A stretch of 64,000 bases of DNA from Methylobacter sp. S3L5C (GTDB lineage: Bacteria > Pseudomonadota > Gammaproteobacteria > Methylococcales > Methylomonadaceae). The notes under the pieces are model-generated. The model ran no database searches. It was not told the DNA's origin and worked only from the letters and a program-made list of their open reading frames with translations. Position 1 is the first letter of the stretch. Every line of letters begins with the position of its first letter. The stretch is taken from the NCBI RefSeq assembly GCF_022788635.1, contig NZ_CP076024.1:248001-312000 (forward strand), written 5' to 3'. Positions 1-64,000 of the stretch are shown here, one piece after another. The position numbers and the translations under genes are program-made.

Positions 1-1
1 T

Positions 2-316
2 ATCGCGCTGGTTTGGATAACCAACCCTGTCACCATGCCGCCATTATTTTACTTTGCTTATCTGGTTGGACTTTCGGTGCTAAATCTCCCCGCCACCTCT
101 TTTTCACTGGATGCCGTATTATCGGGTGACATATTGTTTCCGTTTCTGACTGGTTGCCTGCTTATAGGTTTAGTGTGCGCTACTACAGGCTATTTCGGCA
201 TTAACTATTTCTGGCATTATCATGTCGCCAAAAAATGGGCCGACAGGAAACAAACACGCAAGAATCCTTCTTCAAAAAAGAATCCGTTCAAAGCCGTTAG
301 TTACGATAAACAGTAA
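2..316 (+). CDS. DUF2062 domain protein, 3' part only
   Basis: The reading frame is open from the window edge and ends at TAA 314-316, so the true start lies outside. The first residues include TNPVTMPPLFYFAY, matching the conserved N-P-x-T-M-P-P-x-Y-Y/F-F-A-Y core of DUF2062, a small inner-membrane family of unknown function often encoded near lolCD or comEC. Two hydrophobic stretches follow (visible residues about 10-30 and 45-70), then a Lys-rich cytoplasmic tail. An internal ATG at 35 is in frame, but starting there would cut the conserved motif, so I treat the gene as 5'-truncated by the window. It converges with lolD. Family membership is fairly secure; biochemical function is unknown. 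Confidence 0.75.
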   Translation: MALVWITNPVTMPPLFYFAYLVGLSVLNLPATSFSLDAVLSGDILFPFLTGCLLIGLVCATTGYFGINYFWHYHVAKKWADRKQTRKNPSSKKNPFKAVSYDKQ

Positions 317-353
317 CTTCTGGATAAATTCGCAAAGATATCTTAAAAATTTC

Positions 354-499
354 TCACCACGAAGACACGAAGAAAAAAATTTAAAGCCTGCCCGACTTGG
401 CTGTTTTCGACTCCGCTCAGCGAAAGATTTAACCTTAAACTGCCCAATTTAGGTAACCCAAAAAAGACCAATTATTTTCTTCGTGTTTTCGTGGTGAAT
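354..499. repeat. Inverted-repeat element with CACGAAG ends
   Basis: Left end CACCACGAAGACACGAAG and right end CTTCGTGTTTTCGTGGTG are near-perfect inverted repeats about 100 bp apart, in the gap between the DUF2062 gene and lolD. The same terminal motif recurs as a compact hairpin at 12060-12108 and in degraded tandem form near 34976-35013. It looks like a small non-autonomous element. It has no coding potential and no clear T-run making it a terminator. Confidence 0.6.
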
Positions 500-503
500 A
501 AAA

Positions 504-1184
504 TTAACCAACAATCAAGCCATCTTCCATGTGCAAAACCTTGCCCATACGTGACGCCAGGTCATGATCATGAGTCACTACCAAAAAGCTGACATTCAGT
601 TCCTGATTTAACTCCAGCATTAACTGATAAACCTGATCGGCAGTTTTACTGTCAAGATTGCCGGTAGGTTCATCGGCCAATATCAAACTTGGTTTGTTAA
701 TTAATGCCCTTGCCACGGCTGCACGCTGCCTTTCGCCACCGGATAACTCACCCGGTTTATGTTCAATACGATGACCTAAACCTACCCGCTCCAATAATTC
801 ACTGGCACGAATACGTGCTTGCTTTACCGTCTCTCCGCCAATCAATAAAGGCATCGCCACATTTTCCAGAACCGTAAACTCGCCTAATAAATGATGCGAC
901 TGATAAATAAATCCTAAGGATTTATTCCTTAATTTAGCCAGCTTTCCGGCACTAACTTGATTAATGTTAACCCCATCCAAAACGACCTCGCCACCACTGG
1001 CTTTTTCCAGACCGCCCAAAAGGTGCAACAAGGTACTTTTACCTGAACCTGACGCGCCCATAATGGCAACACGCTCACCAACGCCAATATTTAAATTAAC
1101 GCCTCTCAGAACCTCAACATCCAAACCACCTTGGTCATAGCGCTTGGTTAGTTGGTGACAATGTAAAATGCTGGTTTTATTCAT
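504..1184 (-). CDS. lolD: Lipoprotein-releasing ABC transporter ATP-binding protein LolD
   Basis: ATPase of the LolCDE complex, which extracts mature lipoproteins from the inner membrane and hands them to LolA. At 226 aa it has the usual LolD length. Walker A (GASGSGKST) is at about 43-51, the ABC signature LSGGERQ at 147-153, Walker B and catalytic Glu (LILADEPT) at 167-174, and the switch His in VVTHDHD near the C-terminus. The LolD/MacB subfamily is indicated by the short length and the FIYQSHHLL segment. The start overlaps the end of the permease gene by 8 bp, indicating translational coupling. Assignment is firm because a LolC/E permease is directly upstream. Confidence 0.95.
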   Translation of the reverse strand: MNKTSILHCHQLTKRYDQGGLDVEVLRGVNLNIGVGERVAIMGASGSGKSTLLHLLGGLEKASGGEVVLDGVNINQVSAGKLAKLRNKSLGFIYQSHHLLGEFTVLENVAMPLLIGGETVKQARIRASELLERVGLGHRIEHKPGELSGGERQRAAVARALINKPSLILADEPTGNLDSKTADQVYQLMLELNQELNVSFLVVTHDHDLASRMGKVLHMEDGLIVG

Positions 1185-2424
1185 ATCTAAGAACTTCCGC
1201 TGGATTTATTCGGGATGCCTGCCAGGCAGGATAAATCGTCGCCAATAAGGACAGAAAAAAGGCCATGCCGGCAATCGCATAAACATCCGACCATACCAAC
1301 TTGGAAGGCAATTCACTAATGTAATAAACATCAGCAGCCATAAATTGAACATGAAATAATTTTTCAATGGCCGGTACGATGGTTTCAACATTTAACGCCA
1401 GCAATACTCCACCTAGTGTTCCCAGTGCCGTACCCACTACTCCGATAATCGAGCCTAACACCATAAAGATACCCATCACTGAACCCGAGGTCAGCCCTTG
1501 GGTTTTTAGAATAGCGATATCACCGCGTTTATCAGTGACTACCATTACCAGCGTAGAAACAATATTAAACGCAGCTACCGCGACTATCAATAACAGGATA
1601 ATAAACATCACCCGTTTTTCTGTCTGAATGGCCTTAAAGAAATTGTTATGCGCCAGCGTCCAATCACTGACCTGATATTCGTCATAAAGAGCCGTTGCCA
1701 ATGAGCGCGTAATTTGCGGCGCATTAAACAAATCATCCAGCTTAATACGCAGGCCTGAAACTGAACCTTCCAAACGAAATAACTTGGACGCATCCTCAAT
1801 ATTAATCAGTGCCATGTTACGATCATACTCATACATTCCGACCTGAAAAACACCCACCACAGTAAAGCGCCGCATTCTTGGCACAATACCTGCCGGTGTA
1901 GAATTAATTTGTGGACTGATTACAGTGATTTTATCCCCCGTCATCACCCCTAAATACTTGGCCAGTTCAACACCCAAAACAATACCGTATTGACCGGCAA
2001 CCAGATCGGAAAGCTTGCCTGACTTCATTTTATCGGCAACCTCGGAAACCCTGGATTCATAATCCGGCAGTATCCCGTTAAGCATGGTTCCACTGACACG
2101 CCGATCGGCGTTAATCATAACCTGTCCACTAATAAAGGGTGCTGCGCCCTCTACATGGGGGTAACCTTTTAATTTCTGATCCAGTTCATGCCAGTTATCC
2201 AACTGCCCGTATTTACCGGTGACCGTAGCATGTGAAGTCATGCCCAGAATTCGCTCGCGTAATTCAGCTTCAAAACCATTCATCACTGACAAAACGGTAA
2301 TTAGCGCAGTAACGCCCAACGCAATACCAAGAACAGAAGTTAAGGTAATGAAAGAAATAAACTGGGTACGACGTTTAGCCCGCGTGTAACGCAAGCCTAT
2401 ATAAAAAACAAGAGGTTTAAACAT
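1177..2424 (-). CDS. lolC: Lipoprotein-releasing ABC transporter permease LolC/LolE
   Basis: Inner-membrane permease of the lipoprotein export complex. The 415 aa show the MacB/FtsX layout: one N-terminal membrane helix (about 22-48), a periplasmic domain of about 200 residues, then three helices near 270-300, 315-350 and 375-405. The N-terminal GLRYTRAKRR and following SFITLTSVLGIALG stretch are typical of LolC/LolE. Only one permease gene accompanies lolD here, so the complex may be a homodimer (LolF-like), unlike the LolC plus LolE pair of E. coli; a second permease elsewhere cannot be excluded. The gene sits upstream of lolD on the same strand. Confidence 0.92.
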   Translation of the reverse strand: MFKPLVFYIGLRYTRAKRRTQFISFITLTSVLGIALGVTALITVLSVMNGFEAELRERILGMTSHATVTGKYGQLDNWHELDQKLKGYPHVEGAAPFISGQVMINADRRVSGTMLNGILPDYESRVSEVADKMKSGKLSDLVAGQYGIVLGVELAKYLGVMTGDKITVISPQINSTPAGIVPRMRRFTVVGVFQVGMYEYDRNMALINIEDASKLFRLEGSVSGLRIKLDDLFNAPQITRSLATALYDEYQVSDWTLAHNNFFKAIQTEKRVMFIILLLIVAVAAFNIVSTLVMVVTDKRGDIAILKTQGLTSGSVMGIFMVLGSIIGVVGTALGTLGGVLLALNVETIVPAIEKLFHVQFMAADVYYISELPSKLVWSDVYAIAGMAFFLSLLATIYPAWQASRINPAEVLRYE

Positions 2425-2449
2425 GAAAGCTATAAGTTAGAGAAAAAAA

Positions 2450-2866
2450 TCAGGAGGCCTTGCACTGAGGGCAAAATCCATATAAATAAAGGCCATGATC
2501 TGTTAATTCATAACCCAGTTTTAAAGCAATTTCTTTTTGCCGAGTTTCGATAACTTCATCCGTAAACTCATCCACTTTGCCGCATTTCATACAAAGGATA
2601 TGGTCATGGTGAGAACCGGTATCCAATTCAAAGACCGAATTACCGCCTTCAAAGTGATGCCTGGTCACCAAACCTGCGGCTTCAAACTGGGTTAAAACCC
2701 TATAAACAGTGGCCAAGCCAATTTCTTCATCTTCACTCAGCAAAATTTTATAAACTTTTTCAGCCGTTAAATGACGCTCGTTAACCTGTTTTTCTAATAT
2801 TTGCAGGATCTTAACCCGAGGTAAAGTAACCTTCAGGCCCGCGTTCCTTAAATCATGCATTTCCAT
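2450..2866 (-). CDS. fur: Ferric uptake regulator Fur
   Basis: Iron-responsive repressor. From the ATG at 2866 the protein is 138 aa: winged helix at about 8-80 with the recognition segment TVYRVLTQFEAAGLV, then a metal-binding dimerisation domain. HHDH (86-89) and two CxxC pairs (C92/C95, C132/C135) are intact, indicating a Zn-containing Fur. The frame opens further upstream, but GGAG at 2874-2877 sits 7 nt before the ATG at 2866 and the protein then matches family length; the ATG one codon earlier (2869) is also possible. It is divergent from bamE, a common gammaproteobacterial arrangement. Confidence 0.93.
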   Translation of the reverse strand: MEMHDLRNAGLKVTLPRVKILQILEKQVNERHLTAEKVYKILLSEDEEIGLATVYRVLTQFEAAGLVTRHHFEGGNSVFELDTGSHHDHILCMKCGKVDEFTDEVIETRQKEIALKLGYELTDHGLYLYGFCPQCKAS

Positions 2867-2960
2867 CATTAATCTCCGCTTAAGCCAATCTGCAAGCAAC
2901 TAAATACAAAATAGCGCACATTGTAGCCTTTTTAGATCGCATAAGCATGACAGTTTTATA

Positions 2961-2979
2961 GGATAATGATTTAACATCC
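2961..2979. promoter_or_regulatory. Possible degenerate Fur box between fur and bamE
   Basis: GATAATGATTTAACATC shares the left half GATAATGATT of the classical Fur box, but the right half is poor. Its place in the fur/bamE divergent promoter region fits autoregulation. This is weak evidence by eye only. Confidence 0.3.
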
Positions 2980-3016
2980 TGTATGATTTTACATTTTGAC
3001 ACTTCCACCGCCTCTA

Positions 3017-3529
3017 ATGAGAAAGTCGCTTTATTATTTAAGCTTATTGACAAGCCTGACACTGGTCTCTTGCTCTACCATCCTGAACAATTTACCAGGC
3101 GTCTACAACCTGGAAATTCAACAAGGCAATATTATTGATCAGGGCATGGTTGACCAGCTCCGACCGGCCATGAACAAGCGCCAGGTACTTTACATCATGG
3201 GTTCACCTATGCTGGATAATGTTTTCCACAAGAATCGCTGGGATTATATTTATTCAATCGAGCCTGACGGTGAAGACAGGATACAAAAACAAATCTCGTT
3301 ATTTTTTGAAAATGACCAAATAGTCGGCATTCAGGGAGATTTCAGGCCGGGAGCGGCACCTGCCATTAGGTCATTGGGTGAAATATCCATCAACGTGCCC
3401 AAACGTGACCTTGATAGAACATTATGGGAAAAAATCACCGGCCTGTTTGGCTATGATGACGTTGAGGACGCCCCTAAACCTGAGGCAAAATCATCACCCG
3501 GACCAGAATCCGTTAAATTACCACTTTAA
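3017..3529 (+). CDS. bamE: Outer membrane assembly lipoprotein BamE (SmpA)
   Basis: Accessory lipoprotein of the BAM complex that folds outer-membrane beta-barrels. From ATG 3017 (170 aa) there is a short lipoprotein signal ending in LVSC, so Cys19 should be lipidated. The SmpA/OmlA fold follows: a QGNIIDQGMVDQLRPAMNK segment, then LYIMGSPMLDNVF and RWDYIYSI, all family landmarks. A TTG 21 bp earlier is in frame but would lengthen the signal peptide oddly, so I prefer the ATG. The last 40 residues are acidic and Pro-rich, an unstructured tail longer than in E. coli BamE (113 aa). Confidence 0.93.
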   Translation: MRKSLYYLSLLTSLTLVSCSTILNNLPGVYNLEIQQGNIIDQGMVDQLRPAMNKRQVLYIMGSPMLDNVFHKNRWDYIYSIEPDGEDRIQKQISLFFENDQIVGIQGDFRPGAAPAIRSLGEISINVPKRDLDRTLWEKITGLFGYDDVEDAPKPEAKSSPGPESVKLPL

Positions 3530-3576
3530 CAGCTTGGGCAATACCAGGGATTGGCTTATCTAATCTCCGGTGTAGA

Positions 3577-3667
3577 ATGGGTAAAGTGCAGCGTGCCCAT
3601 CAAACGTACACCCTACATTTAGTCTTCACCACACAATATTGATGGGCACGGCATAGCCTTTACCCAT
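3577..3667. repeat. Imperfect long inverted repeat (hairpin element)
   Basis: The left arm ATGGGTAAA...GTGCCCATCAA (3577-3603) pairs with the right arm TTGATGGGCAC...TTTACCCAT (3639-3667) with a small bulge and a loop of about 35 nt. It lies between the convergent bamE and rnfH genes. It resembles small REP/MITE-type elements found in many proteobacteria and could end transcription from both sides. Confidence 0.55.
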
Positions 3668-3722
3668 CCTTATATCTATACATTACACGGGTTTATCTGA
3701 ATACTGCTTATCAAAAAACAGC

Positions 3723-4007
3723 TCAGACCTTTACTGCCCGCTGCCTTCTGGCTTCCTTTGGGTCATGAATTAAAGGTCGATAAATCTCTACCCTGTCGGC
3801 CTGTCTCAATAGTTGATCAAGCTTGCAAACACTACCAAAAATACCGACTTTTAGATCAGTTGCCGTTATTTCCGGGAAACGGCTCAACAAGCCGGATGCC
3901 TGAATGGCCTGTTCGGCGGTAGTACCGGTCGGCATGTTCAGAGCAACAAGCACTTGTTGTTCATCATTTGCATAAGCCACTTCTATAGCAATCAACATTT
4001 CATCCAT
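3723..4007 (-). CDS. rnfH: RnfH family ubiquitin-like protein (RatB)
   Basis: Small beta-grasp (ubiquitin-like) protein of the RnfH/UPF0125 family; function is not well defined although it is nearly always next to ratA. From ATG 4007 it is 94 aa. It contains the landmarks IEVAYA, EQAIQASGLL, VGIFG and the strongly conserved end DRVEIYRPL followed by DPKEARRQRA. The open frame runs far upstream, but that part overlaps ratA and has no family similarity. The chosen start overlaps the ratA stop by 8 bp, so the two are probably translationally coupled. An ATG at 3998 is the alternative. Confidence 0.9.
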   Translation of the reverse strand: MDEMLIAIEVAYANDEQQVLVALNMPTGTTAEQAIQASGLLSRFPEITATDLKVGIFGSVCKLDQLLRQADRVEIYRPLIHDPKEARRQRAVKV

Positions 4008-4431
4008 AGACTTGCTTGGCCCTGGCGGTAAAAGAGCTGACCATGGTATTACATATCTGGTTAAAGACCACACCAAAGGCCAGACTGGCCAACATTCCCG
4101 ACATTTCAAATTCCAAATCAAGGGAAATCTTGCTGGCATCTTCGCGTAAGGGCATAAAAGTCCATACACCTTCCAGATAAGAAAAAGGCCCATCCAGTAA
4201 AGATACCGTTATTACCCCTCCCCCATCAACGGTATTTCTTGTTGAAAAAGACTTTTTGAAACCACCCTTGGAAATAAGTAATTCTGCTTCAACGATATTG
4301 TCTTCACGCTTGATAATTCGACTGCCACTACACCAAGGCAAAAATTTTGGATAATCTTCAATATTATTAACCAAATCAAACATTTGCTGTGCAGAAAACT
4401 TAACCAGTGCACTTTTTTGAATAACCGTCAT
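4000..4431 (-). CDS. ratA: RatA family START-domain protein
   Basis: 143-residue single-domain START/polyketide-cyclase protein related to mitochondrial Coq10. E. coli RatA was reported as a toxin blocking 70S formation; a quinone-binding role is the other view of this family. The sequence has the diagnostic MFDLVNNIEDYPKFLPWC near residue 20, followed by SRIIKRED and FSTRNT segments. Its ATG directly abuts the TAA of the upstream symporter gene, so all three genes (symporter, ratA, rnfH) are likely one transcript. Confidence 0.9.
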   Translation of the reverse strand: MTVIQKSALVKFSAQQMFDLVNNIEDYPKFLPWCSGSRIIKREDNIVEAELLISKGGFKKSFSTRNTVDGGGVITVSLLDGPFSYLEGVWTFMPLREDASKISLDLEFEMSGMLASLAFGVVFNQICNTMVSSFTARAKQVYG

Positions 4432-5793
4432 TTAAAGCACCCCAATGACATGCAAAAAGACAAAAAATACAGCGGCTGGTGCCACATAGCTAATTAAAAT
4501 TTTCCATAGCTGATAACTTTCTGCATTAGGCATATCCAGCTCTTCTTCGCTATGTTGCTGCTTCATAATCCAACCGGCAAAAATCGCAATACAAAAACCA
4601 CCGATGGGAAGCATTAAATTAGCCGTTAAGTAATCCAGCAATTGAAAAATACTTCTATCAAAAAACTTAACCTCAGACCAACTATTGAAAGAAAATGCCG
4701 TACCCAAACCAAGTAACCAGACTGTTAACCCCGACCAAACACAGGCTTTTTGCCGACTAAAACCCTTACTTTCAACCAGCCAGGCAACGGCAGGTTCAAT
4801 CAAGGAAATGGATGAGGTCAACGCTGCCGTAGTCAGCATCACAAAAAATAATATCCCCATTAACCAGCCGCCAGTCATCGTGCCAAAAGCAACAGGCAAG
4901 GTTTGAAAAATCAGTCCCGGCCCGGAATCAGCCTCCAGATTATTGGCAAAAACAATAGGAAAAATAGCAATACTCGCCAATAAAGCCACTACCGTATCCG
5001 CACCTGCAATCAAAATTGCAGTTTTGGCAATCGATATATTTTTAGGTAAATAAGAGCCGTAAACCATAATTGCCCCCATACCTAAACTGAGAGTAAAAAA
5101 TGCATGACCCATCGCCGACAATACCGAGTCGCTGGTCAGCTTGCTAAAATCAGGCACGAATAAAAAATATAGCCCTTGATTATAGCTTTTTGTAGTCATC
5201 GCATAAGCGACCAATAACAGCAGCAAGACAAACAAAGTCGGCATTAAAAACTGCACAGCCTTTTCCAGACCTTTATTAATGCCGCGAACCACGATTAACA
5301 TCGTTGTCACCATAAATAGCGAATGCCAGAAAATCAACTGCATCGGACTGGCAACAAAATCATCAAAAATCTTTTTTATGGCAACACCATCGGCATCAAA
5401 AAAACTACCTGTAAAAGCTTTTAATACATAAGCCGAAGCCCAACCGGCAATGACACTGTAGTACGATAAAATTATCAAGCCTGCGATAACACCCATCCAA
5501 CCTAAATAATGCCAGTTTTTATCTGCACCCGCTTCTTCAGTTAACAAGTCCATCGTCTCAACAGGATTTCTCTGACTGCGTCGTCCCAGCATGGTTTCCG
5601 CAATCATGATTGGAATACCAATTAGCAATACACAGAAAATATAAACGATAACAAATGCGCCACCACCATTTTCCCCGGTAATATAGGGAAACTTCCATAT
5701 ATTACCCAAGCCCACTGCTGAACCGGTTGCTGCCAGAATAAAGGCAATACGTGATGACCACGCCCCATGCTCTGATTTTTTTGTATCCGTCAT
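4432..5793 (-). CDS. Sodium-dependent transporter, NSS/SNF family
   Basis: Secondary transporter of the neurotransmitter:sodium symporter family, expected to import an amino acid or related solute with Na+. The 453 aa form about 11-12 membrane helices. The N-terminal signature WSSRIAFILAATGSAVGLGN and the following WKFPY carry the unwound TM1 Na+/substrate-site residues seen in LeuT-fold members. Substrate cannot be read from sequence. It faces smpB divergently across about 100 bp and leads into ratA without a gap. Confidence 0.9.
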   Translation of the reverse strand: MTDTKKSEHGAWSSRIAFILAATGSAVGLGNIWKFPYITGENGGGAFVIVYIFCVLLIGIPIMIAETMLGRRSQRNPVETMDLLTEEAGADKNWHYLGWMGVIAGLIILSYYSVIAGWASAYVLKAFTGSFFDADGVAIKKIFDDFVASPMQLIFWHSLFMVTTMLIVVRGINKGLEKAVQFLMPTLFVLLLLLVAYAMTTKSYNQGLYFLFVPDFSKLTSDSVLSAMGHAFFTLSLGMGAIMVYGSYLPKNISIAKTAILIAGADTVVALLASIAIFPIVFANNLEADSGPGLIFQTLPVAFGTMTGGWLMGILFFVMLTTAALTSSISLIEPAVAWLVESKGFSRQKACVWSGLTVWLLGLGTAFSFNSWSEVKFFDRSIFQLLDYLTANLMLPIGGFCIAIFAGWIMKQQHSEEELDMPNAESYQLWKILISYVAPAAVFFVFLHVIGVL

Positions 5794-5894
5794 TTTTTAT
5801 TGCCCATTAAAAACTCACCTTATTAGTAATATCGAGTAAAATAACAAAATTATTCCTTTACGTCAGTTTTAAAATTAAAAACCAGCCCACTATT

Positions 5895-6380
5895 ATGGCC
5901 GAAAAAAATCCTAAAAAAAATAAAACCCAGCAAAATGCAACGATTGCCGTTAATCGCCAAGCCAGGCATGAATATTTTATTGAAGAGCGATTTGAAGCCG
6001 GAATTGTTTTAGAAGGCTGGGAAGTTAAAAGCCTGCGAGATGGTCGTGTTCAACTTAAAGAAAGCTATGTCATATTAAGACGTGGCGAAGCATGGTTATC
6101 TGGTGCTCATATTTCTGCGCTGTTATCAGCTTCCACGCACATTAAACCGGATGCTATCCGCTCTAAAAAATTATTACTAAACCGTCATGAGCTGAATAAA
6201 CTGATTGGCTCGGTAGAACGCAAAGGTTACACACTGATTCCCTTATCCATGTACTGGAAAAACGGACGAGCCAAGCTGGAAATCGGCCTGGCAAAAGGCA
6301 AACAGTTGCACGATAAACGCGCAACCTCAAAAGACCGCGATTGGCAACGAGAAAAAGGCCGTATTCTGAAAAAGGGTTAA
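5895..6380 (+). CDS. smpB: SsrA-binding protein SmpB
   Basis: tmRNA-binding partner for trans-translation, rescuing stalled ribosomes. The 161 aa include [19 protein letters not shown], then GWEVKSLR and the OB-fold core, and end in a basic tail ([20 protein letters not shown]) that in SmpB occupies the empty decoding path. Length and all conserved blocks are normal. No tmRNA (ssrA) sequence was recognised nearby. Divergent from the sodium symporter. Confidence 0.96.
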
Positions 6381-6475
6381 ATTGCTGTCATAAGGCATTT
6401 CCTGCCGAGAATATAAATCCCAAGCATTTTGTATAGATTTTTTGTGAACTGCCTTATAAAAAAGACCATCCAGCA

Positions 6476-7042
6476 ATGAATAAACTACCTGCCCTATTGT
6501 CCGCAGCAAACAGCCTGTTAATTATCGTCGATTTACAGACTAAATTATCAGCGGTTATGCCTGCAACTGAAGCAAAACTGATAACAGAAAATGCCGGTAG
6601 CCTGGTTGAAGCTGCAGCAATACTTAATATTCCGATATTGGTAACCGAGCAATACCCCAAAGGTTTAGGCACTACCGATACATCCATCATCCAAAAACTG
6701 CCTGAAGCAACACCGATTTTTGAAAAAACCGGTTTTTCTTGCTGCCTGGCTGAAGGTTTTTGCAATGCCTTGGAAAACAGTGAACGTAAACAGATTATTC
6801 TAACCGGAATTGAAGCGCATGTTTGCGTCTTACAAACCGCACTGGAGTTGCGCCATAATGGCTATCAGGTTTATGTCGTCGAAGATGCCATTTGTTCACG
6901 TAAAAGCGTTCATAAAGTCTATGCTTTGCAACGTATGCAACAACAAGGCATTACCATTATCAATTACGAGTCAGTCTTGTTTGAATGGCTGAGAGATGCC
7001 AACCATCCTGATTTTAAAAATATTTCAGGCTTGCTTCGGTAA
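6476..7042 (+). CDS. Isochorismatase-like cysteine hydrolase
   Basis: 188-residue member of the isochorismatase superfamily (YcaC/nicotinamidase fold). The catalytic triad is visible: Asp in IIVDLQTKL near residue 19, a Lys near the FEKTGFSC region, and the nucleophile Cys in GIEAHVCVLQTAL near residue 122, preceded by the usual cis-peptide region. The exact substrate is unknown; in such proteins it can be an amide, an N-carbamoyl compound or isochorismate. No neighbouring pathway genes give a hint. Just after the stop there is a 14-bp palindrome TTAAACCGGTTTAA. Confidence 0.85.
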   Translation: MNKLPALLSAANSLLIIVDLQTKLSAVMPATEAKLITENAGSLVEAAAILNIPILVTEQYPKGLGTTDTSIIQKLPEATPIFEKTGFSCCLAEGFCNALENSERKQIILTGIEAHVCVLQTALELRHNGYQVYVVEDAICSRKSVHKVYALQRMQQQGITIINYESVLFEWLRDANHPDFKNISGLLR

Positions 7043-7116
7043 ATTAAACCGGTTTAAGCTCAGCCGTCAAAAAAACTGCTGCTTAAACTTTTTATCCTTT
7101 TTTTAAGCTTTCATCC

Positions 7117-7488
7117 ATGTCACTTAATTCATTCCTTGAAAAAATAAACCAGTCTGACGCCGTCAGTTTTGATGAAACCATCGCTGTTATTACCGAAAAC
7201 TATCATTATCAAGCCACTGAATTTAGTAATGGCCTCAATGAACACACCTTGATCAGCAAAGCCGGAACTAATGAGGGCTCGTGTAAAATTTTCGCTTTTG
7301 CCGAGATTCACCATCTGGATCCACAAAAAACGTTAAACCTGTTTGGCGATTATTATCGGCTGGATGTTTTAAGCAATCCACAAGGCTCGGACCACAAAAA
7401 CATCAGAAATTTCATGATCTGTGGTTGGGAGGGTATTTGTTTTAAAGGTGAGGCATTAACCTCAATTCCGGCAGTAGCTAACCATTAA
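7117..7488 (+). CDS. HopJ family protein
   Basis: 123 aa matching the HopJ type III effector family (PF08888) by FLEKINQSDAVSFDETIAVI, the YxYxPTxFxNG-like segment HYQATEFSNG, a SCKIFAFAEIHHLD block and the closing NIRNFMICGWEGICF. The name comes from a Pseudomonas syringae effector, but the family is widespread in free-living bacteria without type III secretion, and none is visible here. The likely role is a housekeeping or stress one that is not established. It is followed after 7 bp by an unknown gene. Confidence 0.85.
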   Translation: MSLNSFLEKINQSDAVSFDETIAVITENYHYQATEFSNGLNEHTLISKAGTNEGSCKIFAFAEIHHLDPQKTLNLFGDYYRLDVLSNPQGSDHKNIRNFMICGWEGICFKGEALTSIPAVANH

Positions 7489-7495
7489 AACAACC

Positions 7496-7966
7496 ATGAC
7501 TGACATCACGATAAAGACAACTGAATCATCAAAACAGGTAGTAAATAGCCGCCAAAAACCCGACACATCTCGAGCTGATCAGAAAATTATCGCTATGCCT
7601 GCAAGCAGTTTTCTGGTGCCGTTAACGAGTAGTAAAAAATTGGCCGCCATTCGTAAGCAATCGCAATCAGTACAGGTGCTTGAAAAAAAACCTGTGCCAA
7701 GCAGTCAAATCAAGCTTTCAGGGCAGCATAAAGACACGGACGCATTGTTAGTCGAAGCACAAGAGCAAATTAATGCCAAGATAAATGAACTTATGGCTAT
7801 TTATCCGCAAGGCAGGAAAAATAAAATGTTCGCCATTAAATACGGCACTCCTGAAAGTATCAAGCAAATGACCATAAAGGCCATCTTTACACGCTTGGCT
7901 ATGGTTAAACCCAAAAATTTTGCAGCCATTGAAAACCTGGATTATTTTGGTAATGCTACGTTATAA
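7496..7966 (+). CDS. Hypothetical protein downstream of hopJ
   Basis: 156 aa, not recognised. The first 70 residues are polar, rich in Ser, Lys and Gln and probably disordered. The C-terminal part (about 80-156) is predicted to be helical and basic (QEQINAKINELMAIY, then GRKNKMFAIKYG and MTIKAIFTRLAM). No signal peptide or membrane segment. It begins 7 bp after the hopJ stop on the same strand, so the two are probably cotranscribed. Coding looks real because codon use matches its neighbours and the frame is clean, but function is unknown. Confidence 0.65.
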   Translation: MTDITIKTTESSKQVVNSRQKPDTSRADQKIIAMPASSFLVPLTSSKKLAAIRKQSQSVQVLEKKPVPSSQIKLSGQHKDTDALLVEAQEQINAKINELMAIYPQGRKNKMFAIKYGTPESIKQMTIKAIFTRLAMVKPKNFAAIENLDYFGNATL

Positions 7967-8095
7967 GTTGAGATACTTAATCCAGTCCGAAATACCTGAA
8001 GAACAAAACGTGAAACAATAGGTACAGTTACACCCTCATTGTATAATTTAAACCCACGCTCTTATTGTCTATAACAACTAAGGATTAATTGAGAT

Positions 8096-8836
8096 ATGAC
8101 TCCAGAAAAACGCTCTATTCGCCGTCGTGGCATTTATTTATTACCCAATTTATTTACTACCGGAGCCTTGTTTGCGGGTTTTTATGCCATTACTTCAGCA
8201 ATGGGCGGGCATTTTGAAACAGCGGCTATTTCAATTTTTGTAGCGATGATTCTGGATGGACTGGATGGTCGTGTGGCCCGATTAACAAATACACAAAGTG
8301 AATTCGGCGCGCAATACGATAGCTTGTCGGATATGGTCTCCTTTGGTGCAGCGCCTGCTCTGGTCATGTATTTGTGGTCATTTTCCACTTTGGGGAAATT
8401 AGGTCTTTTTGCCGCCTTTGTCCACATGGCTGGCGGCGCATTAAGACTGGCCCGTTTTAATACACAATTAACTTCCGCTGATAAACGTTATTTTCAAGGC
8501 TTGCCCAGTCCTGCAGCCGCCGCTATTCTTGCCGGATTTATCTGGATTTCTCTGGAGCACAATTACCCTGTTGAAATAGTAAGATATATCGGTATCGTAT
8601 TAACCATCAGTACCGGCTTGTTAATGGTCAGTAATTTCAGGTATTCCAGTTTTAAAGAAATTGATTTAAAAGGTAAAGTGCCATTTTTTGTCGCTATTAC
8701 CGTTATGCTGGGTATCGCTTTTGTAATGGCGCAACCACAAACCATGCTGTTCCTGTTGTTTCTTGCTTATGCAATTTCAGGTCCGGTTGTCACTCTGGTG
8801 ATGCGTAAACGTAAATGGCAAGGACGTAAATCTTAA
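8096..8836 (+). CDS. pssA: CDP-diacylglycerol--serine O-phosphatidyltransferase
   Basis: Makes phosphatidylserine from CDP-diacylglycerol and serine, the first step to phosphatidylethanolamine. The 246 aa form a membrane protein of the CDP-alcohol phosphatidyltransferase family with the catalytic motif D-G-x2-G-R-x-A-R...G-x3-D-x3-D visible as DGLDGRVARL, then FGAQYDSLSD (about residues 55-80). Six to eight hydrophobic segments follow. This is the type II (integral membrane) enzyme. A gene order of pssA then leuA is common in gammaproteobacteria. An SD-like AAGGA precedes the ATG. Confidence 0.93.
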   Translation: MTPEKRSIRRRGIYLLPNLFTTGALFAGFYAITSAMGGHFETAAISIFVAMILDGLDGRVARLTNTQSEFGAQYDSLSDMVSFGAAPALVMYLWSFSTLGKLGLFAAFVHMAGGALRLARFNTQLTSADKRYFQGLPSPAAAAILAGFIWISLEHNYPVEIVRYIGIVLTISTGLLMVSNFRYSSFKEIDLKGKVPFFVAITVMLGIAFVMAQPQTMLFLLFLAYAISGPVVTLVMRKRKWQGRKS

Positions 8837-8879
8837 AATCTGCTTGAGGGCAAATTATCATTCGCGTATAGTCAACGCC

Positions 8880-8987
8880 ATGATTATTCAATACACCCCG
8901 CATTTTAAAAACACGCTTGCCGGCACAATAACTGCCAAAGCAAGCTTGTGCGCGTGGCTGCCCTGCTTTTTAAGATTCCTGCCCTGA
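8880..8987 (+). CDS. Candidate 35-aa leader ORF between pssA and leuA
   Basis: An ATG at 8880 opens a 35-codon frame ending at TGA 8987. It begins MIIQYTPHFKNTLAG and ends LCAWLPCFLRFLP, with five Leu codons and a C-terminal hydrophobic part. It overlaps an inverted repeat (GCTTGCCGGCA paired with TGCC..GCAAGC) and ends inside the GCCCTGAGGGC hairpin. Position and structure suggest a regulatory leader for leuA, but no strong SD is visible and Leu codons are not in a tandem run, so this is tentative. Confidence 0.4.
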   Translation: MIIQYTPHFKNTLAGTITAKASLCAWLPCFLRFLP

Positions 8988-9005
8988 GGGCATACAATCT
9001 TTTTC
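8981..9005 (+). terminator. Hairpin with downstream T-run before leuA
   Basis: GCCC-TGA-GGGC is a short stem (5 bp if the flanking T/A pair is counted), followed 7 nt later by CTTTTT. It could be the pssA terminator or the attenuator of a leuA leader. The stem is short and the T-run offset, so it would be weak. Confidence 0.4.
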
Positions 9006-9063
9006 ATTTATATTAGTTAAATCCCCCCTTATTTATATCAACCCAAACGTTGATATCTTTTCA

Positions 9064-9083
9064 TCGACTGCAAGGATGCAGAA
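9064..9083 (+). repeat. Fragment of the dispersed ended-repeat family (left-half motif)
   Basis: CGACTGCAAGGATGCAG here matches the conserved internal motif of the repeats at 17845, 24080 and 58905. Only about 20 bp are shared, just upstream of leuA. Confidence 0.4.
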
Positions 9084-9124
9084 AGAAGAATAATGCAGGA
9101 GCACAAACCGAGAATGGAGTTTTT

Positions 9125-10669
9125 ATGAAAGACAAGTTAATTATATTTGACACTACCTTGCGCGATGGCGAGCAAAGCCCTGGTGCATCAATGACCCGCG
9201 ATGAAAAAGTCAGAATTGCCAAAGCACTGGAACGGTTAAAAGTTGATGTTATCGAAGCCGGATTTCCTGCCGCCAGCCCAGGTGATTTTGAATCCGTTCA
9301 AGCCGTTGCCAATGTTATAAAAGACACTATCGTCTGTGGTCTGGCCAGAGCCTTGGATAAGGATATAGATCGTGCCGGCGCTGCACTTAAAGGTGCTAAT
9401 CGCTCACGAATTCATACCTTTATCGCCACGTCGCCAATACATATGCAAATGAAATTGCAAATGTCGCCCGAGCAAGTGATTGACTATGCAGTTAAAGCCG
9501 TTAAACGTGCACGGCAATATACTGATGATGTCGAATTTTCACCTGAAGATGCCGGGCGCTCTGATGAAGATTTTTTGTGTCGAATACTGGAAGCCGTCAT
9601 TAATGCCGGCGCTACCACACTGAATATACCCGATACGGTAGGTTATAGCGTACCCCAGCAATTTGGCGCAACCATTGCCAATTTGATGAACCGCATCCCT
9701 AATTCAGATAAAGCCATTTTTTCTGTGCATTGCCATAATGACTTGGGGTTGGCAGTGGCCAATTCCTTGTCTGCAGTGATGAATGGTGCACGTCAAGTTG
9801 AATGTACCATCAATGGTTTAGGGGAGCGTGCCGGCAATGCTTCTTTGGAAGAAGTGGTGATGGCTGTCCGTACCCGTCATGATGTCTTTAGCTGCCAAAC
9901 CGGTATAGATACCCGTGAAATTTTAACCTGCTCAAAATTGGTTTCTTCCATCACCGGCTTTCCCGTGCAACCCAACAAAGCTATCGTCGGTGCCAATGCG
10001 TTTGCTCACGAGGCAGGCATTCATCAGGATGGCGTATTAAAAAGCCGCGAAACTTACGAGATTATGCGTGCTGAAGACGTAGGTTGGAGTGCCAACCGCA
10101 TGGTATTGGGCAAGCATTCCGGTAGAAATGCCTTTAAAAGCCGGATTACTGAATTGGGTTTTGAGTTTACCTCGGAAGAAGAATTAAATGATGCCTTTTC
10201 ACGCTTTAAACAATTAGCCGATAAAAAACACGAAATTTTCGATGAAGATTTGCAGGCACTGATTTCAGAAGCCGGTTTTGAATCAGAAGATGAATATGTC
10301 AAGCTTATCTCTTTAAAAGTCTGCTCCGAAACCGGAGAAATACCCAACGCAAAAGTCACCTTACGAGTAGACAATAAAGAAGTTGTCGGTAGTTCTGATG
10401 GCGGCGGCGCTGTTGATGCGAGCTTAAAAGCCATTGAAAAGCTGGTTAAGTCCAAGGCTACCCTGGAACTTTATTCGGTTAACAATATCACCAATGGCAC
10501 CGATGCCCAGGGAGAAGTCACTGTGCGCCTTGAAAAAAATGGCCGTATTGTTAATGGTTTGGGGGCTGACACCGATATAGTCATCGCCTCGGCAAAAGCC
10601 TATATCAACGCGGTAAACAAGCTGAACAGCCCTGATCAACGCCGACATCCACAGAAAGGTGATGTCTAG
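9125..10669 (+). CDS. leuA: 2-isopropylmalate synthase
   Basis: First committed step of leucine synthesis: condenses acetyl-CoA with 2-ketoisovalerate. From ATG 9125 the protein is 514 aa, typical of LeuA type 1. [16 protein letters not shown] is at residues 8-23, the metal-binding [14 protein letters not shown] near 200, the second signature [15 protein letters not shown] near 235, and a C-terminal LeuA regulatory domain (about 390-505) for leucine feedback. GGAG at 5 nt before the ATG fixes the start; the frame is open 75 bp upstream but lacks family similarity there. It stands alone, without leuBCD. Confidence 0.96.
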
Positions 10670-10683
10670 CCTTAAGATGCAAA

Positions 10684-10738
10684 CAATGAATAAAAAGACC
10701 AGCGACTCTGGTATATTCTTCGCAAGAAATTGCTTAAG
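10684..10738 (+). repeat. Right-end fragment of the dispersed ended-repeat family
   Basis: The stretch CAATGAATAAAAAGACCAGC ... GGTATATTCTTCGCAAGAAATTGCTTAAG matches the right end of the full copies at 17845 and 58905. It lies just downstream of leuA and upstream of the glycosylase gene. Confidence 0.65.
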
Positions 10739-10755
10739 TTAATGGATCTTTATGT

Positions 10756-11487
10756 TTGTCCGACTATCAGGCAGTCTGGAGTTTGATTTTGGATAATATA
10801 CTGCGCTTGCAATATTTAGAGGCTATGGGTATTGATGTCTGGCTACCCAGAGCATCAATACCGGATGGACAAACGCCGGAATTTGAAGCGGCTGTTGATA
10901 ATATTGGATCAGAGACAATAACATCGGCAACCGATAACTGGGATGACTTACAAGCCGAAATTACTAACTGCACAAAATGTGCTTTGTGTACCACACGATC
11001 ACAAACAGTATTTGGCTCAGGAAATAAACAGGCTGACTGGATGTTGGTGGGTGAGGCTCCCGGACAACATGAAGATAAACAAGGTTTACCTTTCGTCGGT
11101 AATGCAGGCTTATTATTAACAGAAATGTTGCGGGCTATTGGGCTGAACCGGGAGGAAGTCTTTATTACCAATGTAATAAAATGCAGTCCGCCCAATAACC
11201 GCGACCCTCATGTTAATGAAATTGAAAGCTGCAGCGATTATCTGTACCGGCAACAACAACTTGTTAAGCCGAAAATCATTGTCGCACTGGGTCGTGTTGC
11301 CGCACAAACCTTGTTAAAAACAAATGAACCTTTAGCCGAATTAAGAGGCAAAGTACACAACTTCAATAACACACCCGTTGTTGTCGTTTATCATCCAGCC
11401 TATTTGCTACGGTTCTTGCCGGAAAAGCGCAAAGCCTGGTTGGATTTAACACACGCTATACAAACATTTAAAAATAACGAAGGTTGA
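10756..11487 (+). CDS. Uracil-DNA glycosylase family 4 (Fe-S type)
   Basis: Removes uracil from DNA. The 243 aa carry the family-4 features: 4Fe-4S cysteines C72 and C75 (in NCTKCALC), C143 (IKCSPP) and C159; the active-site GEAPGQHEDKQGLPFVG near 99-115; and the second catalytic loop with HPAYLLR near 215. An N-terminal extension of about 65 residues is also seen in homologues annotated as phage SPO1-type DNA polymerase-like. The start is a TTG at 10756; an ATG at 10752 is out of frame. It ends 3 bp before rimI, so they form an operon. Confidence 0.9.
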   Translation: MSDYQAVWSLILDNILRLQYLEAMGIDVWLPRASIPDGQTPEFEAAVDNIGSETITSATDNWDDLQAEITNCTKCALCTTRSQTVFGSGNKQADWMLVGEAPGQHEDKQGLPFVGNAGLLLTEMLRAIGLNREEVFITNVIKCSPPNNRDPHVNEIESCSDYLYRQQQLVKPKIIVALGRVAAQTLLKTNEPLAELRGKVHNFNNTPVVVVYHPAYLLRFLPEKRKAWLDLTHAIQTFKNNEG

Positions 11488-11490
11488 TTT

Positions 11491-12030
11491 ATGCGGGGAT
11501 TGATGGACAAAATAAAAAACTTGGTGATTTATGATGCCGATAAGGAATTCTATGCCAAAGTATTTCCCGACTCCGTGACCAAAAAAGATTTGCTACGCAT
11601 GCGAATAATGACGCATGGGGATTTACCCCGTGTGCTCGAAATTGAAAGAAAAAACTATCCCTTTCCTTGGGAAGAAGACATTTTTACCGACTGTTTTAAA
11701 GCAGGGTATAGTTGTTGGGTCTGCGAGTTGGACAATAAAGTATTGGGCTACTGCCTGCTTTCAATGGCAGTTGGTGAAGCGCATATACTTAATATTTCCG
11801 TAGACCCTGCCGAGCAGAAACAAGGCTTGGGCCGTAAAATGCTGGAGCACTTGATTGAAGTCGCACGGGGACGCGCAGAAACAGTTTTCCTTGAAGTCAG
11901 ACCCACTAATACTTGGGCTATCGCACTTTATGAAGATATGGGTTTTAACGAAATAGGCATTAGAAAAGGCTATTACCCCGCCGAAAACGGCCGAGAAGAT
12001 GCCATCATGCTGGCGTTGCAGTTGTTTTAA
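11491..12030 (+). CDS. rimI: Ribosomal protein S18-alanine N-acetyltransferase
   Basis: GNAT acetyltransferase for the N-terminal alanine of ribosomal S18. The 179 aa contain YPFPWEEDIF (substrate side), LNISVDPAEQKQGLGRKML with the acetyl-CoA Q/R-x-x-G-x-G/A loop, and LEVRPTNTWAIALYEDMGF then GIRKGYYP, the RimI hallmark near the C-terminus. It is about 30 residues longer at the N-terminus than E. coli RimI. An internal start is possible. It follows the glycosylase gene after 3 bp, a pairing also common in other gammaproteobacteria. Confidence 0.9.
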   Translation: MRGLMDKIKNLVIYDADKEFYAKVFPDSVTKKDLLRMRIMTHGDLPRVLEIERKNYPFPWEEDIFTDCFKAGYSCWVCELDNKVLGYCLLSMAVGEAHILNISVDPAEQKQGLGRKMLEHLIEVARGRAETVFLEVRPTNTWAIALYEDMGFNEIGIRKGYYPAENGREDAIMLALQLF

Positions 12031-12059
12031 TAATAATCAAAGACTTTCCAACATTTACT

Positions 12060-12108
12060 ATTCACCACGAAGACACGAAGTTTTTAACTTAGATTTCTTC
12101 GTGGTGAT
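12060..12108. repeat. Compact hairpin copy of the CACGAAG element
   Basis: TCACCACGAAG and CTTCGTGGTGA are perfect 11-bp inverted arms around about 25 nt, with the inner ACACGAAG also present. It matches the ends of the element at 354-499. It lies between the convergent rimI and suhB genes and may help terminate both. Confidence 0.6.
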
Positions 12109-12150
12109 ATAACCTTAAGTTGAGCTTACTGCCCGCCCCCTAAAGCAAGC

Positions 12151-12945
12151 TTATTTCAAGTTATCAGTGACATGTGGCTCAATAAGCTGATACATGAGCT
12201 GATGCATCTTTGGACTGCCGACAATCACATTGCCTGATTCCAGGTAATTGTCATTAAAAGAAAAATCCGTGATAACACCGCCAGCTTCTTTAACCAACAA
12301 GATGCCTGCTGCCATATCCCATTCCATTAAACCGATTTCCCAAAAACCATCCAACCGACCGGCGGCAACATAAGCCAAATCAAGTGCCGCTGAACCGGCG
12401 CGGCGAATCCCTGCACATTCGGGCGCTAATGCTTTAAACATACCCAGATAAGCGTCAAGGTGTTTATCGGTTTTAAAAGGAAAACCGGTACCAATTAGTG
12501 AGCCGTTTAAACTATTTTGATTAGTTACTCTAAGGCGACGACTGTTTAACATGGCTCCACCACCACGCTTGGCCGTGAATAACTCATCACGCAGAGGATC
12601 ATAAACCACAGCTACCTCAATCTTGCCTTTATGTTTTAAAGCAATGGAAACAGCGTACTGAGGAAATCCATGCAAAAAATTAGTAGTACCGTCCAGCGGG
12701 TCTATTACCCAAACAAAATCGTTACCTTGATGTTCGCCACTTTCTTCCGCCAAGATAGCGTGGTCAGGATAGGCAGCTCTGATAATGCCAATTATTTCTC
12801 GCTCAACGGTACGATCAACCTCGCTGACATAATCATTTTTACCTTTTTGATCGACGTGCAGACGGCTAACATTATCAGCTGAGCGAAGGACTAAGTCACC
12901 CGCGCTTCTGGCAGCACGGACGGCAATATTTAACATGGGTTGCAT
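12151..12945 (-). CDS. suhB: Inositol-1-monophosphatase SuhB
   Basis: Mg2+-dependent inositol monophosphatase; in E. coli SuhB also joins the rRNA antitermination complex. From ATG 12945 it is 264 aa, the expected size. Metal-site motifs are present: ILAEESG near 64-70, WVIDPLDGTTNF near 81-92 and LMEWDMAAGILL near 213-224. The frame extends 41 codons further upstream, over the trmJ promoter region, but that part has no family similarity. An ATG at 12936 is the alternative start. Divergent from trmJ. Confidence 0.93.
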   Translation of the reverse strand: MQPMLNIAVRAARSAGDLVLRSADNVSRLHVDQKGKNDYVSEVDRTVEREIIGIIRAAYPDHAILAEESGEHQGNDFVWVIDPLDGTTNFLHGFPQYAVSIALKHKGKIEVAVVYDPLRDELFTAKRGGGAMLNSRRLRVTNQNSLNGSLIGTGFPFKTDKHLDAYLGMFKALAPECAGIRRAGSAALDLAYVAAGRLDGFWEIGLMEWDMAAGILLVKEAGGVITDFSFNDNYLESGNVIVGSPKMHQLMYQLIEPHVTDNLK

Positions 12946-13031
12946 AAGCGAATTTACAATGAGCAGATAAAGTGTCAATGATAGCAAATCTTTTGGTAAA
13001 ATTGGCTTATTTTTAACAAAGGACGATACCA

Positions 13032-13757
13032 TTGCTGTCACATATAAAAATTGTTCTGGTCGAAACATCGCATCCCGGCAATATCGGAGCGGTTGCTCGC
13101 GCCATGAAAAACATGAACATAACTGATCTTTGCCTGGTTTCGCCTAAACTTTTTCCCAATGCCGAAGCCACATCCAGAGCATCAGGTGCCGATGATATTT
13201 TAGCGAAAGCTACCGTATGTGACAGCTTGCAAGAAGCCATCGCTGACTGTGAGATGGTCATCGGAGCCAGCGCCAGATGCAGAACCATTAGTTGGCCGGA
13301 AATGACGCCTCGGGAATGTGCAGAGGCAGTCGCGATTAATGAATCTGACAATAAAGTCGCCATTGTTTTTGGCAGGGAAAATTCAGGTTTAAAAAATCAT
13401 GAGCTGGATTTATGTCATTTTCTGCTACGAATCCCCTGCAACAGTGAGTATAGCTCTCTGAATATTGCCGCTGCAGTACAAGTCATTTGTTATGAGTTAT
13501 TTGTTACAGCCGGTATGCAAGAAGCTATTAATATTGGCGATAAAGGTAAAACACCGAAAGCGACAGCCATTCAAATGGAATCTTTTTACACACATTTATA
13601 CGAAGCGTTAACTGATATCGGCTTTATGCACCCTGATAAATCAAAATCTATTATGCGGCGTTTGCGACGAATTTATAATCGCGTACAACTGGATATTAAG
13701 GAACTGGATATACTCAGGGGTATTTTACGAATGTCCCAAGACCATCAAAAAAAGTAA
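13032..13757 (+). CDS. trmJ: tRNA (cytidine/uridine-2'-O-)-methyltransferase TrmJ
   Basis: SPOUT-class SAM methyltransferase modifying the ribose of tRNA position 32. The 241 aa start with IKIVLVETSHPGNIGAVARA (motif 1, with the catalytic Asn and Arg), contain IVFGRENSGLKNHEL (motif 2) near 115-130 and IPCNSEYSSLNIAAAVQV (the trefoil knot) near 134-151. A C-terminal extension of about 80 residues is typical of TrmJ and separates it from TrmL. The start is TTG preceded by AAGGA. In many gammaproteobacteria trmJ sits between suhB and iscR, as here. Confidence 0.93.
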   Translation: MLSHIKIVLVETSHPGNIGAVARAMKNMNITDLCLVSPKLFPNAEATSRASGADDILAKATVCDSLQEAIADCEMVIGASARCRTISWPEMTPRECAEAVAINESDNKVAIVFGRENSGLKNHELDLCHFLLRIPCNSEYSSLNIAAAVQVICYELFVTAGMQEAINIGDKGKTPKATAIQMESFYTHLYEALTDIGFMHPDKSKSIMRRLRRIYNRVQLDIKELDILRGILRMSQDHQKK

Positions 13758-13908
13758 CTTATATTTAGAGTCATCTATATTAATTTTCTGCTAATTCATC
13801 CTGTTAGAAAGCCATCTTTTAATAAAGTTGAAAATCTCCAGCCAACAGCAACAGAGAATTAAACCATAAAATCATTAGATGATCGTTACTTTGTAATCCA
13901 TTAGCATA

Positions 13909-13940
13909 ATAGTTGACTATTTTGGTAGGTTAAGTATAGT
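13909..13940 (+). promoter_or_regulatory. iscR promoter with likely IscR type 1 site
   Basis: A -35 TTGACT (13913-13918) and a -10 TATAGT (13935-13940) are separated by 16 nt. ATAGTTGACTATTTT matches the left half of the IscR type 1 consensus (ATASYYGACTRWWWY), while the right half is degenerate. This fits [2Fe-2S]-IscR autorepression of the isc operon. Confidence 0.6.
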
Positions 13941-13976
13941 AACGCTAATATACTTATTTTTTTGAGGGATTATCTA

Positions 13977-14477
13977 GTGCGATTAACTACTAAAGGCCGT
14001 TATGCTGTAACAGCCATGCTCGACTTGGCTTTTCACAGCCAGACAAAACCCGTTACTTTAACCGATATTGCGGCCCGCCAAACTATTTCCCTGTCTTATT
14101 TGGAGCAATTATTTGCACGCTTACGTCGCGCCAATATGGTAAAAGGCATTCGTGGACCCGGTGGCGGTTATACTCTGGCAGGTAAGGCTTGTGACATCAA
14201 TATTGCAGATATTATTGCAGCTGTCGATGAACCGATTGATGCCACCAAATGTGGTGGTGAATCCAATTGCCAAAATGAAAAGGCGTGTTTAACTCACGAT
14301 CTTTGGATGGGCTTGAGTGAACAAATCAGGGATTATTTAAAAGGCATCACTCTGGCTCATCTCCTGGAAAAGCATCGTGTTCAGGAAATTGTCAAAAGAC
14401 AAGAACAGGATGCTCTTCAGGTTATTGAAATACATCGCCAGACAAAATCAATCACTAACCTGAATGATCTACTTTGA
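13977..14477 (+). CDS. iscR: Fe-S cluster assembly transcriptional regulator IscR
   Basis: Rrf2-family repressor that senses Fe-S status. The start is the GTG at 13977 with GAGGG upstream, giving MRLTTKGRYAVTAMLDLA as in E. coli. Winged helix at 1-75 with recognition helix ISLSYLEQLFARLR; cluster ligands C92, C98 and C104 are at the same positions as in E. coli, with the likely fourth ligand His107. 166 aa. The 3' end overlaps the cysteine desulfurase gene by 14 bp. Confidence 0.95.
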   Translation: MRLTTKGRYAVTAMLDLAFHSQTKPVTLTDIAARQTISLSYLEQLFARLRRANMVKGIRGPGGGYTLAGKACDINIADIIAAVDEPIDATKCGGESNCQNEKACLTHDLWMGLSEQIRDYLKGITLAHLLEKHRVQEIVKRQEQDALQVIEIHRQTKSITNLNDLL

Positions 14478-15573
14478 TCATAACGCAACAACACCCATCG
14501 ATGATCGGGTACTGGAAGCAATGTTACCCTTCCTGACGTCTTTTTACGGCAATCCTTCCAGCTTATATCGTCACGGCAGAATAGTGCGAAGCGCCATTGA
14601 TACTGCCCGCGAGCAGGTTGCATCACTGGTCGATGCCCCCATATCGCAAGTCGTTTTCACCAGCGGTGGTACTGAGTCAAATAATCTGGCATTAGCCATA
14701 TTACCGGCCCGAGGCAGACTCGCTATTTCTGCGACTGAACACCCCTCCATTACTGAACCTGCCCTGCGTTTAAAGCAGCTTGGCTCGACGTTAAGCATCA
14801 TCGATGTCGATGCCAACGGACTTGTCACGCAAGCGGCCATTGAAGAACTGATTAACAAAAAACCGGACCTGGTTTCAATTATGATGGCAAATAATGAAAC
14901 CGGAGTTATTCAGGACTTGGCGCCCTGTGTCCAACAGTTAAGAACAAACGACATTATTATTCATACCGATGCCGTACAGGCATTGGGTAAAATACCGGTC
15001 TCATTTAACCACCTTGGGGCTCATTTGATGTCACTATCCAGCCACAAAATTTATGGGCCTAAAGGCTGTGGCGCCCTACTATTTGAAAAAGGCCTGGAGA
15101 TAACCCCGGTCTTTCTTGGTGGTGGACAGGAACAAGGACTAAGAGCTGGCACTGAAAATGTAGCCGCTATTGTCGGCTTTGGCAAAGCCGCAGAACTTGC
15201 AAAGACAGAACTGAGCAAACGCAGTGAACAACTATTAGCTTTACGAACACTACTGGAGGCGCATTTAGCCACTATTCCAGGCTTAACTATTTTTGCCCGA
15301 CAGGCAAACAGATTACCGAATACCATCCAGTTTGGCATCCCTGAAATTGATGGTGAAATGCTGCTAATGAAACTGGATCAAAAAGCAATTGCCGTTTCCA
15401 GTGGCTCGGCCTGTGCCAGTGGCGGTAGAATACCCAGCCCGATACTTATCGCGATGGGTGTAGAAGCCGAACTTGCAAAAAGCGCCATACGCATCAGTTT
15501 AGGTATGGCTAATACTGAAATTGAAGTACTTGAATTTATTAATCAATTAAAAGCCTTGGTTTACCAAGCATAA
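14464..15573 (+). CDS. iscS: Cysteine desulfurase (IscS/NifS type)
   Basis: PLP enzyme that delivers sulfur from cysteine for Fe-S clusters. The 369 aa start [14 protein letters not shown]-binding Lys195 is in [10 protein letters not shown], and the catalytic Cys317 is in SSGSACASG on a short mobile loop typical of group I enzymes. It is about 35 residues shorter than E. coli IscS and lacks the C-terminal IscU-binding extension, so it is nearer to NifS-like group I members. It overlaps iscR by 14 bp and precedes iscA by 10 bp, hence the isc role. Confidence 0.9.
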
Positions 15574-15583
15574 AGAGGATGTT

Positions 15584-15910
15584 ATGTCTGTTTCATTAAC
15601 TGAAAGTGCAGCTCGTCAAATAAAAAAACAGCTGGAAAAACGTGGACAGGGAATCGGTTTAAAATTAGGTGTAAAAAAATCCGGTTGCTCGGGCTATGCC
15701 TACGTACTGGATTATGCCGACGCACTAAATGAAAATGATGCCGTATTTGAAGGTTTTGGTGTTAAGGTCATCGTACCGGAAAGTGACCTGGAATTTGTTG
15801 ATGGCATAGAACTGGATTATCGCAGAGAAGGTATTAATGAAGCTTTTAAATTTAACAACCCGAATGTTAAAGGTACCTGCGGCTGTGGCGAGAGCTTTTC
15901 GGTAGGGTAA
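15584..15910 (+). CDS. iscA: Iron-sulfur cluster assembly A-type carrier IscA
   Basis: A-type carrier for Fe-S cluster assembly. 108 aa with the three conserved ligands C35 (KSGCSGY), C99 and C101 (GTCGCGESF), plus the N-terminal [14 protein letters not shown]. An SD (GAGGA) lies just before the ATG. It closes the iscRSA unit: iscU, hscB, hscA and fdx do not follow, unlike the standard order iscRSUA. Confidence 0.93.
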
Positions 15911-16229
15911 AAAATCCCTGTAACGCTGACCCTTTACGGGAATTTTGATCGTAACAAGTAAGCCGCTATGGACCATCACAAAATACATAGGGGCTTCAGT
16001 GTAAAAAGACCTGAATTCCATATACTCCATCCAGACCTCTCACTGCTTTCATAAAACGTTCATTGGATAACTCAAGAACGTGAAAAAACTGCACTTATCC
16101 TTTCTGCTTCCTGTATCATCTCAATTAATTTGAAATTAACACACCAGTGCTAATCGACCAGAAAAGCCAGACGATTACTTAGTCTTTTCAGGGATACGAA
16201 ACAGTGGCCACAAAAAAAGAAAAAACGAC
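15911..16229. other. Intergenic region without recognised gene
   Basis: 319 bp between iscA and the GGDEF gene. I see no clear terminator, no repeat shared with the rest of the window and no convincing ORF. A GTG-initiated 10-codon frame at 16204 ends just inside the next gene and is not considered real. Confidence 0.5.
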
Positions 16230-17777
16230 TTGCTAAATATATTCAAGATAAAATCCTTCTGGATTTATGGCCTCGTCTTTCTGGGATGGACTTTAGTAAC
16301 AGCCGTCACTATAAATATAGCATCCAAATTTGTATTAGATGAAGCTGAAGTCGCTTTCAATCAAAGAATCGTACAATTGCACGATAGTATCGAACTCATC
16401 GCCCGTGACAATGAGTCAATTTTGGAGGGTTTTAGTGCATTTCTTAGCGCCATTGAATATGCCGATAGAGAAAGCACATCCCGTTACGCACGACTAATTC
16501 TTGCCCGCTACCCGCATGTTTATGGACTCGAGGTTGCGCTTACCGTAAAACAAATTGATTTAGCCGAATTTATCGCCAGACAAAAAAAATCCTGGTTTCC
16601 CCAATTCAAAGTGAAAGCGTTTAGTTATATGGCTGATCCCCGCATTTGGGAATCTGTTAAAAAAAAGCCTGTATATAATCCGATTATTTTTATTGAACCA
16701 ATGTCACCTGATACCAGGCAACTAATTGGTGCAGATATGGATTCAGCTAAGTTTATGCGCGAGGCATTAAATCAAGCACAAAAACTACATTCCCCAGTTG
16801 CTACCATCCCGTTTAACCTAGTCGAGGGGCCTCGCGGCTATATTCTCTATCACCCTGTTCCCGATCCTCCCAGAGGGGATAATTCCAAGCGAAAACAAGC
16901 GCTGGCGCTATTAATAGTCAGCGCAGAAGCAATCCAAAAGAAGATCGCTGTTTTGGTAGAAAATCTGGATTTTCGTCTTTACCACTCGAACTATTCAAGT
17001 GATGATCCTGAAGGCTTGTTATTACATATTTCAGCATCTTTGCCACCGAATGAATTAGGAGCCAGCTTATTCCCCAAACTCACCTCCGAAAGAAAACTGT
17101 ACAGCAAAGGCCAGCCGTTCGCCATCAGTGTTGAAAAAAAACTGGGCTGGTCTGATCTCGACTTGCCACTGGTAATATCAACAGGCAGTACTTTGCTTCT
17201 GTTCCTGATGCTCATGCTACTTTTTCTAAACATCTATCTACGCAAGGAAGAACAAAGGACCCTGTCAGCCAATCATTTGCTTTATATGGCAACACACGAT
17301 GCCTTGACAGGACTACCGAACAGGTCCTTATTGACTGATCGATTTAGCCAAGCCTGTTCGCGAGCACAGCGTCGCAACTTAACATTTTCGACCATGTTTC
17401 TCGATCTGAATGAATTCAAAAAAGTCAATGATACTTATGGCCACGAAGTTGGTGATCAGCTACTTAAGACTTTGGGCACTTTGCTAAAAAATTGCATCAG
17501 AAATGAGGATACTTTAAGCAGAATCAGCGGCGACGAATTTGTAATCCTGCTGGAAAACACGTCTTACGAAAATGCGCAAAAAATTGCGCAGAAAATTCAA
17601 GCCCAGTTTACACAGCCGGTCTTTATCCAAGGCATTGAATTAAACGTTGGTATCAGCTTGGGAATTGCCGTTTATCCTGACGATGGCACAGAAATGAGTG
17701 AATTGCTTATAAAAGCGGATACAAGAATGTACAACGCAAAAGAACAAAGTAAAAGCATGATGAAAAAAAGCACATAA
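16230..17777 (+). CDS. CHASE-domain diguanylate cyclase
   Basis: Membrane sensor that would make cyclic di-GMP. 515 aa: TM helix at about 10-32, periplasmic CHASE domain at about 45-290 (ARYPHVYGLEVAL, then YNPIIFIEP and YILYHPVPDP), second TM at about 308-335, GGDEF domain at about 345-515. The active-site motif reads SGDEF, an accepted variant. An inhibitory I-site RxxD (RNED) lies five residues before it. THDALTGLPNR marks the domain start. There is no EAL domain. Start is TTG without a strong SD, so a slightly different start is possible. The CHASE ligand is unknown. Confidence 0.9.
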   Translation: MLNIFKIKSFWIYGLVFLGWTLVTAVTINIASKFVLDEAEVAFNQRIVQLHDSIELIARDNESILEGFSAFLSAIEYADRESTSRYARLILARYPHVYGLEVALTVKQIDLAEFIARQKKSWFPQFKVKAFSYMADPRIWESVKKKPVYNPIIFIEPMSPDTRQLIGADMDSAKFMREALNQAQKLHSPVATIPFNLVEGPRGYILYHPVPDPPRGDNSKRKQALALLIVSAEAIQKKIAVLVENLDFRLYHSNYSSDDPEGLLLHISASLPPNELGASLFPKLTSERKLYSKGQPFAISVEKKLGWSDLDLPLVISTGSTLLLFLMLMLLFLNIYLRKEEQRTLSANHLLYMATHDALTGLPNRSLLTDRFSQACSRAQRRNLTFSTMFLDLNEFKKVNDTYGHEVGDQLLKTLGTLLKNCIRNEDTLSRISGDEFVILLENTSYENAQKIAQKIQAQFTQPVFIQGIELNVGISLGIAVYPDDGTEMSELLIKADTRMYNAKEQSKSMMKKST

Positions 17778-17844
17778 GAACCTAATTTTATTTTTGAACT
17801 TACCGGTAACAGGCTTGCTATGCCAGAACCGCCTCCTAAGGTGG

Positions 17845-18079
17845 TATCCAAGAATTAATATACCCAAGTGGCGCAGAATTTTTGTTTATTTACAATGACT
17901 GCAAGGATACAGGCGTTAGAGCACCAACAGTAGGCCCCTTAAGAGTAAGAGACCCAGGAGCAGTTGCCGAGGCAGAAAAATAAGCGCGTAGGTAGCTGAC
18001 TACATAACTATTTTGACAACGCAGTCAATGAATAAAAGACTAGCAAGCTGGGTATATTATTTGCAAGAAATTTCCTAAG
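17845..18079 (+). repeat. Dispersed ended-repeat family, full copy A
   Basis: Begins TATCCAAGAATTAATATACC and ends with TTGCAAGAAATTTCCTAAG. The same left end, an internal GACTGCAAGGATxCAG hairpin motif and the right end (CAATGAATAAAAGAC, GGTATATT, GCAAGAAAT) occur at 24080 and, inverted, at 58905. The outer sequences are imperfect inverted repeats sharing AATATACCCA. The roughly 100-bp centre differs between copies. No coding potential. It fills the space between the GGDEF gene and the cNMP-binding gene. Confidence 0.75.
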
Positions 18080-18548
18080 CAAACCCCGCCGGATTCCATT
18101 CCTCCATCATCTTCTGACGAGCAGCATTAAGGCCCACCGACATTAATACGGTAAATCTCTTTAACAACTGGTAGCCGAATTTTGGTTCCTGCTCGCACTT
18201 TGCCAATATGGCTGCCCCATCAAACTGGAATAATTCGGAATCCTCTTCAGCCTTGGTTTGAAAATTCCACTTATAGGGTGATATCAGCCAAGACCATCCC
18301 AATACCTCACCCTTACCCAGAGCTTGTATCTCAAGAGCCGGACCTATTATTGCCGGTATTTGCATGGAGATACATCCACGGTAAATTACATAAAAATTGT
18401 TTGCGTTTTCGCCTGGTCGAAACAGAATATGCCCTTTTTTAAGCTCACAGGTGCTCGAACATTCACACAAAAATTTCAGGACATCATCGCTGAGCCCGGA
18501 GAAAAACTCGTGGGCCGACAGGTACTCGGAAATTGATTGATTATTCAT
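18075..18548 (-). CDS. Cyclic nucleotide-binding domain protein without HTH
   Basis: 157 aa of Crp-like cNMP-binding fold: LSAHEFFSGLSDDVLKFL, then KKGHILFRPGENANNFYVIYRG (beta-roll, about 38-60) and ALGKGEVLGWSWL, where the phosphate-binding cassette of true cAMP binders would be. The G-E-x-x-G core is kept but the usual R-x-A following it is absent, so the ligand may not be cAMP. It ends after the dimer helix without a DNA-binding domain, so it is a sensor or partner protein. Its 3' end overlaps the terminal bases of repeat copy A. Confidence 0.8.
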   Translation of the reverse strand: MNNQSISEYLSAHEFFSGLSDDVLKFLCECSSTCELKKGHILFRPGENANNFYVIYRGCISMQIPAIIGPALEIQALGKGEVLGWSWLISPYKWNFQTKAEEDSELFQFDGAAILAKCEQEPKFGYQLLKRFTVLMSVGLNAARQKMMEEWNPAGFA

Positions 18549-18771
18549 GGCTTACCCCACAAATCAAGTTTTGGTGTCGATGGCAGCAAATTCTAACGTA
18601 CATTTTCAGGTAACGAAAGTACTTTGACCGATGACAGCTGTTCGAACCGCCATTATTGTGATTGCAACAGTATTCGCCCAATTCAACAGGTTCCTGCAAT
18701 ATTAAAACAAACACGCATATTTGCCGTCTACAGTTAATTCAACTATTTAACCCAACCATCCCACAAACAAA

Positions 18772-18835
18772 AATGGCCGGAAACAACTGGTTACCCTGAT
18801 ATTAACGAAAGGGTAACCAGCTGTTTCCGGCCACT
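18772..18835 (-). terminator. Strong rho-independent terminator of secA
   Basis: Arms of about 23 bp (TGGCCGGAAACA..CTGGTTACCCT and AGGGTAACCAG..TGTTTCCGGCCA) form a near-perfect hairpin. On the minus strand it is followed by ATTTTTGTTTG, so it ends secA transcription. Confidence 0.85.
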
Positions 18836-18858
18836 ATATTGACCGCTGGTAAAGCTTT

Positions 18859-21585
18859 TTAGCTTAATTTACCATGGCATTGCTTGTACTTTTTACCTGA
18901 ACCGCAAGGACATGGGTCATTACGACCCACTTTATCGCCATCCCGGACAAAAGGTTGCTCTGCTACAACCTCATTTTCAGGCGCTGCAGCATTAATCAAT
19001 GCTTCATCATAATTCTCCGGAACAGGTGCAGCTGCATGTTCAAAATGCATTTCTTTAGGCGCCTGCATTTGCTCATCAATTGCCAGAACGTCTTCTTCCT
19101 GCCGAACCTGCACTTTAAACAGAATCCCGATCACTTCATATTTAATATGTTCCAACAGATTGGTAAACATCTCAAAGGCTTCGCGTTTGTATTCCTGCTT
19201 GGGGTCTTTCTGCGCATAACCTCTAAAGTGAATACCCTGACGCAAATAATCCATCGCTGCCAGATGCTCTTTCCAACTGGTATCCAACACTTGCAACATC
19301 ACTGATTTTTCAAAATGCTGCAATACATCCTGAGTAATTTGCTGCTCTTTTTCTTTGTGATTCTGTTCCAGAATGCCAATAACTCGGGTACGTAAAGAGA
19401 CTTCCTGCATATTATGATCGTCATCCAGCATTTTTTGGACGGCGACTTGAACATTAAATTCCTGCTGCAAATGCTCTTCCAAACCTTTTATATCCCATTG
19501 CTCAACCATGGTTTTTGCAGGAATGTACTGGGTAATCACGTTATTAACGACATCTTCGCGGATGGCCGTAATAATGCCGGAAATTTCTTTGGCTGCCATC
19601 AACTCGTTACGCTGAGTGTAAATCACTTTACGCTGGTCATTGGCGACATCATCATAAGCCAGAATTTCTTTACGTATGTCAAAATTGCGCCCTTCAACCT
19701 TACGCTGCGCATTTTCAATAGACCGTGTCACCCACGGATGCTCTATCGCCTCGCCATCGCCCATACCCAGTTTCTTCATTAATCCTGCGACACGGTCAGA
19801 GGCAAAAATGCGCATCAAATCATCTTGCAGGGATAAATAAAATCGTGTTGAACCAGGATCACCCTGGCGACCGGAACGGCCTCTTAATTGATTGTCGATA
19901 CGACGCGACTCATGACGTTCCGAACCAATAACATGCAAGCCGCCATTGGCAAGTACCTGATTATGTCTGTCCAGCCAGATGCCACGCACTTTTTGTTTTT
20001 CAGCATCACTGGCATCTTCACCTAAAAGCTTAAGCTCGGCATCCAGATTACCACCCAAAACAATATCGGTACCTCGCCCTGCCATATTAGTAGCGATAGT
20101 GACTGCGCCCGGCATACCTGCCTGCTCAATAATATGGGCTTCACGTTCGTGTTGCTTGGCATTAAGTACTTCGTGGTTAATACCCTGTTTTTTTAGCAAC
20201 TCAGACAAGAGTTCAGAGTTTTCAATGGAAGTTGTTCCCACTAAAACAGGTTGCCCACGACTAACACAACTTTTAATGTCATTGGCAACAGCGATGTATT
20301 TTTCATCGGTAGTCAGATAAACCAAGTCACCCAAGTCTTTACGAATCATGGGCCGATGCGTTGGTACAACAACGACTTCAAGACCATAAATCTTGTTCAG
20401 CTCAAACGCTTCAGTATCGGCAGTACCGGTCATACCTGAAAGCTTATCGTACAAGCGAAAATAGTTTTGGAAAGTGATTGAAGCCAGTGTTTGGTTTTCA
20501 CTGTTAATGGCCACATGTTCTTTCGCTTCAATGGCTTGATGCAAACCTTCAGACCAACGCCGTCCCGGCATTATCCTTCCGGTAAACTCATCAACGATAA
20601 CCACTTCATTATTTGCGACAATGTAATCGACGTCTTTCTTGAATAAGACATGGCCGCGTAAAGATGCATTAAGATAATGCATGAGACGAATGTTGGCAGC
20701 ATCATAAAGACTGGTTCCTTCAGCCATCAAACCATGCTCAAGCATTAAACGTTCTACACACTCATGACCGGCTTCAGTCAAATAGACCTGACGCGTCTTT
20801 TCATCAACCGTATAATCACCAGGATGCTCGTCATCATCCTGCTTTTTTAATAACGGGATGATTTCGTTGGCTTTGATGTATATTTCTGTGCTTTCTTCCG
20901 TTGGCCCGGAAATAATTAGCGGCGTTCTCGCTTCATCGATAAGAATGGAATCCACCTCATCAATAATAGCAAAGCTTAAATCGCGCTGGACTTTTTGCTC
21001 CAGGCTAAAAGCCATGTTATCGCGGAGATAATCAAATCCAAATTCGTTATTGGTACCGTAAGTAATATCTGCCGCATAAGCATCGCGCCTTGGTCCATTA
21101 TCCATCTGGCTAATGATAACGCCTGTAGTCATGCCAAGAAAAGCGTAAAGCCTGCCCATCCATTCAGCATCACGCTTGGCCAGATAATCGTTCACCGTAA
21201 CAACATGCACACCACGCCCCGGCAGGGCGTTTAAATAGGCTGCCAACGTTGACATCAAAGTTTTACCTTCACCGGTTTTCATTTCGGCAATTTTGCCGTC
21301 ATGAAGTATCATGCCGCCAATAAACTGAACATCAAAGTGACGCATGCCAAAGACTCGTGAAGAAGCTTCCCTGACCGCTGAAAATGCTTCCGGGATCAGA
21401 TTATCCAGCTTTTCACCTTCCACCAGACGATCACGAAACTCCTGAGTTTTTGCTTTTAATGCCTCATCAGATAGCTTTTCATATTCTGAAGCTAAAGAAT
21501 TGATCTTTTTGACCAGTTTCTTTTTCTTCTTTATTAGCCTGTCGTTACGGCTCCCTACAACAAATTTAACCAGCTTACCCAGCAT
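18859..21585 (-). CDS. secA: Preprotein translocase ATPase SecA
   Basis: Motor ATPase that pushes unfolded preproteins through SecYEG. 908 aa, full length. Walker A MKTGEGKT near 103-110, DEAD-like [12 protein letters not shown] near 209-220, preprotein cross-linking domain at about 225-370, second motor domain with [10 protein letters not shown] near 500 and [11 protein letters not shown] near 575. The C-terminal zinc/SecB-binding tail is intact: [14 protein letters not shown] at about 892-905, with a preceding acidic-Ala linker. Transcribed alone, with a strong terminator downstream. Confidence 0.98.
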
Positions 21586-21833
21586 GTTTTCTTCCGGTGT
21601 GAATTTAGTAAATGATTGACTAAAAACATTGGATTATATACTGTCTGGTGTTTTAGTTACAGATAAAAACACCCAATATTGGTATATTTAACTCTAAAAC
21701 GAGCCAATGTTCAGGCTGTTATTAACAAAACATGGCAATAGAGAAGTTAACCCAGGCAGGTGCCCAAAATAAAATTGATCATTAAAACTGATGTGGTAAA
21801 CCTCAAAAATACACCACGGCAAGTTAACATCAA

Positions 21834-22901
21834 TTAGTCCTGCACCCGCTTCAATGCCAACAATGCCAGCACCAAAACAGTCAAACTGGGAATAAATGCC
21901 ATTAATGGAGGACTCAAGTCATAAATCAAGCCAATATGCCCTACAATTTTATCGATAATATTAAACCCCATGCCGATGACAACACCTATCATCATTCTTT
22001 CACCAACACTAACACCTCGTTTAACACCGATCACAAAAGGCGCAGATAACAATAACATAACCAGGGTAACCAAAGGATTAACTACGCGTCCCCAAAAAGC
22101 CAGCTCAAAAACATGGGATTTTTGATGGTTTTTCTTTAAATAGTTTACATAACTGAACAAATCAATTATCGATAAATTATTGGGCTTAACCACGACAATT
22201 TTTAATAAATCAGGCGCAATTGATGACTTCCAGAGTTGGTTATCTTGGGCACTGATGCCCATTTGTTGTGTTGAAATTTCTGATGTTTTGGTATTCTTCA
22301 GGCTCCATTGCTGCTTACCCAAATAAACCGCTTGGTCAGCATGCATAGTCTGATGCAAGTGCTGTTGATCGTTCAATTCGTAAATACTAATATCTGCCAA
22401 ATTACCGTTATCCACTATTTGCCGAACATTAATAAACTTTTTGTCCTCACGTAACCAAAGTCCATACTTGGCATTCATGATAACCTGCTCATTACGGGAA
22501 GAAATCCTGACCATTTGCGCCATTTGTTGAGTGACCGGAGCAACAAATTCACCGATAAGTATTGAAATAACAACCAATACCGCCCCAGCCAGCATAACGG
22601 CCCTAATAATGCCGAACACCGATAATCCGGCAGCTCGCATGGCAATCAACTCACGATTATTACCCATCGCTCCCAAAATGAACAAACTGCCCAATAATGC
22701 AGATGCTGGAACCAATTCATAAAAAACACTAGGCGAAGTCAGCGCAAGATAATAAAAAATTTGTTTTAAGCCATAACCATTACCCAAGTCCTTTAGCTCA
22801 TCACTAAAAGTGAATAAATTAAACAGGGTCAATAACAATAACAGCGCAACAAATGAGCCTTTTAGAATTTCTCTGACAATATAACCAGTTAAAACACGCA
22901 C
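21834..22901 (-). CDS. lptG: LPS export ABC transporter permease LptG
   Basis: Permease half of LptB2FG, which extracts LPS from the inner membrane. 355 aa with TM helices near 12-32, 60-85, 100-120 and three more after about 265, around a periplasmic beta-jellyroll. Landmarks are YIVREILKGSFVALLLL at the N-terminus, MAAMRAAGLSVFGI-like MRAAGLSVFGIIRAV, and GVSVGERMMIGVVIG. Its ATG is directly next to the lptF stop, so the pair is coupled. LptB is elsewhere. Confidence 0.93.
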   Translation of the reverse strand: MRVLTGYIVREILKGSFVALLLLLTLFNLFTFSDELKDLGNGYGLKQIFYYLALTSPSVFYELVPASALLGSLFILGAMGNNRELIAMRAAGLSVFGIIRAVMLAGAVLVVISILIGEFVAPVTQQMAQMVRISSRNEQVIMNAKYGLWLREDKKFINVRQIVDNGNLADISIYELNDQQHLHQTMHADQAVYLGKQQWSLKNTKTSEISTQQMGISAQDNQLWKSSIAPDLLKIVVVKPNNLSIIDLFSYVNYLKKNHQKSHVFELAFWGRVVNPLVTLVMLLLSAPFVIGVKRGVSVGERMMIGVVIGMGFNIIDKIVGHIGLIYDLSPPLMAFIPSLTVLVLALLALKRVQD

Positions 22902-23990
22902 TTAAGATACCCTTCCTCTAACTTTCATTACCAGCCACTGCCAGCCATACAATCTTGCCAATAAGAAACTACCAATCAATAATAATAATACATTAACACC
23001 CAAACCACCCAACCATGCAGGGATAGTCTCACTCATCACCCAGCTTTGACTGACACGCACAAGATTTCCATAACTAAAATAGATTAAAAAGCCTGCAAAC
23101 ATATTTCCATACACACCACTGCGAGGTGAAATTTGGGCTAACGGCACAGCAACAAAACTTAATAGCATCGCTCCCAAAGGAATGGAAAAACGACGTTGTA
23201 ATTCAGCTACATATAACATCACATCGGAGCCCCAGAGCAAATCGGCAGAGAGTGCTTGCCTGTTGACTGCAGCCACGGATACTTTTTCTTCTATTCTTAC
23301 GGCATACTCTACAAACTGTTCAATCACATAATTTAAGGTGCCTGGTTGCCCTTGTACTTGCTCGCCATTCTCAAAAATTATATATTTTCCGTCAGGCAAG
23401 TCTTTTAATCGGGCTGATTCAGCATTAATAATAGCTACGTTGGTATTATTTCTATTCTGCACAAAAACATTATGCATCTTTTTATCGTCGCTAATTTTTT
23501 CCACATAAAAAACCAGATCACCCTGGCTATACTCACTAAATTTTCCGGCAGCAACACCTCGCAGATCAGCCGAATCTTGACCTTGTTGCATTAACTTGTC
23601 TACCTGAGATTCTGCCCATGGCGAAACATATAAAGATAAGCCAACAGACAGCACGCTTAATGGAAAAACCAACAAAAACACAGCCCGATAAATAGTTCCT
23701 GCACCACCGCCAGCTGACGCGACCGCTGCCATTTCCTGATCACGGTACATTCTGCCCATCACCATTAACACCGCCATAAATAGTGCAACCGGTAAGAATT
23801 CAATACTGGCTACAATGGTTTTTAGCCCCAGAATACTCAACAAAGTTTCATTTGACACCTGCCCGGCAATAGCATCATCAAGAACCCTGATAAATTTTCG
23901 ACTGACAATAATCACCACAATTACCGTTAAAACAGACAGTAATGTTTTCATTAAGTCTTGGACAATCATTTTATCCAGAACAGTAACCAA
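22902..23990 (-). CDS. lptF: LPS export ABC transporter permease LptF
   Basis: Partner permease of LptG. Landmarks: IVQDLMKTLLSVLTVIVVII, then VSRKFIRVLDDAIAGQVS and DQEMAAVASAGGGAGTIYRA, with late helices from about 285. I propose the TTG at 23990 (362 aa), where the start aligns with E. coli LptF. An ATG at 23969 is also possible. The frame stays open to a TTG at 24086, but that extra part enters the repeat at 24080-24350 and has no family similarity. No clear SD is present at any candidate. The upstream repeat probably replaced or supplies the promoter region. Confidence 0.88.
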   Translation of the reverse strand: MVTVLDKMIVQDLMKTLLSVLTVIVVIIVSRKFIRVLDDAIAGQVSNETLLSILGLKTIVASIEFLPVALFMAVLMVMGRMYRDQEMAAVASAGGGAGTIYRAVFLLVFPLSVLSVGLSLYVSPWAESQVDKLMQQGQDSADLRGVAAGKFSEYSQGDLVFYVEKISDDKKMHNVFVQNRNNTNVAIINAESARLKDLPDGKYIIFENGEQVQGQPGTLNYVIEQFVEYAVRIEEKVSVAAVNRQALSADLLWGSDVMLYVAELQRRFSIPLGAMLLSFVAVPLAQISPRSGVYGNMFAGFLIYFSYGNLVRVSQSWVMSETIPAWLGGLGVNVLLLLIGSFLLARLYGWQWLVMKVRGRVS

Positions 23991-24079
23991 TTTACGATGT
24001 TCTGTTTTATAACCTTTTGGCCAATCTGCTTCCAAGTCTGTCTCCCTAATCAAAGTGAATAGCTTTATATCCCAGATAA

Positions 24080-24350
24080 TATCCAAGAATTAATAGTCCC
24101 AAGTAGCGCAGGATTTTTGTTTATTTACAACGACTGAAAAGATGCAGAAGTTACGTAGCCATGGATGGCGGAGTTAGAATCGAGCCCGGAACAGCGATCG
24201 AGGGCACCAACAATAAAGTCATTAAGAAACGCAAGAGCAGTTATCGAGCCGAAATTAGACGAGTAGCTGACCACATAATTATTTTAACAACGCAATAAAT
24301 GGATAAAAATACCAGTAAGCCGGGAATATTATTCGTAGAAAACCACCTCA
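24080..24350 (+). repeat. Dispersed ended-repeat family, full copy B
   Basis: Begins TATCCAAGAATTAATAGTCC and ends near GGGAATATTATTCGTAGAAA. It keeps GGATTTTTGTTTATTTACAA, a mutated GACTGAAAAGATGCAG, then TAGCTGACCACATAATTATT and CAACGCAATAAATGGATAAA. It is the most diverged full copy. Its middle shares GCACCAACA and GAGCAGTT with copy A. It lies directly upstream of lptF and touches the longest possible lptF frame. Confidence 0.75.
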
Positions 24351-24458
24351 ATACTTTAGCCTGAAATAATCGCCTGTTAAAAATTTTACCACAACAGCGA
24401 CAAATACAGGCCTTTTCATCACACACAACAATCCTTGTGTAAGCTGAGCCAATTCGAC

Positions 24459-24999
24459 TTAAAAGTATGCGCATGATAACTTTAAATATCGATCCAGAAC
24501 GATGTCAAGACTAATGCCCGCCGGTAAGTGGCACAAATCTGACACCAAGAATCTTTCGGGTTTCAATTTCACCCTCGGCTTTTTTTCTACCACCATCAGC
24601 TCTTGATAACGATAAGGCAGACCAACCGGTATGATAAGACGTGCGCCTTCACCCAATTGATCAATCAAAGGTTGGGGAATATGCGACGCGGCAGCGGTAA
24701 CAATAATGCCATCATAGGGGGCGTGTTCCGCCCAACCAAAGTAGCCGTCACCCTGACGAATATCAATATTATTATATCCAAGTTTATTAAGGCGTCTGCC
24801 TGATGTTGTCACCAGATCTTCAATTATTTCCATGGAATAAACCTGCTGTACCAACTGAGACAATATGGCCGTTTGATAACCGGAACCGGTACCTATTTCC
24901 AGAATGACATAAGAGGATTTAGTGTTCAATAAATCGCTCATTAAAGCAACCATATAAGGCTGGGAAATTGTTTGTTCTGAACCAATAGGTATCGGACTG
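24459..24999 (-). pseudogene. pcm: Protein-L-isoaspartate O-methyltransferase, 5' end lost to an IS
   Basis: Repairs isoaspartyl residues in damaged proteins. The SAM-binding core ILEIGTGSGYQTAILSQLVQ and the later GDGYFGWAEHAPYDGIIVTAA are intact, and the frame runs unbroken upstream through IGSEQTISQPYMVALMS (the conserved substrate-side TISQPYMVA block) up to the IS junction near 25000. The normal first 60 or so residues are missing and are not found on the far side of the IS. An internal ATG at 24953 would give 164 aa lacking TISQPY. I judge the gene inactive. Confidence 0.88.
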
Positions 25000-26516
25000 T
25001 AATACTGCTACCGCAAATATAAAAAACAAAGTCAGAGGCTTAAACATGCCTCGTTTCTTGGCACCATCAGCAAAGGAAAGGGTTTTGGTCGGCGTTTGAC
25101 TGCCCTTGGCTGGCTCTTACGTTTTTGTTTTCCAATGGCCGTTGATGCCATCGCTTTTAATAATTCACGCAAGGCGCTTATGAGTTGGTTCCCTGTCAAG
25201 CCTACCATCTGCTTGGCGGCTTGAATGACCAGTTGCACTGCTGACCTGAAACTCAGTTGGCGGGGTATCTTCTCATGCAGGCTGGCTGCCTGTGCCAAAT
25301 TGCCACGAATGATGTTGTATGCCAATAAGTGGATAGCTATCTCCTTGCTTACCATGTCAGGTTTTTTGCACCGTAATATTTCCATGCCCATATTGGTTTT
25401 GATGGAACGAAAATCCAGCTCAATTTTCCAGCGCTGTTTATAAAGCATAGCCAGCTCTTGCTTATGAAAGCCCTTTGCATTCAGTAAGGTGGTCAAATAG
25501 ATTCTGCCGTTTACCGCAAACTCTCGGACGGTAATCGATTCCGGCAAGTCGCTATAGTCCTGCTTGGACACCCACACCGGTTTCCGTTTGGGTTTCGTCC
25601 AGTCAATCAAATGATCTCTTGCACCCAGGTAGACACCCAAGCTGAAATCTACTTTTTTCCGGGCATGTAGTGGAAATAGCACAGGAATTCCACGAGCCTG
25701 CAAGAGCGCAATAATGGCGAAGGTACAGTAATAGCGGTCTGCCATCAGCAAGTCTCCAGCTGACAAGCTGCCAAACAGTTGACTGAGTAACGATGTTTCG
25801 CCAGTTCCCTTGCCTTAATAGGCTCCCAAGCTATAGTCGAGCACGGTTCCTGCAGCCAAAGAAATCAACACAACCATGCGAGCAATCGGAAAGCCCAAGC
25901 CAGGCTTTTGACTATCCAGCTGAGGAAAGTCTGCCTGATTCTCTGGTGTATCTGGCATTTGCACCGTTGCTCCATCAGTAAGGACAACGTTATAACCCTT
26001 CCATCGCCACGCGGCCAGAGACTGGTTATGAAGACGCAAACCAGCAGCTGTGGTGGCTGCTCTGAGTTCCTTTAGTGGTAAGCGTTGCGGGCTTTACAGT
26101 AAGGTCCCGTGTTAACCGTATTGGCTGATTGTCCATCGACGATACGATCAATCAATACGCCTGCCACTGCCTGTTTACAGGAACGGTCATCACTTAATAC
26201 TTGGAAAATGAAAGCTTTAAGCGTGACTAAGGGCAAGAACACCGAGGAGCGTTTATGCGGGGTATTGGCGATAATGTTGGTAATGCTGTCGGCTGAAAAA
26301 AATCCTCAACACCTAGTCCTTGGGATTGCAAAAATGACTTTTTGAAGCGGTCAATTTGCTGCTGAATACGGTTTTTTTTAATAGCTGGCATGGTTAAGTT
26401 ATTGATCAGACTTTGTAATACTCAAAATTCTACCAGAATAGTGCTTGATCTTTATCTTATTATTTGCGTATCTAACTGTAACTTATAGATTAATTACATT
26501 TGCGGTAGCAGTATTA
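25000..26516 (-). mobile_element. IS4-type insertion sequence, copy 1
   Basis: Ends TAATACTGCTACCGCAAAT and its inverse, about 1517 bp. Nearly identical to the copy at 49506-51025. No target-site duplication is visible: left flank ATCGGACTG, right flank GGGCATAAGG. It truncates pcm on its left side. The transposase is disrupted, see the separate entry. Confidence 0.9.
25032..26391 (-). pseudogene. IS4-type transposase, broken copy
   Basis: DDE transposase with the IS4 Y-x2-R-x3-E-x6-K signature (YKQRWKIELDFRSIK) in its C-terminal part. Compared with the copy at 49538, a CAA codon is TAA at about 25817 (GAY then stop instead of GAYQGKG), one base is missing near 26090, and the N-terminal region starting at ATG 26391 runs out of frame before the T7 stretch. 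It cannot make a full transposase. The IS could move only with help from another copy. Confidence 0.9.
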
Positions 26517-26596
26517 GGGCATAAGGAGTCATGGCTATCCGTGTTTTCAGAGGTAGATCGCTATTTTAACCTTATCAAGGCCAAATTCTATATCGA

Positions 26597-26855
26597 CTAT
26601 TTAGGAAAGATGTCTATTAAATGTGAAGTACCGCATGGAATAACCGATATTGACAACAGGAGTGCCAGCGACGGATAGAGGAAGTCTTTGCGTTGCCGGA
26701 CAAAATAGATCAGCGTTAAAGGAATGCAATAAAAGGCAAGAAGCAGTTAGCAGATCTGAACCAACATGCAGCCAAAGTAAGATAGAACTCCACGACAGAC
26801 AATAACCGTGAGGAATGAGATCTTTAATACCAAAAAAGTCAATTAAGGGTTGCAT
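26597..26855 (-). pseudogene. Remnant of ethylene-receptor-like sensor kinase N-terminus
   Basis: The minus strand encodes LIPHGYCLSWSSILLWLHVGSDLL, here read as IPHGYCLSW then LLWLHVGSDLL, then a frameshift, then YCIPLTLIYFVRQRKDF and ISVIPCGTSHLIDI in another frame. This pattern, ending in CGTSHL, is the three-helix copper-binding domain of ETR1-type ethylene receptors and many bacterial histidine kinases, where Cys and His four residues apart hold Cu(I). A stop follows at 26597 and the kinase part is gone. It is non-functional here. Confidence 0.7.
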
Positions 26856-26870
26856 TTTTGGGTCAAATTA

Positions 26871-26891
26871 CCAGCCATTATTAATGGCTGG
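26871..26891. repeat. Perfect palindrome upstream of the Met/His-rich gene
   Basis: CCAGCCATTA-T-TAATGGCTGG has 10-bp perfect arms, about 60 bp before the GTG start at 26950. It could be an operator or a terminator for the pseudogene region. No T-run follows. Confidence 0.5.
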
Positions 26892-26949
26892 TTTACGATA
26901 AAAGTGTTATGGTGATTTTTCTATAACAAAAAGTGTAAGAGGTAATGTC

Positions 26950-27273
26950 GTGAAAAAACTTGTTAAGCTAATCGCAATTTTGGCACTCGTTTCTTTAAGT
27001 CAGATCAGTGTAGCAGGTGATCCGGTTGAAAAGAAATCTGAAATGAAAATGGATCATGCCATGGGCACTATGGATGAATCAAAAATGATGGAACATTTAA
27101 AAATTAGACAGGAAGAGATGCTTAAGATGCATGACCTTTCCAATAAAATTCTTGCAGAAACCGATCCAAACAAAAAACAGGCATTAAAAGATCAGCAGCT
27201 TGAGTTGATTAAAGCTGAGCATATTCAAATGATGAGTATGCATCATCCAAAAATGATGAAAATGGATAAATAA
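26950..27273 (+). CDS. Exported Met/His-rich small protein
   Basis: 107 aa, start GTG with AGAGGT upstream. The first 22 residues form a classical signal peptide (KKLVKLIAILALVSLSQ, cleavage near SVAGD). The mature part is charged, helical and unusually rich in Met and His: KMDHAMGTMDESKMMEH in the first half and HIQMMSMHHPKMMKMDK at the end. About 18 Met and 7 His in 85 residues suggest periplasmic Cu(I)/Ag(I) binding, by analogy with CopK/CusF-like chaperones; no known family was recognised. It stands alone, with its own terminator. Confidence 0.7.
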   Translation: MKKLVKLIAILALVSLSQISVAGDPVEKKSEMKMDHAMGTMDESKMMEHLKIRQEEMLKMHDLSNKILAETDPNKKQALKDQQLELIKAEHIQMMSMHHPKMMKMDK

Positions 27274-27285
27274 AGTAAAAATAAT

Positions 27286-27309
27286 CCTGAGACATCAGGT
27301 TTATTTATT
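27286..27309 (+). terminator. Terminator after the Met/His-rich gene
   Basis: CCTGA-GACA-TCAGG followed by TTTATTTATT, 12 nt after the stop codon. The stem is short but correctly placed. Confidence 0.6.
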
Positions 27310-27333
27310 AAAAATACTTGAACGGTTGTATAA

Positions 27334-28871
27334 CTCGATGTTCAAGTTTTTAAACTCTTTACCGTCTTATTTTTGGCAAATCATCCAGCAGCACGGTACT
27401 GTAGCGAAGCAGTCGGTTCCAGTCGGCCTAAATCTCTACCAACCATATGCTTACCGGAAGGCATTAACTGAAAAACATCGTCAACAAGTACAGCCAATTC
27501 TTTAAGTTTCTCTGCTGGATTCTGGTGCTCCAGCAATGTTTTGATAAATTCAATCAGCACATCCATTTGAGACTTTCTTTGCAGGCTGCCTACGGTATAC
27601 GCGGGCAGTTTGTTTTCTATACGGGCCGTCTGCTCTGGGTGAAGGAGAAGGCAATGATCAAACAACAGACTCAGAATCAGGCCACGGCTTGATCCCTCTT
27701 CATCCAATTGTTTGGCCTCACGCCCCCATCCTTCATAAAGCTTCCAGTCCTCAAAGAAAACCTCTACAAGCCACCTCAACGTGTAGGCTTGAATAATATC
27801 CATGGTACGCCACGTCATATCGGTGGCCACTAAATAGCGGTAATCGCTTTCGCCTTCATATTTCACGGCAACAACCAAGCGTTTTTTACCCTGCGCAAGT
27901 ACTTTTAATCGCGCACTACTCACGGTCGCTTTAACCTGTTCACCGCCACGCACCTGCAAAGTCACCTCTATGCCTTTGTTGATGGTATTGAAATAGGCCT
28001 TCAAATTCCTTTTCTTGCTTTTATATTCAATGATCTGGTTCTCGCGTAACTGGCTGATAACCTGGTTAATATCAAATATCCGTGAAGCGGTATCCATAAA
28101 ACCCGCTTCGCCGTACAAGGCATCAGCCAACACGGGTTTGATTTTGATATCGCCATGGGCATCCTTAAAAGCTTGCAGTAGTCGTAAAGCAAGCTGCGTT
28201 TTTGTTGGATATCGACTATCGCGCACAGGCTGAACAGGGCGATCTTTTTTCGCCATGCCCGCTTTTTTCAAGCGTTTATCTTCCTTACTCCATGCCGTTA
28301 GCGCCGGATCGGGTCGGTAAAAAGCAAAGCCTACCGGAAGCGTGACCGTCTGCATCACCAGCAATAATAAAACCACCGTCTGTCCGTTGACATAGCCCCC
28401 TGAAACCTTGTGTTTTTGCTTATGAACGCCATAAATTCGCTTAGTTCGCTTTGAGCGTGCCCGATCCGATTCATCAAGAACCAGTACGCCTTCTGTAATC
28501 CCGTGCCGCTTTAAAACCAATGCACACTCGCCAAAAGCAAATAATCCCAGGCTACTTTTGCTTCGCGAAACATCCACGAAAGCGCGGCGATCTTGCGTTC
28601 TCCCAAGCTCGCACGCTCGAATTTCGCCCAGCATACCGAATTGGTCAGCAATATTCCCGTCAAACAAAATCCCAACCAAATCTCTTGTAGTGGCGTCAGT
28701 TTAGCCGTGGGCTTTAGCTTTCCCAAAGCCGCATCTAAATCAGTGATAAACGATTTTATAAAGTGTGCCGGTTCGGACATCAACATGGTGTTGAAATACG
28801 CTCAATTCTAACACTGATTGGCTTACCCGTTTTCCTGCTGTTTTTCTAAGCTTAAAAACTTGAACATCGAG
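27334..28871 (-). mobile_element. IS element with CTCGATGTTCAAG ends and TATAA duplication
   Basis: Inverted ends CTCGATGTTCAAGTTTTTAA and its complement, 1538 bp. The 5-bp target duplication TATAA flanks it (27329-27333 and 28872-28876). A 155-bp MITE with the same ends lies at 51579-51733. Transposase frames are on the minus strand. Confidence 0.85.
27381..28786 (-). pseudogene. IS transposase in two overlapping frames
   Basis: The N-terminal part (from ATG 28786) reads SFITDLDAALGKLKPTAKL up to KVAWDYL; homologous reading then moves to the -1 frame at FAFGECALVLKRHG near 28550. The second frame is open to 27381 and holds the DDE core: VLDESDRARSKRTKRIYGVH, then VLADALYGEAGF and RWLVEVFFEDWKLYEGWG, with the final Glu. 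It resembles IS4-superfamily transposases. The frame change may be a mutation or programmed slippage; there is no classic X-XXY-YYZ site exactly there. Confidence 0.75.
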
Positions 28872-28893
28872 TATAACGAAAATTAATAATGGT

Positions 28894-28931
28894 CAGGTTA
28901 CGATTGCTGTCATATTGTAACCTGGCTTTTT
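28894..28931 (+). terminator. Rho-independent terminator-like hairpin
   Basis: CAGGTTAC and GTAACCTG pair perfectly across a 15-nt loop, followed by GCTTTTTA on the plus strand. It lies between the IS and the NtrC-type regulator gene (minus strand), and no plus-strand gene now precedes it except across the IS. Confidence 0.55.
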
Positions 28932-29020
28932 ATAAAGGTTTTGCACTCTCGTACATCCCTGTTAACGCGAAATTTTAAAATCAAGTAAAGTTCACCGTTT
29001 TAAAGTATGCAGAAATACCT

Positions 29021-30442
29021 TCAATCTACTGTTTTCAGATTGTATTTTCGTACCCGGTAGCGCAGTGTTTCTCGTGTTGCACTCAGTGCTCTCGCAGCGG
29101 CAGTCAGATTATTATCAGCTCGTTCCAACGTAGTTTTAATGATAAATCGATCCATATCATCCAGCGCCATACTGCCATCCAAAGGCAAATAAATACCTTG
29201 CCCACTCGATTTTGCCTGAGATTGGGTATCTTTTTGATCCCGATCATTTGATTCTGTCCGGGATTGCTGCCCAGGTAATTGTAACCATTGCCCTGGAAAT
29301 GTGGTGCCATCAGCAAATAATACACAACGCTCAATAACATTGCGCAGTTCCCTGACATTACCCGGCCAGAAATGCGCTTTAAGTTTTTTCCAGACATCAT
29401 CAGGAATATCTTTTACTTGTCGTCCGGCTTTGGCATTGTATTCGGCAACAAAGAGTGGCACCAGCTCATCAAGATCTTCAACTGCTTCACGTAGCGGCGG
29501 TAAAATGACCTTAAATACGCTCAAACGATGATATAAATCGGCACGAAAACTACCATCCTGTGCCATTTTTTCCAAATCACGATTACTGGCAGCGACAATC
29601 TGGACATCAACACTGATCTCTTTTTCCCCTCCCAAACGCCGTACTTTATGATCTTCAATAGCCTTAAGCAGCTTGGCTTGTAAATCCAGCGGCATTTCAC
29701 CAATTTCATCCATGAATAAGGTGCCGCCGTCTGCCTGTTCCAACAAGCCCCGGTGCCGTCCTGACGCACCGGTAAAGGCACCCGGTTCATGCCCAAATAA
29801 TTCGGATTCCAGTAATTCGCGTGGTAATGCGGCACAATTAACTTCAATCATGGGTTGTTGGGCGCGAGGACCACCATAATGCAGAATACGTGCGGTTAAA
29901 CCTTTCCCGGTACCGCTTTCTCCACCGATAATCAGGGCGCTAAAGGGTACTTGTGTCAGTTTTGCCAATAATTGCCGAATATCTTGTGCTTGCCGGCTAT
30001 GACCGATATAAGCTTCCGGTGAGTAGCGTCTATGTCCTTGCTTGGTTTGATCAATAACACGACGTTGTATTGAGGCACTGCGAGTCGCGCTGGTAACAAC
30101 CAGGTCAAGACGCTCCAGATCACAAGGTTTTTCGAGAAAATCATAAGCACCCAAACGCAGCGCTCTTACCGAATCAGGAACACTGCCGTAGCCGGTCAAA
30201 AATAGCCATTCGGCGTAATTGACATGTTTTTTTACCGCTTCCATAAAATCCAGAGCGTTACCATCCGGCAAATTCATGTCGGATAGAATCAATAGCGGTT
30301 CTATACGATCTTTAAGTAGCAAGGTCTTCGCTTCAGCTAAAGTACTGGCCCATACCACATCCCAGCCTTGTGCGCGGTAGTGGCGTGATAATTCTGAACC
30401 CAGCAGCTTTTCATCTTCAATGATGAGCAAGGTTTCTATCAT
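29021..30442 (-). CDS. NtrC-family sigma-54 response regulator
   Basis: Activates sigma-54 promoters on phosphorylation. 473 aa from ATG 30442: receiver at 4-120 with phospho-acceptor Asp in [11 protein letters not shown] (about 55) and Lys in FLEKP; AAA+ domain at about 145-375 with Walker [16 protein letters not shown] loop in [10 protein letters not shown], Walker [12 protein letters not shown] and R-fingers in FRADLYHRL; Fis-type HTH at the end ([20 protein letters not shown]). The start overlaps the kinase stop as ATGA and has GGAG upstream. The target genes are not identified. Confidence 0.93.
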
Positions 30443-31890
30443 GATTTTTCTCCAGGAAAGCATTCTTTTGGTACCAATACCTTGACACAAGCGCCATGAG
30501 GTTGTTGATTGTTTAGCTTGATCGTGCCACCGATGTCTTTGATAAAACGTTGTACCATAGCCAATCCCAGGCCTGTGCCGCGTGGACGACTGGTGCGGAA
30601 CGGTCGTATGCCGTAGTTAAGCATATCGTCAGAAAAGCCGGGGCCATTGTCAAATACATCAATGCGTAAGCCTTGAGGTTCAGTATAAGCTTTTATGCTA
30701 ATTAAGCCCGAACTGCCCTCCAGGGCATCGGCTGCATTTAATATTAAATTTAACAAAGCCTGACGGATGCCGCTTTCGGGCAGATGCACTGGCAATGTAT
30801 CGGGGGTATCGCTGTTCAGTGTGATGGCTTCTGCGATTTGATAGCGTGTCAGGGCCAGTAAATCCCGAATGAGTATTGCCATATCAAAATCGGTTGCTGT
30901 CTCAGGCGAATGACGGCTTTGATCCAGCATCTCGTTTAACAGACGTGCCAAGCGCTTTAGCTCGCTACTAATCAGATCCATTCGCTCACACTGGTATTCA
31001 TCATCAATTTCACGACGTAAATTAGTAAAAGCCATTTGAATGCCGGCCAATGGGTTACGAATTTCGTGTGCCAACTCGGCAGCAACTTCTCCAATTGCCG
31101 CCAAACGTTCTGCTCTGGCTAAGCTATATTGCTGCTCCAGCAGGGCTTGTGTGGCTAATCTGACTTCTCGTTGCAATGATTGGGCATACAAGCGTTTGGC
31201 TTCTTCGAGATCGGCAAGATGCATAACCAAAGCGTTATAGCTGTTAAAAACCGGAAACAGCAAAGGGTCGAGGTGATCTGTGGTAATCGGTATATAGTTT
31301 TCTTCCGTCAATCGTTCCAATAATTGCCTCAAGTCATTAAGCGGATGCAATATTCTATAGTGTAAAAATAACATGGCTCCCAATAAAATTAAGGTGAAGG
31401 TGACTAATGCAATATACAGTTCGGTTTGGGTATCAAAAGTAATATCCTCCAGTAATTTTTCCCGTCGTAAGGCTTCTTCACCGAGTGTCTGACTCATTAT
31501 TTCAAGAGCCTGTATCAGCCGCGCATTTTTATCTAACTTGTCCAGTTTGTTTATATTGGTCAGGAGGCTACTGACAGTTTCCAGACTTTTTCTGGTCGAG
31601 GGTAATAAATAACGATTATCATCGATTAGTGCCTGCATTTCACTCAGGGTTTTAGTTAAAATAACCGGGTGAGAATCGGGGATAGTCTCGGTCACATAAC
31701 CAATCAAGGATTGCTGTAAACCTACCGACACATTTTGAATGCGGTGGGAGTAGTTTACATAGGATAAAACGGTTTCAAAGTGATGCAGGTTTCGCCAGAT
31801 CATGCCGCCAAGAATCGCAAGAGCCAATAACAACAGGCCAAAAAATGCCAAGGCACGAATTTTTGCCGGCCGGTAGAAAATTGAGGTCAT
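30439..31890 (-). CDS. Membrane sensor histidine kinase
   Basis: Sensor of a two-component pair with the downstream NtrC-type regulator. 483 aa: TM1 at about 12-32, an extracytoplasmic helical domain of about 120 residues, TM2 at about 160-180, HAMP-like linker, then HisKA with phospho-accepting His in ELAHEIRNPLAG near 275 and HATPase_c (NLILNAADALEG N-box, DNGPGF G1, GTGLGLAMV G2). Many family members linked to NtrC-type regulators control nitrogen, dicarboxylate or envelope responses; the signal here is unknown. The 3' end overlaps the regulator by 4 bp. Confidence 0.92.
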   Translation of the reverse strand: MTSIFYRPAKIRALAFFGLLLLALAILGGMIWRNLHHFETVLSYVNYSHRIQNVSVGLQQSLIGYVTETIPDSHPVILTKTLSEMQALIDDNRYLLPSTRKSLETVSSLLTNINKLDKLDKNARLIQALEIMSQTLGEEALRREKLLEDITFDTQTELYIALVTFTLILLGAMLFLHYRILHPLNDLRQLLERLTEENYIPITTDHLDPLLFPVFNSYNALVMHLADLEEAKRLYAQSLQREVRLATQALLEQQYSLARAERLAAIGEVAAELAHEIRNPLAGIQMAFTNLRREIDDEYQCERMDLISSELKRLARLLNEMLDQSRHSPETATDFDMAILIRDLLALTRYQIAEAITLNSDTPDTLPVHLPESGIRQALLNLILNAADALEGSSGLISIKAYTEPQGLRIDVFDNGPGFSDDMLNYGIRPFRTSRPRGTGLGLAMVQRFIKDIGGTIKLNNQQPHGACVKVLVPKECFPGEKS

Positions 31891-32051
31891 GGCATCCCTT
31901 TTGAGTCGTTAAACTGGTTTGGTTGTGGAGACAGGCCGCCGCCGGTGTTGATGGGCAGAAATATAAGCAAGCCATTAGCCGTTTAGCGGATGGAAATTGT
32001 CGGGCGGATTACATCTAAAAAACTTTTTGTTGGGATATCTGGAAGCCTTGT

Positions 32052-33077
32052 TTACAGATAAAGCTTTTTAAAATTAGTCGCCTGTTTTGAAAAATTATCA
32101 TTACTTTGTATCAAAGCATCTAGTTCGGCGGTTAGTAAGGCGTTGATTTTAAATTGACGTACAACATTTAAATCCTGTGATTTTTTTACCATACCAGCAG
32201 CTCCGTCGTCATAGCCTTGTAAAAAAAGACTTATTGATAAGCACAGGTATCCATAACTTTTTTTCTCGTCCAAAGTTGTTAACTCAACTCCCTTGCCGGG
32301 AGCAATTTCAAAATGCCAGGCATCTTCATTTTCCGCTTCGGCCATAAGGGCTTTATCTTCCAGCCACTCAATTGCTTGTTTTTGATAGCTTAACGCCTGA
32401 CTTAAATATTCAAGACGCCAGTAAATTTTGGCACTTTCAAGTGCGGATAGTGGGTATTGCTTATTTCTTGAGTATTCCCCAATGGCCTGGTCGTAATTTT
32501 TTTCTTTAAAGTAAATGGTACCCAGATTATTTCGATATTTGGCTGTTGGTGACAGGTTTATTGCTCGCAAAGATTCAACTTTGGCAGCTTCGTAATTCCC
32601 TAACTGGTCATAAAGTAAAGCCAAATTATAATAGGCATCAGACAGTCGCCAATTTTGTCTGATGGCAGCATTATAATGTTGCATGGCTTTATCTACCTGA
32701 TTATTGGCGACATAAAACTGCCCCAAAAATAAATTAACATGGGCATCGTTGGGGTCTTGTTGATAAAGAATATCGATGGTGTCTTTAAACTCTGGTTGGG
32801 CTAATGTTTGTCCAATCTTGGCTATTTTCAAGCTCCATGCGGCTTGCTTGTTTTGTGGATTATTTTTTAATTCAGCTTCAAAAATTCGTTGAGCATCGCG
32901 ATAACGACCTATATTTAAAGCATTATCACCTTCAACGATTAACTGTCTGGCAGACGTAGGTGCTTTGGCTATGTCATAGTGATTGGCTATCCAGCCACCG
33001 CCAATTAACATTGTGATTAAGGCAACGATAAGTCCCAGTTTCTTTATAAAATTCCAGCAATCAGCTAAAAAATTCAT
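32052..33077 (-). CDS. Membrane-anchored TPR protein
   Basis: 341 aa. One N-terminal TM helix (about 12-30, GLIVALITMLIGGGWIA) anchors a periplasmic region of tetratricopeptide repeats from about residue 45 to 225. Recognisable units include GDNALNIGRYRDAQRIFEAE, then AHVNLFLGQFYVANNQVDKA, and AYYNLALLYDQLGNYEAAK, each with the W/L-G-Y-A-P-like pattern. The C-terminal 110 residues have no clear repeat. It probably scaffolds a complex. It sits upstream of the sensor kinase on the same strand with a 161-bp gap, so a functional link is possible. Confidence 0.8.
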   Translation of the reverse strand: MNFLADCWNFIKKLGLIVALITMLIGGGWIANHYDIAKAPTSARQLIVEGDNALNIGRYRDAQRIFEAELKNNPQNKQAAWSLKIAKIGQTLAQPEFKDTIDILYQQDPNDAHVNLFLGQFYVANNQVDKAMQHYNAAIRQNWRLSDAYYNLALLYDQLGNYEAAKVESLRAINLSPTAKYRNNLGTIYFKEKNYDQAIGEYSRNKQYPLSALESAKIYWRLEYLSQALSYQKQAIEWLEDKALMAEAENEDAWHFEIAPGKGVELTTLDEKKSYGYLCLSISLFLQGYDDGAAGMVKKSQDLNVVRQFKINALLTAELDALIQSNDNFSKQATNFKKLYL

Positions 33078-33474
33078 GATCTTATCCTGACCGGAAATGA
33101 TATGTCCTGTAAATTATGCATTAGGATTCGTCATGGCTTTTTATTTTTACAGGTTATTGCAAGCATTAAATTCGCCGTATAATCAACAAGATAGCTTATT
33201 TCTAAGGTTAGGTTCTGTTATAAATGGCTCTATTAACAGTCCTTGAAGAGGACACAAGTAAAGACCTTATATTTTTCATCGTTTTTCCAAGAGGGCATTA
33301 TAATACGAAGTGGCCGCAAGTATGGCATGCCATGCGACTCTCATCAAAGGAATGATAGTGGAAATTGAAAGCCAGGAGTTTTATCAAACGGGGATGGCTG
33401 GTTTATTAATGGCTAATTCCTTTGTCAGTCAATTTTTTTCCCAATAGGCACATGACAAAATAAACAGCCTCCTA
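33078..33474. other. Gene-free region
   Basis: About 400 bp upstream of the TPR gene with no convincing ORF. GGTTCTGTTATAAATGGCTC near 33210 partly resembles the end of the element starting at 33475, so decayed mobile DNA is likely. Confidence 0.4.
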
Positions 33475-33676
33475 GGTTCTGTTGACGTTTTGTCTAAAAA
33501 GTTAATCTATATTTTTCAATTAGATAAATTAAATAACGATTTTCTTAATCGTAATTCAGGCAAGAATTACGATTAGTTACAAGCCATAAATGGCATCCTA
33601 TCATCTGGATGCCAGCATTTAGTAACGACATGTCGATAACCCATTGATTTATTCTTTTTGAAACGTCAACAGAGCC
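33475..33676. repeat. Small inverted-repeat element (MITE-like), 202 bp
   Basis: GGTTCTGTTGACGTTT at the left and AAACGTCAACAGAGCC at the right are inverted, with one mismatch in 16. GGCTCTGTTGACGTTT-type ends resemble those of several small IS families. No ORF inside and no clear target duplication. Confidence 0.6.
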
Positions 33677-33720
33677 TGGCAATCAGGGTCAACAGCATGG
33701 ACAGTGTCAGGCGTTTAAAC

Positions 33721-34665
33721 CTAATGATGATGGTGCAAAACCGGCTTTGTTATCGTAAGAGAACAGGTATGATCAGTGCTGCCGAGTTCAATTTGTAGAG
33801 TACAGTGATGAACGGAATGCTGTTCTTCAAGTGTCCTTACACAATCATCAATAAAGGCATCGCCAGGGTGGCCGTTGGGCATGACCAGATGCACCGTTAG
33901 CGCATTTTCGGTGGTACTTAAACCCCAAATATGTAGATCATGAATGTCTGTTACCCCTTCCAATTGGTATAAGTAATCGTTTACTGCAGTTACATCAATA
34001 TTTGCCGGTACTGCATTCATGGCCAGTTTCACCGATTCACGAAACAAGCCCCAGGTACCAATCACGATAACGATTACGATAACCAAGCTAATAGCCGGAT
34101 CAAGCCAATACCATTCGGTGTAAAGCATAGCGATACCCGCAAGTACTACAGCGAGTGATACTGCTGTATCTGCCGCCATATGCAGGTAGGCACTGCGAAT
34201 GTTTAAGTCGCCTTTACTGCCTTTCATTAACAGTAACGCAGACAGGCCATTGACGACAATGCCAACGGCGGCCACTACGGATATGGTAAGTCCGGCTATA
34301 ACAGGGGGTTGTGAAAAGCGTTCAATAGCTTCCCAGGCAATGGCACCCGAGGCTACCAACAGCAACATCGCGTTGGCAAGTGCGGCCAGAATTGATGTAC
34401 TGCGCAGTCCATAGGTGAAGCGTTCGCTGGGTTTTTTACGCGTCAAAATAATAGCGCTCCAAGACAACAGCAGACCCAACACATCTGAGGTGTTGTGTCC
34501 TGCATCAGCTATGAGCGCAGTTGAATTAGTGAGAAATCCATAGCCAAATTCAACGGCAACAAACAGTAGATTTAGAACAACGGTGATCGCAAAAATCGGT
34601 CCATAGTTTTTGGGGACAGGGTGGTGATGTTTTTCAGAATGATTGTGGTTGTGATGATCGGCCAT
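33721..34665 (-). CDS. Cation diffusion facilitator family zinc/cobalt exporter
   Basis: Exports divalent metal by proton exchange. 314 aa with six TM helices; metal-site motif LIADAGHNTSDVLGL on TM2 (His and Asp) and HMAADTAVSL on TM5; cytoplasmic ferredoxin-like domain at about 215-300. The N-terminus is His-rich (DHHNHNHSEKHHHPVP) and the C-terminus ends HHHH, both probable metal buffers. It belongs to the CzcD/ZitB type, so Zn2+ is most likely. No metalloregulator gene is adjacent. Confidence 0.92.
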   Translation of the reverse strand: MADHHNHNHSEKHHHPVPKNYGPIFAITVVLNLLFVAVEFGYGFLTNSTALIADAGHNTSDVLGLLLSWSAIILTRKKPSERFTYGLRSTSILAALANAMLLLVASGAIAWEAIERFSQPPVIAGLTISVVAAVGIVVNGLSALLLMKGSKGDLNIRSAYLHMAADTAVSLAVVLAGIAMLYTEWYWLDPAISLVIVIVIVIGTWGLFRESVKLAMNAVPANIDVTAVNDYLYQLEGVTDIHDLHIWGLSTTENALTVHLVMPNGHPGDAFIDDCVRTLEEQHSVHHCTLQIELGSTDHTCSLTITKPVLHHHH

Positions 34666-35040
34666 TATTATTTCCCTATGCCAACAAAAAATAACTTGTT
34701 AACACGGTTAACTTCTTGTGAAATTTAATTGACGACAATCATATCTTAATTTGGCAGTTAAGTAAGCTGATACCCCTATTTTGAACTGGAATCAGTCAAT
34801 CAATGTTCATGAAAGATACTGCAGACGGCTACTATTTGCGTTTTTTGACAGCGTTTTCCAGAAGGGAGAGGGCGTCAAAACCGTAATCTGTGTCCATTTT
34901 TATTATAATTATGGCTGGAATATGGACCTGATTGGCAGGAGAATCTTGCCAATCAGGGCTCTAGCTATTCATTTTTTTTCGTGCTTTTCGTGCTTTTCGT
35001 GTCTTTCGTGGGCTATAGCTTTTATTGAATATGGCTAACA
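34666..35040. other. Intergenic region with small hairpin and CACGAAG remnant
   Basis: TGATTGGCA and TGCCAATCA form a 9-bp stem at 34929-34955 without a T-run. TTTCGTGCTTTTCGTGCTTTTC followed by GTGTCTTTCGTGG at about 34976-35013 is a tandem form of the CACGAAG element. No gene recognised. Confidence 0.5.
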
Positions 35041-35550
35041 TCAGTTATTAATCAAGCCCAGCAACCCTTTCAGTAATGCCAGAGGTGTAGGCGGGCAGCC
35101 GGCTATGGTCATATCGACAGGTATAACATTGGCTACTGCGCCGCAACTGGCGTAAGAAACGCCAAATTCACCACCGCAAGCGGCACAATCACCAACGGCA
35201 ATAACCCATTTTGGATTTGGTGTTGCTTCATAAGTTCGTAGCAATGCTGTTTGCATGTGCCGCGACACAGGACCGGTCACCAATAACACATCGGCATGCC
35301 TTGGCGAGGCGACAAAATGAATACCAAAACGCTCAATATCATAAAACGGATTATTAAGCGCATGGATTTCCAGTTCGCAACCATTACAGGAACCGGCGTC
35401 GACCGCTCTTATGGCAATGCTGCCGGAAAAACTTTTGTCAATGTGACGTTTAATTTGTATACCCAGCTGTTCCAGTTCATCGTCCTTGGGAGCTTTGTAC
35501 TTTTCAGTGACAACACCGGTTGTCAGGATTTTTTTAATAAGTTGCAGCAC
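35041..35550 (-). CDS. Hydrogenase-4-like small subunit (HyfI/NuoB type)
   Basis: Carries the N2-type [4Fe-4S] cluster. 169 aa from GTG 35550, which has a perfect AGGAGG 4 nt upstream; a longer frame from 35604 overlaps hyfG and lacks similarity. Ligands are all present: GSCNGCE, a Cys in GDCAACGG and AGCPPTP. It is the last gene of the six-gene block, after hyfG. The HyfH-type ferredoxin subunit, which would normally link clusters, is not encoded nearby. Confidence 0.88.
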   Translation of the reverse strand: MLQLIKKILTTGVVTEKYKAPKDDELEQLGIQIKRHIDKSFSGSIAIRAVDAGSCNGCELEIHALNNPFYDIERFGIHFVASPRHADVLLVTGPVSRHMQTALLRTYEATPNPKWVIAVGDCAACGGEFGVSYASCGAVANVIPVDMTIAGCPPTPLALLKGLLGLINN

Positions 35551-35558
35551 ACAGCCTC

Positions 35559-37199
35559 CTATAAATCGTTGCCTGAATAAGAGCCATTCAGGGATTTGTT
35601 GCAAACAGGAAAATCCGGCACAATATTATTGAGCACCAGTTTTTCTAAAGCAGGCCAGTTTAAGGTGCTGGGGTCGCGTGGATAAAAACGGGTGATTTTG
35701 TTATCGGTATCGAAACGAATATGAGTGACGATTTCTCCGCGCCAACCTTCAACGATTCCCAAGCCTTCACTGCCAGCTTTTGGTGGCTGCCATTCGGTGA
35801 GTATTTTACCCTCCGCAGGTTGTGCTATAACAAGTTGCGCTATAAATTGTTCAATAAGTTTTAACGAGGACAGAATTTCCTTGTATCTGACCCAGAATCT
35901 TGAGGCAATATCGCCTTGGTTTTCCACCGCAACTTTAAAAACGACTTGATCGTAAGGTGAATAGGGCGAATCTCTGCGGACATCAAAATTTTGCCCGCTG
36001 GCACGGCCAACATAACCCAGCGTACCAAAAGCGGCAGCGATTTCCGGTAACAGATAACCCGCCGTGTAAATCCTGTCTTCCAGGGATGAGTTAAGGTCTA
36101 CCGCAGGCATGATTTCTGACAGCTCAATTCTTAGTTGACTGATTTCCAGGGAAACCAAGGCACAGGAGTCTAACGATAAATCACTGATGACGCCGCCCGG
36201 AACAATTCTGTCCATTAACAAGCGGTGGCCAAAGACGGTTGCATTGGTGCGTAACCATAATTCACGCAAACGGGTGAATTGCATTTGGGCAAAAACAAAA
36301 GCGACATCATTACAAATCCCACCCATATCACCTAAATGATTGGCTATCCTTTCGCGCTCTGCCAAAATACCGCGTATTAAGGCGGCCCGTGGTGGGATTT
36401 GAATATCTGCAGCTTGCTCCATTGCCATGCAGGCTGCCCAGCAATGGCATACCGTGGTATCGCCAGAAACTCGACCGGCTAAACGAGCCAAAGACTCAGG
36501 TGTCCGGTCTTCTGCAATTTTTTCAATACCTTTATGGGTATAACCCAAGCGTTCTTCCAGATTTAATATCAGTTCACCTACGGCCTGAAAGCGAAAGTGT
36601 CCGGGTTCAATAATACCGGCATGAACGGGACCAACGGGAATTTCATATACCCCCGCACCGTAGGATTTAACAAAAGGATAATCCATATCGGGCGGGGTAA
36701 CAGCTTGTGGCTCGCCTTGAACAGGAAAGTCTTTGCGCAAGGGATAACTACCCTCAGCCCAAGCTTTATGTTGCGTCCAGCGTCGATTATCAGGATGGCC
36801 GATAAAGTTAATGCCAAACATGTCTTGAGTATGACGTTCACTGCGATTAGCGGCTGGATAAACGGTTGCTTGTGAGGGTAATTCAGGGCTCTCGTTATTG
36901 ACGTGGGTACGTAACAATAAATAAGTCCCTTCTTTTTCAAAGCAGGTATTGACGATAAATAGTGTCTCGGCATGTTCTGCCCAACCGGCTACCCAACGCA
37001 GGTTTTGTTCAATTGCGTGCTGACTGAACTGTTGCCAGTGCTTGCTTTCAATGTTCCACAGCACGGCATTATTGTTTTTGATATCTTCGTCTGGTTGTCC
37101 GGCAGTCGTTAAATGTCGATTCATCAGTGTCGGAACGATAAAAAATTCTGCGTTATTGAGTTGGTTTAAAAAATCTGTCGCCCAGTTTGATGAACTCAT
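35559..37199 (-). CDS. Hydrogenase-4-like large subunit (NuoC/D fusion) without NiFe ligands
   Basis: 546 aa from ATG 37199, overlapping the hyfF-like stop as ATGA. N-terminal NuoC-like part at 1-165 (ERHTQDMFGINFIGHPDNRR) and NuoD-like part from 175. True group-4 hydrogenases have a RxCGxCxxxH motif and a DPCxxC motif. Here they read RVSGDTTVCHCW (243-254) and, at the end, VPDFPVCNKS, so the CxxC pairs are lost. The protein therefore cannot bind a NiFe centre and probably acts as a quinone- or structure-bearing subunit (Ehr-type complex). Confidence 0.88.
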   Translation of the reverse strand: MSSSNWATDFLNQLNNAEFFIVPTLMNRHLTTAGQPDEDIKNNNAVLWNIESKHWQQFSQHAIEQNLRWVAGWAEHAETLFIVNTCFEKEGTYLLLRTHVNNESPELPSQATVYPAANRSERHTQDMFGINFIGHPDNRRWTQHKAWAEGSYPLRKDFPVQGEPQAVTPPDMDYPFVKSYGAGVYEIPVGPVHAGIIEPGHFRFQAVGELILNLEERLGYTHKGIEKIAEDRTPESLARLAGRVSGDTTVCHCWAACMAMEQAADIQIPPRAALIRGILAERERIANHLGDMGGICNDVAFVFAQMQFTRLRELWLRTNATVFGHRLLMDRIVPGGVISDLSLDSCALVSLEISQLRIELSEIMPAVDLNSSLEDRIYTAGYLLPEIAAAFGTLGYVGRASGQNFDVRRDSPYSPYDQVVFKVAVENQGDIASRFWVRYKEILSSLKLIEQFIAQLVIAQPAEGKILTEWQPPKAGSEGLGIVEGWRGEIVTHIRFDTDNKITRFYPRDPSTLNWPALEKLVLNNIVPDFPVCNKSLNGSYSGNDL

Positions 37200-38659
37200 A
37201 ACGGTGTACTCCCCGAGATTAACAAGGTTGCCTGTGAAAACCAGTTGGCCAGAAACTCCGGAATAGCCAGACCTAGCCACAATACCAAACCTAAATGAAT
37301 GATCACCGGCCATAAGTTGGCTTTAACGGGGTTTTGGTCTTCGGGTTTGTCACCATAAACCATGGGTTGTACATGTCTGAACAGTCCGGCAAAGGCGATG
37401 CCGATACCTAACAACAAGAATGGTGCCAGCCAGGGATAGCTATGCATGGTGGCCAGCAAAACCAGAAATTCACTGGTAAATACGCCAAAAGGCGGGAACC
37501 CGGCAATGGCCAGTGTGCCTATCAACAACCCCCAGCCTACGCGGGGTTGGGTTTTTATCAAGCCTCGTATTTTATCCATGCTTTGAGTGCCGGTAATTTG
37601 CGCAGCATGACCTACGGTGACAAAAATAGCCGATTTTGTCAGTGAATGTACAGTCATGTGTAGTAATGCGGCAAAAGTTGCCATGGGGCCGCCGACCCCA
37701 AAGGCAAAAGTCATCATCCCCATGTGTTCAATGGATGAATAGCTGAATAATCGTTTAATGTCTTTCTGGCGATGCAGAAACAAGGCGCCAACAAGAAAAG
37801 ACAATAAGCCAAAGCCCATCATTAAATAACCGGCCATGTTGTTATGGGTTGCACCATCCACCAGCATCTTGTTGCGTACAACGGCATATAAGGCGTCATT
37901 TAACAATAGGCCGGATAATACTGCCGACATGGGGGTAGGGCCTTCGGAATGGGCATCAGGTAACCAGTTATGTAAAGGAACCAGGCCGATTTTTGTACCA
38001 TAGCCAACCAGTAAAAAAACAAAGGCAATTTGAAGTATCTCCGGATTTAATTGCGTGGCATTTTCATAAAGTACTGACCACAGTAAGGCATTTTCACCAT
38101 CGCCGATCTGAACTGCCGCGTAATAAAGCAAAATGGTACCAAACAGGGCTTGCGCAATACCTACGCCACAAAGAATAAAGTATTTCCAGGCGGCCTCAAT
38201 AGATTCAGGAGTGCGGTATAAGCTGACCAATAGCACGGTCGCGAGGGTCGCACCTTCCATGGCTACCCACATAATACCCATGTTGTTGGTGGTTAATACC
38301 ATATACATGGCCAGCATAAAACCCTGATACATCGAGTAATAAAGCTTTAACCGGTTGTCAGTCAGCTTACCCAGTTCCTTTTCATGCGCCATATAAGATG
38401 ACGAAAAAATAGACGTGGTCAGTCCGACAAAAGCGGTTAGGGCAATCAAATAGACATTAAAAGGATCAATTAAAAAGGCCTTGTTGGGAGATAAAATAGT
38501 ACCTTGGTTAAGTACATTAATCGCCAGCCAGATAGATGCCAGCAAACAGATGCCGTTTAACCAGACATTGATTTTACCCATGTCCGTTTTATGACCAACA
38601 ATAGCAAAAAAAATAATTCCGACAAAAGGGATAAATAATACAAGATAAGCAGCGATCAT
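37196..38659 (-). CDS. Hydrogenase-4-like antiporter subunit (HyfF/NuoN-M type)
   Basis: 487-aa integral membrane protein with about 14 helices, a Mrp/NuoLMN antiporter-like module. Landmarks are the helix-5 Glu in MWVAMEGATLATVLLV, the helix-7 Lys in GYGTKIGLVPLHNWLPDAH, then SYSSIEHMGMM. These charged residues line the proton or sodium path. It overlaps hyfE upstream by 4 bp and hyfG downstream by 4 bp, so these are tightly coupled. Confidence 0.9.
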   Translation of the reverse strand: MIAAYLVLFIPFVGIIFFAIVGHKTDMGKINVWLNGICLLASIWLAINVLNQGTILSPNKAFLIDPFNVYLIALTAFVGLTTSIFSSSYMAHEKELGKLTDNRLKLYYSMYQGFMLAMYMVLTTNNMGIMWVAMEGATLATVLLVSLYRTPESIEAAWKYFILCGVGIAQALFGTILLYYAAVQIGDGENALLWSVLYENATQLNPEILQIAFVFLLVGYGTKIGLVPLHNWLPDAHSEGPTPMSAVLSGLLLNDALYAVVRNKMLVDGATHNNMAGYLMMGFGLLSFLVGALFLHRQKDIKRLFSYSSIEHMGMMTFAFGVGGPMATFAALLHMTVHSLTKSAIFVTVGHAAQITGTQSMDKIRGLIKTQPRVGWGLLIGTLAIAGFPPFGVFTSEFLVLLATMHSYPWLAPFLLLGIGIAFAGLFRHVQPMVYGDKPEDQNPVKANLWPVIIHLGLVLWLGLAIPEFLANWFSQATLLISGSTPL

Positions 38660-39333
38660 TTATCCACCTCGTTTAAGCGGTTTAACAAGTCGACATCCAG
38701 TGAGTCGATGCTGGTACGTATATGTAAGAAAAAAATACCGAACAGCACGGCTGCCACTAATACGTCAAATGCGACACCCAATTCGACTACCATCGGCATA
38801 CCTTTGGTAGCAACGATAGCGGCAAAAAACAACCCGTTTTCTATCGACATGAAGCCCACCACATGGGCAACTGCCTGACGATGGGAAATCATTAGCAGCA
38901 TACCCAACAATACTACTGAAAGGCTGACTGCCAGTGCATTGAGCATGACCGGTGAGGTAGTTGGTACGATAGGATGTAAAATATAATAACTAAATACCAT
39001 CAAGCTTGCTCCGCCCAGCATTACCATGGTCTTGTTTTTTAATGCCTGAATACTTCGTTGTGCATTCATGTGCATAACTTCGCGTCTTAACATCCACGGG
39101 ATAAAAATAACTTTTAGCAGCAAGGTTAGTGCAGCAGAAATATACAAGTGATGACTGTCCAAACTATAGCCCGCCAACACGGTGGTGATGGTTAACAGAA
39201 AGCCTTGTAACGCAAAGACAAAAATCAGCCGCAGCAACCTGCTTTGCCCCAGCATGAGAAAAGAGGTGAGTCCTACCAATGCCGCCATTGATAAAATGGC
39301 TTGTGTATAAAAATCGGTTTGTTCAATATGCAT
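38656..39333 (-). CDS. Hydrogenase-4-like membrane subunit HyfE
   Basis: 225 aa, six to seven TM helices; the second half resembles NuoK with conserved Glu residues in MSIENGLFFAAI and nearby VVELGVAFDVLVAAVLFG. Matches HyfE (about 216 aa in E. coli). Overlaps its neighbours by 1-4 bp on both sides, consistent with one operon. Confidence 0.88.
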   Translation of the reverse strand: MHIEQTDFYTQAILSMAALVGLTSFLMLGQSRLLRLIFVFALQGFLLTITTVLAGYSLDSHHLYISAALTLLLKVIFIPWMLRREVMHMNAQRSIQALKNKTMVMLGGASLMVFSYYILHPIVPTTSPVMLNALAVSLSVVLLGMLLMISHRQAVAHVVGFMSIENGLFFAAIVATKGMPMVVELGVAFDVLVAAVLFGIFFLHIRTSIDSLDVDLLNRLNEVDK

Positions 39334-40277
39334 TAGCGTGCAGCCTCCAAAATGATGTGACTCAACATACCCAGCAAGCCTAATAAGTAGGCAAAGCTAA
39401 GATATTCCTGGACTCGAAATAAGCGCATTTTGGCAAATAAAGTCTCGGCTATCGCCAGAACTATCGCTAACAAAGCGAGCTTGCCTGTAATTGCCAGTAA
39501 GCCGTAGCCTAATGCTTCAGCACTAAAGGTTTCGGCGATGCCCCACGGAAAAAAGATATTGGCAATCAATACGCCATAAAGCATTAGTTTAAGCTGACTG
39601 GCCCATTCAATTAGCGCCAGATGCCGGCCACTGTATTCAAGAATCATGGCTTCATGAATCATGGTCAATTCCAGATGCGTAGCCGGATTATCAACAGGAA
39701 TGCGTCCGGTTTCAGCGATGGCAACCAAAAGCAGGGCAGGCAGAGCAAACACAAAGGAAGGTCTTAGCACCATACCTTCGTTGATGACATGTGCAATGGC
39801 ACCGGATAAATTTGTTGTGGAAGCGGTCATGGTCAGCGTAAAAACTGCCATCAACATGGCGGGTTCTGCCAACGAAGAGATGGTCATTTCCCTGGACGAC
39901 CCCATGCCACCAAATGCAGTCCCCATATCCAGTCCCGCCAAGGCCAGGAAAAACCGGGCAAAGGCAAAAAAACCTACCATGACGATCACGTCAGCGCTGG
40001 CCGAAGTAGGTAGATCAACAGCGATTAATGGTACTACCGTTGCCGCCAGAACGGTGGCGGAGAAGACAATGTAAGGTGTGGCTATAAATAGCCAAGACGC
40101 CTGTTTTGAAACTACCGGTTGTTTATGCGTTAATTTGAGCAAATCCCGATAAGGCTGTAATAAAGAGGGCGCTTTGCGATTTTGCAAATGACATTTGCAC
40201 CACTTCAGCCAACCGGCCAATAACGGCGCCATGGCGACAAATAACGCGGTTTGTAAAATGGCGATTAACCAATTCAT
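39333..40277 (-). CDS. Hydrogenase-4-like membrane subunit HyfC (NuoH type)
   Basis: 314 aa with about 8 TM helices, equivalent to NuoH/HycD. Landmarks are APLLAGWLKWCKCHLQNR near 18-35 (normally RKxxARLQxRxGP) and ETGRIPVDNPATHLELTMIHE near 190-210, the charged loop thought to join quinone chemistry to ion transfer. Spacing to hyfB is 58 bp. Part of the same operon. Confidence 0.9.
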   Translation of the reverse strand: MNWLIAILQTALFVAMAPLLAGWLKWCKCHLQNRKAPSLLQPYRDLLKLTHKQPVVSKQASWLFIATPYIVFSATVLAATVVPLIAVDLPTSASADVIVMVGFFAFARFFLALAGLDMGTAFGGMGSSREMTISSLAEPAMLMAVFTLTMTASTTNLSGAIAHVINEGMVLRPSFVFALPALLLVAIAETGRIPVDNPATHLELTMIHEAMILEYSGRHLALIEWASQLKLMLYGVLIANIFFPWGIAETFSAEALGYGLLAITGKLALLAIVLAIAETLFAKMRLFRVQEYLSFAYLLGLLGMLSHIILEAAR

Positions 40278-40335
40278 TGTATTTCTCCAAACAGTAGAGA
40301 GGTTTGGGCTGTAGAGTATGCTGTATTTATACGCA

Positions 40336-42462
40336 TTAGCTAATTACCCATAACAGAAGCAGTAACGTTGCAAACGAATAACTCAGGTAGGTTCGTATAT
40401 TGCCGGTTTGAATACGTCCAACCTGCTTGGCCAGTTTATTGACTCCTCGTGCTATCGGGTGGTAAAAAAGCGGCCAGCTATGATCTTCAATCTGCAGTTT
40501 GTAATGGACTGCTGCAACATCCAGATTCATGGCGCCTTGCATGTCTTTGTTAATTTGTTCGTCGACAAGCCAGACTCTGGCAAAGATTCGCCGTAAAGGC
40601 ATAGTAAAGGCACTGGAGGTATATTGCATGCGAGGTGTTAACCCACCAAAGCCACAATCCCAGGTTTCAGCCTTGCGTATTACTGTTAAAGGATTGCGCC
40701 GTAAATACCAATAACAGATGCCGGCGGCAATGAGCGCTCCTATTAGTACCAGTGGCGCAGAATAGGATGCTTGCTCGGGAGAAACCGGAGCCAGCCACAA
40801 CCAATCCAAAGCAGAATCATTCGGTAAGGTTTGTCCCAACAGTTGACCTGAAACAGTATTAATTAGCTGAATGATCACGTTCGGGAAAATCCCGATAAAA
40901 AAGCACAAACCGGCCAATAAAGCAGGACCTGCCAACATGCCTTTATAGGGTGTTTCATGGGCATTTTCACTGTTTTCTGATCGTGATTGGCCCAGAAATA
41001 TCAGCCCAAACACTTTGACAAAACAAGCGGCTGCCAAAGCTGATGTCAGCGCCAAGGCAGCCGCTGCAACAGGAATTAAACTGCGCAAGACGCCATTTTC
41101 CAGGACATCAACCTGTAATGCAGTTTGAAAAGCCAGCCATTCGGAAACAAAGCCGTTAAACAAAGGTAACGAAGAAATACTCATGCAGCCGACCAAAAAC
41201 AACAAACTGGTTTGCGGCATTTTTTTAATCAGGCCACCCATCATATCGATATTTAATTCATGGGTCTGGTGTTGAATGATACCCGCCCCCAAGAATAGTA
41301 AATTTTTGAACAAGGCATGATTGAAGGCATGCAGTAAAGCGGCCAGAAAACCTAATGCCGCTAGTTGCGAATGACCATTTGCCATAAAAATCATGGCCAA
41401 GCCCAATACCATAAAAATAATACCGATATTTTCAACTGAACTGTAAGCCAACAGGCGTTTTAAATTGGGTTGCATCATGGCATAGAGGATGCCGCCCAGC
41501 GCTGAAAGAGTTCCCAGAGCCAGCAACGCTACGCCCCATTCCCAGTGAATATCACCGAGTAAATCAAAAATAAAACGGATCAAACCATACAGTGCCACTT
41601 TAAGCATTACGCCGCTCATTAAGGCTGAAATATGTGAAGGTGCTGCCGGGTGCGCTTCCGGTAACCAAATATGCACAGGAACTATGCCGGCTTTCATGCC
41701 AAAACCCAATAGCGCCAATACGAAAGCAATACTTGCCCACGTTACTGACAATTTGGATTCCCGTAAGGCATCAAAAGTAAAGCCGTCAGAAAAACTGGCC
41801 AGTACGCCAAAGCCTAAAATAATCGACAACGCGCCAACCTCAGCCATCAATAAGTATAGAAACGCGGCGCGGCGATTGGCAGGATTTTCATGTTGAAAGG
41901 CCACCAGAAAATAGCTTGCTACCGACATTAGCTCCCAAGCAATCATAAACATAAAAGCATCATCGGCTAACAGCACCAACAACATCCCGGCAACAAACAA
42001 ACCGGTAAACAAACCCAGAACGGCAAAAGGGTGCTCTTTTTCTTTATAGCTACTGACATAACCGGGTCCGTAGAGACTCACTGCACAGACGGCAATGCCT
42101 ATAATCAAAAAAAAGAAACCGGATAAGGCATCAAAACGGACATGCCACGGCAGCCAGGGTAAGCCTAAAGCAATCAGGTCGGTAATAACTCCGTTACTGA
42201 TCAGCACCGCTAAACCGGCTATGACGGCAAACAGACCTGAAAAACCCAATAAAACAAAGACTGCTTGTCTTAAAAAAGCCGGGTAATGCTGTTCTTCAAG
42301 ACTTTTATTAACCCAATCCCGACACTTTACATTACCGTTAAAGAATTTGTTAACACTGTACTGGCTTATTGCCAACAGGATTTGTCGCTGATTCATCATC
42401 AGTGCCAACAAACCGGAAGCAAAGCTTAAAAGTACCGCACAATACGCTGATAAAAGGATCAT
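40336..42462 (-). CDS. Hydrogenase-4-like antiporter subunit HyfB (NuoL type)
   Basis: First gene of the block: 708 aa, 16 or more helices, NuoL/MrpA-like core. The Glu in MIAWELMSVASYFLV and Lys in GFGMKAGIVPVHIWLPEAH mark the ion channel; SYSSVENIGIIF is also typical. The C-terminal 60 residues carry TWDCGFGGLTPRMQYTSSAF, characteristic of HyfB/HycC and giving the soluble tail. Together with hyfC, E and F it makes a two-pump membrane arm. Confidence 0.92.
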   Translation of the reverse strand: MILLSAYCAVLLSFASGLLALMMNQRQILLAISQYSVNKFFNGNVKCRDWVNKSLEEQHYPAFLRQAVFVLLGFSGLFAVIAGLAVLISNGVITDLIALGLPWLPWHVRFDALSGFFFLIIGIAVCAVSLYGPGYVSSYKEKEHPFAVLGLFTGLFVAGMLLVLLADDAFMFMIAWELMSVASYFLVAFQHENPANRRAAFLYLLMAEVGALSIILGFGVLASFSDGFTFDALRESKLSVTWASIAFVLALLGFGMKAGIVPVHIWLPEAHPAAPSHISALMSGVMLKVALYGLIRFIFDLLGDIHWEWGVALLALGTLSALGGILYAMMQPNLKRLLAYSSVENIGIIFMVLGLAMIFMANGHSQLAALGFLAALLHAFNHALFKNLLFLGAGIIQHQTHELNIDMMGGLIKKMPQTSLLFLVGCMSISSLPLFNGFVSEWLAFQTALQVDVLENGVLRSLIPVAAAALALTSALAAACFVKVFGLIFLGQSRSENSENAHETPYKGMLAGPALLAGLCFFIGIFPNVIIQLINTVSGQLLGQTLPNDSALDWLWLAPVSPEQASYSAPLVLIGALIAAGICYWYLRRNPLTVIRKAETWDCGFGGLTPRMQYTSSAFTMPLRRIFARVWLVDEQINKDMQGAMNLDVAAVHYKLQIEDHSWPLFYHPIARGVNKLAKQVGRIQTGNIRTYLSYSFATLLLLLWVIS

Positions 42463-42566
42463 GAAATTCTCACTGTCTGAAATTTAAAACTATTTGGGGC
42501 GAAATATAAGGATGTAAGGTTAAAGATTGGTTTTTAGGCCTCCATTTATAATCTTGCACCTAAATC

Positions 42567-44159
42567 TTATTTCCTGTCATCTGCCGTCATGATTCGTGCA
42601 GCCAGAGCATGATTTGAAAAGGTTTCCAAAGCATTGCCTACTTGCTTGCAGCATCCGCCCTGCGCTTCATAGCTTTGTTGGAAATGATTAATAAACCCCA
42701 TAACAGTATGATCAATCAGATAACCGTTGGTAAAATCGAAAATAAGTGTCTTACCGGGTTCGAGCTTGGCAAGTGCCTTTTTTAACGGTAAGAAATTTGA
42801 AAACAGGGCAGAACCCAATAATGTGATAACTAGCGTATCGTTATTTTGTTGTTGAATGGTAAAGTTAATCTTGAACAGATTGCCAAGCCAAACACCTCGT
42901 ACGACATCAAGACCAAGCTTTGTAACAATACCCAAGGCGACACCGATTAACAAATCAGTCGTCAGTACCCCGATAATGGTAATAACAAATAAAAATAACT
43001 GATCTTTACCTACATCCCTTACGCTGGCGAATGTTTTCGGCGAGGCTAAACGATAACCGGTATAAACCAGTAATGCGGCTAATGAAGCCATGGGAATACT
43101 CTGGATAAGGCCGACAAACAAGACGACAAAGAGTAATAACAACAGGCTATGAAAAAAATTGGCCCAAGTGGTTTTTGCCCCGTTATGGACATTCTCCGAG
43201 CTACGTATGATTTCAGCTATCATCGGTAAGCCACCCATTAAACCGGCGACCAGATTGCCAATTCCAATTGCTGTTAAATCACGATCAAGATCGGAAGAAC
43301 GCTTATATGGATCCAGCTTGTCAACCGCTGTCGCAACCAGTAAGCTCTCAAGACTACCGATTAAACTGATACTCAGAACGGCCCCCCAAAAAGCTGGGGT
43401 GGTAATTTTTGAAAAATCAGGAAAATAAAAGCTTTCCAGAAAATTATCGGGAATGTCGACCAGGTAGTTTGAGCCGTTAATAGTTGTAAATTTAAAATCA
43501 AAATGCCAGGCGAATACAATACCTACCAGCACGACGATAACCGGAGCAGGAATCCTGACTCCGACTAACGGCCAAATGATCAGGATGAGCAAGCTTAAAA
43601 AACTAATGAGCACACAGTCCATATTGGTAATAGCCAAACTATGCGGAATTTGTGCAATGATTGAGAACAAATTGCCTGCTTCCGGTGTGACTCCCAGCAT
43701 AACGTGGGTTTGTGTAGCGATAATAATAATGCCAATCGCAGCGAGCATGCCATGAACGACCGACGTGGGGAAAAAGGAACTTAGTTGCCCCAGTTTGTAT
43801 ATGCCCATTACAATCTGCAAAACACTGGCAATAACAATTGCCGCCAGCGTGTAACGATAACCGGCAAGCGCATCGCCTTCACCCAGTATTTGCACTGCCG
43901 CCAAAACTACTACGATCAAGCCGGCAGCTGGTCCATTAATAGTCAGGTAAGAACCGCCAATACGCGAGACTAAAAGCCCTCCTATTATTGCGGTAATAAT
44001 CCCTGCCGATGGTGGGACCCCTGAAGCCACTGATACACCAAGACACAGTGGTAAAGCGATAAGAAAAACCAGGAATCCTGACAGTAAATCACTGCGCCAG
44101 TTTTCTTTTAAGCCTGCCAGTCCAGTTTGGGGGATAGCTGAAAGGGATGCTTTATGCAT
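42567..44159 (-). CDS. SulP family anion transporter, copy 1
   Basis: 530 aa: 12-14 helices of SulP permease, then a STAS domain from about 435. The N-terminal block WRSDLLSGFLVFLIALPLCL and GGSYLTINGPAAGLIVVVL are conserved. Substrate may be bicarbonate or sulfate; bicarbonate is plausible from the hyf-like block immediately downstream (104 bp, same strand). Shares very high similarity with the copy at 46265, so a tandem duplication later split by an IS. The STAS core LIFDFTNGYLIDHTVMGFI lacks the usual phosphorylatable Ser. Confidence 0.9.
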   Translation of the reverse strand: MHKASLSAIPQTGLAGLKENWRSDLLSGFLVFLIALPLCLGVSVASGVPPSAGIITAIIGGLLVSRIGGSYLTINGPAAGLIVVVLAAVQILGEGDALAGYRYTLAAIVIASVLQIVMGIYKLGQLSSFFPTSVVHGMLAAIGIIIIATQTHVMLGVTPEAGNLFSIIAQIPHSLAITNMDCVLISFLSLLILIIWPLVGVRIPAPVIVVLVGIVFAWHFDFKFTTINGSNYLVDIPDNFLESFYFPDFSKITTPAFWGAVLSISLIGSLESLLVATAVDKLDPYKRSSDLDRDLTAIGIGNLVAGLMGGLPMIAEIIRSSENVHNGAKTTWANFFHSLLLLLFVVLFVGLIQSIPMASLAALLVYTGYRLASPKTFASVRDVGKDQLFLFVITIIGVLTTDLLIGVALGIVTKLGLDVVRGVWLGNLFKINFTIQQQNNDTLVITLLGSALFSNFLPLKKALAKLEPGKTLIFDFTNGYLIDHTVMGFINHFQQSYEAQGGCCKQVGNALETFSNHALAARIMTADDRK

Positions 44160-44357
44160 AAAAATCCTTGTTTATTGTAATATTGTAGGTTTGTAAATGG
44201 TTATTAAGCGCCTACTATACCACTTTAGCCTTGACAGCGACTTCGATTAATGTTTGAAATAAATTCATGAGCTATGTCAGGCTCTCCCGGCAAGTCGCTA
44301 CTATGCTGATTCAATCGCCATTTGACTGACAGTGCAGTAGCTTGAAAATGGTATTTA

Positions 44358-46261
44358 GTGCCTGAACGAAAAAGCCACTTTTCAAAAAAACCAGCTCAAC
44401 ATCCGGAAATATTTTTTGGAAAAATCTTTCCGGAGTGGAACAAACGACTTATTTTCTGATTTACCATCAGTTTTTCAGAATTATTTCTAATAATCACAAA
44501 TTATAAGCGCACCTTTCCTGTGGATAACCTGTTGGCTGTTCTCAAAAAAGCGTCAGGCAGCTAGTTTTTGTTGCTCGTTAACAAGCCTTAGCCGTTCCAT
44601 GTCGCGTTTAATTGTGCCGAGCTTTTGAATGTTACGCGATAACACGGCTAAGCCAACATAACGCTCGAAGGCTTCAATGCCATGATCAAGGCACTTATCC
44701 AGCCCATGTACTTCTAACGCATTAATAGCCGATTCTACGGCGGAATGTTGCTTTTTTGCCTGTTTAAATTCCGCGGTGTATTCACGATTCTGGTCGGCTT
44801 TGGATAGCTTGCCTTTTTTGGGTAAAACGACTTGCTCAAGGAGGGCTTTCAGGTCGGTTTGATTGGCCGGACTGTGGAAACCTTTGTCAAAGCTACAGGC
44901 GTTAAAACTTGGGAATTTTACTTGAGTCGCTTTAACCATCGGCACGGCGACTTTGTCGTCGGTAGTCTTTTGCATGACTTGACTGTGCAATATAAAGCCC
45001 TGATGGTCTTCCATGATACAGACCCGCAAGCCCAGTTCAACCGGGACTCCGGCTTTGCCTTTGCTGATCCATTCGGTGTGGGTCTGGAACAGGGAAAAGA
45101 CTTTTTCATCATGGGGAATGGTTTCTCCTTGAATAGCGCGACGTCTAATCTGCTCGATTTGACGTTCGGCATGCAGGCTAAAAGTGCTCAGATCGGTAAG
45201 CAACACTTCTGGTATGTGAAAGTGATTTTTTAACGTCAACATACTGGCTTTAGTGCGCTCAAGATAAAACCCTGCCAAATCAATATAGTCCTGGTAGGCC
45301 TGTTTGATCTCAAGTGCTTTGGCGGCCTTGATAGCGTCATTTTTTGACGTGGAATGTTTGAGTTTTTGCAGCGTGCGATACCGCCTTTTAAATTTAGACA
45401 GGTTGTGCTTATGCAATCGCCATTCAGGCAAGGCATGTTGCAAGCTCCATTTGACGCACGTCCGAATCAGAATCCGGATCGCATCATGCAGTAAACTGAT
45501 ATCGGTTGGAAAATGCACGTTGGTTTTTAACACAAAAGAATCGCAACGGCCTCTGATCAGCGCATGAATATCCAGATCCAGTAATTGATAGCCGGCTCGA
45601 ATAACTTCAGTACTAATACGCGCCATGATCGCTGGCGTAAACAGCTTGAGATTGTCTTTCAAGGTTTGCAGGCGATAGCGTTTGTCGGCATCAAAGCAAC
45701 CAAGACCGAGCATTTCACGTAGGGTGTTATGCTGATTGGCCAACTCCAGAATGCGATCATAGTCTGTATTCAGTCCTACGCGTAGCGATCCTAACACCAA
45801 AATCGACCATTGATTCATACCGGGGCGGCCTTTGTCGATGGCAACGATTTTTGTCACTTCGGCGTCAATTTTAGTAGGCACCACATCCTCCAGTATTTTA
45901 AAAACAGCATCCCTTAATGGCTGAGTCGTATAAATGTGTTGCAAGCCCAGCAAGATGATCGGAATGTCATCACGGGAGGAAACATCTATTTTGATATCAG
46001 CAATATCGCGTTGACCGATGCTCATTTGTGGAGAAAATACCTTTCTCATCGGGAGTTTTCCAACGAGAATTTGAAAGCTGAGGCGCTTATCCGGGAGGTA
46101 GCTTTTGCCAAGCCCTTTTCGATGAAAATAATAATCATAATTATCAGCAAGTTACTTAAATTCAGCATTTTATACGCCAATAGGCTGTTATTTGATTTTC
46201 AATAGCCTATTTTATCGCAACTTATTGTTTTGTATTAAATAATTTATTACCGTTCAAACAC
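44358..46261 (-). mobile_element. ISNCY-like insertion sequence between two sulP genes
   Basis: 1904 bp. Inverted ends GTGCCTGAACGA and, at the right, CGTTCAAACAC. The target duplication TATTTA flanks it at 44352-44357 and 46262-46267. The right duplication contains the stop codon of the second sulP gene. A partial relative is at 51026-51949. Confidence 0.88.
44553..46049 (-). CDS. ISNCY-family-like transposase
   Basis: 498 aa, apparently intact. N-terminal region with IVAIDKGRPGMNQWSILVLG, and later CSFDKGFHSPANQTDLKALL, where a catalytic Asp would fall, then a helical end. A DDE-type fold with the ISNCY (ISDol1-like) pattern is the best guess. The related copy at 51026 is truncated after about 184 residues by an IS4-type element. 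Confidence 0.8.
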   Translation of the reverse strand: MRKVFSPQMSIGQRDIADIKIDVSSRDDIPIILLGLQHIYTTQPLRDAVFKILEDVVPTKIDAEVTKIVAIDKGRPGMNQWSILVLGSLRVGLNTDYDRILELANQHNTLREMLGLGCFDADKRYRLQTLKDNLKLFTPAIMARISTEVIRAGYQLLDLDIHALIRGRCDSFVLKTNVHFPTDISLLHDAIRILIRTCVKWSLQHALPEWRLHKHNLSKFKRRYRTLQKLKHSTSKNDAIKAAKALEIKQAYQDYIDLAGFYLERTKASMLTLKNHFHIPEVLLTDLSTFSLHAERQIEQIRRRAIQGETIPHDEKVFSLFQTHTEWISKGKAGVPVELGLRVCIMEDHQGFILHSQVMQKTTDDKVAVPMVKATQVKFPSFNACSFDKGFHSPANQTDLKALLEQVVLPKKGKLSKADQNREYTAEFKQAKKQHSAVESAINALEVHGLDKCLDHGIEAFERYVGLAVLSRNIQKLGTIKRDMERLRLVNEQQKLAA

Positions 46262-46264
46262 TAT

Positions 46265-47950
46265 TTACACCCCGTAATGATCACTTTTACGGCGACTCAT
46301 ATTATCTCGCCTCATTCTGCGCACTGCCAAAGGATGCTCTGAAAAAGTTTCGTGCTGTTCCATTCCCAGAAATACACATTTACCACTTTGGCCTTCATAG
46401 CTATGCTGAAAGTCATAAATAAATTCCATCACGGTATGATCAACCAGATAAGTATTGTTCATTTGGAAAATGATGGTTTTACCTTTTTCCAGATTGGCTA
46501 AAGCGGTCTTCAATGACATAAAGTTAGAGAAAATCGCCGCGCCGACTATGCTGACAATAACAGTGTCGGTATCTTTCTGCTCAATAACAAAGTGGATCTT
46601 AAACAGGTTATTTAACCTAACGCCACGCACCAAATGGATAGTAAATTCGGTCAGGATGCCGATAGCAACGCCGATTAATAAATCAGTTGCCAACACACCG
46701 ATAATCGTCACCACAAACATAAATAACTGTTCTTTACCAACGCTCATAACTTTAGCGAATTCTTTGGGCGAGGCCAAACGAAAGCCGGTATAGACCAACA
46801 ATGCCGCCAGTGCAGCTAGAGGAATGCTATGAATCAGTCGTGGAAACAGCACTACGAACAATAACAGTAATGTGCCGTGAAAAAAATTGGCCCACTGGGT
46901 TTTTGCACCGTTATTCACGTTAGCCGAACTACGCACGATCTCTGCAATCATTGGCAGGCCACCGACTAATCCGGCCAACAGATTACCTGCACCGACGGCT
47001 GTCAAGTCACGATCAAGATTGGAATGGCGTTTATACGGATCAAGTTTGTCCACCGCCATGGCGCTAAGTAAGCTTTCCAGGCTTCCGACCAGGCTGATAC
47101 TGATAACGGCTTCCCAAAACTCCAGGGTGGAAAATTTTGAAAAATCGGGAAAATAAAAGCTGGACATAAAATTTTCAGATATCGCGACCAAAAATTTAGG
47201 GCCGACAGTTTCTTCGTGATGTGGTAAAAAATGTGCATCCGGTAAAAATAAATACATGTGCTCATGTTCCAGATCAAAATACCGTGCCAAACCCATTCCA
47301 GCCAACACGACAATCAATGGTGCCGGAATCATCTTTAAGGTGGGGTTTTTTATCACCGACCAAATAATCAATATGATTAGTCCGGTTAGGCCAATAATGG
47401 CAATTTCATGATTAAGATTAACAATACTGTGTGGAATCTGTGCGATGGTTGAAAACAGACTGCTGCCTTTCTCCGGCGTAGTGCCGAGCATAACATGGAC
47501 CTGTTTGGCCATGATAATGATGCCGATAGCCGCCAACATGCCATGTATTACTGATGCCGGAAAAAAAGAGCTCAGTCGTCCGGCTTTAAATACGCCCATC
47601 AAAACTTGTATGGCGCTGGCAACGACAATGGCCGCCAAAGTATAGCGATAACCAGCCATCGCATCGCCTACACCCAGTTCTTGCACAGCACTAAGTACTA
47701 CTACAATCAAGCCGGCGGCGGGTCCGTTAATAGTGATAAATGAGCCGCTGATTCTTGAAACCAGTATTCCGCCAATAATGGCAGTGATAATACCAGCCGA
47801 GGGTGGGAAACCGGAAGCCATGGATATACCCAAGCATAGCGGTAAAGCGATGAGAAAGACCAGAAATCCTGATAGTAAATCGTTACGCCAGTTTTCTTTT
47901 AACCCGGCCAGGCCGGTTTTGGGTAATGCCGGTAGTGAAGCTTCACTCAT
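46265..47950 (-). CDS. SulP family anion transporter, copy 2
   Basis: 561 aa, same architecture as the copy at 42567: SulP permease then STAS (about 435-535). N-terminal WRNDLLSGFLVFLIALPLCL and SGSFITINGPAAGLIVVVL. Has an extra loop near 245-265 rich in His (EHEHMYLFLPDAHFLPHHEE), absent in the other copy, which may bind metal or tune transport. Upstream of copy 1 on the same strand; the IS between them probably cuts any shared transcript. Its stop lies in the IS target duplication. Confidence 0.9.
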   Translation of the reverse strand: MSEASLPALPKTGLAGLKENWRNDLLSGFLVFLIALPLCLGISMASGFPPSAGIITAIIGGILVSRISGSFITINGPAAGLIVVVLSAVQELGVGDAMAGYRYTLAAIVVASAIQVLMGVFKAGRLSSFFPASVIHGMLAAIGIIIMAKQVHVMLGTTPEKGSSLFSTIAQIPHSIVNLNHEIAIIGLTGLIILIIWSVIKNPTLKMIPAPLIVVLAGMGLARYFDLEHEHMYLFLPDAHFLPHHEETVGPKFLVAISENFMSSFYFPDFSKFSTLEFWEAVISISLVGSLESLLSAMAVDKLDPYKRHSNLDRDLTAVGAGNLLAGLVGGLPMIAEIVRSSANVNNGAKTQWANFFHGTLLLLFVVLFPRLIHSIPLAALAALLVYTGFRLASPKEFAKVMSVGKEQLFMFVVTIIGVLATDLLIGVAIGILTEFTIHLVRGVRLNNLFKIHFVIEQKDTDTVIVSIVGAAIFSNFMSLKTALANLEKGKTIIFQMNNTYLVDHTVMEFIYDFQHSYEGQSGKCVFLGMEQHETFSEHPLAVRRMRRDNMSRRKSDHYGV

Positions 47951-48180
47951 ACAAATCCTCGTTTTTGATAATAGTGTTTTTAATTTGATATAAGCGATTA
48001 TTGTGCCAACTAGTTGTTAGTGTTGTAACACATTAATTTTGTGTATGTATTAGCTTATATTCACAATCAAATAGTGGTGATAAACGATGGAGATGGGTGC
48101 AAAAAAACCTGATAGTGGTTTATTTGCACCATAGTTGATGAAGGTTATCTGTTCGATTGTGTAATTTATACAAAATGTAT

Positions 48181-48219
48181 GCTTAAAGATTTAAGTCAAG
48201 GTGACTTAAATCTTTAAGC
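48181..48219. repeat. Perfect 18-bp-arm palindrome
   Basis: GCTTAAAGATTTAAGTCA, loop AGG, TGACTTAAATCTTTAAGC. Every base pairs. It has no downstream T-run, so it may be an operator, a bidirectional pause site or the end of a mobile element. Confidence 0.7.
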
Positions 48220-48296
48220 TGATGCTGTTGCCGAAGATATCAGTGCTTTTGTTGTTGGCTTTTTATGCGAAGAGGTAGTTGTGTTTGTCATTGACA

Positions 48297-48327
48297 AAAA
48301 AAACCGCCCTGGAGAGCGGTTTTTCAT
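48297..48327 (-). terminator. Rho-independent terminator of the PEP-CTERM gene
   Basis: On the minus strand, AACCGC-TCTCCAGG-GCGGTT followed by TTTTTTTG, about 30 bp after the stop codon. Strong stem and T-run. Confidence 0.85.
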
Positions 48328-48357
48328 TACAGCGCTAAAAAATTTATGACACGTACC

Positions 48358-49032
48358 TTAAAGCAATTTTTTACGTTTTGACATTGAAAGTAGACCCATC
48401 ATACCTGCGCAAAAAAGCCATAAAGCTTGTGGCAAAGGGACTGCAGTTACGGTTAAACCAACAAATTTTTTCTCAATAAAGGCAATATCATGCTTCATAT
48501 CTGATTGAGCGAACAGAATATTTTCAATAGAGACAAAGAGCGAGCTAATTGTGTTAGGAGCGAATGCCAAATTGGCAGTCGTTACCCAATTAGTTGTACT
48601 GGCAAGTCCTGTTTGAGCAAAAGGATTTACCGACTCGATTTTGCTTACATAATCTTGAAAAGGAAATATCACGTCTGACGCTCTTAACTCGCCTAAGTCA
48701 GCAACCTTGGCATTGGCTCCGTTAAGAAGGTAGTCGCCTTTTTCAGTCAATGCAATATTGGTTATATGATGACCATCTAACCTGTCAATTTTCACTTGGA
48801 AAGTACTTGAGGTTAAAGCTGTAGAACCGCCATCCAGACTTACTGCTTTGAAATTTGTAGGCAAAAACACTAATGAATTTCCACTCACTGTAGGTGTTCC
48901 AAAAAGTCCATTTAGGACATTATCGTAAGTGAATGAAACAGTATCACCATTGACCGTAACTATAGAGGCGTTAGAAGTTCCTGAAACAGCAATAAAAAGA
49001 AACGCAAAAAATATTTTTTTAAAAGTAGACAT
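48358..49032 (-). CDS. PEP-CTERM sorting domain exported protein
   Basis: 224 aa. N-terminal signal peptide (TFKKIFFAFLFIAVSGTSNA, cleavage near SNA). The C-terminus is VPLPQALWLFCAGMMGLLSM followed by KRKKLL, a VPxPxA-like PEP-CTERM tail: motif, TM helix, basic end. The exosortase would cleave it for surface display; no exosortase gene is in the window. The middle has beta-rich repeats, function unknown. Terminator downstream. Confidence 0.85.
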   Translation of the reverse strand: MSTFKKIFFAFLFIAVSGTSNASIVTVNGDTVSFTYDNVLNGLFGTPTVSGNSLVFLPTNFKAVSLDGGSTALTSSTFQVKIDRLDGHHITNIALTEKGDYLLNGANAKVADLGELRASDVIFPFQDYVSKIESVNPFAQTGLASTTNWVTTANLAFAPNTISSLFVSIENILFAQSDMKHDIAFIEKKFVGLTVTAVPLPQALWLFCAGMMGLLSMSKRKKLL

Positions 49033-49505
49033 AATAATTACCTTAATTTAATTTAATTTAAAAAACGTACCAAGACTTAGTCTGCCATTAAAATGAACGA
49101 AAAAAGTACGTGCCAGAAAATGCTTTAATCAACTGGCTCTTACAATTAAGCAAAAAAAATGCCATGTTGTAAATAATTATTAATTTCAACGGGTTGCCGG
49201 TTGTTGGTGATTGCTGTTTCGTCACTGTTAATAATGAATTGTAAAAAATCCTGACACATTTGTAGTTTTTTTCTGCTTTTATCGAAAATTAATTTACATA
49301 TTTTAGAATGTCGATGTTCGAGTGCAAATATTAATTTAAAGGTTAATCTTAACTAAAAGCACGGTGCTTATGGTGATAGGTGCCTTTTAAAAACGCACTT
49401 ATAGACATTTTTTAATTTTGATAAAGTGTAAAAATTCTGGGAATTTTTAATAATTCCGGACGTTTTTCACTGCTCGTAGTTGGTTTTCTATTCTCGAACA
49501 GCCTC
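49033..49505. other. Promoter region of PEP-CTERM gene and flank of IS copy 2
   Basis: 473 bp without a recognised gene. It must hold the PEP-CTERM promoter near its left end. No repeat shared with other places apart from weakly similar CTGTTCTC/TTCTCGAACAG text near the IS edge. Confidence 0.4.
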
Positions 49506-51025
49506 TAATACTGCTACCGCAAATATAAAAAACAAAGTCAGAGGCTTAAACATGCCTCGTTTCTTGGCACCATCAGCAAAGGAAAGGGTTTTGATCGGCG
49601 TTTGACTGCCCTTGGCTGGCTCTTACGTTTTTGTTTTCCAATGGCCGTTGATGCCATCGCTTTTAATAATTCACGCAAGGCGCTTATGAGTTGGTTCCCT
49701 GTCAAGCCTACCATCTGCTTGGCGGCTTGAATGACCAGTTGCACTGCTGACCTGAAACTCAGTTGGCGGGGTATCTTCTCATGCAGGCTGGCTACCTGTG
49801 CCAAATTGCCACGAATGATGTTGTATGCCAATAAGTGGATAGCTATCTCCTTGCTTACCATGTCAGGTTTTTTGCACCGTAATATTTCCATGCCCATATT
49901 GGTTTTGATGGAACGAAAATCCAGCTCAATTTTCCAGCGCTGTTTATAAAGCATAGCCAGCTCTTGCTTATGAAAGCCCTTTGCATTCAGTAAGGTGGTC
50001 AAATAGATTCTGCCGTTTACCGCAAACTCTCGGACGGTAATCGATTCCGGCAAGTCGCTATAGTCCTGCTTGGACATCCACACCGGTTTCCGTTTGGGTT
50101 TCGTCCAGTCAATCAAATGATCTCTTGCACCCAGGTAGACACCCAAGCTGAAATCTACTTTTTTCCGGGCATGTAGTGGAAATAGCACAGGAATTTCACG
50201 AGCCTGCAAGAGCGCAATAATGGCGAAGGTACAGTAATAGCGGTCCGCCATCAGCAAGTCGCCAACTGACAGGCTGCCAAACAGTTGACTGAGTAACGAT
50301 GTTTCGCCAGTTCCTTTGCCTTGATAGGCTCCCAGGCTATAGTCGAGCACGGTTCCTGCAGCCAAAGAAATCAACACAACCATGCGAGCAATCGGAAAGC
50401 CCAAGCCAGGCTTTTGACTATCCAGCTGAGGAAAGTCTGCCTGATTCTCTGGTGTATCTGGCATTTGCACCGTTGCTCCATCAGTAAGGACAACGTTATA
50501 ACCCTTCCATCGCCACGCGGCCAGAGACTGGTTATGAAGACGCAAACCAGCAGCTGTGGTGGCTGCTCTGAGTTCCTTTAGTGGTAAGCGTTGTCGGGCT
50601 TTACAGTAAGGTCCCGTGTTAACCGTATTGGCTGATTGTCCATCGACGATACGATCAATCAATACGCCTGCCACTGCCTGTTTACAGGAACCGTCATCAC
50701 TTAATACTTGGAAAATGAAAGCTTTAAGCGTGACTAAGGGCAAGAACACCGAGGAGCGTTTATGCGGGGTATTGGCGATAATGTTGGTAATGCTGTCGGC
50801 TGAAAAAAATCCTCAACACCTCTAGTCCTTGGGATTGCAAAAATGACTTTTTGAAGCGGTCAATTTGCTGCTGAATACAGTTTTTTTTAATAGCTGGCAT
50901 GGTTAAGTTATTGATCAGACTCTGTAATACCCAAAATTCTACCAGAATAGTGCTTGATCTTTATCTTATTATTTGCGTATCTAACTGTAACTTATAGATT
51001 AATTATATTTGCGGTAGCAGTATTA
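49506..51025 (-). mobile_element. IS4-type insertion sequence, copy 2
   Basis: About 1520 bp, ends TAATACTGCTACCGCAAAT inverted. It differs from copy 1 by a few substitutions and two small indels. It interrupts an ISNCY-like relative: the right flank starts ATATCGGTTGG, continuing the transposase of that element. No target duplication; the left flank is unrelated. Confidence 0.9.
49538..50900 (-). pseudogene. IS4-type transposase, main frame intact but N-terminus out of frame
   Basis: From a GTG at 50749 the frame gives 403 aa: VVLTDGATVQMPD and SVGDLLMADRYYCTF hold the first two Asp, and YKQRWKIELDFRSIK gives the Y-x2-R-x3-E-x6-K signature. Upstream, ATG 50900 starts MPAIKKNCIQQQ in another frame that stops just after the T7 run near 50805. 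Joining both parts would give about 440 aa, the usual IS4 length. So it may be frameshifted, start internally, or use slippage. Confidence 0.7.
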
Positions 51026-51579
51026 ATATCGGTTGGAAAATGCACGTTGGTTTTTAACACAAAAGAATCGCAACGGCCTCTGATCAGCGCATGAATATCC
51101 AGATCCAGTAATTGATAGCCGGCTTGAATAACTTCAGTACTAATACGCGCCATGATCGCTGGCGTAAACAGCTTGAGATTGTCTTTCAAGGTTTGCAGGC
51201 GATAGCGTTTGTCGGCATCAAAGCAACCAAGACCGAGCATTTCACGTAGGGTGTTATGCTGATTGGCCAACTCCAGAATGCGATCATAGTCTGTATTCAG
51301 TCCTACGCGTAGCGATCCTAACACCAAAATCGACCATTGATTCATACCGGGGCGGCCTTTGTCGATGGCAACGATTTTTGTCACTTCGGCGTCAATTTTA
51401 GTAGGCACCACGTCCTCCAGTATTTTAAAAACAGCATCCCTTAATGGCTGAGTCGTATAAATGTGTTGCAAGCCCAGCAAGATGCTCAGATTGCCATCAC
51501 GGGAGGAAACGTCTATTTTGATATCGGCAATGTCGCGTTGACCGATGCTCATTTGTGCAGTAAATACCTTTCTAATCAC
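51026..51579 (-). pseudogene. Truncated ISNCY-like transposase
   Basis: N-terminal 184 residues nearly identical to the protein at 44553 (IADIKIDVSSRDGNLSILL, then VVPTKIDAEVTKIVAIDKG), ending at the IS4 copy 2 border after NVHFPTDI. The C-terminal two thirds with the catalytic region is lost. Confidence 0.9.
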
Positions 51580-51733
51580 TTGATGTTCAAGTTTTTTAGC
51601 TTGACTGAGATGATCCCAGATAAATCAAGGAATTTTGGTCAATGCGTTCAGCTGCTATATCATAGTTACTTGGTTGTCAGGCATGATTTATCAGCATTCT
51701 TTAAAATCAAGAATTAAAAACTTGAACATTGAG
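51579..51733. mobile_element. 155-bp MITE sharing ends with the IS at 27334
   Basis: Ends CTTGATGTTCAAGTTTTTT and AAAAACTTGAACATTGAG match the IS at 27334-28871. The duplication TAATCA flanks it (51573-51578, 51734-51739). The uninterrupted relative at 46050 confirms the empty site (CTTTC-TCATCG-GGAG versus CTTTC-TAATCA). No ORF inside. Confidence 0.88.
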
Positions 51734-51949
51734 TAATCAGGGGTTTTCCAACGAGAATTTGAAAGTTGAGGCGCTTGTCCGGGAGGTAGCTTTCGCCAAG
51801 CCCTTTTCGATGAAAACAATGATCATAATTATCAGTAAGTTACTTGAATTAACCATTTTATACGCCAATAGGGTGTTATTTAATTTTCAATGGCCTATTA
51901 TATCGCAACTCATTGTTTTTAATTAAATAATTTATTGCCGTTCAAGCAC

Positions 51950-52170
51950 AAATTAAACAAGACGATTTATCAAAAAAGAATTTCACTGTCTAAGAAAACG
52001 ATGTTAGCGATTGAAGCCAGACTGGAACGTAACCCAACCTTGCCCAAATGGGACATTATGATTCGGCCTATCTGATGGGTAAATTAATTTCAGGAAATCG
52101 TCTTAGGCTCTGAAGGACTATATGCTTAATACGGAATAACCGTTTTACAAGATCATGAAGCATGGAGAAG
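51950..52170. other. Region between the IS remnant and motB
   Basis: 221 bp, no gene seen. The text around 52000-52070 looks like fragmentary coding sequence but is interrupted by stops and could not be assigned. Confidence 0.35.
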
Positions 52171-53064
52171 TTAATTCAATGGCGGAGCAATTTGCCTACG
52201 CCCCTCGTTTATAGCGGATTCTTCTGCTCGCCTGTTCAAAAGAATGATACTAATACGTCGATTAATCGGATTCAAGGGATCTTGTTCGTCCAGCAAAACC
52301 GATGATGACAAACCAATTACCCGCATTAACCTCGATTCATCCATTCCGCCTTCTACCAGTACCCGGCGCGCATCATGAGCACGATCAGATGATAACTCCC
52401 AATTACTATAAGTCTTACTTCCTTGGGCAAACGGCTTGGCATCGGTATGTCCGGATAAACTGATTTTGTTGGGCATACTATTTAACGTTGGAGCCAACTC
52501 ACGAAGAATATCGCGTGCACGAGACTCTAATTCTGCACTGGAAAGACCAAACATCGGACGATTACTTTCATCGACAATCTGAATACGCAGACCCTCAGAG
52601 GAAACATCAATCAATAGCTGTTTTCTATAAGGTTGAAGTTTGTGATCAGAGTCAATAAGCGCATCTAATTTATTTTTCATGGCACGCATTTTGATCATCT
52701 CTTCTCGCTCCATTAATTCTTTCGCATTTTTTAGATCAAAATCCTTGGAGGGTTGTGCTGGAACCTTATTATTCGCCTGCCCGGATGTTTTAGTCAGATC
52801 TTTACCACCACCATGAAGAATAATTGCACTTTCACCAAGGGTACTATTACCTGACAGAGAGACTTTAAGAGGTGTCTTAAAATATTCAGCAATTCCTCCG
52901 CGTGTAGAACCATCAACCGAACCAAGCAACCACATCAGCAGAAAAAACGCCATCATAGCTGTCACAAAATCAGCATAAGCTATTTTCCATGCACCACCAT
53001 GGCTACCGCCACTAATAACTTTTTTACGCTTAACAATAATAGGGCGTTGCGGAGTATCTGCCAT
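52171..53064 (-). CDS. motB: Flagellar motor stator protein MotB
   Basis: Stator half that anchors to peptidoglycan. 297 aa: one TM helix near 28-48 with the proton-carrying Asp in WKIAYADFVTAMMAFFLLMW, plug region, OmpA-type peptidoglycan-binding domain at about 150-280 (SLSGHTDAKPF, then NWELSSDRAHDARRVL). Basic N-terminus. Follows motA by 2 bp on the same strand. Confidence 0.95.
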   Translation of the reverse strand: MADTPQRPIIVKRKKVISGGSHGGAWKIAYADFVTAMMAFFLLMWLLGSVDGSTRGGIAEYFKTPLKVSLSGNSTLGESAIILHGGGKDLTKTSGQANNKVPAQPSKDFDLKNAKELMEREEMIKMRAMKNKLDALIDSDHKLQPYRKQLLIDVSSEGLRIQIVDESNRPMFGLSSAELESRARDILRELAPTLNSMPNKISLSGHTDAKPFAQGSKTYSNWELSSDRAHDARRVLVEGGMDESRLMRVIGLSSSVLLDEQDPLNPINRRISIILLNRRAEESAINEGRRQIAPPLN

Positions 53065-53066
53065 AC

Positions 53067-53927
53067 TTACTTAGCTTTTGACTGCCTGATTTCGTCATCG
53101 ACTTCAGTAAACGAGGGGCGCTCGGTGGAAAACAATACTTTGCGTCCAAATTCAATCGCCAATGCCGGTGGATAGCCATTAAGACTGGCAATAAGGGTAA
53201 CTTTAATGCAATGCATAGGTTTAGCGGATTCGTGTAATTTATGCTCAACAAGACCTGTCAATGGCGTCACAAACCCATAAGCAAGCAAAATCCCCAAAAA
53301 AGTCCCTACTAAAGCATGGGCGATCAACATCCCTAACTCGGCAGGCGGCAAACCAACCGACTCCATGGTGTGTACTACGCCCATCACGGCTGCCACAATA
53401 CCAAATGCAGGCAAACCATCACCAATTTTCGCTATGCAATGCAAAGGAAATTCACCCTCCGCATGATGAGTATCAATTTCGTTGTCCATCAGGTTTTCAA
53501 GCTGAAAAGGATCTATATTTCCGGACACCATTAAACGTAAATAATCAGTTAAAAATTCCACTATATGATGATCAGCTATAATCAATGGATAATCGGTAAA
53601 TAACTGACTTTCATTAGGATTTTCAACATCCTCTTCAATGGACATCAAGCCATCATTACGAATTTTGCTTAGCATGCGGTAAAGCAAAAGTAATAATTGA
53701 ATATAAAGCTGACTCGTATGCTTGGAACCTTTGAACAAGGTAGGAATCACCTTGATGGTTGCCTTAATGACTTTCATATCATTACCAACCACAAAAGCTC
53801 CCAAAGCACCGCCACCAATCATTAATAACTCTAATGGCTGAAACAGCGCTGCAACATGCCCCCCTGCCAAAGCAAAACCACCAAAGACAGAGGCCAAGAC
53901 AATAACATAGCCAATAATTACCGACAC
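53067..53927 (-). CDS. motA: Flagellar motor stator protein MotA
   Basis: 286 aa, four TM helices (about 3-22, 33-52, 170-192, 202-222) around a large cytoplasmic loop. The TM3-TM4 region GLPAFGIVAAVMGVVHTM with its conserved Pro and the later GTFLGILLAYGFVTPL define the H+ channel with MotB. Residues for FliG contact (Arg/Glu in the loop) fall around 90-100. Ends 2 bp before motB begins. In the flagellar block with flhDC. Confidence 0.95.
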   Translation of the reverse strand: MSVIIGYVIVLASVFGGFALAGGHVAALFQPLELLMIGGGALGAFVVGNDMKVIKATIKVIPTLFKGSKHTSQLYIQLLLLLYRMLSKIRNDGLMSIEEDVENPNESQLFTDYPLIIADHHIVEFLTDYLRLMVSGNIDPFQLENLMDNEIDTHHAEGEFPLHCIAKIGDGLPAFGIVAAVMGVVHTMESVGLPPAELGMLIAHALVGTFLGILLAYGFVTPLTGLVEHKLHESAKPMHCIKVTLIASLNGYPPALAIEFGRKVLFSTERPSFTEVDDEIRQSKAK

Positions 53928-53930
53928 GTC

Positions 53931-54365
53931 TTACGCCCTTATTTTACTGGTATTAGCCGCACAAATCTTATAAAAATTGCCCATAATATTACTAGGAGTA
54001 ATTATGCCAACCGGCATTTCAGCCAAATCGATAATAGGAATACAACTAACATGCAATGTATTGAACAGCGAAATCGCCTCTTGAACTGTGGATTGAAGAC
54101 TCAATGATACCGGATTTCGTCTCACAATTTGGTGAACTCGCTGGTTAAGGCTCGCCAAATCGCGGGTCGTATAAATATGGGTATGAACATAAGGACTGAT
54201 AGCTCGAAGAAGATCATTCTCACTCAACACACCAAACAATTTACTGTCTTCTATTACGACTAAATGACGAATTCTTTCGCGCGCAAAAATCTCTTCAACT
54301 TCTTGCAAGGCATCATCCAACCGCACAGATAAAACCGGCGCACTCATAATTTCACTAATTTTCAT
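53931..54365 (-). CDS. Two-CBS-domain protein
   Basis: 144 aa consisting of a Bateman module: CBS1 at 1-60 (MSAPVLSVRLDDALQEVEE) and CBS2 at 75-135 (RRNPVSLSLQSTVQEAISL). CBS pairs bind adenine nucleotides. The start is ATG 54365, 2 bp after the methyltransferase stop; a longer frame overlaps that gene without similarity. It lies 3 bp upstream of motA, suggesting control of motility by energy status. Confidence 0.85.
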   Translation of the reverse strand: MKISEIMSAPVLSVRLDDALQEVEEIFARERIRHLVVIEDSKLFGVLSENDLLRAISPYVHTHIYTTRDLASLNQRVHQIVRRNPVSLSLQSTVQEAISLFNTLHVSCIPIIDLAEMPVGIITPSNIMGNFYKICAANTSKIRA

Positions 54366-54367
54366 TG

Positions 54368-55174
54368 TTAACCCTGCAGTTGTTCCGGTGCCAAAATAAA
54401 ATTTGAACCCATACGCCAAACATACAATCCCGGCATCCCAGTTTCACCCGTCGAATAGGTCGGTATTATCGACTGTCCAGGGATGCCAAACTCATAACTT
54501 ATCAGCAAAGTGCCAGGCACCATCTCAAGACAGGCTTTCTCCCATAATGCCGACATGGCCGCAGGCGACAAATAAGCGAAAATAACACTATAATTTTTCA
54601 AGGAATAATTTTGGTAGTCACCGCATAAAAACACACAAGGTATATTCCTGCAACGTGCCCGCAACCAACTGACCACCCAAGGCAGTGGAGCCATCTCAAT
54701 GCCGAATACCTTGCAGTCGGGACGCTGGGTCGCCAAGTGCATACAAATTCCTCCCATACCGCTACCCAAATCAAGAAACTGCTGCCCAGGACCTTCTGGT
54801 ACGAGTTTTTCCACCAAAGCGTGGACTTTTGGATGCGATGGATAATAGGGTACGCGAGTCAAAAAAATTGCCCCATAAATTAACACCAATACCAGCAACG
54901 CCACCATAAAGACGATTGGTGGCCAATTTAAGTCCATTGCGTAAAATACAGCCGCAGGAAAAACCGCATTAATAATTAACCACCAATAGGGTAACGAGAG
55001 ACACAATGTCATGCCCATAGCAAAGCCGACCTGCCACCATACGGACATTTCAGGCGAAAAGTCGATCCCTAACCAGCTAGCTGATTCTGTAGCAAAAATC
55101 CGACTTAATAACCAACTGCATAACAGAATTAAAAGAGATATCCATTGCGGTGACGCTGCGATCGTTTTGTTCAT
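54368..55174 (-). CDS. Membrane-anchored class I SAM methyltransferase
   Basis: 268 aa with hydrophobic segments at about 12-30, 48-68 and 80-105, then a soluble methyltransferase domain from about 115: FLDLGSGMGGICMHLA is motif I, VFGIEMAPLP motif II, and SVIFAYLSPAAM motif IV. It resembles DOT1/cyclopropane-type folds, but the substrate is unknown. Located between flhC and the CBS-motA-motB genes, so likely in the flagellar regulon. Confidence 0.8.
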   Translation of the reverse strand: MNKTIAASPQWISLLILLCSWLLSRIFATESASWLGIDFSPEMSVWWQVGFAMGMTLCLSLPYWWLIINAVFPAAVFYAMDLNWPPIVFMVALLVLVLIYGAIFLTRVPYYPSHPKVHALVEKLVPEGPGQQFLDLGSGMGGICMHLATQRPDCKVFGIEMAPLPWVVSWLRARCRNIPCVFLCGDYQNYSLKNYSVIFAYLSPAAMSALWEKACLEMVPGTLLISYEFGIPGQSIIPTYSTGETGMPGLYVWRMGSNFILAPEQLQG

Positions 55175-55187
55175 TTGAATTCGTTAA

Positions 55188-55742
55188 TCAAGCCACTGAG
55201 ATTAACCGGGTCGCAACAGCTACTTTACGTGTTTTTCCAGCTCGATTAGGTACATGACACAAACCACAAACAAAATGGTGCTGAGCGTACGGCTGCACAA
55301 CAAATTCGCCGCCACAGGTTTCACATTGAGCGACTGTCAACATGAAACTATTCAGGAAACGAATCAGTGTCCAAGCTCTTGTCAAAGAGAGAATGGGTTC
55401 TTCGCCCTCGTCGGGTGGAACTTGTTCAAGATAAAGCTTATAAGCCTTAATAATCCCCTGAATACCACTCGCATCAGTATGGTCTACAAGTTGCCGGTAG
55501 ATACCTAAAAAAAGTGATGAGTGAATATTCGGCTTCCAAGTCAGGAACCAATCGACTGAAAAAGGCAACATGCCCTTGGGTGGAGACTCCCCACGCAGTT
55601 CTTTGTACAGATTGATCAAGCGATCACGCGAAAGTGATATTTCAGATTCGAGCAGTTGCAACCTGGCACCGAACTGGATTAGTTCAACAGCAAGCTGAAT
55701 TTCTTTCGATTCTTCAAGAACACTTTTGGGTTTCTTGGCCAT
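55188..55742 (-). CDS. flhC: Flagellar master regulator FlhC
   Basis: With FlhD forms the FlhD4C2 activator of class II flagellar operons. 184 aa: ELIQFGARLQLLESEISLSR at the N-terminus, LNSFMLTVAQCETCGGEF with the zinc ligands, and HHFVCGLCHVPNR. The four Cys of the Zn site (CETC...CGLC) are intact. Same strand as flhD, 76 bp downstream of it. Confidence 0.93.
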   Translation of the reverse strand: MAKKPKSVLEESKEIQLAVELIQFGARLQLLESEISLSRDRLINLYKELRGESPPKGMLPFSVDWFLTWKPNIHSSLFLGIYRQLVDHTDASGIQGIIKAYKLYLEQVPPDEGEEPILSLTRAWTLIRFLNSFMLTVAQCETCGGEFVVQPYAQHHFVCGLCHVPNRAGKTRKVAVATRLISVA

Positions 55743-55818
55743 CTCGATTTAACCTTTATAATCAGAAAAAATAGTAAAAGTGATCCTGATATCGGGTATT
55801 AAATTAACCACTGCATGA

Positions 55819-56136
55819 TCAGCAAATTGTCTCTACAGGCTGCCTGGCCAGTAAAATTGATGTGTGTAAGTGCGCCATTGACTGCACTTTACTATCGTGA
55901 GTCAACATGCCAAGAATAGCCACATCGTCAAAGCGAAAACGGGTTAGCATCATTGGACCCCCAGCTAACTTCATAACCTGGGCGATGCTCAAATCTCCAA
56001 GTAAATCCGCAATCTCCCGACTGATACCTAAACGAAAGACAGCTTCATCTTTATCCGTTCGGATAAAATGCTGAGCCAGCATCAGATAACTTAGATTGAT
56101 GTCACGAATTTCCTGCATCATATTATTTGCACTCAT
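55819..56136 (-). CDS. flhD: Flagellar master regulator FlhD
   Basis: 105 aa, all-helical. MQEIRDINLSYLMLAQHFI and AVFRLGISREIADLLGDLS match FlhD. The disulfide Cys of E. coli is absent. 423 bp upstream region should carry its promoter. First gene of flhDC-methyltransferase-CBS-motAB. Confidence 0.92.
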   Translation of the reverse strand: MSANNMMQEIRDINLSYLMLAQHFIRTDKDEAVFRLGISREIADLLGDLSIAQVMKLAGGPMMLTRFRFDDVAILGMLTHDSKVQSMAHLHTSILLARQPVETIC

Positions 56137-56559
56137 ACTCTATCTCATTAGTTATGATGACCAGTAAACAAGAAATAGTCATTTGAGGTAATATTGACTG
56201 ATCCGCCAGCAATCGTAAATGAGTCTAGCGCTGTTAACTAATACAGATAAAAGAACACAAACTACAGGGTTTGTCTTACAAGCCAGGTTATTTAATAGTA
56301 AGCTATAACTGACAAAAGGTAGGTAAATAGAGTAATAACCGACATTGCAGCTAAATATAATACACTGAATTTTGTAGTATGACGATATTATTAAACAGGA
56401 CTTTAAACGTAACTTAATGGCAGCATCCACGCTATAAAATACAAACGAAGTGATTTTTTATAAAAATTATCCAACTAAGAGTCCAAAGTTGATTAAGCAA
56501 TCATTACTTTTTTTAGGACGTACCGTATGAGTCTTTAAAACTAAGGCGCGCACGACAGG
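56137..56559. other. flhD promoter region
   Basis: 423 bp, AT-rich, between flhD and the LuxR-type gene. A minus-strand 83-codon frame at 56179-56430 is Cys/Tyr/Ile-rich and not credible. No clear site was read by eye. Confidence 0.5.
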
Positions 56560-57222
56560 TTACTCTCGCCGGTCCAACACCAGATTGTTATCGAATACAT
56601 ACCGCATAAGCTCAGCGTTGTTACGTAGCACCAGCTTTTGCAAAATACGAGCTCGATACATACTGATGGTTTTAACAGACAAATGTAATTTTTCAGCAAT
56701 ATCACCGACAGACATTCCACTGGCAATTAATTGAATAGTCTGAAATTCGCGGGCAGAAAGGGCTTCGTGAGCATTTTCCTGCATACCTGTCTGCACCCAA
56801 CTAGCCAGTATCTGTGTCATTGAGGGGGTAATGTACTTATTTCCGGCAAGTATGCAATCAATAGCCGTCAGTAACTGGGCACCAGCAAATCGTTTATTAA
56901 GATAACCCGATGCACCTGCCTGAAAAGAGCGAATCCCATAGGTATTTTCGTCACGTGCTGTCAATATCAACACAGGCAGATTAGAAAATTCTTTTTTTAT
57001 TTGTACCAGTATATCAAGACCATCACGATTATTTAGCATAATGCCAAGCACCAACAGATCTGGCAAATGCTTGCGGCACAACGCCAATGCTTCGCCACCC
57101 TCACCAGTTTCTGCCACAACATGAAGGTGATCTGTCTCGTTCACAAGGTATTTTACGGCAAGGCGAATAATATCGTGATCGTCAACTACAATGATTTTGG
57201 CAGGATTGATAGGGGATTTAAT
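56560..57222 (-). CDS. LuxR/NarL-type regulator with altered receiver domain, likely ATT start
   Basis: The protein begins at 57144 only if a GTG is used, which would remove the first receiver strand. In the same frame the DNA upstream encodes KIIVVDDHDIIRLAVKYL, the acidic pocket, up to a stop at 57226-57228, with no ATG, GTG or TTG. An ATT at 57222 lies 7 nt after GAGG, so I propose an AUU start (220 aa). The phospho-acceptor Asp is Gly60 (LLVLGIMLNN), though Thr86 and Lys108 are kept. HTH at about 150-205 (LSAREFQTIQLIASGMS). Confidence 0.75.
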   Translation of the reverse strand: MKSPINPAKIIVVDDHDIIRLAVKYLVNETDHLHVVAETGEGGEALALCRKHLPDLLVLGIMLNNRDGLDILVQIKKEFSNLPVLILTARDENTYGIRSFQAGASGYLNKRFAGAQLLTAIDCILAGNKYITPSMTQILASWVQTGMQENAHEALSAREFQTIQLIASGMSVGDIAEKLHLSVKTISMYRARILQKLVLRNNAELMRYVFDNNLVLDRRE

Positions 57223-57361
57223 AGTCTAACCTCATGTTTTTTTATGAGCATACTATACTATAATATCCTTTCAAAAGACCCAGCAATTAAACTTACCTGC
57301 TTAACCCACCAAAAAACAGTGCATAAAAACACCTTAGCCAAAATAGCAGTCTGCTTACAAT

Positions 57362-57976
57362 TTAAGTAAATAACTCGACATCGCCTTCCACTTTTGATTT
57401 TTTCAGCAACATCAGATAATTCTGCTCGCGATTAAGAACCTCATTATTATGTAAACTGTAGAGCTTTTTAACCAGCACCTTACCACTCTGGGGGAAATAG
57501 CATATCTTGCGCGGATATATATCCAGCAGATCCGTCGAAACGACAGGAATACCCTCGGTTTTAAGATAATCCAAAGCAAATGTTGCATTACGCGCACCAA
57601 TGTTAATTGTTTTCATATGCTTAATTACGGCACCTCCACCAAATAGCTTGGCTTCCAGATTCTGCCGTCTTGCACCCATTTTAAGCAGTTGATTTATTAG
57701 CATCTCCATAGCGTAAGAACCATAGCGAGCCGAACTTGAACCCCATCCACCCTGTTCTTGAACATTTTCCGGTAACATAAAATGGTTTATACCGCCGATG
57801 CCATTAATAGGATCACGAATACACGCTGCGACACAAGATCCCAAGGTAGTGACCAACATCATATGGCCTGGAGTCGCGTAATATCCACCAGGTAAAATCC
57901 TCGCTGCATCAATATTAAAAGTAGTGTCAAAATACAACTTGGGCGCGAGATTGTCCTCATACCAATGAGAACTCAT
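57362..57976 (-). CDS. cheD: Chemoreceptor glutamine deamidase CheD
   Basis: Deamidates Gln on chemoreceptors, adjusting signalling. 204 aa with catalytic Cys in TLGSCVAACIRD near 47-58 and His in GGINHFMLP near 64. The rest follows the family: ARYGSYAMEMLINQLLKMGA and KLFGGGAVI. Longer C-terminal tail than usual. It overlaps cheR by 4 bp. Confidence 0.93.
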   Translation of the reverse strand: MSSHWYEDNLAPKLYFDTTFNIDAARILPGGYYATPGHMMLVTTLGSCVAACIRDPINGIGGINHFMLPENVQEQGGWGSSSARYGSYAMEMLINQLLKMGARRQNLEAKLFGGGAVIKHMKTINIGARNATFALDYLKTEGIPVVSTDLLDIYPRKICYFPQSGKVLVKKLYSLHNNEVLNREQNYLMLLKKSKVEGDVELFT

Positions 57977-58845
57977 CGTTTAGAAATACTCAAATGAAGC
58001 GCCTCATTGGCGACATTATAAACAGTATTACCTTGTAAGGAGAACAGCTCCTGCGCATGATGAAAACTTTCCGAATGCCCGGCAAAAAACAGCGCATCAC
58101 GACGCATAACAGGTACAATTTTTTGCAAAACCTTATGCTGGGTCGGTTTATCAAAATAGATCATTACATTACGGCAAAAAACAGCATCAAACGGACCATG
58201 AATCGGCCAATTTTTATCCAGTAGGTTAAGTTGCTGAAAACTAATCATATCCCGCAATTCCTGACGTACCTGTACACAACCTGCATTACGCCCTGTCCCT
58301 TTAAGGAAAAATCGCTGCAGAACATCCGCTGGCAAATTTTCAACGCGCTCCAAAGGATAGATACCAGCCATAGCCGTTTTCAGCACCTGTGTATCAAGAT
58401 CGGTTGCCAAGATACGTACCGGCGGTGTGTAACTGTCAAACACCTCCACCATAGTCATCGCCATAGTGTAAGCCTCTTCACCGGTAGACGCTGCGCAACA
58501 CCATAATTTAACAGGATAATCATGCCCGATACTGCGAACATGCTCGGCAAGAATAGGAAAGTGATGTTTCTCACGAAAAAAAGCCGTCAGATTAGTTGTT
58601 AGTGCGTTAACAAAAGCCTGCCACTCTAGCTCATCACCGGCTTTGAGAAAATCCAGGTAATCACAAAAACGAATAAAGCCATTAGCACGCAGGCGTCGCC
58701 CTACCCGACTGTAAACCATAGCTTTCTTGGTATTGGATAGACTGATTCCTGCATGTGTGTAAATAAGTTGCCTGATGTCCTGAAAATCTGTTTCAGTAAA
58801 CTGAAAATCACGTCCCAACCCATTCAAATCTGATGTCATTACCAT
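57973..58845 (-). CDS. cheR: Chemotaxis protein methyltransferase CheR
   Basis: Methylates glutamates of MCPs using SAM. 290 aa: N-terminal helical domain (FQDIRQLIYTHAGISL) then SAM domain with KLWCCAASTGEEAYTMAMTM, DAVFCRNVMIYFDKPT near 220, and SESFHH. The beta-subdomain binding a receptor C-terminal pentapeptide is present, matching the DWEEF end of the MCP upstream. The start could be ATG 58845 or 58839. Confidence 0.93.
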   Translation of the reverse strand: MVMTSDLNGLGRDFQFTETDFQDIRQLIYTHAGISLSNTKKAMVYSRVGRRLRANGFIRFCDYLDFLKAGDELEWQAFVNALTTNLTAFFREKHHFPILAEHVRSIGHDYPVKLWCCAASTGEEAYTMAMTMVEVFDSYTPPVRILATDLDTQVLKTAMAGIYPLERVENLPADVLQRFFLKGTGRNAGCVQVRQELRDMISFQQLNLLDKNWPIHGPFDAVFCRNVMIYFDKPTQHKVLQKIVPVMRRDALFFAGHSESFHHAQELFSLQGNTVYNVANEALHLSISKR

Positions 58846-58904
58846 AGATCATTGCCAAACAACATAAACCTTGCCATTTATACATTCCTTAAGAAAGCTA
58901 TCAA

Positions 58905-59157
58905 CTTAGGCAATTTCCTACGAAGAACATACCCAAGCCGCTGACCTTTCTATTCATTGTCTGCGTGTCAAAATAGTTACGTAGCCAGCTACGTGCCTAT
59001 TTTTCCGTCTCGGCAACTGCTCCTGCTTTGCTTTATCTCCTACATAATCCACAGGGATGTGGTGAATGCAGAGTTTGCAGGAGCAAATATCTGTCCTTGC
59101 AGTCGTTGAAAATCAACAAAAATCCTGCGCCACGTGGGTATATTCATTCTTGGATAT
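58905..59157 (-). repeat. Dispersed ended-repeat family, full copy C (inverted)
   Basis: Read on the minus strand: TATCCAAGAATGAATATACC, then GCAGGATTTTTGTTGATTTT, CGACTGCAAGGACAG, a variable middle, AGCAGTTGCCGAGACGGAAA, and the right end CAATGAATAGAAAGG..GGTATGTTCTTCGTAGG. 253 bp, between cheR and the MCP gene. Confidence 0.75.
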
Positions 59158-59244
59158 TGCCTTAACACGGGACAGACCCGGCATATTTTTTAAGACTGTC
59201 AGGTCTAACTCCGATATTTTTATCCCGACTAAAGTATATAGACC

Positions 59245-61623
59245 TTAGAACTCCTCCCAGTCGTTGGCATCTGCAGCATGCACCAACTTGGGTTTGCTAC
59301 GTACCATCTTCATTGGGGTGGCTTTGCCCGGATGTTGAGTTACAGGACGAGCTACTTTTTCTTTTGCTGCTGGCACTGAACTGGTTTTAGTCAACTTAAA
59401 CTCTCCGACTATTTTCATCAAGACTTGTGCTTCCTCTGCCATCGATGCAGCAGCAGCAGCAGATTCTTCCACCAACGAGGCATTTTGTTGAGTGACACTA
59501 TCCATCTGCATGATTGCCTGATTGACCTGATCAATACCAACACTCTGCTCAGAGGAAGCCGCACTAATTTCGTTAGTAATATCGGTAACATGCCTAACTG
59601 AAGAGATTATTTCCGTCATCGTAGCGCCAACCTCGGATACCAGTTTTGAACCACTTTCAACTTTTTTAACCGAGTCAAAAATAAGCAACTTAATTTCCTT
59701 GGCAGCATCAGCGCTTTTGTGCGCCAGCGAGCGAACTTCACTAGCCACTACCGCAAAACCACGCCCCTGCTCACCTGCCCGAGCGGCTTCCACAGCAGCA
59801 TTGAGCGCCAAAATATTAATTTGGAAAGCAATACTGTCCATGACAGAGATAATATCGACGATCTTGTTGGAGGATTCATTAATAAAGGCCATGGTTTGAA
59901 CCATTTCACTCACCACTACGCCACCTTTTGCCGCTACATCAAAAGTTGCCGAGGCCAACTGATTGGCCTGCTTTGAGTTTTCGGCATTATTTTTAACAGC
60001 TGCAGCAAACTGTTCCATGCTGGCAGCGGTTTCTTCCAGTGATGAAGCCTGCTCTTCAGTGCGTTGAGAGAGATCGGTATTACCTTCGGCAATCTGACTA
60101 CTGGCAGAAGCAATTGCTTCTGCTGCCCAGGTAATTTTTTCTATGAGCTTATGCAGATTATCGACCGTATTATTGGCATTTCGACCCAAAGCAATAAACG
60201 AGCCAGTATCATCGCCGTCATCATCGATTCTCTGTGTCAAATCGCCCTTCTCAATACTGGAAAATATTCGACCAAATTCGTTCATCCAGGCATCAACAAC
60301 CTCAACAATCGTATTAAATCCAACGCTTGACTTTTTGAAGAAGCCGTGCTGGTCAGAATGATTAATTCGCTTTGTCAAGTTACCCTCAATTACCCTATTG
60401 ATCATCTCGGATAACTCAACCTCTGAGGCATTCTGTGTGGTGCGATCATGCCATTCGGCAACCGTGCCCAGGCGTTCATTGTTGGCACCGAAAATAGCAG
60501 TAGCGATAATTTTTACATGATCTTTACCCAGTGTAAATTCGCCTTCAACCGTATCGGTAAGCTTACCCAGCATAGCTGCCTGATGAGCCGGATCTTTATG
60601 GAAAGAATCAATATTCATACCCATTACACGATCTGCATTAAATTGTGGCATCTGCTCGCGTATATTAGCTTCTACATGATGCAAGTACGAAATAGCCCGC
60701 GCATTAAGATAAGTAACAATACGCTCATTATTGACAATAATTATCCCAACTGAAGCTTTATCCAACGCCAATTTGATACGCAGACTCTCTTCGCTGAAGC
60801 GATTGATTTCAGCCTGACTTGATTTTAATGCCGTTGCTATCTTGCTAAACTCATCGGAGCCTTCTACTTCAATAACATGATTAAATTCACCTCGCTCCAT
60901 GGCCTCACAGGTATTAAGGACCGTTGTTAAAGAACGACTGTAACCACGGATAATAAATTGCCCCAGCCAAGCCATGATAAGCCATACGCCGATCATAAAA
61001 ACAGCAAAAGTAATTCGCAAGGTTTCAAAGCGACTTGCAGCCGCCATGTTTTTGCTTTGTGCACTAGCAAACTGAAAATCTATCAACTTATCGATATTGA
61101 CATTGGCGGCAACAAAGAGCTCCAGCGCAATCAGGGTATGTCCTTTTGCATCCTGATAATTCAGGGCTTTCAATGCATTAATAATAGGTTTCACTGCCTC
61201 CTCAACATATTGTCTGCGGGCATCAGCAAAATCTTTGGCCAGCTGATTTTCTTGCGCATCGGCAATGTTCGTAAAGTTGCTGTTCCACAAGCTATTAATA
61301 GCTTCCATATTACTGTTGATAGTGGCTGCAGATTTTCGGGCAGACTCTGGATCTAGGGCAAGCTCTGGTTTGACGCCCAAGCCTGATATCACCAACACAT
61401 TGGATAGCGCCACACGAAACTGGGTACGGTTATCCAGCATTAAGAATTTTATTTTATTAAGCGTATCACTGCTTTTCATGTTTTCTGAATAAAGACGAGA
61501 CATGGTATCTCTGGATTTATCCAGCTCGTAAAGTGCGCTACTACCGACCAGTACTATAATCGTTAGCGAGAGGCCTATCATTAAAGCCAGGTATTTACCA
61601 AATTTAGATTGTAGTATCAGCAT
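59245..61623 (-). CDS. Methyl-accepting chemotaxis protein with PAS and CheR tether
   Basis: 792 aa from ATG 61623 (AAGG upstream; a GTG at 61632 is the alternative). TM1 about 10-30, periplasmic helical bundle about 35-200, TM2 about 205-225, HAMP, a PAS domain at about 280-390 ([19 protein letters not shown]), a second HAMP-like linker, and the signalling hairpin with [21 protein letters not shown] split at the tip. The C-terminus is DWEEF, a CheR/CheB-binding pentapeptide. The ligand is unknown. Faces cheR across the repeat. Confidence 0.92.
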
Positions 61624-61813
61624 ATAATGCACCTTATGCGAAAAAAGGGGGAGAACAAGGAGTGTATAAAGACATTATTGATAAAACCCGTACTTGCCTA
61701 GATTTCACAAATCCGGAAGACATCAAGAACCTCATTACAAATTTTTTTGGTATCTTAACCTTGTTACGTAAAATCAAAACGCTGAATAACAGGCATTTTT
61801 ATTGCCTCCTAGA

Positions 61814-62886
61814 GACTGTCCGAGAATAGTGGATAAATTACTTGTTTTATAATGCTACAAGTTTGACACTGTTGATCCATGCCATGTCAGTTCCTTTCAA
61901 ATCAAGTCCGGTTGAATTTAATCAACACCTGCTATTTCCCGCTAATATTTTTGATTTTCTCCCAAAAAATCACGAATGTTTTCTCTACATCGACCTGTTT
62001 GAACAGCTTGATACGAGTAGCCTTTATAGCGTTAAAAGCCAGAACACCTATCATCCCAAGCTTATCGTTGCGATTCTGATATTTGCCTATTGCCAAGGGG
62101 TTTTCAGCTCCCAGAAAATCGAAAAACGCTGCCATGAAGATTTATCCTTCATGTTTATCGCGCAAATGAACTGTCCTAATTTTGGAGTACTCAGCGATTT
62201 TAGAAAAAATCATGGCAATTTTTTTCAGGATTGTTTTAAGCAAACCGTCAAACTGGCAATGGAGTTGAAGCTGGCTTCCTTAGGCCATATCAGCCTTGAC
62301 GGCTCCAGGTTTAAGGCTGATACGTCTAAATACAAAGCAATGAGTTATGGACGTTTAAAAGCAAAGGAGCAAACGTTGTGTGCTGAGATTGATGACTTGA
62401 TTAAGAAAGCCAGTCGTTGTGTCCAAGATGAAGACAAGGCTTATAAAGATAAAATCGGCATGTGATCCCCGAAGATTTGAAATTCAATCAAGACCAGCTG
62501 GCTAAAATAAAAGCGGCCAAGCAAGCCCTTGATGAGCGCAAAGAACAGCTTAATTCAGGTAAGGATATTGACGATAAAAAGCAGATTAGCTTTGCCGATA
62601 CTGAGGCTCGCATTATGGGGAAGAAAGGTGGCAGCTTTTATTATGCCTACAATACCCGGATTAGCGTTGATGCTGATCTGCAAATTATTGTGGCTCAGCA
62701 TGTCAGTCAAAACGCCAACGACAAACAGGAACTTGAACCAGCCCTAAAAGCAATACAGGACACGGCGGGGCGATTACCTGAGCAACTGAGCGCTGACAAT
62801 GGCTATTTTCCTGGCGATAATCTACAAGCACTGGAACAGAGCGGTATTGATGCTTATCTTGCCATAGCAATACTTCGGACAGTTTT
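61814..62886 (+). mobile_element. Internally deleted IS1182-type element
   Basis: Left end GACTGTCCGAGAATAGTGG and right end reading, inverted, AACTGTCCGAAGTATTGC. The ends differ after the first 9-10 bp. About 1.07 kb, shorter than the usual about 1.6 kb. Transposase in two frames without its C-terminal part. Confidence 0.75.
61842..62885 (+). pseudogene. IS1182-type transposase, frameshifted and truncated
   Basis: First frame (61842-62465): LFEQLDTSSLYSVKSQ, YHPKLIVAILIFAYCQGVFS, then SLDGSRFKADTSKYKAMSYG. Homology continues in the frame starting at 62462 (KGGSFYYAYNTRISVDADLQ, LSADNGYFPGDNL) and stops abruptly at the right end with no C-terminal Glu region. The DDE triad is incomplete, so it is inactive. 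Confidence 0.85.
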
Positions 62887-62971
62887 GATTTGATTAAAAA
62901 ATAGTCTGGAAGCCTTCAGTATGTGAAGTTGTAATCAACGACGATAACAACTCAACACGCCAAAAGCCTCC

Positions 62972-64000
62972 ATGAACTTAATAGAACCCATTTTTCAGCA
63001 AATGTCCAGTGTAGCAAAACCGCAGCGTAAGTTTATGTTCATCTTGCTAACAACCCTGACTTATCTGCCGGGACGGGTAAATTTCCGAAACCTTGGCCGT
63101 TATAGTGCTCTGAATGAAAAAACCTTTTCGAGATGGTTTCGTCGCTCGTTCGATTTTGTTACCTTCAATTTGTTGAGCTTGAAGGATTTAACGGATAAGG
63201 GTGAATGGGTAGCAGCAATTGATGCCAGCTTTTTACCTAAAAGCGGTCGTAGCAGTTACGGCCTGGACTGGTTTTGGAACGGTTCACAGGGACAAGCGGA
63301 ACGCGGACTGGAAATTTCACTGCTGGCTTTGGTGGATGTAACACACAATACAGCCTATACGCTGTCAGCTTATCAAACGCCCGCTTTTCCCAAAGCACCG
63401 AAGGTACCTGAAGTCGTCAAAGAGTCGACCGTAAATAGCGAAACCAAGGTTGTTCAAGATGTCGAGAAGACACCGAAGAGCAAAGCCGAGAAAACGCCCA
63501 AAGAAACCCGGATCACCCGGGTAGATAGCTACCTTGATCACGTCAAACGCGAGACCAAGGGACTGTTAGGGAAAATCCGTTATCTGGTCGCTGACACCTT
63601 TTCGCCAAGACCAAGTTTATTAATGGCGTGGTGGAAAATGGCCTGTACGTGGCCAGTAAGTTACGGAATGATGCCGATCTGCGCTGGTTATATACCGGTG
63701 AACAAAAAGCCAAGGGTCGACCTCGCATGTTTGCAGGCAAAGTTTGTTTCGATGATTTGTCACGCTTTGAACTGGCCGGAGAAATCGATGGCCAGCACGT
63801 CTATACCGCTATCGTCAATTCGCCAACGTTCAAACGTAATCTGCGGATTGTCTATATCGTGCGAGAAGAAAAAGGTAAAACCTATACGGCATTATTATTT
63901 TGCACTGACACTGACTGTGCGGCGCTGGACATCCTGCGCTATTACAAAGCAAGATTTCAGATTGAGTTCGTGTTTCGCGATGCCAAGCAATACACTGGAC
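62972..64000 (+). pseudogene. IS transposase, frameshifted, cut by window edge
   Basis: ATG 62972 begins NLIEPIFQQMSSVAKPQRKF and reads DDE-like text (WVAAIDASFLPKSGRSSYGL) to about 63596. Near 63600, a T-run loses one base: the frame changes and the family sequence resumes as KTKFINGVVENGLYVASKLR, then RYYKARFQIEFVFRDAKQYT, to the window end. An IS4-type/IS701-like transposase by general pattern; family not firm. Probably inactive. Confidence 0.75.

Follow-up and report, generated by a model that had tools for sequence, protein, structure and literature searches.

The window analysed here, a stretch of 64,000 nucleotides from Methylobacter sp. S3L5C, carries on its minus strand a block of six genes (35041-42462), upstream of which lie two SulP genes on the same strand. 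From its upstream end the block encodes a HyfB-like antiporter subunit (40336..42462; NF005086, 812.9 bits against a cut-off of 667), a NuoH/HyfC-like subunit (39333..40277; PF00146), a HyfE-like membrane subunit (38656..39333), which reaches 82.5 bits with NF008556 and so stays below its cut-off of 136, a HyfF-like antiporter subunit (37196..38659; NF005045, 783.2 bits against a cut-off of 543), a NuoCD/HyfG-like large subunit without NiFe ligands (35559..37199) and a NuoB/HyfI-like small subunit with the cluster motif CNGC...C...GCPP (35041..35604). The open reading frame of the large subunit extends to 37313, and its probable start is M39 at 37199, which accounts for the numbering 243-248 given earlier to its RVSGDT motif. 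A previous sequence-only reading had described hyfB, C, E, F and I-like genes and a NuoC/D fusion as one block, and all six are indeed found there; the two antiporter-like subunits that it recognised are those resembling HyfB and HyfF, and alignment reveals that their charged residues are conserved among homologues. The complete set recurs in 178 of 206 loci (a collection in which several contigs are truncated, 8 loci are true hydrogenases and some loci repeat one contig), and the arrangement is more than chance.

There is no HyfH/HyfA-type ORF in 35041-42462, nor was an electron-input subunit of the NuoI/HyfH/HyfA type found in the window's block, and NuoEFG and NuoI are missing among the block and its main neighbouring ORFs. 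The reported lack of HyfH, formate dehydrogenase and maturation genes nearby was borne out by Pfam for the main ORFs of 27381-50749. As no electron-input subunit was found, the proposal that the complex is 'powered by reduced carriers' is left unsupported. DabA (PF10070) had no match in the block's ORFs, and Rfam at gathering thresholds returned nothing in the window.

The former NiFe site and the place of the large subunit

An alignment to HycE, taken from the formate hydrogenlyase whose structure is solved, and a 209-row alignment in which redundant rows were kept place the four NiFe cysteine positions of the large subunit at S283, T286, S578 and G581 (ORF numbering). Only 10 of the 209 rows have all four cysteines, each of them a true hydrogenase, and every other row keeps at most one. 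The earlier reading was thus right that both pairs are gone, but had placed the C-terminal site in 'VPDFPVCNKS', whereas S578/G581 fall in 'NGSYSGND' at the extreme end of the protein. The protein stops three residues past the second pair position, where the maturation peptide of HycE would start, and compared with HycE it has no C-terminal extension for a maturation protease. Judged from the alignment, a strongly conserved polar motif of another kind has taken the place of the NiFe site, and the loop of the former cysteines now contains Asp285. The AlphaFold2 model of the large subunit (pLDDT 88.6) has HycE as its closest fold (TM 0.91) and is also NuoCD-like. This fold and the Hyf-type composition could speak for a true H2 enzyme whose metal site is unusual, but that is extremely improbable given the cysteine counts and the absent maturation peptide, and on this point we agree with the earlier view that H2 chemistry is not involved. 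The Fe-S subunit retains all its cysteines, as had been claimed: C73, C76, C140 and C170 are kept in 190, 190, 190 and 189 of 190 homologues, respectively.

The phylogenetic tree places the large subunit outside the NuoD clade, in a separate NiFe-less clade within the group-4 hydrogenase side; the 10 Nuo rows are split off on a side of their own with SH-aLRT 100, by a quick method that flagged long branches. One row of the tree, L319, is a hydrogenase, carrying RICGVC and CYSCTDR. The expectation that the large subunit would lie apart from true hydrogenases holds in so far as its clade is a separate one, and fails in that this clade sits on the hydrogenase side.

A large subunit related to group 4 without CxxC motifs, combined with Mrp/complex-I antiporter-like subunits, makes the block an Ehr-type complex, a kind already published; it is set in Ehr by these features, the tree containing no named EhrL sequences. 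Ehr proteins have been described as relatives of group-4 hydrogenases without NiFe-binding motifs and with a function called unknown (PMC10284858), members from CPR bacteria likewise lack the NiFe cysteines (PMC7304191), and redox-coupled charge translocation via Mrp-like subunits has been suspected (PMC6349859). For other Ehr complexes the proposed partner is formate dehydrogenase or, in the case of Mbx, ferredoxin (PMC6349859); the present block has six subunits, and no gene for electron input was found in it. With hydrogenase-4/formate hydrogenlyase of E. coli the block shares counterparts of HyfB, C, E, F, G and I and the HycE fold, but it lacks the NiFe cysteines, HyfA/D/H/J and the C-terminal maturation peptide. 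As for the archaeal MBS/Mbx complexes, the large subunit of 6u8y, which we take to be the NiFe-less MBS, is also a group-4 relative and matches at E 6e-18, although the two sequences have little similarity. MBS also contains a further Fe-S subunit, on its ferredoxin side.

SulP and DabAB genes in the Methylococcales

The two SulP genes that had been noted upstream are SulP1 (42567..44159, minus strand, 530 aa) and SulP2 (46265..47950, minus strand, 561 aa), both matching PF00916 and neither matching STAS at E 0.001. They are separated by an insertion of 1904 bp (44358..46261, minus strand) that is absent from the relative G034; inside it lies an ISNCY-type transposase (44553-46049, minus strand; NF033593), which the first reading had missed. 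The best SulP match in the PDB is 6ki1 (E 6e-24), presumably BicA, and against the BicA family NF050096 the two proteins score 139 and 128 bits, the cut-off being 880. SulP2 falls in the clade of block-adjacent SulPs; those of the Methylococcales form one clade (SH-aLRT 99), and among the SulPs of its sister group is a frame from the same genome that joins SulP to carbonic anhydrase. Published work describes bicarbonate transporters of the SulP family as well as CA-SulP operons, one of them in Methylococcus (PMC11423575, PMC6458275, PMC10880623). Substrates of SulP proteins vary, and one orphan member adjoins a TauE/SafE-type sulfite exporter. The latter observation, the match to 6u8y and the names of several block carriers, which are those of sulfur bacteria, could be read as signs of an MBS-like sulfur-compound reductase or oxidase with SulP carrying sulfate or sulfite; we give this reading little credence, since the ferredoxin-side subunit of MBS was not found in the block and the linkage with DabAB and with SulPs whose clade is sister to the SulP-carbonic anhydrase frame argues against it.

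Linkage was counted in a set of 60 Methylococcales loci (the window, L128 and 58 others, the true hydrogenases L242 and L243 being left out), which was used because the named Methylococcales contigs partly repeat other genomes. Fifty-three of these loci are complete with 1.5 kb upstream; the number of genomes behind them is slightly smaller, because a few carry two copies. A SulP gene lies within 3 kb of the operon, or inside it, in 35 of the 53, where 0.2-0.7 would be expected, and 18 have none nearby; related loci are non-independent, and probabilities calculated from such counts therefore come out too small. In three genomes the SulP gene stands between hyfF and the large-subunit gene. DabA followed by DabB starts 381 bp downstream of the block at L203, the one relative with DabAB in the place of SulP. 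In three genomes (L353, L357 and L358) DabA directly follows a SulP1-like gene, whose identity is 53-63% over the part available and which was left out of the SulP tree. The genome of the window itself (G000) has three DabA genes, all outside the block. It gave no match for RuBisCO, a point against a role in acquiring inorganic carbon.

Presence and absence were also compared across 151 relatives, using matches at E 1e-60 and 1e-90 and not counting as blocks the true hydrogenase rows of G131 and G149 or a fragment in G121. A SulP of the block-adjacent type occurs without the block in 47 of them, so an obligatory tie between the two was rejected; the reverse, a block without such a SulP, was seen in 5. 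Within the Methylococcales the link of the block to inorganic carbon is nevertheless strong, and the SulP-block association first proposed there also takes in DabAB and a sigma-54-like box that they share, although outside this order it is rare. DAB has been described as a complex that hydrates CO2 and is powered by protonmotive force (PMC13144422). A literature search found no paper linking the hydrogenase-like block with SulP or DAB, and in the passages on Ehr of PMC10284858, PMC6349859 and PMC7304191 the connection in Methylococcales with SulP/DabAB and a sigma-54-like box goes unmentioned.

Neighbouring regulators and sigma-54-like boxes

Downstream of the block, all on the minus strand, follow a CDF cation efflux transporter (33721..34665), a TPR-repeat protein (32052..33077), a sensor histidine kinase whose kinase half is AtoS/ZraS-like (30439..31890) and an AtoC/NtrC-like sigma-54-dependent response regulator (29021..30490). 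Among 67 Methylococcales loci, whose flanks span at most about 6 kb, relatives of the kinase were found at 14 and relatives of the regulator at 22, and at L326 and L327 the kinase/regulator pair is directly beside SulP, with the block absent or elsewhere. The CDF transporter accompanies the SulP/block module at 7 of the 67 loci and also the SulP pair of G015, which has no block. The recurrent neighbours of Methylococcales blocks are SulP, DUF2490 and the two-component pair.

A predicted sigma-54 (-24/-12) promoter-like box, TGGCACAATAATCGCT, is located 42 bp before SulP2 (47993..48008, minus strand). Over the whole window, matches to the consensus number 16 where 11.9 would be expected, no more than chance would give, and for this reason only comparative counts of predicted boxes in related genomes were used. 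Most relatives have promoter-like boxes at places similar to that of the SulP2 box. A box precedes the first SulP at 22 of 33 Methylococcales loci, a strict count at a threshold of 12.4 with three named contigs left out; rounded scores of 12.4 or more give 28 of 36, the difference coming from these contigs and from three rows with scores right on the threshold. Before HyfB a box occurs at 16 of the 23 loci where no SulP leads and at 0 of the 31 where SulP leads, and before DabA at 21 of 29 (of 30 loci, the flank of L338 being too short). Controls had a box in 3-5% of cases, in windows of 310 bp as against 360 bp for HyfB. Outside the Methylococcales there is no excess before HyfB (3/103 versus 4.0% in 360 bp controls from other lineages).

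Blocks in other lineages and the possible role of the complex

Large subunits of this kind are widespread, matching at E 1e-60 in 62 of 397 genomes from an even draw of Pseudomonadota, 6 of the 62 having a true HycE. The proposed search for sulP beside the block in other genomes succeeded for most Methylococcales loci but not elsewhere, where 7 of 96 complete blocks have an adjoining SulP and 89 do not. SulPs of other subfamilies adjoin the block in six named loci, with 0.19 expected; a few genes broken into two parts are among the background counts, plasmid loci belong to the 'named' set, and a weak SulP fragment near L149 was left uncounted because its 90.7 bits fall short of the cut-off of 100. 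At L085, from Accumulibacter, the block is followed by a NuoM-like gene, DabA and two more antiporter-like genes. Some other candidates were rejected: a gene of 512-530 aa upstream of L102, L107, L120 and L148 resembles SulP in size only: at L102 and L120 it has no Pfam match, and by our reading its sequence resembles that of a periplasmic transglutaminase-like protein; the iPGM and PEP-utilising enzyme genes at L063 likewise resemble DabAB by size only.

The scarcity of SulP in these lineages, the conserved charged residues of the antiporter subunits and the CDF transporter nearby would fit a general, Mrp-like device for pH or Na+/K+ homeostasis. Its link with SulP would then have arisen in the Methylococcales and have no part in the core function. 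We consider this unlikely in view of the DabAB linkage at L085 and of the excess of other-subfamily SulPs beside the block.

The commonest neighbour within 5 kb outside the Methylococcales is a spermidine-synthase-like gene (18 of 130 loci), followed by two clusters of HTH regulators (15 and 12 of 130), a pyridine-nucleotide flavoprotein and SulP (7 of 130 each) and a FAD/fumarate-reductase-type protein (6 of 130). These flavoproteins, the pyridine-nucleotide one lying directly downstream of the block on the same strand at L137 and L147, bear on another explanation, namely a redox-driven ion pump that would pass electrons from an unlinked donor (soluble ferredoxin, a flavoprotein or formate dehydrogenase) to quinone or another acceptor, and for which SulP would be a user of the gradient or a regulatory neighbour. 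The flavin oxidoreductase that follows the true-hydrogenase block L242, the retained proximal cluster cysteines, the HycE- and NuoCD-like folds and the partners proposed for other Ehr complexes (PMC6349859) are consistent with such a pump. It is a possible but doubtful reading, since the window's block has no NuoI/HyfH/HyfA-type subunit and the neighbours that recur in Methylococcales are those named above, with SulP among them.

The best explanation, framed for the Methylococcales only and with a chance that we put at not quite even, is that the block is a module of a sigma-54-controlled regulon for the acquisition of inorganic carbon (bicarbonate/CO2), together with SulP and, in some genomes, DabAB. 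The complex, in which a membrane arm of the complex-I/Hyf type carries a large/small subunit pair without a NiFe site, would move H+ or Na+, energising or balancing the accumulation of bicarbonate, the predicted substrate of SulP, and the neighbouring kinase and regulator probably act on the sigma-54-like boxes. Like DAB, the block includes a NuoL-like membrane partner, and the two are associated in genomic position and promoter boxes, but the window's block contains no DabA and the cytoplasmic subunits differ. Cyanobacterial NDH-1MS is likewise a complex-I-type machine serving CO2 uptake (PMC13144422), but the large subunit of the block lies on the hydrogenase side and not with NuoD. A bolder idea, which strikes us as distinctly unlikely, is that the machine needs no electron input and itself handles CO2 or bicarbonate, joining NDH-1MS and DAB as a third kind of vectorial carbon pump; the pocket that once bound NiFe, with Asp285, might then be a site for CO2/bicarbonate or for proton coupling, and ion flow through the HyfB/HyfF channels the driver.

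Ehr-type complexes are common, and their function has been called unknown (PMC10284858) or suspected to be that of a redox-driven ion pump (PMC6349859). What is new here is the assignment to a sigma-54-controlled inorganic-carbon regulon, and a regulon tying this group to SulP/DabAB makes its function concretely and cheaply testable. If the assignment is true, a relative of complex I would be added to the known routes by which bacteria collect inorganic carbon, a route that would be present in methanotrophs relevant to greenhouse gas cycling.

Loss of the NiFe site and descent of the complex

We infer that Methylobacter sp. S3L5C (one contig, 4.8 Mb) is a type I methanotroph, since the closest named relatives of the large subunit come from Methylobacter and other Methylococcales. 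From window 47950 down to 35041 its minus strand carries, in this order, SulP2, an insertion sequence, SulP1 and the block proper (HyfB-, HyfC-, HyfE-, HyfF-, NuoCD/HyfG- and HyfI-like genes, 42462-35041), the last five genes of which are mutually overlapping. The AlphaFold2 model of the large subunit, the NuoCD/HyfG-like protein (pLDDT 88.6), has HycE as its nearest fold (TM 0.91), and residues 131-583 align with HycE of the solved formate hydrogenlyase, with S283, T286, S578 and G581 in place of the four NiFe cysteines. All four are complete in only 10 of 209 aligned rows, viz. E. coli HycE and HyfG, six HycE-like rows (L182-L187) and two Methylococcales rows (L242, L243), and each remaining row holds at most one. 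D285, where HycE has I, is found in 197/209 rows. L242 and L243, with their intact NiFe motifs, share the NKS motif close to the C-terminus, so this region is older than the NiFe loss. The protein stops three residues past the last of the four cysteine positions and therefore has no maturation peptide. The four cluster cysteines of the small subunit are kept in 190, 190, 190 and 189 of 190 homologues.

A quick-method tree of 110 large-subunit rows, with long branches flagged, places the 90 NiFe-less rows in one clade (SH-aLRT 99), sister to a clade of three Methylococcales hydrogenases that retain the motifs (L242, L243, L319), and HycE/HyfG and NuoD outside both. As the NiFe-less rows form a single clade next to intact hydrogenases of this order, the site probably disappeared in a single event, in a hydrogenase that already had this arrangement of six genes. 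The three sister sequences, from G149, G117 and G131, are true NiFe-type group-4 large subunits (RICGVC and CYSCTDR); L242 and L243 have the six-gene layout of the block, and L242 has an NfeD-type protein upstream and a flavin oxidoreductase downstream. At a cut-off of E 0.001, the only second large-subunit match in S3L5C is a 33%-identical stretch of a separate NiFe hydrogenase; an ordinary NiFe hydrogenase of this genome, small and large subunit, lies far from the window (L320:8107-11181).

The absence of NiFe motifs matches the large subunit to the published Ehr complexes; in the literature, Ehr function is called unknown (PMC10284858) or redox-coupled ion translocation is suspected (PMC6349859). 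The antiporter subunits of the block keep their charged residues, whose role we take to be that in complex I, and the cluster is present, with no electron entry visible in the block. This combination would fit either a redox pump whose partner is encoded elsewhere or a device driven by ions without redox chemistry.

Neighbours of the block

SulP lies within 3 kb of the block or inside the operon in 35 of 53 complete Methylococcales loci, the window included (30 upstream on the same strand, three between hyfF and the large-subunit gene, two upstream on the opposite strand); the loci are related and non-independent, and chance predicts 0.2, or 0.7 at the SulP density of S3L5C itself. These block-adjacent SulPs form one clade (support 99) with a SulP from another class of the phylum (L170). 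The sister group of this clade (support 97) includes three other S3L5C SulPs, one of them encoded in the same 760-aa frame as a beta-carbonic anhydrase domain (L005, 4183092-4185230). A close SulP1 homologue occurs in 111 of 151 relatives, and its presence is associated with that of the block (both 64, SulP only 47, block only 5, neither 35; Fisher p 7e-7). A DUF2490 protein is encoded near the block or SulP in 22 of 67 Methylococcales loci examined (e.g. L054:12274-13035).

Most relatives outside Methylococcales speak against the sequence-only reading, in which the complex drives or is balanced by anion uptake through SulP: there, SulP adjoins 6 of 51 complete blocks in the named set, which was selected for likeness to the query, and 1 of 45 from an even draw of the phylum (about 0.2 expected in each). 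For the named set this is nonetheless a significant excess; on the SulP tree, the six SulPs concerned branch in other regions, away from the Methylococcales clade. Among 130 non-Methylococcales loci, the neighbour cluster seen most often within 5 kb is a spermidine-synthase-like gene (18/130), followed by HTH regulators (15/130 and 12/130); SulP (7/130) occurs no more often than a pyridine-nucleotide flavoprotein (7/130) or an FAD/fumarate-reductase-type protein (6/130). The spermidine-synthase-like gene, HTH regulators and flavoproteins count against a general carbon role of the block.

Several of these loci differ in detail. The spermidine-synthase-like neighbour is seen at L102, L107, L120, L123, L083 and L084, among others. 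At L137 and L147 the pyridine-nucleotide flavoprotein follows the block directly (13-21 bp, same strand), and in that genus it might serve as a redox partner. At L111 and L105, two six-gene-like blocks, or portions of such blocks, stand in tandem on a single contig, and in family f54 (L133, L143, L145) the block is immediately preceded by an additional HyfB-like gene and an HTH-cupin regulator. In Accumulibacter (L085) the block is followed on the same strand by a NuoM-like gene, DabA and two more antiporter-like genes.

Promoter-like boxes and inorganic carbon

DabAB has an established role as an inorganic-carbon complex, and in other bacteria bicarbonate is a substrate of SulP members. The ten PF00361 matches in S3L5C are the two antiporter subunits of the block and loci beside three DabA genes; in G057, where the block flanks are SulP-free, DabA and DabB follow it in the same orientation after 381 bp, and a SulP1-like gene directly precedes DabA in three genomes (L353, L357, L358).

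A box matching the -24/-12 consensus, i.e. a putative sigma-54 promoter, stands at 22 of 33 loci upstream of the first SulP; of random windows from Methylococcales loci, 241 of 7440 contain one. A box precedes HyfB in 16/23 loci without a leading SulP versus 0/31 with one, and precedes DabA in 21/29 loci versus 4.9% of controls. Two of the three S3L5C DabA genes have a box; being 94%-identical copies, they are non-independent. None of the eight other SulPs of this genome has one, and HyfB outside Methylococcales has no excess (3/103 vs 4.0%). A histidine kinase and a sigma-54 response regulator are encoded downstream of the block (window 29021-31890); kinase relatives occur in 14/67 and regulator relatives in 22/67 Methylococcales loci, in flanks no longer than some 6 kb, and at L326 and L327, where the block is missing or situated elsewhere, they lie directly beside SulP.

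An ISNCY-type insertion (window 44358-46261) parts SulP2 (46265-47950) and its box from SulP1 (42567-44159) and the block, and may have uncoupled the operon in S3L5C. It is absent from G034, whose large subunit is 97% identical; the flanking matches overlap by 6 bp, which points to a duplicated target site. Two more transposase-like genes flank the region (window 27381-28679 and 49538-50749).

The literature describes a carbonic anhydrase-SulP operon in Methylococcus capsulatus (PMC11423575) and DAB2 as a CO2-hydrating complex driven by protonmotive force (PMC13144422). S3L5C has no RuBisCO match; the question of why it would need carbon uptake is in part answered by MpsAB, a relative of DAB2 that helps a non-autotroph to grow at atmospheric CO2 (PMC6689103). 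Judged by their boxes and neighbours, the block, the block-type SulP and DabAB appear to form one sigma-54 regulon in Methylococcales.
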